This document shows positions 1-42,899 of a stretch of DNA of 42,899 nt, piece after piece (position 1 is the first letter of the stretch; each line of letters begins with the position of its first letter). The stretch covers positions 1 through 42,899 of the forward strand of contig NZ_JAIWHV010000029.1 in the NCBI RefSeq assembly GCF_020177375.1, written 5' to 3'. Under the pieces are notes generated by a model. The model was not told the origin of the DNA, did not search any database, and saw only the letters and a list, made by a program, of their open reading frames with translations. A program made the position numbers and the translations under genes. The stretch is from Saliphagus infecundisoli. GTDB taxonomy: Archaea > Halobacteriota > Halobacteria > Halobacteriales > Natrialbaceae.

Positions 1-145
1 CTGTCGCATCTGAAGACGAAGAATAAGCACTTCCTCACAAACGGTTTCTCTCAACCTCTCCGAGGGCGATAGTGAGAAGCATATCAATTGACTGGTGGTT
101 TGTAGAAATACACATCCCGAACTTGTGATACTCGCGGAAATCATT

Positions 146-163
146 TCGTATAGCGGTATACGA
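146..163. promoter_or_regulatory. perfect 18-base inverted repeat, possible operator
   Basis: The sequence reads TCGTATA-GCGG-TATACGA, two perfect 7-base arms around a 4-base spacer, followed by an AT-rich cgatttattcg stretch. Size and symmetry fit the binding site of a dimeric helix-turn-helix protein. No gene start lies close by within the window, so its target is unknown. Confidence 0.35.
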
Positions 164-328
164 TTTATTCGATCTCCATCGTCGGAGAGCGGGCGTTGAC
201 CGTTCCGAGAGGACTTGCGGGTCAGGAATCGTGTTTCCGCCCGAGGGCTCGCTGAGGGCCGCTCGGTCTTGGTCACTTTCGACGAGGTCACTGGAACCGA
301 CCAGCGTTGATAGGAATTGTTAGCGCAT

Positions 329-350
329 ACCTGCGTTTATAGGCGCAGGT
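329..350. repeat. inverted repeat ACCTGCG/CGCAGGT
   Basis: ACCTGCG at 329-335 and CGCAGGT at 344-350 are perfect inverted arms around an 8-base AT-rich loop (tttatagg). It could be an operator or a hairpin. There is no adjacent gene to decide between these. Confidence 0.3.
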
Positions 351-843
351 CGAGCGGGAGGCCCGCCCGATCAACCGCCGTCGGGGTCCGGGCCGGATAT
401 CCTCCATCGGTCTGTGTAACCGGCTGTACTCCATGTTTAGACAACCCCGGCGGAGAGAGCCATCCTAGAGAACACACGTCTGCCGATGACTCGGCCGGGG
501 ATAGGGCCTGTTTGACCGGGCCACAGCCCTCCCGAGGGAGTGAAACCGAGAGATTCCCCAGTATACTGCTGGTTTCCGTGGAACTGCGGGTCGAAGACCG
601 CCCTCGGCCGAAATTCCATGGTGGGATCCCACGCCGTTCATGGCGCGGAGGAGTGAATTTGACATTTCGTTACTGGCCCTGGATCCTGATCACTGAGCGG
701 TAGCCGTCGCTTACTCCGGATAGGATGACGTTACCTGGTTCTGGGCTCCATTCTCTTGATGAACCCTATATCGATATATCGAATCCAGCGCGACGACGGA
801 CTCGCCCAGCCTGGTGAAGAACGCTTTCGCCGCGCCTGCGGGC

Positions 844-1191
844 CTACAGGTTTCCTTTCGAATCCCAGATGTCGGTCATCAGGTCGGCGAACACCGATGC
901 CCGCATCGGGTACCCTTCGTCGTCGGTCTTCTCACCGTCGATGGGAGTTATGTTCTCGACGAAGTCCCGATCGTAGTCGACGTCGGCGAGGGTCTCCCGA
1001 ACGTCGAATGTTAGCTCCCCGTCGTCGGTGTCGAGCCAGCTCACCTGCCGCTGGCGCTCGTCGTACTCGATCGTGTACGTCTCGCCGCCGACCAGCTCGC
1101 AGATATCGTCCATCGGGCCGATCTCGATCCAGTCGTCGTCGGTCTCGAGGTAGAGTACCCCGTTTCTGACGTCCGTCTCGTATCGTTTCAT
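844..1191 (-). CDS. small acidic protein of unknown function
   Basis: A 115-residue protein, strongly acidic in the haloarchaeal manner, with alternating short beta-like stretches (for example VLYLETDDDWIEIG and YTIEYDERQRQVSWL). It has no signal peptide, membrane segment or Cys motif. The amino-acid composition and codon bias match the true genes around it, which is why it is accepted. I do not recognise the family. It lies downstream of, and on the same strand as, the IclR regulator, separated by about 180 bases in which I see nothing. Confidence 0.6.
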   Translation of the reverse strand: MKRYETDVRNGVLYLETDDDWIEIGPMDDICELVGGETYTIEYDERQRQVSWLDTDDGELTFDVRETLADVDYDRDFVENITPIDGEKTDDEGYPMRASVFADLMTDIWDSKGNL

Positions 1192-1375
1192 GTCGAGACG
1201 GTGTTCCGGGAGGATCTTAACGGCGTCGGCGCGGGCGAGAGCTTACAGCCGTATGGCTGTCTTACCGTCCTCTACCGCCGGACGCCGAAAGGATCTCGCC
1301 TGCGATGGCCATGGACGGGGCGTTTCGACCGGCGAGACCGGTACGACCGCACTTGAGCCGGTTTCGCGAGCCGGG

Positions 1376-2137
1376 TCACGAGTAGTTGTGTGCCAGCTCG
1401 ATGACGTTGGCGGTCCCGAGGACGGCGTCGGGGAGTTCGTTGTAGAAGCGGTCGTCGCCAATCCGGTGGAGCGGGCAGGCGACGCTGATCGCGCCGATCG
1501 AGCGGTCCTGGTCGTCGGTGATCGGTGCCGCGACACAACAGAGGCCGGTCAGGCGTTCCTCGCGGTCGGTGGCGTACTTTCGTTCGCGGACCTCGTCGAG
1601 TTCCTCGAGGAACGACTCGCGGTCGGTGATCGTGTTCTCGGTCATCGCGGGCAGGCCGTACTCGTCGACGATCTCCTCGACCTCATCGCGTGGACGAAAG
1701 CCGAGGATCGCCTTCCCGAGGCCAGTACAGTGAAGCAGGACGCGTTTCCCTTCGTAGGTGTCGAGTTCGACGGCGTTCTCGCCTTTGGCCTGATAGAGGT
1801 AGATTCCCATCCCGTTTTTCTCGACCAGAAGGTTGACGAGTTCGCCGGTCTCCTCGGCCAACTTGTCGACCTCGTGGCGCGCGGCGTCGTAGATCCCGTT
1901 TCGGTTTCTGGCGTAGACCCCGAGACTGAGAAAGGAGAGCCCGATGTGGTACTCGTCGTCCTCCTTAGTCAGATACTCGCGGTTCGCGAGGGTATTGAGG
2001 GGGTTGTGGACCGCGCTCTTTCCGATGTCGACGCGCTCGGCGATCTCGGAAACGCCCGCTCCGTCGAGTTCCTGGACGATCTCGACGATCTCCAGGGTCC
2101 GATCGACGGTCCGGACCGGGTGTTTCGGTTCGGCCAT
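1376..2137 (-). CDS. IclR-family transcriptional regulator
   Basis: A 253-residue regulator. Residues about 10-70 form the winged helix-turn-helix (SEIAERVDIGKSAVHNPLNTL); residues about 80-250 form the IclR effector-binding domain, with the typical LHCTGLGKAIL and GLCCVAAPI segments. The start at 2137 is preferred to 2161 because GGAGG sits four bases before this ATG. Haloarchaeal IclR proteins control sugar catabolism; the known Haloferax xylose/arabinose regulator XacR is of this family. Its place at the edge of a xylan locus, next to a candidate pathway enzyme, suggests it regulates pentose or uronate genes here. That role is inference; the family call is secure. Confidence 0.9.
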   Translation of the reverse strand: MAEPKHPVRTVDRTLEIVEIVQELDGAGVSEIAERVDIGKSAVHNPLNTLANREYLTKEDDEYHIGLSFLSLGVYARNRNGIYDAARHEVDKLAEETGELVNLLVEKNGMGIYLYQAKGENAVELDTYEGKRVLLHCTGLGKAILGFRPRDEVEEIVDEYGLPAMTENTITDRESFLEELDEVRERKYATDREERLTGLCCVAAPITDDQDRSIGAISVACPLHRIGDDRFYNELPDAVLGTANVIELAHNYS

Positions 2138-2566
2138 ACCCTCCCAATGTGGTCTCATCATATAAGTCGTTCCGGTCCCGAGAACTATGTTTCCTGGAAC
2201 CGACTCCGAGACGTATCATGCTCACTTCGCTTTCAGCATTGTGGGTGTGGCATGTATCGCTCGGCAGCGGTTTCGACGAATCGAACAGAGAACGAGTACA
2301 GAACGGCCATTCCGAGAAGAAATCCTGGACGGTTCCGAGAGACGGGCGTCTCAGGTCATTTTCCCGCCATCGACTGCCGATCAGCCGTTCCAGGAGGGAG
2401 CAACCGTTTCGCCTCACGGATTCCGCTCCCCGAAACGATCACCGTCCGACGGAAAACCCCCCGACGACGAGACGTCTTCTCTGGGGGATCGTTTTCTAGA
2501 GGAGAACGGAGTTCCGTGTCACGAACGGAACGTCTCGGACGTCGCCTCGCTCGCGAGGACCGACGT
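2138..2566. other. intergenic region between IclR regulator and FAH-family gene
   Basis: About 430 bases without a credible gene. On the minus strand it carries the IclR promoter side (cttatat about 25 bases above the alternative start) and the downstream region of the FAH gene. An inverted repeat GTTCCGT-(7)-ACGGAAC lies at 2511-2531, 36 bases past the FAH stop codon, and could form a hairpin at the end of that transcript. Confidence 0.5.
2511..2531 (-). terminator. hairpin after FAH-family gene
   Basis: GTTCCGT and ACGGAAC are perfect 7-base arms around a 7-base loop, just past the stop codon of the gene read leftward. There is no strong oligo-T run after it, so termination is only a suggestion. 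A protein-binding site is possible instead. Confidence 0.25.
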
Positions 2567-3433
2567 CTAAACCTGTGTGACCGGGTTCGAGAGGGTGCCG
2601 ATCGACTCGATCCCGATCTCGACGATGTCGCCCTCGCGGAGGGTGAACTCGTTTTCGGGCACCAGCGAGGTCCCGGTGAGCAACACCGACTGCTCGGGCA
2701 CGGTGTTGTGTTTGGTGTAGTAGTCGGCGAGTTCCTCGACCGTGCGGGCCATCTCGCCGGTGTTCGTCGCGTCCTCGTAGAGGGTCTCCTCGCCCCGGCG
2801 GATCTCCATCCACATCTCGAGGTCGTGGGGGTCCGCGATCGACTCCGCCGAGCGGACGCAGGGCCCGAGCGAACAGCAGCGGTCGTACACCTTCGCCTGC
2901 GGGAGATACAGCGGGTTCTCGCCCTCGATCGAGCGGCTGCTCATGTCGTTGCCGATCGTGTAGCCGACGATCTCCTCGCCCGCGAGGACGATCCCGAGTT
3001 CGGGTTCGGGGACGTCCCACTCCGAGTCCGCGCGGATGCCCACCGCTTCCGAGGGGCCGACGGTCCGGGAGGGCGTCGCCTTGAAGAAGATCTCGGGGCG
3101 CTCGTTGTCGTAGACGTCGAGGTACATCTCCGGCATCGTGCTCTCCTCCTCGCGGGCGGCCTCGCTGATCTCGTAGGTGACTCCCGCGGCCCACACCTCG
3201 CCGGCGTCGACCGGCACGGTCGCCTCCTCGAGGGTCGTCTCCTCGAGACGGGGCGCGTCCGCGGCGAGGCGGTCGGCGACCTCGTCGGCCCCCACGTCGG
3301 TGATCGTCGCGGCGCCGACCAGATCGCCGAACGTCTCCAGAGTCGGTTTCATGGCGGTCAGGTCGGCGATTCCGTCCCCGTCGTCGACGGCCAGCCGACG
3401 GCCGTCACTGCCCGCGAGCTGATAGTATCGCAT
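2567..3433 (-). CDS. FAH-family protein, probable 2-keto-3-deoxyxylonate dehydratase
   Basis: A 288-residue fumarylacetoacetate-hydrolase family enzyme. The family core is clear: a metal-ligand PEPELGIVLAG segment, GYTIGNDMSSRSIEGENPLYLPQAK, then LGPCVR, and a C-terminal EGDIVEIGIESIGTLSNPV. The start at 3433 (MRYYQL) is chosen because an AT-rich box (acaatatatgtt) lies about 26 bases upstream, as in leaderless haloarchaeal genes; the open frame extends further but is non-acidic there. In Haloferax, the 2-keto-3-deoxyxylonate dehydratase XacE belongs to this superfamily and makes 2-oxoglutarate semialdehyde from the xylonate dehydratase product. The xylose dehydrogenase and sugar-acid dehydratases in this window support that role. 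Other FAH activities cannot be excluded. Confidence 0.75.
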   Translation of the reverse strand: MRYYQLAGSDGRRLAVDDGDGIADLTAMKPTLETFGDLVGAATITDVGADEVADRLAADAPRLEETTLEEATVPVDAGEVWAAGVTYEISEAAREEESTMPEMYLDVYDNERPEIFFKATPSRTVGPSEAVGIRADSEWDVPEPELGIVLAGEEIVGYTIGNDMSSRSIEGENPLYLPQAKVYDRCCSLGPCVRSAESIADPHDLEMWMEIRRGEETLYEDATNTGEMARTVEELADYYTKHNTVPEQSVLLTGTSLVPENEFTLREGDIVEIGIESIGTLSNPVTQV

Positions 3434-3456
3434 ACTGGCCCGGTTCGCCCACCCGC

Positions 3457-3470
3457 ACAATATATGTTCC
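3457..3470 (-). promoter_or_regulatory. TATA-like promoter element of FAH-family gene
   Basis: An AT-rich acaatatatgttcc stretch in GC-rich surroundings, about 26 bases before the ATG at 3433 on the minus strand. The spacing predicts a leaderless transcript. The 103-base gap to the divergent gene at 3537 must hold both promoters. Confidence 0.45.
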
Positions 3471-3536
3471 GCTGCAGGTCGGCCCCCGCCGCCGTTCGCC
3501 GACATCGCAAGAGTTTTGCCCGACATCGTGGCAGAT

Positions 3537-4508
3537 ATGCGCATGGAAGTCGGTGTACTCACGGTCGCGCTCGGCGGCGAATCGAAAGCGGACGCGTTCG
3601 AGTACCTCGCAGAGCAGGGGGTCGGCGCGGTCGAACTCGGCTGTGGCGGGTTCGTCGGCGAGGACCACCTCCCCCGCGAGGAGTATCTGGACGACGAGGA
3701 CGCCCAAGAGGAACTCCGGGAGCTCCTCGACGAACACGACCTCTCGATTTCGGGACTTTCGACGCACAACAACCCGCTCCATCCCGAGGAGGAGCAAGCC
3801 GCGGAGGCCGACCAGGAACTCCGCGAGGCGATCGAACTGGCCGCTCAGCTCGACGTAGACGTCGTCAATGGCTTCTCGGGACTGCCCGCGGGCGGTCCCG
3901 ACGATTCGGTACCCAACTGGATCACGGCGCCGTGGCCCCCCGAACACCGCGAGGCCTACGAGTACCAGCGCGAGGTCGCCATCGACTACTGGTCGGAGAT
4001 CGGTGAGTTCGCCGACGACCACGGCGTCGACATCGGCCTCGAGATGCACCCGAACATGTTCGTCTACGAGCCCCGCGGCCTGCTCGACCTCCGGGCGGAG
4101 ACCAACGACCGGATCGGCGCGAACTACGACCCCTCCCACCTGTTCTGGCAGGGGATCGATATCACCGAGTCGATCCGGCTGCTCGGCGAGGAGGGCGCGA
4201 TCCATCACTTCCACGCCAAGGACACGAAGGTCTACGACGCGAACGCCCGCGAGAAGGGCGTACTCGACACCCTCCCCTACACCGAGGAGGCAGACCGCTC
4301 GTGGCTGTTCCGCTCGATCGGCTACGGCCACGGCGAGGAGTTCTGGAAGGACGTCGTCTCGACCCTGCGGATGGTCGGCTTCGACGGGGCGCTCTCGATC
4401 GAACACGAGGACTCGTTGACCTCCGCCAACGAAGGGTTAGAGAAGGCCATCGACGTCCTCGACCGCGCCGTCTTCGAGACCACCCCCGGCGACGCCTACT
4501 GGGCCTGA
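3537..4508 (+). CDS. sugar phosphate isomerase/epimerase family protein (xylose-isomerase-like TIM barrel)
   Basis: A 323-residue AP-endonuclease-2 / xylose-isomerase-like TIM barrel. Metal-ligand stretches are visible: GLEMHPNM, GANYDPSHLFWQG, IHHFHAKDTK and LSIEHED, giving the Glu/Asp/His/Glu set of the family. The ATG at 3537 (MRMEVGV) is preferred to a TTG at 3516. No signal peptide, so cytoplasmic. The next gene, a Gfo/Idh oxidoreductase, starts two bases after the stop, so the two are almost certainly co-transcribed and coupled. In bacteria such pairs act on 3-keto sugars made by Gfo/Idh enzymes (epimerisation, or beta-elimination of the glycoside). The substrate here is unknown. Confidence 0.85.
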   Translation: MRMEVGVLTVALGGESKADAFEYLAEQGVGAVELGCGGFVGEDHLPREEYLDDEDAQEELRELLDEHDLSISGLSTHNNPLHPEEEQAAEADQELREAIELAAQLDVDVVNGFSGLPAGGPDDSVPNWITAPWPPEHREAYEYQREVAIDYWSEIGEFADDHGVDIGLEMHPNMFVYEPRGLLDLRAETNDRIGANYDPSHLFWQGIDITESIRLLGEEGAIHHFHAKDTKVYDANAREKGVLDTLPYTEEADRSWLFRSIGYGHGEEFWKDVVSTLRMVGFDGALSIEHEDSLTSANEGLEKAIDVLDRAVFETTPGDAYWA

Positions 4509-4510
4509 AA

Positions 4511-5662
4511 ATGAGCGAGTCACTCTCCGTCGGCGTCCTGGGGTACCGGTTCATGGGCCGGGCCCACGCGAATGCGCTCGCGCGCCTGCCCATGTTCTTC
4601 CCCGAGGCTCCCGCGGTCGAACGCTCGGTCCTGATCGGGCGAGACGAGGAGGCCGTCGCCGAGGCGACGGATCAGTTGGGATTCTCCGAGTACAGCACCG
4701 ACTGGGAGGACGTCGTCGGCGACGTGGACGTCTTCTACAATCTCGGGCCGAACAACGTCCACGCCGATCCCTCGATCGCCGCCCTCGAGGCCGGCACCTC
4801 CGTCTTCTGCGAGAAACCCCTCGCGCACACGTTGGAGGATGCCGAACGGATGCGCGATGCGGCCCGCGACTCCGACGCGACCGCCGGCATCGCGTTCAAC
4901 TACCGATTCATCCCCGCGATCCGGTACGCAAAGGAGTTGATCGATTCGGGCGAACTCGGCGAGATCCACCACGTCCGGGGGACCTACCTCCAGGACTGGT
5001 TGGTCGATCCCGAAGCGCCGTGGTCGTGGCGCAACGATGAGGAGGTCGCCGGCTCCGGTGCCCTGGGCGACCTCGGTGCCCACACGATCGACCTCGCGCG
5101 CTTTCTGGTCGGCGACCGCGCGGGCGAGATCGACCGGCTGTCGGGCCATCTCAAGACCTTCGTCGACGAGCGGCCCGTCCCCGGCGGCGACGAGGCCTCC
5201 CTCGAGTCCGGCGGCGGCGAGAGCACGGAGACCCGCGAGGTCACCGTCGACGACGCCTACACCGCCCAGGCTTCCTTCGAGGAGGGTGCCATCGCGACGT
5301 TCGAGGCCTCTCGGTTTGCCAACGGCCGCAAGAACGACCACTCGATCGAGATCGAGGGCTCGAAGGGGAGCCTGAAGTTCTCCCTCGAGCGTCTGAACGA
5401 ACTCGAGGTGCTCCGCGAGGGGAGCCGAGGGTACGAAACCGTGCTGGTCACCGACCCCGACGACCCCTACATCGACCACTGGTGGCCCCCGGGGCACGTC
5501 ATCGGCTGGGAGCACACGTTCGTCCACGAGAACTACGAGTTCCTCTCGGCGGTCGCCGAGGGCGAAGAACACACGCCCTCCTTCGAGGACGGCTACCGCG
5601 TCCAGGAACTGCTCGACGCGATCGAGCGCTCCGATAGCGAGGGCGAGTGGGTCGACGTCTGA
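4511..5662 (+). CDS. Gfo/Idh/MocA-family NAD(P)-dependent sugar oxidoreductase
   Basis: A 383-residue oxidoreductase. Residues 1-130 are a Rossmann domain (GVLGYRFMGRAHANA near the N terminus; the hallmark FCEKPLAHT with the catalytic Lys), followed by the alpha/beta substrate domain with FNYRFIPA, YLQDWLVDPEAPWSW and GSGALGDLGAHTIDLARF. The latter motifs resemble levoglucosan-dehydrogenase-like members, which oxidise C3 of a glycoside. The start at 4511 lies two bases after the stop of the TIM-barrel gene, indicating an operon; the longer open frame upstream is a shadow of that gene. Exact substrate is unknown; the family is certain. Confidence 0.88.
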   Translation: MSESLSVGVLGYRFMGRAHANALARLPMFFPEAPAVERSVLIGRDEEAVAEATDQLGFSEYSTDWEDVVGDVDVFYNLGPNNVHADPSIAALEAGTSVFCEKPLAHTLEDAERMRDAARDSDATAGIAFNYRFIPAIRYAKELIDSGELGEIHHVRGTYLQDWLVDPEAPWSWRNDEEVAGSGALGDLGAHTIDLARFLVGDRAGEIDRLSGHLKTFVDERPVPGGDEASLESGGGESTETREVTVDDAYTAQASFEEGAIATFEASRFANGRKNDHSIEIEGSKGSLKFSLERLNELEVLREGSRGYETVLVTDPDDPYIDHWWPPGHVIGWEHTFVHENYEFLSAVAEGEEHTPSFEDGYRVQELLDAIERSDSEGEWVDV

Positions 5663-5732
5663 ACCACACTTCCTCTCGCGACGCTCGCCGCGGACGGAAC
5701 GGCTAAGGCCCACCCCCGGCAACGGCGATCCA

Positions 5733-6818
5733 ATGGATCCGGTTTCCGTCGGACTCGTCGGCTGTGGCTCGATCAGCGACGCCTACCTCTCGAACGACGC
5801 CTTCGACTGCTACGAGATCGTCGCCTGTGGCGACCTCGATCGCGAGCGCGCCGAGGCCACCGCCGCCGAGTACGGTATCGACGCCCGTCCCGTCGATGAC
5901 CTCCTCTCCGATCCCGCGATCGAGGCGATCGTCAACCTGACGCCGCCGTCGGTCCATGCGCAGGTCTGTACGTCCGCACTGGAGGCCGACACGCACGTCT
6001 ACACCGAGAAGCCGTTCGCGACGACGGTCGCCGACGCGCGGGCGGTCGTCGATCTCGCCGCCGAACGGGACCTGCTGGTCGGGTCGGCGCCCGACACCGT
6101 TCTGGGGGCCGCCCTGCAGACCTGCCGGACGGTCGTCGAGGAGGGCCGGATCGGCCGACCGATCGGCGCGACGGCGATCTGGACGTCGCCGGGCCACGAG
6201 GCCTGGCACCCCGACCCGGACCTCTACTACGGGGAGGGCGGCGGCCCCCTCTTCGACATGGGTCCCTACTACGTCACCGCGCTCGTCTCGCTGCTGGGCC
6301 CGGCGACGCGGGTCGCGGGCTCGGTCGGGGCGGCCGACGACGAACGGACGATCGGGAGCGGCCCCCGCGAGGGCGAGTCGATCGACGTCTCCGTCCCGAC
6401 CCACGAGTCCGGCGTCGTCGACTTCGACTCGGGCGCGATCGCCACTCTTCTGACGAGTTTCGACGTCCAGGGATCGACCCTTCCCGAACCTGCCTTCGAA
6501 CTGTACGGCACCGAGGGGACCCTCGCGCTGCCGGACCCCAACCATTTCGACGGGGAGGTCGCGATCCACCGCGGGGGCGAGGTCGAGGCGGTCGAGCACA
6601 CCCACGAGTACGTCGCCGGCCGGGGCGCCGGCGTCGCCGACCTCGCGTACGCGATCCGCGACGAGGGCTGGACCCATCGCACCAGCGGGACCCTGGCACT
6701 GCACGTCCTCGAGGCCCTCGCCGGGATCCGGAACTCCTCGAGCGAGGGCGAACACGTCCCGATCGAGGCCGATCTCGAACTGCCGCCCGCGCTTCCCCGG
6801 GAGTTTCCTCGATCCTAA
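5733..6818 (+). CDS. second Gfo/Idh/MocA-family oxidoreductase
   Basis: A 361-residue paralogue of the preceding enzyme. The nucleotide-binding motif is GLVGCGSISDAYLS; YTEKPFATT carries the Lys; the C-terminal domain includes GGGPLFDMGPYYVTALVSLLGP. It begins 70 bases after the previous gene and is read in the same direction. It is divergent enough from its neighbour that a different substrate or a reverse-direction step is likely. Paired Gfo/Idh enzymes next to a TIM-barrel epimerase are seen in clusters that oxidise and later reduce 3-keto sugars; this is inference. Confidence 0.87.
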   Translation: MDPVSVGLVGCGSISDAYLSNDAFDCYEIVACGDLDRERAEATAAEYGIDARPVDDLLSDPAIEAIVNLTPPSVHAQVCTSALEADTHVYTEKPFATTVADARAVVDLAAERDLLVGSAPDTVLGAALQTCRTVVEEGRIGRPIGATAIWTSPGHEAWHPDPDLYYGEGGGPLFDMGPYYVTALVSLLGPATRVAGSVGAADDERTIGSGPREGESIDVSVPTHESGVVDFDSGAIATLLTSFDVQGSTLPEPAFELYGTEGTLALPDPNHFDGEVAIHRGGEVEAVEHTHEYVAGRGAGVADLAYAIRDEGWTHRTSGTLALHVLEALAGIRNSSSEGEHVPIEADLELPPALPREFPRS

Positions 6819-6840
6819 GGGCTCGACGAGATGCCAAACG

Positions 6841-6850
6841 TGATATAACC
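6841..6850 (+). promoter_or_regulatory. TATA-like element of sugar-acid dehydratase gene
   Basis: The tgatataacc box lies 22-31 bases before the ATG at 6872. It predicts a leaderless transcript and supports the start chosen for the dehydratase, making it separately transcribed from the Gfo/Idh genes. Confidence 0.45.
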
Positions 6851-6871
6851 CGCCACGCATTTGCCGTTCGT

Positions 6872-8107
6872 ATGGTGAACTATCGGACGCTCCACGACCC
6901 GAACGCCGAATACACGATGCGGGATCTCTCCTCGGAGACGATGCAGCTCGACGCCGACCGAGGGACCCGAAACGTCGAGATCACCGACGTCCAGACGACG
7001 ATGGTCGACGGCAACTACCCCTGGATCCTCGTCCGGGTCTACACCGACGCGGGCCTGGTCGGCACCGGCGAGTCCTACTGGGGTGGCGGCGACACCGGTA
7101 TCATCGAACGGATGGCGCCGTTCCTGATCGGCGAGAACCCCCTGGACATCGACCGGCTCTACGAGCACATGATCCAGAAGATGTCCGGCGAGGGCTCCAT
7201 CTCGGGCAAGACGATCTCGGCGATCTCGGGCATCGAGATCGCGCTCCACGACGTCGCGGGCAAGATCCTGGACGTGCCCGCCTACCAGCTCGTCGGCGGC
7301 AAGTACCGCGACGAGGTCCGGATCTACTGTGACCTGCACACCGAAAACGAGGCCGACCCCGAGTCCTGTGCCGAGGAGGCCGACCGCGTCGTCAGCGATC
7401 TGGGCTACGACGCCATCAAGTTCGACCTCGACGTCCCCTCGGGCCACGAGAAGGACCGCGCGAACCGCCACCTCCGGAACCCGGAGATCGACCACAAGGT
7501 CGAGATCGTCGAGGCGACGACGGAGGCCGTCGGCGACCGCGCCGACGTCGCCTTCGACTGCCACTGGGCGTTCTCGGGCGGGAGCGCACGGCGGCTGGCG
7601 GACGAGCTCGAGGAGTACGACGTCTGGTGGCTCGAGGACCCCGTTCCCCCCGAGAACCACGACGTCCAGGCCGAGATCACCCAGGGGACGACGACGCCGA
7701 TCGCGACCGGCGAGAACGTCTACCGGACCCACGGCCAGCGCCGCCTGCTCGAGAACCAGGCCGTCGACATCATCGCGCCCGACCTCCCGCGGGTCGGCGG
7801 GATGCGCGAGACGGTGAAGGTCGCGAACCTCGCCGACCTCTACTACATCCCCGTCGCGATGCACAACGTCTCCTCGCCGATCGGGACGATGGCCTCCGCA
7901 CAGGTCGCCTCCGCGATCCCGAACTCGCTTGCCGTCGAGTACCACTCATACGAGCTCGGCTGGTGGGAGGACTTGGTCGAGGAAGAGAACCTCATCGAGG
8001 GCGGCCGGATGGCCGTCCCCGAAGAGCCCGGTCTCGGGCTGACGCTCGATCTCGACGCCGTCTCCGAGCACATGGTCGAGGGCGAGACCCTCTTCGACGA
8101 AGCGTAG
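6872..8107 (+). CDS. xacD: enolase-superfamily sugar-acid dehydratase, probable D-xylonate dehydratase
   Basis: A 411-residue mandelate racemase / muconate lactonizing enzyme family protein. The N-terminal capping domain (about 35-150) has VRVYTDAGLVGTGESYWG; the barrel carries YDAIKFDLDVPSG, VAFDCHW (metal Asp), WWLEDPVPPENHD (metal Glu), ATGENVYR (metal Glu) and VAMHNVSSPIG (His base region). This pattern fits the haloarchaeal D-xylonate/gluconate dehydratase group; XacD of the Haloferax oxidative pentose pathway is a member. It would convert D-xylonate to 2-keto-3-deoxyxylonate, the presumed substrate of the FAH-family enzyme in this window. Gluconate, arabinonate or mannonate as substrate remain possible. 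A paralogue lies at 35599-36783. Confidence 0.72.
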   Translation: MVNYRTLHDPNAEYTMRDLSSETMQLDADRGTRNVEITDVQTTMVDGNYPWILVRVYTDAGLVGTGESYWGGGDTGIIERMAPFLIGENPLDIDRLYEHMIQKMSGEGSISGKTISAISGIEIALHDVAGKILDVPAYQLVGGKYRDEVRIYCDLHTENEADPESCAEEADRVVSDLGYDAIKFDLDVPSGHEKDRANRHLRNPEIDHKVEIVEATTEAVGDRADVAFDCHWAFSGGSARRLADELEEYDVWWLEDPVPPENHDVQAEITQGTTTPIATGENVYRTHGQRRLLENQAVDIIAPDLPRVGGMRETVKVANLADLYYIPVAMHNVSSPIGTMASAQVASAIPNSLAVEYHSYELGWWEDLVEEENLIEGGRMAVPEEPGLGLTLDLDAVSEHMVEGETLFDEA

Positions 8108-8286
8108 ACTCGCTGCCCGGTCGACCCCCCTCTTCGATCGCCGCTCTGTTCGGCCCCTCGAAGCTGGTGATCGCGTTCCGGATCGTATCCGTTTGCGCTC
8201 ATGTTTCCCTATCCGAGAGCTCCGTACTCTGTCCTCGTTCGGGGGACGAACTCGAGGCGATCCCGGCTCGAAGCGGGAGTCCGTTT

Positions 8287-9036
8287 TCAGTGAACCGTCC
8301 GGTCGTCGCTGGTGTCGATCTCCTCTAGGGGCTCGTGGTTGCCCTGGACCGGCTCGGGCTGGTCGTCGCCGGCCGCGGCCCACTCGACTGCGTTTCCGAG
8401 CACCTGCTGGATCTCCTCGTTGTGATAGACCGGGTAGGTCTCGTGGCCCGGTCGGAAGTAGAATATCTTCCCGTTGCCCCGGCGGTAACAACAGCCAGAG
8501 CGGAACACCTCGCCGCCCTCGAACCAGGAGTTGAATACGAGGGTTTCGGGCTGGGGAACGTCGAACCGTTCGCCGTACATCTCGGCCTCCTCGAGTTCGA
8601 TGTAGTCGTCGATTCCCGCAACGATCGGGTGGCTCGGCTCGACGACCCAGAGGCGTTCGCGCTCGGCAGCCTCGCGCCACTTCAGGGCACAGGTCGTCCC
8701 CATTAACGACTTGAAGATCTTCGAGAAGTGTCCCGAGTGGAGGACGATCAGCCCCATGCCGTTGAGGACCTCCTCCTTGACGCGCTCGACGATCTCGTCG
8801 TCGACCTCGTCGTGAGCGGCGTGGCCCCACCAGGTGAGGACGTCCGTCTCCGCGAGGACCTCCTCCGTGAGGCCGTGTTCGGGTTCCTGTAAGGTCGCCG
8901 TCTCCGTTTCGAATCCCCGCTCCTCCAGGGCGTCTGCGATCACCGCGTGGATGCCATCGGGGTAGACGTCGGCGACGACCTCGCTTTCCCGTTCGTGGAC
9001 GAACTCGTTCCAGACCGTGACGCGGGTGTCTGTCAT
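8287..9036 (-). CDS. ThuA-domain protein (trehalose-utilization-like)
   Basis: A 249-residue class-I glutamine-amidotransferase-like fold of the ThuA family, with VTVWNEF at the N terminus, a [13 protein letters not shown] strand-loop, [19 protein letters not shown] and [18 protein letters not shown]. The start at 9036 (MTDTRVTVW) is used because the frame upstream adds nine residues without support. No signal peptide. ThuA proteins are found with Gfo/Idh enzymes and TIM-barrel epimerases in sugar clusters and have been linked to turnover of 3-keto glycosides. The catalytic Cys of true amidotransferases is not evident (LHSGH instead), as is usual for ThuA. Confidence 0.85.
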
Positions 9037-9167
9037 GTCACCACCCTCGCTCTCCGCCCGCAAGCGGCTTGGCGAACCGGCAAAATTCTACCCCGAACTG
9101 TGGGTCCCGGACGCCGAGATCGCGTCGGCGGTTCCGGTCGATCCCGAGCCGGGACCGCTCTCGAATC

Positions 9168-10634
9168 TTACTGGAGGTCCCGCTCGGCCTCGGCGAGGAC
9201 CGAAGAGCCCTCGAGGTCCCAGTCCTCCAAGTACTCCGATTCGGCGGCGACGAGGTCGGCGAACAGCTCCCGGGCCTCGTCGGTCTGGAGGGTCCGGATC
9301 TGCTGGTCGATGAGGAAGCCCTCGAAGGCGTGGTCGACGTCGCCCTCGCGGGAGGCCTCGATGACCGTCTCGATGGTGTCGACGTGGCCGCTGATCAGGC
9401 TCCGGACGGGCCGGGGGAAGCCGCCCGCGGCGACCGGCTTGACCTCGCCGGCCCGGATCGTCGCGTTGGTCTCGACGACCGCGCCCTCCTCGATGCCGTC
9501 GACCTGGCCGACGTTGGGGAGGTTGACGTTGGTGACGTACGTCTTCTCGCCGGCGAGCGCGAGGACGATGTCGACGAACGTCTCGTCGGAGTCGGTGAGT
9601 TCGAACTCCTTCTCGCCGGCGAGCCAGGCCTCGACGTCGGTCGTCTGGTCGGACTCGGCGGGCGTCCAGTGTTTCGCGCGGTAGTCGCTGCCGGTGCGTC
9701 TGACGCCCCACCGATTGAGTCCCTCGACGCCGTCGGCCATGAACCAGGTCGCGTACTCGATGAGGTGGCGGTCGCCCGCGGCGGGCAGGACGCCAAAGCG
9801 CCGGAACAGCTCCCAGGTCACCTGCCAATTGTCCGTGAAGACGCTCTCGCCCTCGAGATCCTCGGGAGTGAACCGCTGGTAGGCGTGGTCGCTCTCGAGG
9901 AGGTCCTCCAGGACGGGCCAGAGGTCGACGCCCTTACAGCGGGCCTCGTCGACCCAGGTGAAGTGGTTGATCCCCTTGACGTTGACCGAGACGTCCTCCC
10001 GGTCGGCGTCCATCCCGAGTTCCTCGCGGGCGTAGCGCGCGAGCCGGTGGCGGGTTCCGAGGACCTCGTGACAGAGCCCGATGGCGTTGATCTCAGGGAA
10101 CTCGTCGTACATCGCCCGGGTGACGAAGTGGACCGGGTTGGTGTAGTTGAAGACCCAGGCGTCGGGACAGTGTTCGCGGATCGCCGCGGCGAACTCTCGA
10201 TACTGGGGGATCGTCCGCATCGCCCGGAGGATCCCGCCCGGACCGATCGTCGCCGCCACGGCGCCGTGGATGCCGTACTCCTGGGGGATGTCGAGGTCGT
10301 GGACGAACGTCTCGGCGGGGTCGTACTGCGTCGAGGTGATGACGATGTCGGCACCCGCGAGGGCATCGGGCAGCGAGTCGGTCGCCTCGTAGGACCAGTC
10401 GGCCGTCGCCTCGGGCCGGTCGTCGACCCAGTTGCCAAAGCGGGCGTTGCGCTCGGCGCTCTCGGGGACGGCGTCGTAGAGGCGGACCTCGCCGTCGAGG
10501 GGCGACTGCGCCAGGTCCTGGATCAGGTTCGGCGCCCACTGGCGGCTGCCGCCCCCGATGTAGGCGATGGTTACGTCGTCCGGATCGACCGCGGGCTCGC
10601 CGCGCGTCCCAGTCCGTGTCATGAGTTCGGGCAT
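9168..10634 (-). CDS. GH4-family NAD-dependent glycoside hydrolase
   Basis: A 488-residue GH4 enzyme. A Rossmann nucleotide-binding segment (VTIAYIGGGSRQWAP, residues 22-35) is followed by FNYTNPVHF (162-170), the metal-binding GLCHEVLG (Cys188, His189) and GINHFTWV (His224). GH4 enzymes oxidise the sugar at C3 with bound NAD+, eliminate the aglycone, then re-reduce; they need Mn2+ and a Cys ligand. The family includes alpha-glucosidases, alpha-galactosidases and alpha-glucuronidases/galacturonidases, so the linkage cannot be fixed; glucuronoxylan context makes a uronidase or alpha-galactosidase attractive. A taaatagct box about 27 bases upstream supports the start. Confidence 0.85.
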   Translation of the reverse strand: MPELMTRTGTRGEPAVDPDDVTIAYIGGGSRQWAPNLIQDLAQSPLDGEVRLYDAVPESAERNARFGNWVDDRPEATADWSYEATDSLPDALAGADIVITSTQYDPAETFVHDLDIPQEYGIHGAVAATIGPGGILRAMRTIPQYREFAAAIREHCPDAWVFNYTNPVHFVTRAMYDEFPEINAIGLCHEVLGTRHRLARYAREELGMDADREDVSVNVKGINHFTWVDEARCKGVDLWPVLEDLLESDHAYQRFTPEDLEGESVFTDNWQVTWELFRRFGVLPAAGDRHLIEYATWFMADGVEGLNRWGVRRTGSDYRAKHWTPAESDQTTDVEAWLAGEKEFELTDSDETFVDIVLALAGEKTYVTNVNLPNVGQVDGIEEGAVVETNATIRAGEVKPVAAGGFPRPVRSLISGHVDTIETVIEASREGDVDHAFEGFLIDQQIRTLQTDEARELFADLVAAESEYLEDWDLEGSSVLAEAERDLQ

Positions 10635-10660
10635 CGGGTGGGGGTAGCCAGCGGCGGCGG

Positions 10661-10670
10661 TAAATAGCTA
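10661..10670 (-). promoter_or_regulatory. TATA-like element of the GH4 gene
   Basis: The taaatagcta stretch (read tagctattta on the minus strand) lies 27-36 bases before the GH4 ATG at 10634 in otherwise GC-rich sequence, consistent with a leaderless archaeal promoter. The divergent ATPase gene has its own actattt box at about 10755. Confidence 0.4.
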
Positions 10671-10785
10671 CGGGAAGGGGCGGGGATCGCTTTTGCTCGT
10701 GTTCTCGGATCGGTTTTCCTCTGCGGTTACGTGGCGTGGGCATCGAGACCAAAGACTATTTGGGATCGTCGAGGTATGCAACACC

Positions 10786-11934
10786 ATGGCAGCTCTCTCG
10801 TTCAACCGAACGACGAAAACGTTCAGCGACGGCAATGACGAGATCGTCGCGGTTGACGAACTCGATCTGGAGATACGGGACGGGGAGTTTCTCGTTCTGG
10901 TGGGGCCGTCGGGGTGTGGGAAATCGACGACGCTGCGGATGGTGGCCGGGCTCGAATCGCCGACGGGTGGTACGATCGTCCTCGGCGATCGAGAGATCCA
11001 GCACCTGACGCCACAGGAACGGGACATCGCGATGGTGTTCCAGTCCTACGCGCTCTACCCGCACATGAGCGTCCGAGGGAACATGGCGTACGGCCTCCAG
11101 AAGTCGACCGACCTCTCCGACGACGAGATTGACAACCGAGTCCGAACCGCGGCCGACACTCTCGACATCGTCGACCTCCTCGACCGAAAGCCCGGAGAGC
11201 TATCCGGCGGCCAACAACAGCGTGTCGCGCTCGGCCGGGCCATCGTTCGCGATCCGGAGGTGTTCCTGCTGGACGAACCGCTTGCCAATCTCGACGCGAA
11301 GCTCCGTGCCCAGATGCGTACGGAACTCCAGCAGCTCCAGGACGAGCTAGGGACGACGACGATCTACGTGACCCACGACCAGACGGAGGCCATGTCGATG
11401 TCCGACCGGATCGCTATTCTGAACGCCGGCGAACTCCAGCAGGTCGGAACCCCTCTCGAATGCTATCACCAGCCCGAGAACGTGTTCGTCGCCGGGTTCA
11501 TCGGCGAGCCATCGATGAACTTCTTCGACGTCACCGTAGCGGACGACCGCCTCGTCGGCGACGGCTTCGAGGTCTCGCTCTCCGAGGAGAGTCGCGAGTC
11601 CGTCTCCGGCACCGAAGAATTGGTTCTCGGTATCCGGCCGGAGGACGTCGTGATCACGGAATCGACCGACGAACCGGATGCGTTCGAAGCCTCCATCAAC
11701 GTCGTGGAGCCCTACGGAGACGAAAACGCCGTTCACATGCAGTTTGCGGACACGACGAACGATTCGGACTTCGTCGCCTCTATCGAGGGCATGCGCCGCC
11801 TCAAGGAGGGTGAGACGGTCGGCGTGTCGTTCCCCGAGGAATCGATTCACCTCTTCGACGCCGAGAGCGGCGAGGCACTTCGAAACCGCCGTCTTGAGGA
11901 CGAGGCTCATATCGAGAACCCTGAAGCGGTCTAG
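10786..11934 (+). CDS. sugar ABC transporter ATP-binding protein (MsmK/UgpC type)
   Basis: A 382-residue CUT1-type ATPase. Walker A GPSGCGKST (about 40-48), Q-loop MVFQSYALYPHM, signature LSGGQQQRVALGRA, Walker B VFLLDEPL and switch His in YVTHDQTEA are all intact; residues about 245-375 are the C-terminal regulatory TOBE/OB domain. The ATG at 10786 is taken because an agactatttgg box lies about 30 bases upstream, predicting a leaderless mRNA. It energises the binding protein and two permeases encoded next, forming a complete importer. The Haloferax xylose/arabinose importer XacGHIJK is of this class, so pentose or oligosaccharide uptake is likely. Confidence 0.92.
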   Translation: MAALSFNRTTKTFSDGNDEIVAVDELDLEIRDGEFLVLVGPSGCGKSTTLRMVAGLESPTGGTIVLGDREIQHLTPQERDIAMVFQSYALYPHMSVRGNMAYGLQKSTDLSDDEIDNRVRTAADTLDIVDLLDRKPGELSGGQQQRVALGRAIVRDPEVFLLDEPLANLDAKLRAQMRTELQQLQDELGTTTIYVTHDQTEAMSMSDRIAILNAGELQQVGTPLECYHQPENVFVAGFIGEPSMNFFDVTVADDRLVGDGFEVSLSEESRESVSGTEELVLGIRPEDVVITESTDEPDAFEASINVVEPYGDENAVHMQFADTTNDSDFVASIEGMRRLKEGETVGVSFPEESIHLFDAESGEALRNRRLEDEAHIENPEAV

Positions 11935-12010
11935 CCTCGATTTCTCCCGGTGTGTGGCCTCGAGGCGTCGGAACGACTTTCCTCTCTTGCGGAAAATAAG
12001 AACGATTAAG

Positions 12011-12030
12011 TATGGTGTACGGTATAGTAT
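12011..12030 (+). promoter_or_regulatory. TATGGT-N5-GTATAGTAT motif before sugar-binding protein gene
   Basis: TATGGT (12011-12016) and GTATAGTAT (12022-12030) sit in the 30 bases before the ATG at 12036. A closely related copy, same orientation relative to its gene, lies upstream of the cytoplasmic GH10 xylanase (27049-27066). The preceding gattaagt is a possible TATA box. The position between promoter and start suits a repressor site; this is inference. Confidence 0.35.
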
Positions 12031-12035
12031 AACTC

Positions 12036-13478
12036 ATGTCGCGTCAACGCGAGTCAGGGAAGGGGGGGATCACCGACACGACCCGACGGAAGCTACTAGC
12101 GACGAGCGGGGCCGGCGTCGGCTTGGTGCTGGCCGGTTGTCTCGGCGGCGATGGTGGCAACGGCAATGGGAACGGCAACGGCAATGGAAACGGCAACGGC
12201 AATGGGAATGGGAACGGCAACGGCAACGGCAACGGAAATGGAAACGGCAACGGTAACGACAGTGGAAACGGTAACGGTAACGGCAACGAAAGCGAGCAGT
12301 CGCCGACCGACAACGCGATGGAGGCCCTCCACGGCTGGACCGGCGGCGACGGTGCCGCGGCGGCCGAGGAGATCGTTTCGATGTGGGAGGAGCGCCACCC
12401 GGATTGGGAACACCAGATTGAGCCGATCGGCGGCGACGCCAACGAGAACCTCAACGCAACCGTCGCCCGACGGCTTGCGAACCGGAATCCGCCGGACGCC
12501 TTCGCCGGATGGCCCGGCCTGAACATGACTCAGTACGGGGGGACTCTCGCCAGCCTTTCGGACCTCTACGAGGAAAACGAGTGGGAGGACGTCATGCATC
12601 CGAAGGCCCTCGAGGCCTGCCAGATGAACGACGAATACCGGGCGGTGCCGCTCGGATCACATCGGCTCAACAACCTGTTTTACAACGTCAACGTCCTGGA
12701 CGAGGCCGGCGTGAGTCCCGACGACGTCACCGATTGGGACTCCTTCGTGGAGGCTCGCCAGACCATCGCCGACGAGACGGACTACCTCCCGGTGACGACC
12801 ACGACCATCGCACCGTGGACGAACCTCCAGTACTGGGCCCAGATCATGCTCGGGACGGAGGGCCAGGACGCCTACGAGGCGTGGCTCGAGGGGGACGCCG
12901 ATCGGGAGGCCATGGTCAGCGCACTCGAGAAGACCCAGGACTTCGTCGAGACCAACACCAACGAGGACCGCGCGACGCTCAGTTTCCCGGAGGCCAACGA
13001 CAAACTCATCAACGGCGAGGCTGCGTTCTTCACGATGGGCAACTGGGCGGCGGGGATGTACAGGAACGCCGACGACTTCGAGTACGAGGAGGACTGGGGC
13101 TGGCTTCCGTTTCCGGGGACTCAAGACATGTACGTCTGGCACCTCGATTCGTTCATGTTCCCCCAAGACGGCAACGCGCCGGTCAAATCGAGAGCGTTCG
13201 CCGAACTCATCGGCGATCCGGAGCTACAGATCAGGTTCAACAATCTAAAGGGTTCGATCCCGCTCCGGACGGACATCGACGGGGGCGAACTCGATGCGTT
13301 CCTCAATATGAACGTCGAGCACCTGAACAACTACGAGCAGTTCCCGCCGACGCTCGCACACGGGCTCGCGTGTACGCCCGAGGAACTCGACCAGTGCAAG
13401 GAAGTCTTCGCCAACAACTTCATGGGTCCGTACGATGCCGAAAGTGCAGCCGACGGACTAATCAATATTTTCAACTAA
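12036..13478 (+). CDS. sugar ABC transporter substrate-binding lipoprotein (family 1)
   Basis: A 480-residue extracytoplasmic sugar-binding protein. The N terminus has a Tat-type signal (TTRRKLLATSGAGVGL) ending in a LAGC lipobox with Cys35, so the protein should be lipid-anchored outside the membrane. Residues about 41-85 are an almost pure Gly-Asn repeat linker, then a family-1 solute-binding fold follows (GGDGAAAAEEIVSMWEERHPDW; WAAGMYRNADDF; GSIPLRTDI). It sits between the ATPase and two permease genes of the same importer. The ligand is probably a sugar or xylo-oligosaccharide. Confidence 0.9.
   Translation: MSRQRESGKGGITDTTRRKLLATSGAGVGLVLAGCLGGDGGNGNGNGNGNGNGNGNGNGNGNGNGNGNGNGNGNDSGNGNGNGNESEQSPTDNAMEALHGWTGGDGAAAAEEIVSMWEERHPDWEHQIEPIGGDANENLNATVARRLANRNPPDAFAGWPGLNMTQYGGTLASLSDLYEENEWEDVMHPKALEACQMNDEYRAVPLGSHRLNNLFYNVNVLDEAGVSPDDVTDWDSFVEARQTIADETDYLPVTTTTIAPWTNLQYWAQIMLGTEGQDAYEAWLEGDADREAMVSALEKTQDFVETNTNEDRATLSFPEANDKLINGEAAFFTMGNWAAGMYRNADDFEYEEDWGWLPFPGTQDMYVWHLDSFMFPQDGNAPVKSRAFAELIGDPELQIRFNNLKGSIPLRTDIDGGELDAFLNMNVEHLNNYEQFPPTLAHGLACTPEELDQCKEVFANNFMGPYDAESAADGLINIFN
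12157..12292 (+). repeat. low-complexity Gly-Asn coding repeat
   Basis: About 135 bases made mainly of alternating glycine and asparagine codons (ggcaac, ggaaat, gggaacggc and so on), encoding the linker after the lipobox of the sugar-binding protein. The codons vary (GGC/GGA/GGG with AAC/AAT), so this is not a pure DNA microsatellite. A shorter Gly-Asn linker occurs in the second Opp-type lipoprotein (33571-35469). It is a flexible stalk, a common feature of haloarchaeal lipoproteins. Confidence 0.85.
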
Positions 13479-13503
13479 CGCCGAGGCTGCTGACTCATAC
13501 ACT

Positions 13504-14475
13504 ATGGCAGATACGGGAGAAACCGAGACGGTTTCCGGATCCCGAGCCGCTGCCCACCGCGGCGCCGGGGACGACTGGCACGGCAGGATACGCCGCTTTT
13601 CCAAGAGCGACTTCGTTCGTGGCCTGCCCTACTGGTTCGTCCCGTTTCTCATCATGGGATTCGGGGTTTATGGCGGAATCGGCTGGAACACGCTCATCTC
13701 GCTGACCGACTACGAGGGGTTCGGCCAGCCACCGGATCTGGGGGATCTGGACCTGGAGATGTACGCCCAGGCCCTCCAGGACCCCGCCGTGTTCGTCACG
13801 ACGAAGAACACGTTCGTTCTGATGATCGCCTTCACGACGATCACGATGATCCTCGGGCTGTTCCTGGCGATCATGCTGGATCGTGACATCAGGTTCCGCG
13901 AGAAGATCCAGACGATCTATCTGTTGCCGATGGCGCTGTCGTTCGTCGTGACCGCCCAGTTCTGGCTCTGGATGTACAACGTCAACAACGGCCTCGTAAA
14001 CACCGTGGTGGGCGTGTTCGGGCTCGGTCCCTACAACTGGATCGGGAACCCGGATCTCGTGTTGAGCGCGGTCATCTTCGCGCTCATCTGGCAGTTCAGC
14101 GGGTACGCGATGGTCGTCTTCCTCGCCGGCCTGCAGTCGATGCCGGACGATCAGTTCGAGGCGGCGAAAGTCGACGGTGCGAACACCCTCGAGATGTACT
14201 GGGACGTCATCATCCCACAGCTGAAGTCCTCCTCGGTCAGTGCGGCCGTCATCCTGATGATCTTCGCGCTCAAAGCGTTCACCTTCCTCTACTCGATGTT
14301 CGGGCAGTACCGGGTTCCACAGGCGACCGACATCCTCGCGACGCTCATGGTCCGGGAGGCGTTCCAGCTCCAGAACTGGGCGTATGCGGCGGCCATCGCG
14401 TCGATCCTGCTCGTGATGTCGCTCGCGATCATCGCACCGTATCTCTACTACCAGTACAAACAGGGGAGCCTCTGA
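13504..14475 (+). CDS. sugar ABC transporter permease (MalF/UgpA type)
   Basis: A 323-residue integral membrane protein with six or more hydrophobic segments (first near 38-62, last near 290-315) and the permease EAA loop FEAAKVDGANTLEMYWDVIIPQLKSS, which docks on the ATPase. A soluble acidic stretch precedes the first helix. It starts 25 bases after the binding-protein gene and its stop abuts the start of the next permease, so it belongs to a four-gene importer operon. Confidence 0.92.
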   Translation: MADTGETETVSGSRAAAHRGAGDDWHGRIRRFSKSDFVRGLPYWFVPFLIMGFGVYGGIGWNTLISLTDYEGFGQPPDLGDLDLEMYAQALQDPAVFVTTKNTFVLMIAFTTITMILGLFLAIMLDRDIRFREKIQTIYLLPMALSFVVTAQFWLWMYNVNNGLVNTVVGVFGLGPYNWIGNPDLVLSAVIFALIWQFSGYAMVVFLAGLQSMPDDQFEAAKVDGANTLEMYWDVIIPQLKSSSVSAAVILMIFALKAFTFLYSMFGQYRVPQATDILATLMVREAFQLQNWAYAAAIASILLVMSLAIIAPYLYYQYKQGSL

Positions 14476-14476
14476 G

Positions 14477-15409
14477 ATGAGCAAACCAACCACCTCCCGT
14501 GGCGAAAGCATCGCCCGGATGCTGCCGGCGCTCGACTACTCGAAGATCGGGATCTCGATCCTGGTCATGGTGTTTTTCGTCTTCTTCATCTCGCCGATCT
14601 GGACCGGACTGGTGACCGCGTTCAAGACCACCGGCGCGGTGACGGGCACGACCCCGTTCGTCCCGCCGGGGACGGAGGGGTTCACCCTCGAAAAGTGGAC
14701 GACTGCGATCGATTACCTCTCGACTGGACTCATAAATAGCTTCATCATGACGATTCCCTCGACGATCCTGTGTGTCGCCCTGGGAAGCACCGCGGCCTAC
14801 GGCCTCACGCTCGTCGACTGGCACAGGCGGGCCCGTTTTGCGGTGCTCGTGTTGTTCATGTTCGGCATCTTCATTCCTTACCAGGCGGTCCTGGTGCCGC
14901 TGTCTGACTTCTGGATCAACATCTTCGCGGTCGACGGAACCATGGCGTTTCTGGGGGATCTGCCCTTTTTCACTGAGCGGCACTCCCGGCTGTTCGCGGT
15001 GACGGTGACCCACGTCGTCTACGGGATCCCGATCTGTATGCTCCTGTTCCGGGGGTACTACGTCGCGCTCTCGGACGAGCTGGTCGAGGCCGCCAAGATC
15101 GACGGCGCGAGCATCACCAGCATCTACCGCGACATCGTGCTCCCGCTGTCGAAGCCGATGATCGGCGTCGTCTTCATCTACCAGTTCACGATGATCTGGA
15201 ACGAGTTCCTGTTCTCCCTGACGCTCATCGGGAGTTCGAACAGCCCCGCCGCGACGGTGACGCTCGTCCTCTCGGGACTGGGCAGTGACCTCTCGGGAGT
15301 CGACTTCGGTCTGCGGATGGCCGGCGCGTTCGTCGCCGCGTTGCCGACGATTATCATCTACGTCCTGTTCGCCGAACAGTTCGCCGAGGGACTGGCCTCG
15401 GACAACTGA
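14477..15409 (+). CDS. sugar ABC transporter permease (MalG/UgpE type)
   Basis: A 310-residue membrane protein, partner of the preceding permease. It has about six transmembrane segments and the EAA loop VEAAKIDGASITSIYRDIVLPLSKP. The C terminus (ALPTIIIYVLFAEQFAEGLASDN) is typical of MalG proteins. Its ATG is one base after the previous stop codon, which points to translational coupling and to equal production of both permease subunits. Confidence 0.92.
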   Translation: MSKPTTSRGESIARMLPALDYSKIGISILVMVFFVFFISPIWTGLVTAFKTTGAVTGTTPFVPPGTEGFTLEKWTTAIDYLSTGLINSFIMTIPSTILCVALGSTAAYGLTLVDWHRRARFAVLVLFMFGIFIPYQAVLVPLSDFWINIFAVDGTMAFLGDLPFFTERHSRLFAVTVTHVVYGIPICMLLFRGYYVALSDELVEAAKIDGASITSIYRDIVLPLSKPMIGVVFIYQFTMIWNEFLFSLTLIGSSNSPAATVTLVLSGLGSDLSGVDFGLRMAGAFVAALPTIIIYVLFAEQFAEGLASDN

Positions 15410-15562
15410 CCGCTGTGCTTTCCACCATCGCGGGCCATGACGTCGTTACCGTTCTCGGCTCTCGAAACGTTTCGACCCACACAAACCGATGCCCTCACTG
15501 ATAACACCCGTTCCACCGCCGACCGAACGACCTCCGCGGTCCGCCGGCGGGAGGTGTCCTCG

Positions 15563-15970
15563 ATGAGCCGGGCGCTGGCGCTCTCCTGGGCGATCGGTCT
15601 CGGTCTCCTGGCCGGGTCGATCGCCGGAACGCTCGTCCCTGCCACGACGAACGGCCAGGAACTCCGACACGTACTCGGGCTCACCCTCGTGTTCGTTCCG
15701 GCGGTCTACGTGATGGTGCGACGGCGGTGGACCTACTGGACGGCCACGAACGGCTACCTTCGGTTTGCGGTCTACCTGCTCTCGTTCATGATAACGGCGG
15801 GCGTGTTGATGGTGCTCTCGGTCGTCGCGTTCGGCACGAGTGGTCCAATTGCGTCGGCCGTGACCTTCCTCGCCGCGGCCGTCGCGTTCTCGATTACGGC
15901 CTGGCTCACGTTTTACGGTGGTGCCGACCGTCTGTGGGCCGAACTGATCGACCGGATCGACATCGAGTGA
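15563..15970 (+). CDS. small four-helix membrane protein, unknown function
   Basis: A 135-residue protein with four hydrophobic segments (about residues 5-25, 35-51, 66-90 and 95-117). The start at 15563 is chosen because GGAGGTG stands six bases before it, a good Shine-Dalgarno match; the open frame reaches back to 15437 but that extension is hydrophilic, Thr/Arg-rich and probably not translated. It follows the importer operon on the same strand by about 150 bases. I do not recognise the family, and no catalytic motif is visible. Confidence 0.6.
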   Translation: MSRALALSWAIGLGLLAGSIAGTLVPATTNGQELRHVLGLTLVFVPAVYVMVRRRWTYWTATNGYLRFAVYLLSFMITAGVLMVLSVVAFGTSGPIASAVTFLAAAVAFSITAWLTFYGGADRLWAELIDRIDIE

Positions 15971-16252
15971 TAAGCGACGAACCGTCTCCGACTACCCCGT
16001 GCTGTCAGCGGAGTCGCCATCAACGGCGTCCTCGGCGATGACGGATCGGCCGGGCGGTCGGCGAGCGAGGTGAGAACCTCACTCCCGACGGCGTTTCCCG
16101 TCCGCCAGCCACGTTCGGCCAGGGGGGGTTCGATGTCTGGTTCCGATGGTCCGTCGCGTCTCGTGGCCGTTTTCGTCACAACCCCTAGACTGGAATCACA
16201 TTCACGGAAAAATTTATAATCATAGACCTTATCAGTGTTGTTGCTGTTGGCT
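15971..16252. promoter_or_regulatory. promoter region of the GH11 xylanase gene
   Basis: No gene is seen in these 282 bases. An AT-rich block at 16206-16219 (aaaaatttataat) is a strong TATA-like element, about 34-47 bases before the ATG at 16253, which allows a short leader of roughly 10 bases. Confidence 0.5.
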
Positions 16253-17531
16253 ATGACTAATAGCAATGAAAGCAGCACGGCGGAGAGACGTACCGACCCC
16301 ACCGGAGGGGCGAAGAACGTGGCCGACTTCGAAACGGACGGCGATCGGCCGGTCGAATCCGGATCCTCCTCTCCGAATTCGGTCGGTCGACGAGGATATC
16401 TGAAGGCGGTGTCGACCGCCGCGGCGACCGGCCTCGGCATCGGTGCCGTGGCGACCCCCGCCGCCGCCATCTCCGAAAACCAGACCGGCAACGACGGCGG
16501 CTACTTCTACTCGTTCTGGACCGACTCCGAGGGGACGGTCACCATGGACCTGGGGTCCGGGGGCAACTACAGCGTCGAGTGGACCGACACGGGGAACTTC
16601 GTCTGTGGCAAGGGCTGGGAGACCGGCGCGGCCAGAAACGTCGACTACTCGGCCTCGTACAACCCGTCGGGCAACTCCTACCTGTGCCTCTACGGGTGGA
16701 CGACGGACCCGCTGGTCGAGTACTACGTCATCGAAAACCACGGCAGCTACCGGCCCGAGCACGACTACAGGGGGACCGTCAACACCGATGGTGGGACCTA
16801 CGACATCTACGAGTCGCTTCGGGAGAACAAACCCTCCATCGAAGGTGAGGCGACGTTCCCGCAGTACTGGAGCGTCCGGCAGAACACGCGTTCAAGCGGG
16901 ACGATCACCGCCGGAAACCACTTCGACGCCTGGCAGAGCAACGGCATGGACATGGGGAGCCACGACTACCAGATCCTGGCCACCGAGGGCTACGAGAGCA
17001 GCGGGAGCGCCAGCGTCACCGTCGGGAGCTCCGGCGGCGGCGGTGGCGGTGGAGGCGGCGGAGGCGACGACGGCGGCGACGATGGAGGTGGCGGCTCCTC
17101 CGGTTCGGTCGCGAACGGCACCTATAGCATCCAGAACGTCAACAGCGGGAAGGTACTCGACGTCGCCAACGGGTCGACGGAGGACGGCGCCAACGTCCAG
17201 CAGTACTCCGACGGCGGCGGCTCGAACCAGCAGTGGTCCGTCGAGGACACCGGCAACGGCGTCTACCGGATCGAGAACGTCAACAGCGGGAAGGTGCTCG
17301 ACGTCGCCAACGGGTCGACCGAGGACGGCGCGAACGTCCAGCAGTATTCCGACGGCGGTAGCGACAACCAGCGTTTTTACCTCCACGATCAGGGCGGCGG
17401 CGAGTATCACGTCCAGCCGGTCCACAGCGAGAAGGCAGTGGACGTCGAGAACTCCTCGACCGACGACGGCGCGAACGTCCACCAGTACGACTGGCACGGC
17501 GGCGCCAACCAGCTCTGGACGTTCGACTCGG
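16253..17531 (+). CDS. secreted GH11 endo-beta-1,4-xylanase with ricin-type beta-trefoil
   Basis: A secreted xylanase of about 426 residues (stop at 17534-17536). A Tat signal ([16 protein letters not shown], Arg46-Arg47) ends near ATPAAA; residues about 80-257 form a GH11 jelly roll. The two catalytic glutamates are identifiable as Glu156 in [13 protein letters not shown] and Glu245 in [10 protein letters not shown] Gly/Asp-rich linker follows, then a beta-trefoil (about 293-426) of three repeats ending in NQQW, NQRF and NQLW, a CBM13/ricin-lectin type carbohydrate-binding module. It should cut insoluble xylan outside the cell while the trefoil holds it on the substrate. GH11 is rare in archaea, so acquisition from bacteria is plausible. 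Confidence 0.93.
17133..17358 (+). repeat. internal tandem repeat in the beta-trefoil module
   Basis: Bases 17133-17217 and 17274-17358 (offset 141 bases, 47 codons) differ at only four positions out of 85, all third-codon and silent. They encode the first two trefoil lobes of the xylanase. The third lobe is much more diverged. This indicates recent duplication or gene conversion of lobe 1 and lobe 2. Confidence 0.85.
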
Positions 17532-17558
17532 TCTGATCGAGTCCCGTGAAGCGCGGCG

Positions 17559-19805
<2,247 letters not shown>

Positions 19806-19856
19806 GGGGGCTCGTGGGGCTGGAGATACTCGGTTCGATCGGTTTCGAATCGGCGA

Positions 19857-19997
19857 TCAGTCGGCCCCGTGGTTGGGAACGTAGCCACAGTCGCGACACC
19901 GCCAGGTGCCGTCGGTCGCGGCGAGGTCGCCTTCACAGTCCGGACAGCGGTACGTCGATCGGGATGGCCGAGGCTGCGAGTTCACGGTCCCTGCCAT
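19857..19997 (-). CDS. tiny zinc-ribbon protein (two CxxC motifs)
   Basis: A 46-residue protein with CPDC and CRDCGY knuckles 14 residues apart, a CPxCG-like zinc-finger micro-protein common in haloarchaea. The ATG at 19997 (MAGTVNSQ) gives the compact form; longer upstream frames are not acidic and lack support. It lies 51 bases above the malic enzyme on the same strand and may share its transcript. Function is unknown; members are often small regulators or chaperone-like factors, but nothing here says which. Confidence 0.65.
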   Translation of the reverse strand: MAGTVNSQPRPSRSTYRCPDCEGDLAATDGTWRCRDCGYVPNHGAD

Positions 19998-20292
19998 TCC
20001 GCCGGGCACAATAAGCCTGTGTATCGACGCCATACTGTCCAACGGTCCGGATCGTGTGGCCGCACTCGGTCCCCCGCCCCTCGAGCACTCTCTCCGGCCG
20101 GGTGACCACCTCGACGAGGTTTGGTGGGGAGCGCCCGCCGGCACCCATATCCCTCCGGGACCCGACGCGGGTCCGCCGGACCCGGACAGTCAATAACGAT
20201 AGTTACATTACTTCGGATCCTGACTGTCCAACTGCGTTACCGATAGGGTATCCCACGGCTGATAGGGACGCCCACGGCACCCAACGACACCC

Positions 20293-23200
20293 ATGACCGA
20301 CAATGGCACTCACTCGAACCGCAAGCGGCGCTCGTTCCTCCAGGCGATGGCGGCGGCCGGCCTCGGCGCGACGGTCGGCTCCGGTCGGGCCGTCGCACAG
20401 AGCGACTCGGAGGACCTCGATTCGTACCACCAGGCCCTCCGGGACACCCTCACCGGCGAGGAGGGGCTTCCGGAGGGAGAGTTCGTCTACGGGACGAGCG
20501 AGGACGCCGTCCTCGAGGCGTTCGCGCTCGACCCGCCCGAAAGCGGCACGGAGACCGTCGTCGACGTGAACGCGGAGGTACCGATCACGCGGGCCGACCG
20601 CGTCGAGATGACCGAGGTTCCCGAGAACCCCTACGCCGCGACATACAGGGCGAACGTGACCGACCGCTCGTTCGAGGAGGGCGACGTCCTGCTCGTGGTG
20701 GTCTACCTCCGGGGCGTCGGGACCGCGAGCGCGGGCGAACCCGTCGAGACCCAGGCGGGATTCAAGTGGCAGTACACGAACCCGGACGGCTCGACGGGTT
20801 ACTCGGAGAACATGATCGAGGGGACCGTGCAGGTTTCGCCGGGCCAGCAGTGGCAGCGCTACTACTTCCCGATCGAGGTCATCGCCAGACCCGACGGCTC
20901 GGCGTTCCAGCCCTATACCGAGTTCTGGACGGGGTACGGCGAACAGACCGTCGAGTTCGGCGGCCTCGCGCTGGTCGACTACGGTGACACGGACGTCGCG
21001 GTCGGGGACCTCCCGACGAGTTCCTTCGACTACGACTACCCGGGACGGGCCGAGGACGCCGCGTGGCGCGACGCCGCCAACCAGCGCATCGAGGAGATCC
21101 GGACGACCGACCTCGAGGTCACCGTGGTCAACGAGCACGGCGATCCGGTCGAGGGTGCGGCCGTCGACGTGGCGATGCAGGAACACGCCTTCGACTTCGG
21201 GTCGGCGGTCTCGGCCGCGCAGTTCCCCGACGGCAACGAGACCTACCGCGAGACGTTCCTGGAGAACTTCAACAAGGCCGTGCCCGAGAACGGGCTGAAG
21301 GTGCCGGCGTGGGAGGGCGAGTACGGCGAGTCCCTCGATCGGGACAACACCCGTGCGGCCATCGACTGGCTGACCGAGCGCGATATTCCCACGCGGGGCC
21401 ACGCCCTGGTGTGGTCGACCTACGACTGGATGGGGATCGATTCGGACCAGTCGGCCACCGAGATCAACGAGGAGGTAAAGCGGCTCATCCGCGAGCGCGC
21501 CGACGAGTTCGAGGGCCGGCTCCCGGAGTGGGACATGCACAACCACCCCCTGTTCTACCCCGAGATCTGGGAGGACATCGGGCGGGAGTACGTCCTCGAC
21601 TGGTGGGAGACTGCCCACGAGGCCGTCCCCGACTCCCGGATGTATATCAACGAGATTAACATCCTCAACGGGAACCTCGCGGATTCCTACTACGACCACA
21701 TCGGCTGGCTCCAGGACAACGGCGCGGACGTCGAGGGGATCGGCTTTATGAGCCACTTCACGCTCGGCAGCCTCACGCCGCCGTCGGAACTGGTCTCGAC
21801 GTTCGACCGGTTCGCGGAGTTCGGGGTCCCCCTCCAGCTCACCGAGTTCGACGTCCAGATCAACGACCGGGGCAGCGAAAACGAGGTCGAGACCCAGGCC
21901 GACTACGTCCGGGACGTCCTGACGGCGGCCTTTAGCCACGAGGCCGTCGACGGCGTGATGTCGTGGGGCTTCTGGCCCGACGAACACTGGCGCCCCACCG
22001 CGGCCTACTACGACAGCGACTGGTCGCTGCGGCCCCACGGTGAGGTCTACCGGGACCTCGTGCTCGGCGAGTGGTGGACCGACGTCTCGGGCGAGACCGA
22101 TTCCGAAGGTGCCTACGCCACCGACGGCTTCAAGGGGACTTACGAGATCACCGCGCGCGCGAACGGCTCGCTCGGCGCCACGACGGTGACCGTCGACGAC
22201 GAGAACGGGTCGGCCACCGTCGAACTCTCGCCCGCGTCGATCGCCGACGTCGAACTCGACGTTCCGACACACACCCTCGAGACGGGCGAAACCACGGACG
22301 TCGGCGTCACGATCGTCACCGAGCGCGGGCGGGAACTCGGGGCCAGCGCCGACAGCCTGTCGTTCGAAACGAGCGACGCGAGCGTCGTCACCGTCGACGG
22401 CGAGGGCGTCGTCACCGGGGCCGGCGCCGGTACGGCGACCGTCACGGCGGTCACGACCGCCTACGGCGATACGGCGGCCGCGAGCGCGACGGTCACGGTC
22501 AACGGCGACGAGTCGGAGACGGTACTCGAGGACGATGCGACGGACCTCTCGAAGACCGACTCGAACGCGAACGTCACGGTCGGCAGCCGCGACGCCGGCT
22601 TCGGGGAGGACAGCTGGTTCGAGAAGACCACGGCGGATGAGCCGAGTTCGGTGACCTACCGCGCCCCCAACGGGTTCGACGCGTTCGACGTGACCGCGCG
22701 CGTCAACTACTCGGCCACCAACGGCGGCGACTTCGAGGACCTGGTCCTCGAGGCCTCGGCCGAGGGCGACTCCTTCGAGGCCGTCGACGCGAGCCACGAG
22801 GTCGTGACACCCGCCAACGACTCCAACGGCTACTACGCCGAGTGGCGCTACGCGGTCGAGTCGGGAATTCCGGAGGACGCCACCCACCTTCGGATCACGA
22901 TCCCGCCGACGGGGGCGAACTTCTACGTCTACCTCACGTCGGTCTCGCTCTCACGAGCCCAGTCGGTCGATCGGACCGGCCCCTCGATCGTGATCGACGA
23001 CCTCCAGGCCGACCGCACGTACGAGGCGCCCCACGAGGCCGACGTGTCCGTCAGCGACGAGGGCGCGATCGCAGAGCGGTCGGTGACCCTCGACGGCGAT
23101 TCGTGGGCGGGCGGGACGCTCACCGCCCGCGGCCGGCGCCGCCTCGCAGCCAGCGCGACCGATTCGGCGGGGATCACGACCGACCTCGGATTCGCCTTCA

Positions 23201-23736
23201 CGGTCGAGAACGCCGACCACGACCTGATCGCCCGCCAGAAGCCGAGCGCGACCGACGCGACCGTGGGCGAACGCCTCACGTTCCAGGTGCAGGACACCAC
23301 CGGCAACGACCGCTGGATCGACTCGCTGGAGTGGTCCTTCGGCGACGGAACCGCCGAGACGGGCTGGTGGGCCGCCCACCGGTTCGAGGACCCAGGTTCC
23401 TACCGCGTCTCGCTGACCGCGACCGACAATCAGGGCCGCACGACCACCGACACGGTGATCGTGCGGGCCGCGGATCTCGACGGCCCCCTCGCGCGGGCGA
23501 AGCCGGGCACGACCGAGGCGGCCGTCGGCGAGCGGATCACGTTCGACGTCGAGGACGCCACGGGCAAGGGTCGCTGGATCGACTCGCTCGAATGGACGTT
23601 CGGCGACGGCACCACTGGGACGGGCTGGTGGGTCGAGCACCGCTACGACGAGACGGGCACCTACACCGTGGCGCTGACCGCGACGGACAACACGGACCAC
23701 TCCACCACCCACGAGGTCGAGATCACGGTCTCCTGA
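20293..23736 (+). CDS. secreted multidomain GH10-like protein lacking the usual acid/base Glu
   Basis: An 1147-residue exported protein. Order: Tat signal (KRRSFLQAMAAAG, residues 11-23, cleaved near 36); a beta-sandwich, CBM-like region (about 85-250); GH10-like barrel (about 275-595); a short Ig-like segment; a BIG2-like domain (about 652-738); a CBM-like beta domain (about 740-890); another Ig-like segment; two PKD domains (about 976-1147) with SLEWSFGDGT and SLEWTFGDGT. The nucleophile is present as Glu518 in LQLTEFDVQ, but where GH10 has WDVVNEP this protein has WDMHNHP, so His418 replaces the acid/base Glu. It may be a substrate-binding pseudoenzyme, or a GH10 relative with altered chemistry. 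Accessory domains suit binding to plant polysaccharide. Confidence 0.85.
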   Translation: MTDNGTHSNRKRRSFLQAMAAAGLGATVGSGRAVAQSDSEDLDSYHQALRDTLTGEEGLPEGEFVYGTSEDAVLEAFALDPPESGTETVVDVNAEVPITRADRVEMTEVPENPYAATYRANVTDRSFEEGDVLLVVVYLRGVGTASAGEPVETQAGFKWQYTNPDGSTGYSENMIEGTVQVSPGQQWQRYYFPIEVIARPDGSAFQPYTEFWTGYGEQTVEFGGLALVDYGDTDVAVGDLPTSSFDYDYPGRAEDAAWRDAANQRIEEIRTTDLEVTVVNEHGDPVEGAAVDVAMQEHAFDFGSAVSAAQFPDGNETYRETFLENFNKAVPENGLKVPAWEGEYGESLDRDNTRAAIDWLTERDIPTRGHALVWSTYDWMGIDSDQSATEINEEVKRLIRERADEFEGRLPEWDMHNHPLFYPEIWEDIGREYVLDWWETAHEAVPDSRMYINEINILNGNLADSYYDHIGWLQDNGADVEGIGFMSHFTLGSLTPPSELVSTFDRFAEFGVPLQLTEFDVQINDRGSENEVETQADYVRDVLTAAFSHEAVDGVMSWGFWPDEHWRPTAAYYDSDWSLRPHGEVYRDLVLGEWWTDVSGETDSEGAYATDGFKGTYEITARANGSLGATTVTVDDENGSATVELSPASIADVELDVPTHTLETGETTDVGVTIVTERGRELGASADSLSFETSDASVVTVDGEGVVTGAGAGTATVTAVTTAYGDTAAASATVTVNGDESETVLEDDATDLSKTDSNANVTVGSRDAGFGEDSWFEKTTADEPSSVTYRAPNGFDAFDVTARVNYSATNGGDFEDLVLEASAEGDSFEAVDASHEVVTPANDSNGYYAEWRYAVESGIPEDATHLRITIPPTGANFYVYLTSVSLSRAQSVDRTGPSIVIDDLQADRTYEAPHEADVSVSDEGAIAERSVTLDGDSWAGGTLTARGRRRLAASATDSAGITTDLGFAFTVENADHDLIARQKPSATDATVGERLTFQVQDTTGNDRWIDSLEWSFGDGTAETGWWAAHRFEDPGSYRVSLTATDNQGRTTTDTVIVRAADLDGPLARAKPGTTEAAVGERITFDVEDATGKGRWIDSLEWTFGDGTTGTGWWVEHRYDETGTYTVALTATDNTDHSTTHEVEITVS

Positions 23737-23859
23737 CCGCTCGTCCGCGGCGTCCCGGACGGCGGTTCTCCGTCTCGTGGGTCGCATGTTTTCGACCGAC
23801 GGTTGGGATCGAAAGAGAAAAGCGCGTTCGTGGTTGCCGTCGGAATTCCGATGTCGCGT

Positions 23860-25932
23860 TCAGACGGCCGGTGGTCGGCCGTGTTCGTCCTTGATTCCTG
23901 AATGCTCGTAGAAGAAGGCACAGAGGGTGTCCCGCCACCGCTTCGCCTGCAGGACGTGCTCGTCGAAGCGTTCGGCGACGTGGCGGTACCGGCGCTCGTC
24001 GATCTCGCCCTCGAGACCCTGCCACCGATCCCGCAGCTCCTCGACGGCCTCGACGCCCGCAAAGCAGTTGTCGTAGAGGCGTTGGACCACCGTGGTGCCG
24101 TCTTCGAGTTCGTGGTCCCAGGGGAGGTGATGAAAGAAGAGCAGCAGTTCCTCGGGGCAGGTCTCGGGGTCCTCGTAGCGGGCGGCGATTGGCTCGCGGT
24201 ATTGGCCGGCGTAGCCGCTTCCCGCGGCGGTCCGGTCGTAGCCGATCCCCTCCTCGGTCGCGCCGTGGTACTCGGGCCACTCCTCGGGGGCGGGATCGTA
24301 GTGGTTCTCCAGGGCGGCCTCGCCGTTGTACATCATGTGCATCAGCCCGATCCCCCCGGTGTGGTAGTCGATCGAGGCCTGCCAGGACTCCATGAGGATC
24401 TCGAGGATCGTCTCCCCGGCGTCGCCAGCGCCGAACGTCTGTCGGGTCCACTCGTCGGCGATCTCCTCCGAGCCGAGGTCGGGATCCCACGCGAGCCGGC
24501 CGAAGCCGTAGAGGTTCGACCCCAGAAGGTAGTGACCGAACCAGTTCGGGTCGTCGCCGACGATGCCGACGCCGGCGATGCCCTGGCCCTCCCGGTCGGC
24601 GAGCAACTCCTTGACGGGTGTATCGGGGCCGTCGGCGTGGGTGTCAAAGTCGAGGACCTCCTTCCACTGGGGTACCAGATAACAGGCGTGGACGCCCTGG
24701 CCGGTGTACTCGCCGGTGATCTGGAGCTCACAGCCCAGATCGGTGTCGGGCATCGCGCCGAACAGCGTCGAGACGGGCTCGCGGGGCTGGAAGTCGATGG
24801 GGCCGTTCTTGATCTGGACGGTGACGTTGTCGGCGAACTCTCCGTCTAAGGGTTCGAACGTCTCGTAGGCCTGGACCGCCCGGTCGTCGTGCTCGGAGTA
24901 GACGAACGCGCGCCACCAGAGCCGGCCGCCGTGGGGCGCTAACGCCTCCGCGATGACGTTCGCGCCCTCGGCGTGGTCCCGGTCGTAATCGTAGGGGCCG
25001 AGCTGGCCCTCCGAGTCGGCTTTCACGACGAACCCGCCGAAGTCCGGGATCAGGTCGTACACCTCCGTGGCTTTCCGTTCCCACCACGCCGCGACCTCGG
25101 GCTCTACGGGGTCGGCGGTGTCGAGATCGCTGGCCAACACCGGCGAGGCGAAGTTCACCGAGAGGTAGAGCTCGATCCCGTAGCGTCGGAAGACGCCGGC
25201 GAGCGCGGCGATCTTCTCGAGGTTCCGGCTCTCGATGAGTTGCCAGCCCTCCCACTCCGAGGTCGCATCGTTCGCGCCCTCGCGTCCGGGAATCCTCGTG
25301 TTGACATTGTTGACCGAGATCCCGTTGATCCCCACCGAGGCGAGCAGCCGGGCGTAGTCGGCGTAGCGTTCGTTGAGGTCGGGCAGGCGCTCCCAGTCGA
25401 AGATCGAGGGGCCGGCGTAGCCGCGCTCGACCTTCCGGCGGAAGGGGTTGTCCCAGTGGTCGACGATCCGTTCGGCGTTGGCGGGTTCGGAGACGATATC
25501 GAGGTCGTCGATCGGCTCGCCCAGGCTCATGAGCCGGAGCAGGTGGAAGGTGCCGTAGACGAGGCCGGCGTCGGCGGGTGCCGTCAGCACGGTGCAGTCG
25601 CTGCCCTCCCACTCGACCGACCGAATGAGAAAGCCGTCGTCGTCGAGTGCTCGTACTTCCTCCGGATCGACCGTCTCGCTGATCGGGCGCAGCTCCTCGG
25701 GGCCGCCGATCGCGAGAAAGCCCTCGACGGATCGCGGCGGGTGGTGCCAGAGGTGGGGCTCGCGGTCGAGCAGACCCCCCAGTCCCCGGCGGAGTTCCTC
25801 GCGGACGGCGACGAGTTCGGGGCCGGCGTCGGAGACGTAGGCGTGGGTACAGAGCCGGCGGTAGGTGTCGAGCCGATCGCTCTCGGCGCGGTCGTACCGG
25901 AGCCAGCAGTCGTCGTACTCGGAATCGAACAT
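23860..25932 (-). CDS. GH67 alpha-glucuronidase
   Basis: A 690-residue cytoplasmic enzyme of normal GH67 length. The catalytic set is visible: Glu308 in VKADSEGQLGPYDY, Asp380 in KNGPIDFQPREP and Glu408 in ELQITGEYTG. The spacings (72 and 28 residues) agree with those known for Cellvibrio GlcA67A. The ATG at 25932 (MFDSEYDD) is preferred to the frame's earlier start. No signal peptide, so it acts on imported aldouronic acids, removing (4-O-methyl)glucuronate from the non-reducing-end xylose. It is convergent with the GH10-like gene and lies just downstream of the cytoplasmic GH10 xylanase on the same strand, probably co-transcribed. Glucuronate isomerase at the right edge would take its product. 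Confidence 0.95.
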   Translation of the reverse strand: MFDSEYDDCWLRYDRAESDRLDTYRRLCTHAYVSDAGPELVAVREELRRGLGGLLDREPHLWHHPPRSVEGFLAIGGPEELRPISETVDPEEVRALDDDGFLIRSVEWEGSDCTVLTAPADAGLVYGTFHLLRLMSLGEPIDDLDIVSEPANAERIVDHWDNPFRRKVERGYAGPSIFDWERLPDLNERYADYARLLASVGINGISVNNVNTRIPGREGANDATSEWEGWQLIESRNLEKIAALAGVFRRYGIELYLSVNFASPVLASDLDTADPVEPEVAAWWERKATEVYDLIPDFGGFVVKADSEGQLGPYDYDRDHAEGANVIAEALAPHGGRLWWRAFVYSEHDDRAVQAYETFEPLDGEFADNVTVQIKNGPIDFQPREPVSTLFGAMPDTDLGCELQITGEYTGQGVHACYLVPQWKEVLDFDTHADGPDTPVKELLADREGQGIAGVGIVGDDPNWFGHYLLGSNLYGFGRLAWDPDLGSEEIADEWTRQTFGAGDAGETILEILMESWQASIDYHTGGIGLMHMMYNGEAALENHYDPAPEEWPEYHGATEEGIGYDRTAAGSGYAGQYREPIAARYEDPETCPEELLLFFHHLPWDHELEDGTTVVQRLYDNCFAGVEAVEELRDRWQGLEGEIDERRYRHVAERFDEHVLQAKRWRDTLCAFFYEHSGIKDEHGRPPAV

Positions 25933-26001
25933 ACTCGCTCTCCGGTATGGGGGTTCCAAAACGTTCCGCTTCGATCCGCCCCGAGCGCGACGCCCGGCCG
26001 G

Positions 26002-26970
26002 TCAGTCCTCGAGGACGGCTCGGACGGCGTCGTAGGCGGGTTTGGGGTCGTAGCGTTCGTCGAACAGGAGCGGGTCGCCGGTGTAGCGCTCGGGGAAGTC
26101 CGCAAAGCCCCGGAGCCACGTGCTCGCGTCGGCGACGCCCCACGTGACGATGGTCTCACACCCCGCATCGAGACACGCCTCGAAGACGTCACGGTAGTAG
26201 TCGGCCTGGACCTCGAGGGGGTCGTCGGGGACCTCCCCCCGGTGGAAGGCGACGTCCATCTCGGTGATCTGGACGTCGAGTCCCAGCTCGCGGAACCGCT
26301 CGATGTTCTCGCCGATGCTTTCGGGATCGGGATGGTCCCCGAGGGCGTGAAGCTGGAGTCCGACGCCATCGACGGGAATTCCCCGGTCGAGCATGCCCTC
26401 GAGGAGGTCGTAGATCGCGTCGGACTTCTCGTTTATCGCGTCGGCGCCGTAGTCGTTGTAGTAGAGGTCGGCGTCGGTAGCTTCGCTTGCCCACTCGAAG
26501 GCGAGATCGAGATACTCCTCGCCGAGGGCCTCCGACCAGACCGTTTCCCGGAGGCTCCCGTCGTCGGCGATCGCCTCGTTGACGACGTCCCAGGCGTCTA
26601 TCTTCGCGCGGTAGCGCCCCGCGACGGTGTGGATGTGATCTCTGAGGAACGTACGGATCTGGTCGTCTGTATGCTCCCAGGCCTCGAACCAGTCGGGCTT
26701 CTGGTTGTGCCAGACGAGCGTGTGTCCCCGGACGTACTTGTCGTGGGCCGCGCCGAAGTTCACGATCGCGTCGGCGTCGGTGAAGTCGTAGGTCTTCGGC
26801 GACGGGCGCAGTGGCCCCATCTTCAGGGCGTTTTCGGGCGTGATCGCGTTGAACTCGTCTTTCGCGCGCTTCCAGTAGCTCGGATCGCTTCGCAGGCTGC
26901 CGGGCGCCAGGGCGGCCCCGATTCGAACGTCGCGCTCGTCGGCGATTTCGCGCAGTGGTTGATCGACCAT
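26002..26970 (-). CDS. cytoplasmic GH10 endo-1,4-beta-xylanase
   Basis: A 322-residue single-domain GH10 barrel with no signal peptide. Acid/base Glu132 is in WDVVNEAIADDG and nucleophile Glu237 in VQITEMDVAF; RGHTLVWHNQ (His83, His88) and ITPENALKMG complete the family signature. It should hydrolyse imported xylo-oligosaccharides. A tttaggtac box 25-33 bases before the ATG and a GGGAG just upstream support the start. The alpha-glucuronidase gene follows 69 bases downstream in the same direction. Compare the exported GH10-like protein, which lacks the acid/base residue found here. Confidence 0.94.
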   Translation of the reverse strand: MVDQPLREIADERDVRIGAALAPGSLRSDPSYWKRAKDEFNAITPENALKMGPLRPSPKTYDFTDADAIVNFGAAHDKYVRGHTLVWHNQKPDWFEAWEHTDDQIRTFLRDHIHTVAGRYRAKIDAWDVVNEAIADDGSLRETVWSEALGEEYLDLAFEWASEATDADLYYNDYGADAINEKSDAIYDLLEGMLDRGIPVDGVGLQLHALGDHPDPESIGENIERFRELGLDVQITEMDVAFHRGEVPDDPLEVQADYYRDVFEACLDAGCETIVTWGVADASTWLRGFADFPERYTGDPLLFDERYDPKPAYDAVRAVLED

Positions 26971-27048
26971 CGTCTCCCTTCAGGTTGATCCCGTACCTAA
27001 AGCTACGGGTAGCGGTTCCCCCGCTCGACGACCGGAGTCGTCTCCGTA

Positions 27049-27066
27049 ATACTATACTGAACCATA
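27049..27066 (-). promoter_or_regulatory. TATGGT-N3-GTATAGTAT motif upstream of GH10 xylanase
   Basis: On the minus strand this reads TATGGTTCAGTATAGTAT, about 80-95 bases above the GH10 start. It matches the motif directly before the sugar-binding protein gene (12011-12030) except for two bases in spacing. Two copies in front of two functionally linked genes suggest a shared regulator site, upstream here and start-proximal there. Confidence 0.35.
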
Positions 27067-27318
27067 TTCCCCAATATACAAAGTGCGTTCTCTGATGGTG
27101 GAACGGACTGGTTCCCTGGGATCCTCCGCTATTCCGTTACAAACGTACATGTGTAAGTGGTTTCGAACGCGCGATGGAACAACTCCCACGCCACTACGGG
27201 CGCCGGAGAACTGAAACACGAGCCCTCCCGGTCCACCTTCCTCCGATTTCGGACCCTCACACAGAATATCTTTCTCTCAGAGAGAACGAGATCCGCGAAC
27301 GGAGAAACGACGTGTTCT

Positions 27319-27354
27319 GTTCCCGAACGACCCTGAACGATCCCGATCGGGAAC
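27319..27354 (-). terminator. inverted repeat past small membrane protein gene
   Basis: GTTCCCGA (27319-27326) and TCGGGAAC (27347-27354) are perfect 8-base arms; a compact palindrome TCCCGATCGGGA (27341-27352) overlaps the right arm. It lies 22 bases beyond the stop codon of the leftward gene at 27376-27609. It may be a terminator hairpin or a binding site. Confidence 0.3.
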
Positions 27355-27375
27355 GGTTCGGCGGGGGTCGGCCAG

Positions 27376-27609
27376 CTATCGCCTCCGGTTGCGCCGCTCG
27401 AAGGGGTCTTCGTCCTCGTCTTCGATGGCTTCGGCGTCGAGTTGGCGCCCCCGGTACTCGAAGTAGCCCCAGGCGAGAAAGAGGGCGCCGACGATGACGG
27501 CCGAGGCACCCTCGCCGCGCACGAGGAAGTACGCGACGGCGCCGGCGGCAAGCAGTATCGTCACGAGCAGCGCCCGTCGCGTGGAGTTCCGGAGCCCCGA
27601 TATGTCCAT
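27376..27609 (-). CDS. small two-helix membrane protein, unknown
   Basis: A 77-residue protein: a basic N terminus (MDISGLRNSTRR), two hydrophobic segments (about 14-30 and 35-52), and an acidic then Arg-rich tail (EDEDEDPFERRNRRR). The ATG at 27609 is used in place of the longer frame start. It is divergent from the RraA-family gene with 84 bases between. I do not recognise the family. Confidence 0.6.
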   Translation of the reverse strand: MDISGLRNSTRRALLVTILLAAGAVAYFLVRGEGASAVIVGALFLAWGYFEYRGRQLDAEAIEDEDEDPFERRNRRR

Positions 27610-27693
27610 ACGTCGTTTCGGAGGGCCAGCCACTCAGTAGTTGCGCTCGGAGCGGCAGGCTTATGGGCCGACCCCGAGTGGCTCCGGGCGCGA

Positions 27694-28368
27694 ATGACTC
27701 TCACGGACGACCAGCGCGAGCGGCTATCGAACCTTCACAGCGCACTCATCAACGACATCACCGACGAGATGGGGATCGGCGACAACGTCATCCCGGGGAC
27801 CCGGATCCGACCCGTCTGGAGCAGGGAGCCGGTCGTCGGCACTGCCCACCCCTCCCAGCGCGTCGAGATCGGCTACGAGGAGGAGGGGTCGGGCGACGAC
27901 CCCGAGGACTCCGAGTTCTTCCAGTATCTCGACTCCACCCAGGAGGGCGACTTCGTCGTGATGGCCGCCCCCAAGGACACCGAGGTCGGCCTCTGGGGCG
28001 AACTCCTCAGCACGATCGTCGCCCAGCAGGGCGCGGTCGGCGCCCTGATCGACGGCCCCACCCGGGACTCGCGGCTGATCGAGGAGCACGGCTTCCCGGT
28101 CTGGTCGGACGGTCACAGCGCGATCGAGTCGTTCGGTCGCGTCAGCTTCCGGGAGTGGGACGTCCCCGTCGAGGTCCACGGCGTCACCATCGCACCCGGC
28201 GATGTCCTCTTTGCCGACTACGAGTCGATCGTGGTCATCGATCCCGACGACGTCGAGGAGATCGTCGAACGCGGCGAGGAGGAGCTAGAGACCGAGGACG
28301 CGGTCCGGGCGGACATCCGGTCGGGCGATAGCGTCTTCGAGGTCTGGGATCGGTACGGTACCCTCTAG
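27694..28368 (+). CDS. RraA-family protein (aldolase/dehydratase-like)
   Basis: A 224-residue RraA / HMG-aldolase superfamily protein. Conserved parts are SALINDITDEMGIGDNVIPGTRIRPVW, GELLSTIVAQQGAVGALIDGPTRDSR (the Arg-Asp substrate and metal site) and VHGVTIAPGDVLFADYESIVVI. Members cleave 4-hydroxy-4-methyl-2-oxoglutarate or oxaloacetate, or in bacteria bind RNase E; the last is not applicable in archaea. Here a 2-oxo-acid lyase in sugar-acid breakdown is plausible. The ATG at 27694 has a gcttatggg box about 31 bases upstream. Its stop codon overlaps the convergent membrane-protein gene by four bases (CTAG). Confidence 0.82.
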   Translation: MTLTDDQRERLSNLHSALINDITDEMGIGDNVIPGTRIRPVWSREPVVGTAHPSQRVEIGYEEEGSGDDPEDSEFFQYLDSTQEGDFVVMAAPKDTEVGLWGELLSTIVAQQGAVGALIDGPTRDSRLIEEHGFPVWSDGHSAIESFGRVSFREWDVPVEVHGVTIAPGDVLFADYESIVVIDPDDVEEIVERGEEELETEDAVRADIRSGDSVFEVWDRYGTL

Positions 28369-28613
28369 TCGGTCCGGTACCGACGGAAGCGCCACCATCG
28401 GAGCCCCCGGGTGCTCGCCTTCAACAGGAAGAAGGCGGCGTAGCCGATCAGGCAGATGATGACCGCGGACGTCGCGTACAGGACGAGAAAGCCCGACCAC
28501 GTTCCCATGTCCGCACTCTCCAGGATCGCCGACAGCCCGAGCAGGATCGCGGCGATCGGCAACAGCGTGAGCAGGTACGGGTGTTCGAACCGGTCCATGT
28601 AGACGTCGATCAT
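28365..28613 (-). CDS. small membrane protein, unknown
   Basis: An 82-residue protein with two long hydrophobic segments (about 13-32 and 38-63) and a basic C terminus (STRGLRWWRFRRYRTD). The ATG at 28613 is preferred to a TTG at 28643. Its stop codon shares four bases with the convergent RraA-family gene. Family not recognised. Confidence 0.6.
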   Translation of the reverse strand: MIDVYMDRFEHPYLLTLLPIAAILLGLSAILESADMGTWSGFLVLYATSAVIICLIGYAAFFLLKASTRGLRWWRFRRYRTD

Positions 28614-28748
28614 GTCCGGGTGGTCGGGGTCCCGCCATATCAATCATGCGATCGACCCACACCGGATACCCCCGACCCCCGATCGATCGTCGGGACCGTG
28701 GGGACCCCGATCACCACCCTTTTGCCCGCAGACACGGTATCTCGGGAC

Positions 28749-28958
28749 ATGGCCCGCTCGCCCGCAAGCATGAGCCAGCAACTGTGGATGTCGCTTCTGG
28801 CCGTCAGCGCCGCGATGCTCGCCCTGCTCGGCTGGTCGTTTCTCCATCTCGAGCCGGGCACCTCCTCGTACGCGATCGGACAGGTCAGCGCGATCATCGT
28901 CGGCACGACCCTCGTGGGGTCGCTTCTCGCCTTGCTCTCGGGCTGGAAACCGTTCTAA
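28749..28958 (+). CDS. small two-helix membrane protein, unknown
   Basis: A 69-residue protein with two hydrophobic segments (about 12-30 and 42-62). The ATG at 28749 has a cctttttg box about 30 bases upstream; a second in-frame ATG at 28770 is possible. Its stop codon overlaps by four bases the stop of the convergent Opp-type ATPase gene. Function unknown. Confidence 0.55.
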   Translation: MARSPASMSQQLWMSLLAVSAAMLALLGWSFLHLEPGTSSYAIGQVSAIIVGTTLVGSLLALLSGWKPF

Positions 28959-30121
28959 TCGGCGGTCGAGCCCTCGTCTACGTCCTCGGCGTCCATCGTG
29001 TACTCGTCGGGGTCGGCGTCCGTGTCGGTGATCTCCTCGCTGTTCCAGTACTCGTGATCCTCGAGTTCGCGGAAACACTTGGTCCGGTGGCTTCCGCCGC
29101 TGTCGTAGAGCGCGGGCGTCTCCTCCCGGCAGGCCTCCCGAGCCTCGGGACAGCGGGTGTGGAACCGACAGCCCGACGGCGGGTTCGTCGCGTCGGGGAT
29201 GTCGATCTTCCGGATCGGCGGCGACTCGCGCATCGCCTCCTCGGCGAGTTCGGCGTCGAGTTTCGGCGTCGCCCACTGGAGGACCTTCGTGTAGGGATGC
29301 TGGGGATCGTGGATGATCTCCTCTGCGGTTCCGATCTCGACGATCTCGCCCATGTACATCACAGCGATCTTCCCGCCGGACTTCCCGGCGAGGTAGCGGG
29401 CGTTCGCGAGGTCGTGGGAGATGAAGACGAACGAGGTGTCGAACAGGTCCTGCATCTCGAGGAAGAGGTCCATCGCGCCGATGCGCAAGGAGACGTCGAG
29501 CGCGCTGACGGCCTCGTCGGCGAGGATGACGTCGGGTTCGACCAGCAGGGCGCGGATCAGCGCCACGCGCTGTTGTTCGCCCCCCGAAAGCTGGTGGACG
29601 TACCGGTTGGAGTAGTCCTCCGGGGGCGTGATCCCCGTGCGCTCGAGCATCGCGAGGATGCGATTGCGCCGCTCCTCGTAGTTGAGGTGGGGATGCCACC
29701 GTTTGAGCGGCACCGCGAGGTTGTCCAGCACCGACCGGTAGGGGTTCAACGCGGCGCCGGGGTCCTGGTGGATGATCTGGAGCGACCGGCGGATCTCCTC
29801 GAAGGTCCTGTCGGTGTCGGCGGTGCCCTCCCGGACCTTCCAGATGTCGTCGCCCCGATACCGCACCGAGCCGTCGCTTGGCTTCTGGAGGCCGACGATC
29901 GTCTTCCCGAGGGTGGTCTTCCCGCAGCCGGACTCGCCGACCAGCGCGAGGACGTCGTTCTCGCCGAGCTCGAGGTCGACGCCGTCGACCGCGCGCACGG
30001 GCGGATCGTCGGCGACCCCGAGGCGGTCGGCGAGCCAGGAGGGTGCCATCGAGCCCACCAGCGAGGAGTCCTCGAAGTGGACCTCGAGGTCGTCGACCTC
30101 GACTAAGGGTCGGGTGCTCAC
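28955..30121 (-). CDS. oligopeptide/oligosaccharide ABC transporter ATPase (OppF/DppF type)
   Basis: A 388-residue ATPase. Walker A GESGCGKTTLGKT, signature LSGGEQQRVALIRAL, Walker B VILADEAVSALD and switch-His FISHDLANARY are intact. The C-terminal extension has four cysteines (GCRFHTRCPEAREACREE...HRTKCF), as in Opp/Dpp ATPases where such Cys can hold an iron-sulfur cluster. It overlaps the preceding ATPase gene by four bases, so the two are translated together. Although named for peptides, archaeal Opp-type importers often carry beta-linked oligosaccharides; xylan context favours xylo-oligosaccharides here. Confidence 0.92.
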   Translation of the reverse strand: MSTRPLVEVDDLEVHFEDSSLVGSMAPSWLADRLGVADDPPVRAVDGVDLELGENDVLALVGESGCGKTTLGKTIVGLQKPSDGSVRYRGDDIWKVREGTADTDRTFEEIRRSLQIIHQDPGAALNPYRSVLDNLAVPLKRWHPHLNYEERRNRILAMLERTGITPPEDYSNRYVHQLSGGEQQRVALIRALLVEPDVILADEAVSALDVSLRIGAMDLFLEMQDLFDTSFVFISHDLANARYLAGKSGGKIAVMYMGEIVEIGTAEEIIHDPQHPYTKVLQWATPKLDAELAEEAMRESPPIRKIDIPDATNPPSGCRFHTRCPEAREACREETPALYDSGGSHRTKCFRELEDHEYWNSEEITDTDADPDEYTMDAEDVDEGSTAD

Positions 30122-31176
30122 TGACCCTCACCCCCGAAGGAAAGCGGGACGGCCTCGTCTGCCTCCTCCCAGTAGTGACAGCGGACCTCGTGGTCGTCGC
30201 TGACGTCGTAAAAGCCCGGATCCTCAGTCGTACAGAACTCGTCGCCGAGCGGACACCGGGGGTGGTACGAACAGCCGTCGGGGTGGTTGACCGGGTCCGG
30301 ACTCTCGCCCTCGATCGGGCGCATCTCCTCTAGGGGGATCTCGAGGTTCGGCGTCGCCTGCAACAGCGCCCGCGTGTAGGGGTGGGCGGCGCCGCCGAGG
30401 ATCTCCTCTGCGGGACCGACCTCGGCGAACTCGAAGGCGTACATCACGGCCAGTCGGTCTGCAAACCCCGAGACGATCGGGAGGTCGTGGCTGATGAACA
30501 CGAGCGTGAGCCCGTACTTGTCCCGGAGGTCATAGAGGAGATTGAGGATCGACCGCTGCATCAGGAGGTCGAGCGCGGCGGTCGGCTCGTCCATGACGAG
30601 GACGTCGGGCTCTAAGATGAGCGAGAGCGCGATCAGCGCGCGCTGTTTCTGGCCGCCGCTTACCTCGTGAGGGAACGAATCGAGCATCCGGTTGGGCTCT
30701 AAGTGGAGATCCGAGAGGAGCTGTGCGGCCCGCTCCATCCCCTCGTCTTTGTCCCAGCCGTGGGCCTCGAGGGTCTCGTCGAAGTGTTCGCCGATCCGCA
30801 TGGTGGGGTTGAAGGCGCTCATCGCGCCCTGGAACACCATCGAGATCTCCTCCCAGCGAAGCTCGCGCAGTTCCCAGGGCTTGAGGTTGAGGACGTCGAC
30901 TGGGTCGCCGTCCTCGGGGTAGTAGGTAACCTCGCCGCTGACGACCCCAGGTTCGACGACGGCGTCGAGCAAGGTGTCCGCGAACATCGACTTCCCCGAC
31001 CCCGACTCGCCGACGACACCCAGGGTCTCCCCGCGTTCGATGTCGACGGTGACGTCCTTGAGGACGTGCGAGGCACCTTTGTCCATCTCGAAGCGGACGT
31101 TGGCGTCCCGGATGGTGAGGATCGGGTCCTCGACGGAGCGGCTCTCCCGGTCGACGCTCATCGCTTCGTTCACCAT
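30118..31176 (-). CDS. oligopeptide/oligosaccharide ABC transporter ATPase (OppD/DppD type)
   Basis: A 352-residue ATPase with Walker A GESGSGKSMFADT, signature VSGGQKQRALIALSL, Walker B VLVMDEPTAALD and FISHDLPIVSGFA. The C-terminal region again has four cysteines (GCSYHPRCPLGDEFC...HEVRCHY). The ATG at 31176 (MVNEAMSV) follows an AGAGG stretch by a few bases; the longer frame upstream is non-acidic and overlaps duplicated promoter DNA. It is divergent from the first lipoprotein gene, and forms a heterodimer with the OppF-type protein encoded next. Confidence 0.92.
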   Translation of the reverse strand: MVNEAMSVDRESRSVEDPILTIRDANVRFEMDKGASHVLKDVTVDIERGETLGVVGESGSGKSMFADTLLDAVVEPGVVSGEVTYYPEDGDPVDVLNLKPWELRELRWEEISMVFQGAMSAFNPTMRIGEHFDETLEAHGWDKDEGMERAAQLLSDLHLEPNRMLDSFPHEVSGGQKQRALIALSLILEPDVLVMDEPTAALDLLMQRSILNLLYDLRDKYGLTLVFISHDLPIVSGFADRLAVMYAFEFAEVGPAEEILGGAAHPYTRALLQATPNLEIPLEEMRPIEGESPDPVNHPDGCSYHPRCPLGDEFCTTEDPGFYDVSDDHEVRCHYWEEADEAVPLSFGGEGQ

Positions 31177-31412
31177 CGCGACCTCTCCCCGCGTTCTCTC
31201 CGGCCGGCTCGGTTCCGTGCGTACCGAACGCTGTAGACAGGGCCAGACATTCACCCCCATCTCCGGACCATAATTATAAATATCCTTCCCTCCCCGGGCG
31301 TCACGCGCAGTCCGGAATCCGACGGGCGATTGGCAGGTCGCTGGTGCGTGACTATCGCATAACTAATTGCTGGCCAGAATATTTATCACTCATTATCATC
31401 CATCTCCATCGG
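31177..31412. promoter_or_regulatory. divergent promoter region, left copy of a duplicated segment
   Basis: This 236-base gap serves the ATPase genes leftward and the first lipoprotein gene rightward. Two AT-rich boxes occur: ataattataaatat at 31270-31283, suited to the ATPase side or an upstream element, and gaatatttatcac about 28 bases before the ATG at 31413, giving a leaderless mRNA. Most of the segment from about 31196 recurs, diverged, upstream of the second lipoprotein gene (33363-33570). Confidence 0.6.
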
Positions 31413-33257
31413 ATGTCTGGAGAGCACCACTGGCAGCGCGCCATCTCACGACGGAGAGCACTCGCACTGGTCGGCGTCGGTGGTTCCGGGGCGATCGCCG
31501 GCTGTTTGGGTAATGGTACTGACGACGAGGACGAAGAGCTCCTCGGAGAAACGGGGTTGGAACCAGTTCTCGATGACGTCGACTACAACGAGGACTACGA
31601 GGACGAGTACCAGGTCCTGTACCCGTCGGCGGAACTCAACCCGTTCGAGGACGACCACATCTTCAACCCGTATCATCCCAAGTGGAACCCCGGGGACTTG
31701 GGACAGGAGTTCGGGTTCGAGTACCTGGCGGTGTACCACACCGAACGCGGCGAGTACGTACCGCGCATTGCCGACGACTGGTCGATCGACGACGACACCC
31801 TTCGAACCGAAGTCACCCTCTCGGAGGAGTACGGCTGGTCGACGGGCGAGGACATCACCGCCCACGACTTCGTCACCGCGTACAAGTTAGACGGCCACTT
31901 GAGTCTGGGAATCGAGGAGTTCGTCGACATCGAGGAGGGGGTCTACGCCGACGACGATTACACGCTCGTCATCGAGCCCGTAGACGAGTACAGCGATCTG
32001 GAGAAGGACCTGTGGATGAGCCAATGGGCCGAGGCGAACCTGACGGTTTCGGAGAGCCAGTACGGTCAGTTCGTCGAGGAGTTCGAGGACGCGGGGGACG
32101 ATGACGAACACGAGAGCGTCCAGGAGGACCTCCTCAACTACGACGTGAGCTGGAACGAGGTCCTGTACTCGGGCCCCTGGATCTTTGCCGAGGCCAACGA
32201 GGAGTACGCCGACCAGGTCCCGAACCCTGAGCATCCGATCGCACAGGATTGGAACTTCTTCCAACGAACCGGCATGTACGTCGACGAGGAGGGAATCGAA
32301 TCTGGCGAGGTCGACTGGGGAGACGACAGTCCCGAACTCGAGGACGTGCCCGACAAGTACGGCGAAGGACCGTTGCCGTATGACGGGCAGTCGTTTGCGA
32401 TCATCTTCGGGACCGAAGACGAGTACATCCGCGAGTATCCCGAAGTGCGCCAGGCACTCGCCTACGCCGTCGACATCCCGCACCTGACCGAGGTCACCGC
32501 CACGGACGGGACGCCCCACGACGAGTACTCCACGGGGATCGACTCCCTGTACGTCGAAGACTACGTCGAGGCCGACGCCCTCGATGCAATGGCGAACTAC
32601 GCGCCCCAGGACACGGAGACCGCTCAGGATCTCCTCGAACCGATCGGTTTCGAGCTTGATGGCGACGAGTGGCTGACGCCGGACGGCGATATTTGGAACA
32701 TCAATTTCTCGGTGGGCGAGTGGTTTGACACCCACTCGGAGATAATCTCGAACAATCTCCAGGAGTTCGGAATCGACGTCGATCATTACGTCAGCGAGAT
32801 GCCAAATTGGGAGTCGGAGGTCATGGAGCCCCTCGACTTCGATATGACGGTTCATCTGAACTACGGGATGGCTCGCGAGTATCATCCCTACCCCGACTTC
32901 AACGACGTGTTCAACAATCGCACCATGGGATTGCTCACCGAACGGACGGGGATCGTCGAGGAGACCGTCGAGGTGCCCGAAGTCGGCAGCCCGGATGGAG
33001 ATACGGTAACGTTCGACGTTCCCGAGGAGCTTGACGCGATGTTGACGGCCGATTCCGAGGACGAACTCGTCGATCACGCGACGAACCTCGCCTGGGTCCA
33101 CAACCAGAAGCTCCCTGCGGCCGTTTGCTTCCCCTGGGGCGGAGGGCATTACTGGGTCAACACCGATGACTGGAACTTCGACCTCGAAAGTGAGGATTGG
33201 CTGACCTCGAACCGGCTCACCCATTACCTGTTGCAGAACGGGATCGAACCGGTTTGA
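31413..33257 (+). CDS. Opp-type ABC transporter substrate-binding lipoprotein 1 (family 5)
   Basis: A 614-residue family-5 solute-binding protein. The Tat signal (ISRRRALALVGVGG) ends in an IAGC lipobox with Cys31, then an acidic linker (DDEDEELLGE) and the binding fold. Internal marks are PRIADDWSIDDDTLRTEVTL, VRQALAYAVDIPHL (read as EVRQALAYAVD) and a C-terminal WLTSNRLTHYLLQNGIEP. A paralogue follows directly; the two share the signal peptide almost exactly. It would deliver oligosaccharides (or peptides) to the fused permease at 36848. Start set by the TATA-like box 28 bases upstream. Confidence 0.9.
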   Translation: MSGEHHWQRAISRRRALALVGVGGSGAIAGCLGNGTDDEDEELLGETGLEPVLDDVDYNEDYEDEYQVLYPSAELNPFEDDHIFNPYHPKWNPGDLGQEFGFEYLAVYHTERGEYVPRIADDWSIDDDTLRTEVTLSEEYGWSTGEDITAHDFVTAYKLDGHLSLGIEEFVDIEEGVYADDDYTLVIEPVDEYSDLEKDLWMSQWAEANLTVSESQYGQFVEEFEDAGDDDEHESVQEDLLNYDVSWNEVLYSGPWIFAEANEEYADQVPNPEHPIAQDWNFFQRTGMYVDEEGIESGEVDWGDDSPELEDVPDKYGEGPLPYDGQSFAIIFGTEDEYIREYPEVRQALAYAVDIPHLTEVTATDGTPHDEYSTGIDSLYVEDYVEADALDAMANYAPQDTETAQDLLEPIGFELDGDEWLTPDGDIWNINFSVGEWFDTHSEIISNNLQEFGIDVDHYVSEMPNWESEVMEPLDFDMTVHLNYGMAREYHPYPDFNDVFNNRTMGLLTERTGIVEETVEVPEVGSPDGDTVTFDVPEELDAMLTADSEDELVDHATNLAWVHNQKLPAAVCFPWGGGHYWVNTDDWNFDLESEDWLTSNRLTHYLLQNGIEPV

Positions 33258-33641
33258 CCCCGAAGCGGTTTCGCAGACGGGCGTAACTCGACGGCGTCCG
33301 CCCGTGTTCGTATCGGGAATCCCACGTTCTCGCAAGCGGACGGTGTCGGAAGCGATCGCGCTCTCTCCGGCCGGCTCGGTTTCGCATGCCCCGAAACGCC
33401 GTCGACAGAGCCAGCCCTTCGGCTCTTCCCCCGGACCAAATCGTCGATATCGCTCCCTCCCCGGGCGCCACGCACGGTCCGGACGACGCAACGGATCTCG
33501 TCGTGAACCGCTCCACGATGGATCGCCGCCGGCCGAAACATTTATCATACATTATCATCAATTTCGACTGATGCCTGAGAAGCAGCACTGGCAGCGCGCC
33601 ATCTCACGACGGAGAGCACTCGCACTGGTCGGCGTCGGTGG
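31428..33641 (+). repeat. 56-base identical blocks over the lipoprotein signal peptides
   Basis: Bases 31428-31483 and 33586-33641 are identical over 56 positions, including silent codon positions, and encode residues from the first conserved His to the second Gly of the signal peptide. Flanking mature regions are clearly diverged. The spanned interval holds lipoprotein gene 1 and the promoter of gene 2. This is a tandem duplication with the signal region kept alike by recent conversion or selection. Confidence 0.85.
33258..33570 (+). promoter_or_regulatory. promoter region of second lipoprotein gene, right copy of duplicated segment
   Basis: No gene in these 313 bases. From about 33363 the sequence parallels 31196 onward: shared ctctccggccggctcggtt, then ctccctccccgggcg near 33453 (left copy near 31286), then a catttatcatacattatcatc promoter about 29 bases before the ATG at 33571. 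The first hundred bases have no counterpart in the left copy. Confidence 0.65.
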
Positions 33642-35469
33642 CGCCGGGACGATCGCCGGCTGTCTCGGCGGCGACGGCGGCAATGGCAATGGCAACGGGA
33701 ATGACAGCGGCAACGGAAACGACAGCGGCAACGGAAACGGCAACGACAGCAGCGGCGAGGACGCCTTAGAGGAGTACTACGGCGGGGAAGCCGAGGAAGT
33801 CGAACAGGAGTTCGACGCCGACTACGAGCAGTGGAGCGAGGCGAATCTACCGGACGCCACAACCCCCTACGATGGGGAGTACATCCTCAACCCCTATCAC
33901 TCCTCGTGGAACGCGGGCGACCTCCAGGAACTGGGCTACGAGTACCTCTCGGTGTACCACACGGGGGACGGCGAGTACATCCCCCGCGTTGCCGACGAGT
34001 GGTCGATCGACGAGGAGACCCTCGAGACCGAGATCACGCTGAGCAGCGATTACGGCTGGTCGAACGGCGACCCGGTCACGGCCGCCGACTTCGAGACGGC
34101 GATGCGCCTCAGCGCCTACATGGAGATGGGTCTCGAGACCTACATCAACCCCGACGAGGGGATCACTGCCGAGGACGACACCACGCTCGTCCTCCAGCCC
34201 CGCGAGGACTACCAGGCACTCGAGTCCTCGTTCTGGGAGAACCAGTTCGCCGAGACGATCTTGAACGTCTCGGAGGCCCAGTACGGCGGGTTCGTCGAGG
34301 AGTTCGCCGACACCGACTCCGACGAGGAGATCTCGAACATCCAGGGCAACATCATTGAGTTTGCGCCCGAGTGGAACCAGGCGATGTACTCGGGTCCGTT
34401 CATGTGGATCGAGGCCAACGAGGAGTACGCCGACCGGGTTCCGAACCAGAACCACCCGGTCGCCCAGGACTGGGAGCTCTATCTCCGAACCGGACAGTAC
34501 GATGGGGAGGAGGGGCTACGTTCCGAAGACGCCAGCTGGGCACACAACACGGCGATCACCGCGGACCTGCCCGACATCTACGAGTCGCCGCCGGTGTCGT
34601 ACTCCGGCCAGACGTTCGCGCTCCTGTTCGGTCCCCAGGACCAGTACATCTCCCAGGAGCCCGACGTCCGGAAGGCGATCGCGTACGCGATCGACTGTCA
34701 GAATCTGGTCGAGACCGTCGCCCCCTCGACGCCGGTCGACACCTACTCCGCCGGTGTCGACATCGGCTACATCGAGAACTTCGTCGCCGAGGACGCCCTC
34801 GAAGCGATGACCGACTACTCGGTCCGGGACACCGACCGCGCCCAGGAACTCCTCGAGGGCGTCGGCTTCAGTCTCGACGACGGCACCTGGTACACTCCCG
34901 AGGACGAGGAGTGGCAACTCGAGTTCCCCCACGGCGACTGGTTCCCGGACCACGGCGAGATCATCAACAACAACCTGACCGAGTTCGGCATTAGCTCCGA
35001 ACGCACTTCCAACGCCATGGGGACCTGGCAGTCCGAGTACGGCGACACCCTCGAGTACGACATCAGCGTCCATCTGAACTACGGGATGGCCCGACAGTAC
35101 CACCCGCTGCCGGACTTCGAGGAGGAACTGTTCGATGCCGACCGCGCGGCGGTCACCGGGACCGAGATCCTGAGCGAGGAAGTCGAGGTGCCCGAGGTCG
35201 GCAACCCCGAGGGCGACACGATCACGGTCAACTTCCGGGAGGCCCTGGATAACATGGCGGTCGCGGGCGGCGAAGACGAGTTGATGGAGATCGCGACCAG
35301 GGTCGCGTGGGCACACAACCAGTTGCTCCCGAACCTGATGATCTACCCCTGGAGCGAGCACTACTGGGTCGACGCCGCGAACTGGAACTTCGACGTCGAG
35401 TCCGACGACTGGCTCACCTCGAACCGGATCGCCCACTACATGCTCCAGAACGGCATCAGTCAGACCTAA
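33571..35469 (+). CDS. Opp-type ABC transporter substrate-binding lipoprotein 2 (family 5)
   Basis: A 632-residue paralogue of the preceding protein. Its signal peptide matches over residues 6-24 (HWQRAISRRRALALVGVGG) and ends in IAGC with Cys31; after it comes a Gly-Asn-Asp-Ser linker (GNGNGNDSGNGN) in place of the acidic linker of copy 1. The rest is collinear with copy 1 (PRVADEWSIDEETLETEITL; WLTSNRIAHYMLQNGIS). Two binding proteins feeding one permease would widen the range of ligands, for example plain and glucuronate-decorated xylo-oligosaccharides; this is inference. Confidence 0.9.
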   Translation: MPEKQHWQRAISRRRALALVGVGGAGTIAGCLGGDGGNGNGNGNDSGNGNDSGNGNGNDSSGEDALEEYYGGEAEEVEQEFDADYEQWSEANLPDATTPYDGEYILNPYHSSWNAGDLQELGYEYLSVYHTGDGEYIPRVADEWSIDEETLETEITLSSDYGWSNGDPVTAADFETAMRLSAYMEMGLETYINPDEGITAEDDTTLVLQPREDYQALESSFWENQFAETILNVSEAQYGGFVEEFADTDSDEEISNIQGNIIEFAPEWNQAMYSGPFMWIEANEEYADRVPNQNHPVAQDWELYLRTGQYDGEEGLRSEDASWAHNTAITADLPDIYESPPVSYSGQTFALLFGPQDQYISQEPDVRKAIAYAIDCQNLVETVAPSTPVDTYSAGVDIGYIENFVAEDALEAMTDYSVRDTDRAQELLEGVGFSLDDGTWYTPEDEEWQLEFPHGDWFPDHGEIINNNLTEFGISSERTSNAMGTWQSEYGDTLEYDISVHLNYGMARQYHPLPDFEEELFDADRAAVTGTEILSEEVEVPEVGNPEGDTITVNFREALDNMAVAGGEDELMEIATRVAWAHNQLLPNLMIYPWSEHYWVDAANWNFDVESDDWLTSNRIAHYMLQNGISQT

Positions 35470-35598
35470 GCCGTCGACTCCGTTCCGACCCCATAGCTCC
35501 GCGATATCGTTCCGTTTTTGTGCTGTTTTCACCCGTCTTTTGCTCCCGACGAGCCGTCGCATCGGGACGTTTTTGTTCCGGCAGGTTCCCGGGAGCGT

Positions 35599-36783
35599 AT
35601 GGCACAAGGGAGCGATGTGCGCGACGTGGAGATAACCGACGTCCGGACGACCCGCGTCGAGTCGGAGTTCTTCTGGACGTACGTCCGGATCTACACGGAC
35701 GAGGGCATGACCGGAACCGGCGAGGCCGTCCTCGGTCCGAAAGCCGACGAGTACGTCGATTTCGTACGGGAGCTGCTCGTCGGGAAGAACCCCCTCGACA
35801 TCGACGCGCGGTGTACGGAGCTGTTCGACCGGCTCTCGTATCTCGGCGGGATGTCCGGGATCGGCGTGACGGCGATCTCGGCGATCGACATCGCGCTCCA
35901 CGATCTCGCGGGGAAGCTATTGGACGTGCCCGCCTACCAGCTCTTGGGGGGGAAACACCGCGAGGACGTCCGGGTCTACTGTGACTGTCACGCCGGCGAG
36001 CACCTCCACGCCGGCGGCGGCGAGGACGCATACAGACCCGAAGCGTATGCCGACGCCGCGGAGGGGGTTCTCGCCGACGGCTTCGACGCGATCAAGTTCG
36101 ACCTCGACGGCCTGGAGCGCGGCGACGAGGACCGCCGGACCAAGCGCCTCTCAGCGCGCGCGGTCGACTACCGCCGGGAGATCGTCGAGGCGGTGACCGA
36201 TCGCGTCGGCGACCGTGCGGACGTCGCCTTCGACTGTCACTGGAGCTGGAACGGCGACACCGTCCGCCGGCTGGCCTCGGCGCTCGAGCCCTATCCCGTG
36301 TGGTGGTTGGAGGACACCGTTCCCCCGGAGAACCACGACGTCCAGATGGAGGTCACCCGCGCGAGCGAGACGACGATCGCCGCGGGAGAGAACGTCTACC
36401 GCGTCGAGGGCGCCCGCCGGCTGATCGAGAACCAGGGTCTCGACGTGCTCCACCCCGACGTGCCGAAGACCGGCGGGATGCTCGAGACGAAGAAGATGGC
36501 CGACATGGCCAAAGCCTACTACATCCCCGTGGCGCTGCACAACGTCGCCTCGCCGCTGGGCACGATGGCCTCCGCCCACGTCGGCGCCGCGACCTCGAAC
36601 TTCATGGCCGTCGAGTACCACGCCCGGGATCTCCCGTGGTGGGACGACGTGATCGAGGGGGGACCGATCATCGAGGACGGGCAGATCGCCGTTCCCGACG
36701 AGCCGGGACTGGGGGTCGAACTCGACGAGGACGCCGTCGCCGACCGCCTCGCGCCCGGCGAGACGGTCTTCGAGGAGCCATGA
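35599..36783 (+). CDS. second enolase-superfamily sugar-acid dehydratase
   Basis: A 394-residue paralogue of the dehydratase at 6872-8107. Same barrel motifs: FDAIKFDLDG, VAFDCHWSWNG (metal Asp), WWLEDTVPPENHD (Glu), AAGENVYR (Glu) and VALHNVASPLG (His). A loop after VYCDCHAG is different (EHLHAGGGEDAYRPEA), suggesting another substrate. The ATG at 35599 has a gtttttgtt box about 30 bases upstream. It lies between the lipoprotein and permease genes of the Opp-type importer. Candidate substrates are xylonate, arabinonate, or mannonate from the glucuronate route begun by UxaC at the right edge; the sequence alone does not decide. Confidence 0.78.
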   Translation: MAQGSDVRDVEITDVRTTRVESEFFWTYVRIYTDEGMTGTGEAVLGPKADEYVDFVRELLVGKNPLDIDARCTELFDRLSYLGGMSGIGVTAISAIDIALHDLAGKLLDVPAYQLLGGKHREDVRVYCDCHAGEHLHAGGGEDAYRPEAYADAAEGVLADGFDAIKFDLDGLERGDEDRRTKRLSARAVDYRREIVEAVTDRVGDRADVAFDCHWSWNGDTVRRLASALEPYPVWWLEDTVPPENHDVQMEVTRASETTIAAGENVYRVEGARRLIENQGLDVLHPDVPKTGGMLETKKMADMAKAYYIPVALHNVASPLGTMASAHVGAATSNFMAVEYHARDLPWWDDVIEGGPIIEDGQIAVPDEPGLGVELDEDAVADRLAPGETVFEEP

Positions 36784-36847
36784 GTCGGACTCCAGCTACC
36801 GGAACTGTTATTACGCTTGCCCGATGGACTTTTGGTATCAATAGACC

Positions 36848-38908
36848 ATGACCAACTGGCTCATAAAGCGGGTGGCACAGGCGGCCTTCACCGTGTTGGT
36901 CGTCTTCCATCTCACGTTCGCGCTCGTGCGCCTCATGCCGGGGGACCCGGTCGAGGCGATGATGGTCGAGATGGTAAACGAGGGGATGCCGTCGGAGACG
37001 GCCCGCCAGCTCGTCGAACTCCACTTGAGCATCAACCCGAACCAACCCCTGCACATCCAGTACATCCAGTACATGTCCTCGCTGTTCCAGGGGGATCTGG
37101 GCCACTCGATGTCCCAGAACGCGTCGGTGAACTCGGTGCTCGCGGAGGCGGTCCCGTGGACGATCTTCTACATGTCGATCGCCATGGTCATCGTCTTCAC
37201 CTCGAGCATCTGTCTGGGGGCGATCATGGCCTACTACGAAGGCTCGAAGTTCGACGCGGGGATGACCGGCTTCGCCGTCGTCGAGGGCTCGACGCCGTAC
37301 TACGTCGCCGCGCTCTTGCTCTCGTTCGTCTTCGCCTACCAGCTCGGCTGGTTCCCGACGAGCGCGCGCTATCCAGGGGAGGCGACACCCGGGCTCAACT
37401 ACGAGTTCGTCCGCGGGGCCTTACACCACGCCGCCCTGCCGATCGCCTCGATGATCGTCACCGGGGCGGCGGCCTCGCTTGACATGCGGGGCAACTCCAT
37501 CAGCGTCCTCGGCTCCGATCACATCCGGGTCGCCAAGCTCCGGGGACTGCCCCCGACCCGGATCGCGCTGCGATACGTGATGCGCAACGCCATCCTCCCG
37601 CTTTACACCGGGCTTCTCCTCCTCATGGCTGGGATGATCGGCGGCTCGATCGTCCTAGAGGAGGTTTTCCAGTACCGCGGGATGGGCTGGTACATGTACG
37701 AGGGGGTCAACAACCGCGACTACCCGCTGATGGTCGGCGGGTTCATGATCATCTGTATCGCGGTCGTGATCGCCATGTTCATCGCGGACCTCACCTACAG
37801 CCGAATCGACCCGCGCGCGAAGACCGGTCGCGACGACGCCGAGGTCTACGGCAGTTCGACTGGCGTCCCGCTCCGCACCCAGATCAAACGCTACGTGAAG
37901 CGTCTCACGGGCAACCACGAGCCCGCGACTCGTGCCGACGGCGGCGCGGCCCGCCGGGAGTTCCTGACCGACGAGGGACGCGTCGAGGTCGACCGCAAAG
38001 AAATCCTCTACCGGAAGCTGGATCGGTCGGTCTACGCGCCCGCGAAGGTCGTCCTTTCCGACTGGCGGGGAGTGACTGGGATCGTGATCATCGTGGCGTT
38101 TACCATCCTGGGGATCGTCGGTCCCGGCTACACCAAGAGCCCGACAGCGACGTTCGATCGGTGGGTAACTCCGATGCAGGGCGGACTCGAACACCCGCTG
38201 GGGACGTCAAACACCGGGACCGACATCCTCGCGCTGATGGTCCACGGAACGACGCCGGTGATGATCATGATCACCGCCGGCGCGATCGCGACGGTCACCC
38301 TCGGGGTCGCCGTCGGAACCCTCTCGGGCTTCCGGGGCGGGAGCACCGATCGGGTGCTGATGACGATCTGTGACACCGTCATGGCGATTCCGGGGCTTCC
38401 CCTCATCATCGTCATCGCGGCGATCATCGAACCCCGGCATCCGGCGATGATCGGGCTCATCCTCTCGGTGGCCGCCTGGGGGGGACTCGGCCGGGCGATC
38501 CGCTCGGAGGTCCTGAAGGTCCGCAGCTACGAGTACGTCGAGGCCTCCCGCGCGATGGGGGTCGGTACGGTCTCGATCATCCTCAAGGACATCCTCCCGA
38601 ACATCGTGCCGTACGTGCTGATGAACCTCGCGAACCACGCCCGACAGATCATCTTCTCGTCGGTCGCGCTCTACTACCTCGGCTTCCTTCCCCGGAGCAA
38701 CAACAACTGGGGGGTCGTCCTCGACGCCGCCGAGGAGTCCGGCGCGTTGCTGGCGACCGACCAGGTTCACTATATGTTCGCGCCGGTCGTCTTCATCGCG
38801 CTTCTCTCGATGGGGCTGATCCTGCTGGCCCAGTCGTTAGACCGGATCAGCAACCCCCGCATCCGCGCCCGCCATGCCAAGTCCGCCGAGGACGACGAGC
38901 CAGTCTAA
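36848..38908 (+). CDS. fused Opp/Dpp-type ABC permease (DppB-DppC in one protein)
   Basis: A 686-residue membrane protein that contains both permease subunits. Residues 1 to about 325 are a DppB-type domain (LIKRVAQAAFTVLVVF start; EAA loop VAKLRGLPPTRIALRYVMRNAILP; EEVFQYRGMGWYMYEGV). A hydrophilic linker of about 80 residues follows, then a DppC-type domain (about 400-670) with LGTSNTGTDILALMVHG and EAA loop VEASRAMGVGTVSIILKDILPNIVP. The two are usually separate genes. No stop or frame change lies between them. It should pair with the OppD/OppF ATPases and the two lipoproteins. Its stop overlaps that of the convergent xylose dehydrogenase gene by three bases. Confidence 0.9.
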   Translation: MTNWLIKRVAQAAFTVLVVFHLTFALVRLMPGDPVEAMMVEMVNEGMPSETARQLVELHLSINPNQPLHIQYIQYMSSLFQGDLGHSMSQNASVNSVLAEAVPWTIFYMSIAMVIVFTSSICLGAIMAYYEGSKFDAGMTGFAVVEGSTPYYVAALLLSFVFAYQLGWFPTSARYPGEATPGLNYEFVRGALHHAALPIASMIVTGAAASLDMRGNSISVLGSDHIRVAKLRGLPPTRIALRYVMRNAILPLYTGLLLLMAGMIGGSIVLEEVFQYRGMGWYMYEGVNNRDYPLMVGGFMIICIAVVIAMFIADLTYSRIDPRAKTGRDDAEVYGSSTGVPLRTQIKRYVKRLTGNHEPATRADGGAARREFLTDEGRVEVDRKEILYRKLDRSVYAPAKVVLSDWRGVTGIVIIVAFTILGIVGPGYTKSPTATFDRWVTPMQGGLEHPLGTSNTGTDILALMVHGTTPVMIMITAGAIATVTLGVAVGTLSGFRGGSTDRVLMTICDTVMAIPGLPLIIVIAAIIEPRHPAMIGLILSVAAWGGLGRAIRSEVLKVRSYEYVEASRAMGVGTVSIILKDILPNIVPYVLMNLANHARQIIFSSVALYYLGFLPRSNNNWGVVLDAAEESGALLATDQVHYMFAPVVFIALLSMGLILLAQSLDRISNPRIRARHAKSAEDDEPV

Positions 38909-39957
38909 CCTCTCAGTTCGATCCGTTTTCCGCGTTCGCTCGAGTCGTACACCGCCTCCGTAATCCGCATGTCGACGAGCCCGTGTCGGCCGTCGGGCCC
39001 GCTCTCGCCGCGAGCCGCGAAGTAATCGAACTCCTCTCTGACCTCACTCGGCGCCGTGGCGTCGAACGTGACCGTCCCCCCGTCGGTCTCGACCGTTATC
39101 TCCCGGTCGTCGTCGATCCCGAACACCGAGTCGACGACGATCCGGCCCTCCGTGCCCGTGACGGCGAAGCGACTCGCCGAGGCCGCGCCGAAACTCGCCG
39201 CACACGTCGCGGTCACTGCCGCCGGGAACTCGAGCTGTGCGGTCACGTGTTCGTCGACACCCTCGAAGGCGGGCCGGGTGGAGTGGGCCGTCGCCCGGAC
39301 CGCGATCGGGTCCTCGCCGAGGACGAAGCGGGCGGTGTTGATCGGGTAGACGCCGATGTCCATCAGGGCGCCCCCGCCCGCGAGGTCGGGGTCGATCCGC
39401 CACTGGTCGGGATCGCCGCCGTCGAGCAGGGAAAAGGAGAACTCGCCGTCGATCCGGACCGGATCGCCGACGACTCCATCACTGATCTGCCGGCGGAGCC
39501 AGCGGATCGAGCGGGCGGTCTGCATCCGGTAGGCCGTCATCAGCGTGACGCCGCCGTCCTCGCAGGCGGCGACGAGGCGCTCGGCCCGGTCGGCGGTCGC
39601 CTCGAGTGGCTTCTCACAGAGCACGTCCTTGCCGAGGTCGGCGGCGGTCTCGACGTGGGGGAGGTGGAGGGCGTTGGGCGTACAGACGTAGACCGCGTCG
39701 TAGGCCTCGCTTCCCTCGCCCGCGCCGTACTCCTCGTAGGAGAGCGCGCGGTCGGCGTCGAACTCCTCGGCGACCTCCCTCGCCTTCTCGGGGGAGCCGC
39801 TGACGACGACCGTCGTCTCGCAGTAGTCCGCGGCCTCGATCGCGGGCAGTGCGGTGTTCCGGGCGAAGCCGCCGAGGCCGATTACCGCGAAGCGGACGGG
39901 CGTGTCAGCCTGGTCGTTCCAGTCGCGTTCGAACCGCGTCGGTATCTCGAGGTCCAT
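38905..39957 (-). CDS. gfo6: D-xylose 1-dehydrogenase (NADP+), Gfo6/XacA type
   Basis: A 350-residue Gfo/Idh/MocA enzyme. The N terminus (FERDWNDQADTPVRFAVIGLGGFARNTALPA), LCEKPLEATADRAERLV with the catalytic Lys, TAYRMQTARSIRW, DPDQWRIDPDLAGGGALMDIGVYPINTARF and the tail HGLVDMRITEAVYDSSERG closely follow the known haloarchaeal D-xylose dehydrogenase. It oxidises D-xylose to xylonolactone, the first step of the oxidative pathway continued by the dehydratases in this window. An IR TTAACGC-AG-GCGTTAA lies directly upstream of its promoter, suggesting control by a dimeric regulator. The lactonase for the next step is not seen here. Confidence 0.88.
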   Translation of the reverse strand: MDLEIPTRFERDWNDQADTPVRFAVIGLGGFARNTALPAIEAADYCETTVVVSGSPEKAREVAEEFDADRALSYEEYGAGEGSEAYDAVYVCTPNALHLPHVETAADLGKDVLCEKPLEATADRAERLVAACEDGGVTLMTAYRMQTARSIRWLRRQISDGVVGDPVRIDGEFSFSLLDGGDPDQWRIDPDLAGGGALMDIGVYPINTARFVLGEDPIAVRATAHSTRPAFEGVDEHVTAQLEFPAAVTATCAASFGAASASRFAVTGTEGRIVVDSVFGIDDDREITVETDGGTVTFDATAPSEVREEFDYFAARGESGPDGRHGLVDMRITEAVYDSSERGKRIELRG

Positions 39958-39987
39958 ACCCTCGGTTGAGGACGGGATCGGTTAACC

Positions 39988-40003
39988 TTAACGCAGGCGT
40001 TAA
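39988..40003 (-). promoter_or_regulatory. perfect palindrome upstream of xylose dehydrogenase, putative operator
   Basis: TTAACGC-AG-GCGTTAA: two perfect 7-base arms around two bases, 31-46 bases before the ATG at 39957. The likely TATA region (taaggttaacc on the minus strand) overlaps its start-proximal end. This is where a haloarchaeal activator or repressor would be expected to bind; the IclR-type regulator in the window is a candidate. Confidence 0.55.
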
Positions 40004-40156
40004 TTCCCCTTCCTCAACGAGCACCGCACTCCGCCGACCGGCGGACAAGGAGCGGAGTAGGGAGGGAGGCAGTGCCGTCATCATCTGTTCTTTCGTCTGA
40101 TTCACCATGCGTCGGAATATTCATATAGTTGGATATAATACATATAAAGGCACCCG

Positions 40157-40555
40157 ATGGCCTACAACCTCGATTCAGGTTCGCACTCGGTCTATTCGCT
40201 CCACTATCACCTGATACTCGTCACGAAGTGTCGGAGTGAAGTCTTGACCGAAGACAGAACCAATTTCATCCACGAGGTCATCGACGGGTTCGCAGACAAC
40301 TACGGCGTCGAGGTCTCGCACCTCGACGGCGAAGACGACCACATACACGTCCTGTTCACAACGAAACCCACGACGAACCTCGTGAAGTTCGTCAACACGC
40401 TCAAGGGAGCGACTGCGCGGAGGGTTCGCAATGAGTTCCCCGAACTCAAGGACGAACAGGGAGATTCGTTCTGGAACGACTCGTACTGTCTCATCTTGAC
40501 GGGACAGGTCTCACTCGACGTGCTCACCGAGTATGTCGACAACCAGCGCCGATGA
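40157..40555 (+). CDS. tnpA: IS200/IS605 transposase TnpA (Y1, HUH type)
   Basis: A 132-residue single-strand transposase. The HUH pair is His62-Ile-His64 in DDHIHVLF and the catalytic Tyr is Tyr126 in EYVDNQRR; VYSLHYHLILVTKCR is the usual N-terminal strand. It cuts and rejoins one DNA strand at the element's ends. A tataatacatataaa box about 13-28 bases upstream is its promoter. Full length and motifs indicate an intact enzyme. The stop codon overlaps the tnpB start (ATGA). Confidence 0.95.
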   Translation: MAYNLDSGSHSVYSLHYHLILVTKCRSEVLTEDRTNFIHEVIDGFADNYGVEVSHLDGEDDHIHVLFTTKPTTNLVKFVNTLKGATARRVRNEFPELKDEQGDSFWNDSYCLILTGQVSLDVLTEYVDNQRR

Positions 40556-41778
40556 ATTGCACCTACCGGTTCCGGCTCAATCCCACGCCCGAACAGAAAG
40601 AGCGGTTGGCGTGGACACTGGATACCTGCCGACAGGTCCGCAACCACTTCCTGCATCGGATGAATCGGCTGGAAGACCCGTCGTACACACCAGAACAGAA
40701 TCGTCTCCCGAAACTCAAAAAGTGGTGGACCGACCTCCAGTCGGTCCACTCGAAAGTGCTTCAGATGGTCGTTCGCCGCCTCTACAAGGACCGTTCGAAC
40801 CTTGCGAAAAAGGCGAAGAAGGGCTCCAACGTCGGCAAACTCAAGTGGAAAGGTGTAGGCGACTACTATTCGTTCACGTACAACCAGACCGGCTTCGAAC
40901 TCAAGAAAACGAGTGGCCGCGACAGGTTGCACCTTTCGAAGATTGGCGACGTTCCCGTGGTTGCTCACCGAGACCTCCCCGACGACGCCACGACAACTGG
41001 CGTCGTCGTGAAACGCGAAGCCACCGGACGGTGGTACGCTTCGCTCCAATTCGACACCGGCGTCGAAGCACCTCCGAAACCGGACAACCCGGAGCAGTGT
41101 GTCGGTATCGACGTGGGAATACTGAAATACACCCACGACACCGACGGCCACGCCGTCGGGTCGTTGGACCTCTCGGCCGAACAAGAGCGGTTAGAACACG
41201 AACAGCGTGTCCTCTCGCGCAAAGAGCACGGGTCGACCAACTACCGCGAACAGCAACGGAAAGTTGCTCGACGCCATGCCGACATCAAGCGAAAGCGCCG
41301 CGACTTCCTGCACAAGCTCTCGAGGTGGTACGCCGAGACCTACGACCTCGTGGCGGTCGAAAAGTTGGACGCAAAGAACATGATGGAACTGCCGTCGAAC
41401 TCGCACAACCGTGCGAGTGCGGCATGGGCAACGTTTCGGACGTTGCTGAAGTGGAAGTGCAAACGCGAAGGAACTCACTTCGCGGAGGTCGAACCAGCAG
41501 GAACCACCAAAGAGTGCGCGGCTTGCGGTGTCGAGACCGAGAAACCACTGTGGGTCCGCGACCATTCCTGTCCCGCCTGCGGGTTCGAAGCGGACAGGGA
41601 CGAAAACGCCGCGTGGAACGTGCTCCACCGCGGATTCGGACAATTAGGCATGGGCTGTGCCGAATCAACGCCCTCGGAGACTGCAGTCCCTACGGACACC
41701 TCCTTTCAGCAGGTGTCTGCAAACCGCGTCGTCGAACAGGGAAGCCCCGCCCTCACCGAGCGCGTCAGCGCGAACTAA
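40552..41778 (+). CDS. tnpB: RNA-guided endonuclease TnpB (IS200/IS605 OrfB)
   Basis: A 408-residue TnpB. RuvC acid residues are Asp187 (VGIDVGILKY), Glu270 (VAVEKLDAKNM) and Asp350 (DRDENAAWN); the zinc finger has Cys322-x2-Cys325 and Cys340-x2-Cys343. The N-terminal helix region (YRFRLNPTPEQKERL) is the usual start. TnpB uses an RNA from its own 3' end to cut DNA at the empty donor site, which favours element retention. All catalytic residues are present. The last 40 bases of the gene overlap a stem-loop expected for that RNA. Confidence 0.94.
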   Translation: MNCTYRFRLNPTPEQKERLAWTLDTCRQVRNHFLHRMNRLEDPSYTPEQNRLPKLKKWWTDLQSVHSKVLQMVVRRLYKDRSNLAKKAKKGSNVGKLKWKGVGDYYSFTYNQTGFELKKTSGRDRLHLSKIGDVPVVAHRDLPDDATTTGVVVKREATGRWYASLQFDTGVEAPPKPDNPEQCVGIDVGILKYTHDTDGHAVGSLDLSAEQERLEHEQRVLSRKEHGSTNYREQQRKVARRHADIKRKRRDFLHKLSRWYAETYDLVAVEKLDAKNMMELPSNSHNRASAAWATFRTLLKWKCKREGTHFAEVEPAGTTKECAACGVETEKPLWVRDHSCPACGFEADRDENAAWNVLHRGFGQLGMGCAESTPSETAVPTDTSFQQVSANRVVEQGSPALTERVSAN

Positions 41779-41785
41779 GGCGGGG
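41745..41785 (+). ncRNA. putative omega-RNA (reRNA) terminal stem-loop at the tnpB 3' end
   Basis: CCCCGCC (41745-41751) pairs with GGCGGGG (41779-41785), enclosing a smaller CGCG-TCAG-CGCG hairpin (41761-41772); the tnpB stop codon is inside the structure. TnpB guide RNAs end with such structured sequence at the element's right end, with the guide copied from the flanking DNA. The full RNA probably starts well inside tnpB; only the visible stem is given here. Confidence 0.5.
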
Positions 41786-41850
41786 AGAAGTCACAAGAGT
41801 AGGTGGCGGATACCACAACCCCTTTGATCGGGCTTCCCGATCGACCGGGC

Positions 41851-42615
41851 ATGGACAGGTCTACTGACGTGAGCGTCGAGGGACGGTCGGCGGTCGTGAT
41901 CGGCGGGACCAGCGGCATCGGGCGGGCGATCGCGCTCGCGTTCGCCGAGGACGGGGCGGACGTCGTCGCCGCGAGCCGGGACCCCGAGGCCGGCGAGGCG
42001 GTCGCCGCGGAACTCCGCGAGCGGGGTGCCGAAACGACGGGGGCCACCTGTGACGTCACCGACGGCGACTCGCTCGAACGGCTCCGCGAGGACGCCGTCG
42101 AGGCGATGGGCGACGTCGACGTCCTCGTCAACTCCGCGGGGTCGGTCGCGCGGGCGTCGGTGACCGAGATGACCGACGAGCAGTGGAGCCAGGACATCGA
42201 CGTCTGTCTCTCCGGCGTGTTCCGGGCGTGTCGGACCTTCGGCCGCGAGATGGACGACGGTGCGATCGTCAACATCTCCTCGATGTCGGCGGGCCAGGCC
42301 AGAGAGAACCGGCCGGCGTACTGTGCGGCCAAGGCGGGGGTCAACGGACTGACCCGCGCGGCGGCGGCCGATCTCGCTCCCGAGATCCGGGTGAACGCGA
42401 TCTCGCCGGGGTTCGTCAAAACGCCCTTGGCCGGCGACGCCTTTGACGAGGGGACCGAGACCCGCGAGGCGATCGACGACCGAACGCCGATGGAGCGCGT
42501 CGCGACCCCCGAGGAGATCGCGGGGACGGCGATCTACCTCGCCAGCGACGGGGCCTCCTTTACGACCGGCGAGGAGATCGTCGTCGACGGCGCCTACGAC
42601 AAAAGCGCCCTGTAG
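41851..42615 (+). CDS. short-chain dehydrogenase/reductase (SDR)
   Basis: A 254-residue classical SDR. Cofactor motif GGTSGIGRAIAL (near residue 19), NSAG, and the catalytic Ser-Tyr-Lys in NISSMSAGQARENRPAYCAAKAG; the C terminus ITYLASDGASFTTGEEIVVDGAY-like segment is typical (read IYLASDGASFTTGEE). Start MDRSTDVSV at 41851. It is convergent with glucuronate isomerase, only six bases between stop codons. In that context it could reduce fructuronate to mannonate, or oxidise a sugar or lactone in the pentose path. Substrate cannot be read from sequence. Confidence 0.85.
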   Translation: MDRSTDVSVEGRSAVVIGGTSGIGRAIALAFAEDGADVVAASRDPEAGEAVAAELRERGAETTGATCDVTDGDSLERLREDAVEAMGDVDVLVNSAGSVARASVTEMTDEQWSQDIDVCLSGVFRACRTFGREMDDGAIVNISSMSAGQARENRPAYCAAKAGVNGLTRAAAADLAPEIRVNAISPGFVKTPLAGDAFDEGTETREAIDDRTPMERVATPEEIAGTAIYLASDGASFTTGEEIVVDGAYDKSAL

Positions 42616-42621
42616 CGCCGG

Positions 42622-42899
42622 TCAGAAGCCGTAGACCTCGCGGGGACGGTCGTAGGCCACCTCCCTGGCAACGTCGCGAGCGACCTCGATCGGGACCTGG
42701 CCGCGGGAGACCTGTCGGCCGAGGACGTTCGCCAGCGAGCGCCGGAACATCTCGAAGCGCGAGCCGTAGGAGAGCAGTTTCCGGGAGTCGCTGACCATCC
42801 CGGGGGAGTTCGCGAGCAGGGAGACGGTGCCGACGTACTCCAAGTGCTCCTCGATCCCGAACGGGCTGTCGTTGAACCACCAGGCGGGACCGACGCTGA
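42622..42899 (-). CDS. uxaC: glucuronate isomerase, C-terminal part (runs off the window)
   Basis: The last 91 residues of a gene that continues beyond the right edge. The visible end has the UxaC signature GPAWWFNDSPFGIEEHLEYV, then LLANSPGMVSDSRKLLSY, RFEMFRRSLANVLG and ARDVAYDRPREVYGF-like tail (read AREVAYDRPREVYGF). UxaC converts glucuronate to fructuronate. It would process the glucuronate freed by the GH67 alpha-glucuronidase in this window. The frame is open to the edge, so no true start is seen. Confidence 0.92.
   Translation of the reverse strand, partial: SVGPAWWFNDSPFGIEEHLEYVGTVSLLANSPGMVSDSRKLLSYGSRFEMFRRSLANVLGRQVSRGQVPIEVARDVAREVAYDRPREVYGF

Follow-up and report, generated by a model that had tools for sequence, protein, structure and literature searches.

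A natural histidine variant at the acid/base position of haloarchaeal GH10 proteins

In GH10 and its clan, the acid/base glutamate of strand beta-4 is regarded as a fixed, diagnostic feature. Can a GH10-type protein that carries histidine at this place still act as an enzyme? The question is raised by P0001, a protein of Saliphagus infecundisoli encoded on NZ_JAIWHV010000029.1. We analyzed positions 1-42,899 of this contig (the window, meaning the whole stretch of 42,899 nucleotides). An earlier note on this DNA had read WDMHNHP where GH10 xylanases carry the acid/base Glu, and had proposed a xylan-binding pseudoenzyme or a different chemistry. The codons at 21529-21549 (tgg gac atg cac aac cac ccc) confirm the motif and place His418 at 21544-21546. 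The gene has the following features.

20293-23736, + strand: P0001, exported GH10-like protein of 1147 aa with several domains, whose acid/base position is occupied by His (open reading frame, translation and domains)
20332-20400, + strand: twin-arginine-type signal region (RKRRSFLQAMAAAGLGATVGSGRAVA), from the translation
20425-21012, + strand: N-terminal beta-sandwich with a CBM4/CBM22-like fold (AlphaFold pLDDT 90, Foldseek/VIA matches)
21037-22209, + strand: GH10 (beta/alpha)8 barrel with an N-terminal helix/hairpin and a C-terminal beta extension
21529-21549, + strand: WDMHNHP motif at the end of beta-4
21544-21546, + strand: His418, in the place of the acid/base Glu
21652-21654, + strand: Glu454, coupled change at the position of Cex Asp170
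21748-21750, + strand: Met486, coupled change at the position of Cex Gln203
21844-21846, + strand: Glu518, conserved catalytic nucleophile
22249-22473, + strand: Big_2 immunoglobulin-like domain
23257-23460, + strand: PKD domain 1
23485-23730, + strand: PKD domain 2

The twin-arginine-type signal reads RKRRSFLQAMAAAGLG, and most P0001 homologues also have an RRTFLK-type start. The GH10 domain matches PF00331 at residues 296-575 with 138 bits against a cut-off of 22. The N-terminal domain has the CBM4/CBM22 fold (Z 12.9 to CBM4-2 and 11.9 to CBM22), and the types that it resembles bind xylan or cellulose. Its sequence profile matched no Pfam family and no carbohydrate-binding module in the PDB. 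This domain (20425-21012) is common to most of the His clade and to the Glu-bearing protein L035, with a sequence resemblance in a Bacteroidota protein, and is a candidate for a new carbohydrate-binding module family.

An AlphaFold2 model of the barrel (mean pLDDT 96.1, pTM 0.93) has the canonical GH10 fold. Among solved structures 7D88 comes closest (Z 43.9, rmsd 2.1, 356 residues, 32% identity). In the pairwise alignment with 7D88/7D89, His418 matches the acid/base Glu182 without a gap and Glu518 matches the nucleophile Glu280; Glu182 and Glu280 are both mutated in 7D89. The earlier claim that the nucleophile is kept stands. Active-site contacts were inferred from the strand order of the model, in which His418 (model residue 170) follows beta-4, Glu454 (206) lies in beta-5, Met486 (238) is at the end of beta-6 and Glu518 (270) is inside beta-7. 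P0001 is a GH10 member by descent and fold, not by catalytic signature: it has the profile match, the (beta/alpha)8 fold and the beta-7 Glu nucleophile, but the residue following Asn at the end of beta-4 is His418 in place of Glu, as in 29/29 sequences of its clade.

This clade was collected from GTDB genomes of the family and the class and from two plasmid records, and was compared with 88 other GH10 sequences, 87 of them readable at position 486. As the earlier note had suspected, the change is a family-wide variant and not a single mutation: among GTDB genomes the 29 sequences cover five families and at least 12 genome-level genera, and Halocatena plasmids add to these. Carriers make up 18/391 sampled genomes of the class. 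The S. infecundisoli genome itself has WDMHNHP in a second gene for an exported GH10, on contig C6, and also encodes four GH10s with Glu. Chance, sequencing error and isolated mutation are ruled out, because the same motif occurs in this second gene and in 29/29 clade relatives; both CAC and CAT are used for His418 within the clade.

The histidine does not come alone. His418, Glu454 and Met486 occur together in 29/29 His-clade sequences. Among the 88 other GH10s the acid/base position is Glu throughout (His 0/88), position 454 is Asp in 76/88 and Glu in 12/88, and position 486 is Gln or Glu (Met 0/87 readable). Their combinations at the three positions are E/D/Q (72), E/E/Q (12) and E/D/E (3), with one sequence unreadable at the third, and no mixture of His-type and canonical residues was found among the 29 clade members and 88 others. 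Since the three active-site changes always appear together, the pattern suggests the evolution of an alternative active site and not the decay of an enzyme.

Other marks of the clade are His416 and Trp438 (27/29 each) and the clade-specific basic residues Arg567 and Arg580. Asn417, Pro419, His370, Trp374, His488, Glu518, Asp520 and Trp558 are invariant, and the Glu518 position is Glu in 29/29 and in every other GH10 sequence readable there. The mean frequency of the major residue is 0.99 at 18 active-site positions versus 0.67 elsewhere, and dN/dS in close clade pairs is about 0.07-0.27, indicating purifying selection. Judged from these sequences, the active site of the clade, with a -1 subsite that hardly varies outside the three changed positions, is stable and selected.

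A few individual genes deserve mention. An apparent nucleophile loss in Halosimplex was rejected, as the TQFDV match falls outside the active site and LTEFDI is intact. The variant gene L127 (9362-11440, genome G321) is interrupted by TGA, and intact relatives exist. L023, L112 (16352-18466) and L008 (1133-3241) have the normal acid/base Glu but carry Glu for Gln at the position of Cex Gln203, a rare change.

What surrounds the gene bears on the likely substrate. The sequence of the window identifies it as a glucuronoxylan locus, with the following further features.

16253-17536, + strand: exported GH11 xylanase with ricin-type lectin domains
23860-25932, - strand: GH67 alpha-glucuronidase (PF07488/PF07477/PF03648), the gene after P0001, convergent with it
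26002-26970, - strand: cytoplasmic GH10 xylanase with WDVVNEA (323 bits)
28955-38908, no strand assigned: peptide/oligosaccharide-type ABC transporter genes (ATPases, two SBP_bac_5, permease) with an interleaved enolase-superfamily dehydratase

The window also encodes enolase-superfamily dehydratases, Gfo/Idh/MocA oxidoreductases, a GH4 and an IclR regulator. The normal WDVVNEA that had been reported for the cytoplasmic GH10 is indeed there. Two other elements were seen in passing: a malic enzyme-phosphotransacetylase fusion gene (17559-19805) within the locus, between GH11 and P0001, and at the locus edge an IS200/IS605-type pair (40157-41778), in which a 132-aa upstream ORF accompanies an OrfB/TnpB-like protein with a Cas12f1-like TNB domain.

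The known substrates of GH67 enzymes are GH10 products with a uronate at their non-reducing end. In the class sample, 17/18 variant genomes encode a GH67, versus 13/24 genomes with only other exported GH10s (Fisher p 0.005). A GH67 lies within 13 kb of 13/23 variants versus 18/68 ordinary exported GH10s (p 0.012); at 5 kb this difference is not significant (p 0.19), and in both comparisons the sequences are not independent. Proximity to GH67 is therefore only partly a private trait of the variant, as ordinary exported GH10s are also found near it. In Halorussus vallis the variant gene and those for mannonate dehydratase and glucuronate isomerase are divergently oriented, with a GDSL esterase, GH4, cytoplasmic GH10, D-xylose dehydrogenase and GH2 nearby. 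The loci that show divergence from these two genes or from an adjoining dehydrogenase are L068, L119, L121, L123 and L132. These genes bear out the suggestion of uronate-bearing xylan as the gene context.

Two Halocatena members of the clade lie away from glucuronate genes. Two variant GH10s, L069 (11932-13254) and L137 (9098-10486, Halocatena marina plasmid), show no evident export signal, and L069 sits among sulfatases and a GH78. From its neighbors, L069 possibly has a different substrate (a sulfated rhamnose-rich algal polysaccharide?) or location.

From its sequence features we consider P0001 probably active, and we lean towards a reading in which this haloarchaeal GH10 subfamily consists of mostly exported, active retaining endo-glycanases that act on (methyl)glucuronoxylan with His418 as the general acid/base. 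Glu518 would attack the anomeric carbon, as in every GH10, while His418 at the end of beta-4 would protonate the leaving group and then activate water. The neighbors that changed with it (Glu454 in beta-5, Met486 in beta-6 and His416) probably tune it. His418 may be part of a His-carboxylate dyad: the histidine occupies the acid position, and the invariant Glu454 is on the next strand of the model. The ABC transporter would take up the products, and inside the cell GH67 and the ordinary cytoplasmic GH10 would complete their degradation. One point against this reading is that Glu454 is also found in 12/88 ordinary GH10s.

The main rival, possible but less favored than an active enzyme, is that the protein is a secreted, cell-attached xylan binder without hydrolysis, whose barrel, CBM-like and PKD domains hold glucuronoxylan for true xylanases. 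The acid/base Glu is gone, P0001 has the CBM-like N-terminal fold and PKD/Big_2 domains, and ordinary xylanases (GH10/GH11) accompany the variant in many genomes, indeed in most of those that carry it. This rival is kept in view because of an engineered GH10 double mutant, N127S/E128H, which binds intact xylopentaose (PMC5811086). However, Asp520, His488 and the nucleophile Glu, which are needed for chemistry alone, are invariant in 29/29, and two more residues of the catalytic center were replaced in coordination with His418. The relaxed constraint on remaining catalytic residues that is expected of a dead GH10 was not observed.

Genomes in which the variant stands alone also speak against a mere binder. 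In G151 (99% complete) it is the sole GH10, and no GH11, GH30, GH43, GH5 or GH8 was found in that genome. G363 is similar: its only other GH10 is a cytoplasmic one broken by TGA (C1:1481018-1481638), of which intact relatives exist. Apart from the variant, no exported protein of the GH10/11/30/43/5/8 types was found in either genome, so any secreted glucuronoxylan depolymerase of such genomes, if present, would be the variant protein. Against this, scavengers like G151 might live on oligosaccharides that others release. Taken together, we rate the binder as unlikely.

A second alternative, which we hold to be decidedly improbable, is that His418 binds a uronate or other anion and that the acid/base is supplied by a substrate carboxylate or by an anion from outside. 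Activity would then be restricted to glucuronate-decorated or activated xylan, or transglycosylation would be favored. This is consistent with the tight link to GH67 and glucuronate catabolism, with a positive residue in a place that is normally acidic and with the basic Arg567 and Arg580, but some ordinary exported GH10s share the GH67 link (the 18/68 within 13 kb) and the two Halocatena members are remote from glucuronate genes. Least probable is that another protein carboxylate is the true acid/base and His418 a bystander: Glu454 (29/29) and Glu390 (28/29) are better candidates than the Glu424 put forward by the earlier note, which we reject for its poor conservation (E 7/29, N 20/29), but Glu454 also occurs in ordinary GH10s that retain the normal Glu, and His418 aligns gap-free with Glu182 of 7D88.

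Phylogenetic analysis grouped the His variants with Glu-bearing proteins of genome G014 and a protein from Haliscomenobacter (support of the entire group 96), the long bacterial branches in this tree being unreliable. In a second tree of 45 sequences, built with the trait columns removed, the G014 Glu proteins fall between two Halocatena sequences and the other variants (support 99/91), and a single variant clade is disfavored (AU p 0.035). Tentatively, these trees suggest two gains of the His variant, or one gain and a reversion. The G014 proteins L023 (WDVVNEP) and L035 (WDVINEP) and the protein of Haliscomenobacter hydrossis pHALHY03 (WDVVNEP) differ from the clade in their Glu acid/base and in carrying Asp at the first coupled site and Gln or Glu at the second, whereas L035 and the Haliscomenobacter protein share an extra N-terminal region similar to that of the clade. 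All bacterial plasmid GH10 matches that we read have Glu, and none has His. On pHALHY03 (L070, 11386-13445) the Haliscomenobacter relative is represented by two adjacent genes annotated as endo-1,4-beta-xylanase, which look like one split gene. The wider proposal is that a naturally evolved lineage of retaining glycosidases in clan GH-A exchanged its acid/base Glu for His as part of a coordinated active-site change, together with Asp-to-Glu and Gln-to-Met replacements, and became adapted to anionic glucuronoxylan. The change may have arisen on two occasions, or on one and later been reversed. We give this proposal somewhat less than an even chance.

The natural His variant of GH10 is real and was previously unremarked, at least within the open-access literature searched, where we found no report of it (subscription papers were outside the scope). 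Annotation pipelines label the His-clade proteins endo-1,4-beta-xylanase, and the loss of Glu passes unnoticed. If they are active, a retaining enzyme of clan GH-A can do this chemistry with histidine, and the clade names the accompanying changes that an engineered E128H xylanase lacks. If they are inactive, a conserved binding family has been mis-annotated as xylanases.

Histidine as a general acid with a carboxylate partner is known from GH117 and has been proposed for GH3 NagZ-type and GH156 enzymes (PMC11574756). These resemble P0001 in combining a His proton donor with an acidic partner (a hypothesized one in P0001) but differ in fold or family and in linkage, and none is a GH10. XynA of Bacillus sp. 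KW1 (7D88, 9RHV; E182A/E280A in 7D89) shares with P0001 the barrel, helix/hairpin, C-terminal extension, nucleophile, HWR motif and -1 subsite. It differs in having WDVNNE with Glu182 as acid/base and Asp and Gln at the coupled positions, and its chain is without CBM-like or PKD domains. The closest counterparts of the histidine itself are the Streptomyces olivaceoviridis mutants N127S/E128H (2D20, 2D22, 2D24) and T82A/N127S/E128H (5GQD, 5GQE), with His at the same GH10 acid/base position. Crystals of N127S/E128H captured both an intact xylopentaose complex and an accumulated covalent xylobiosyl-enzyme (2D24, 2D22; table in PMC5811086), and because they trap substrate and intermediate, the bare Glu-to-His swap makes a poor acid/base on xylan. 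Those mutants are man-made and substrate-trapped, and Asn127 is substituted in them as well; in the natural clade Asn417 is retained, and Glu454 and Met486 accompany the histidine.
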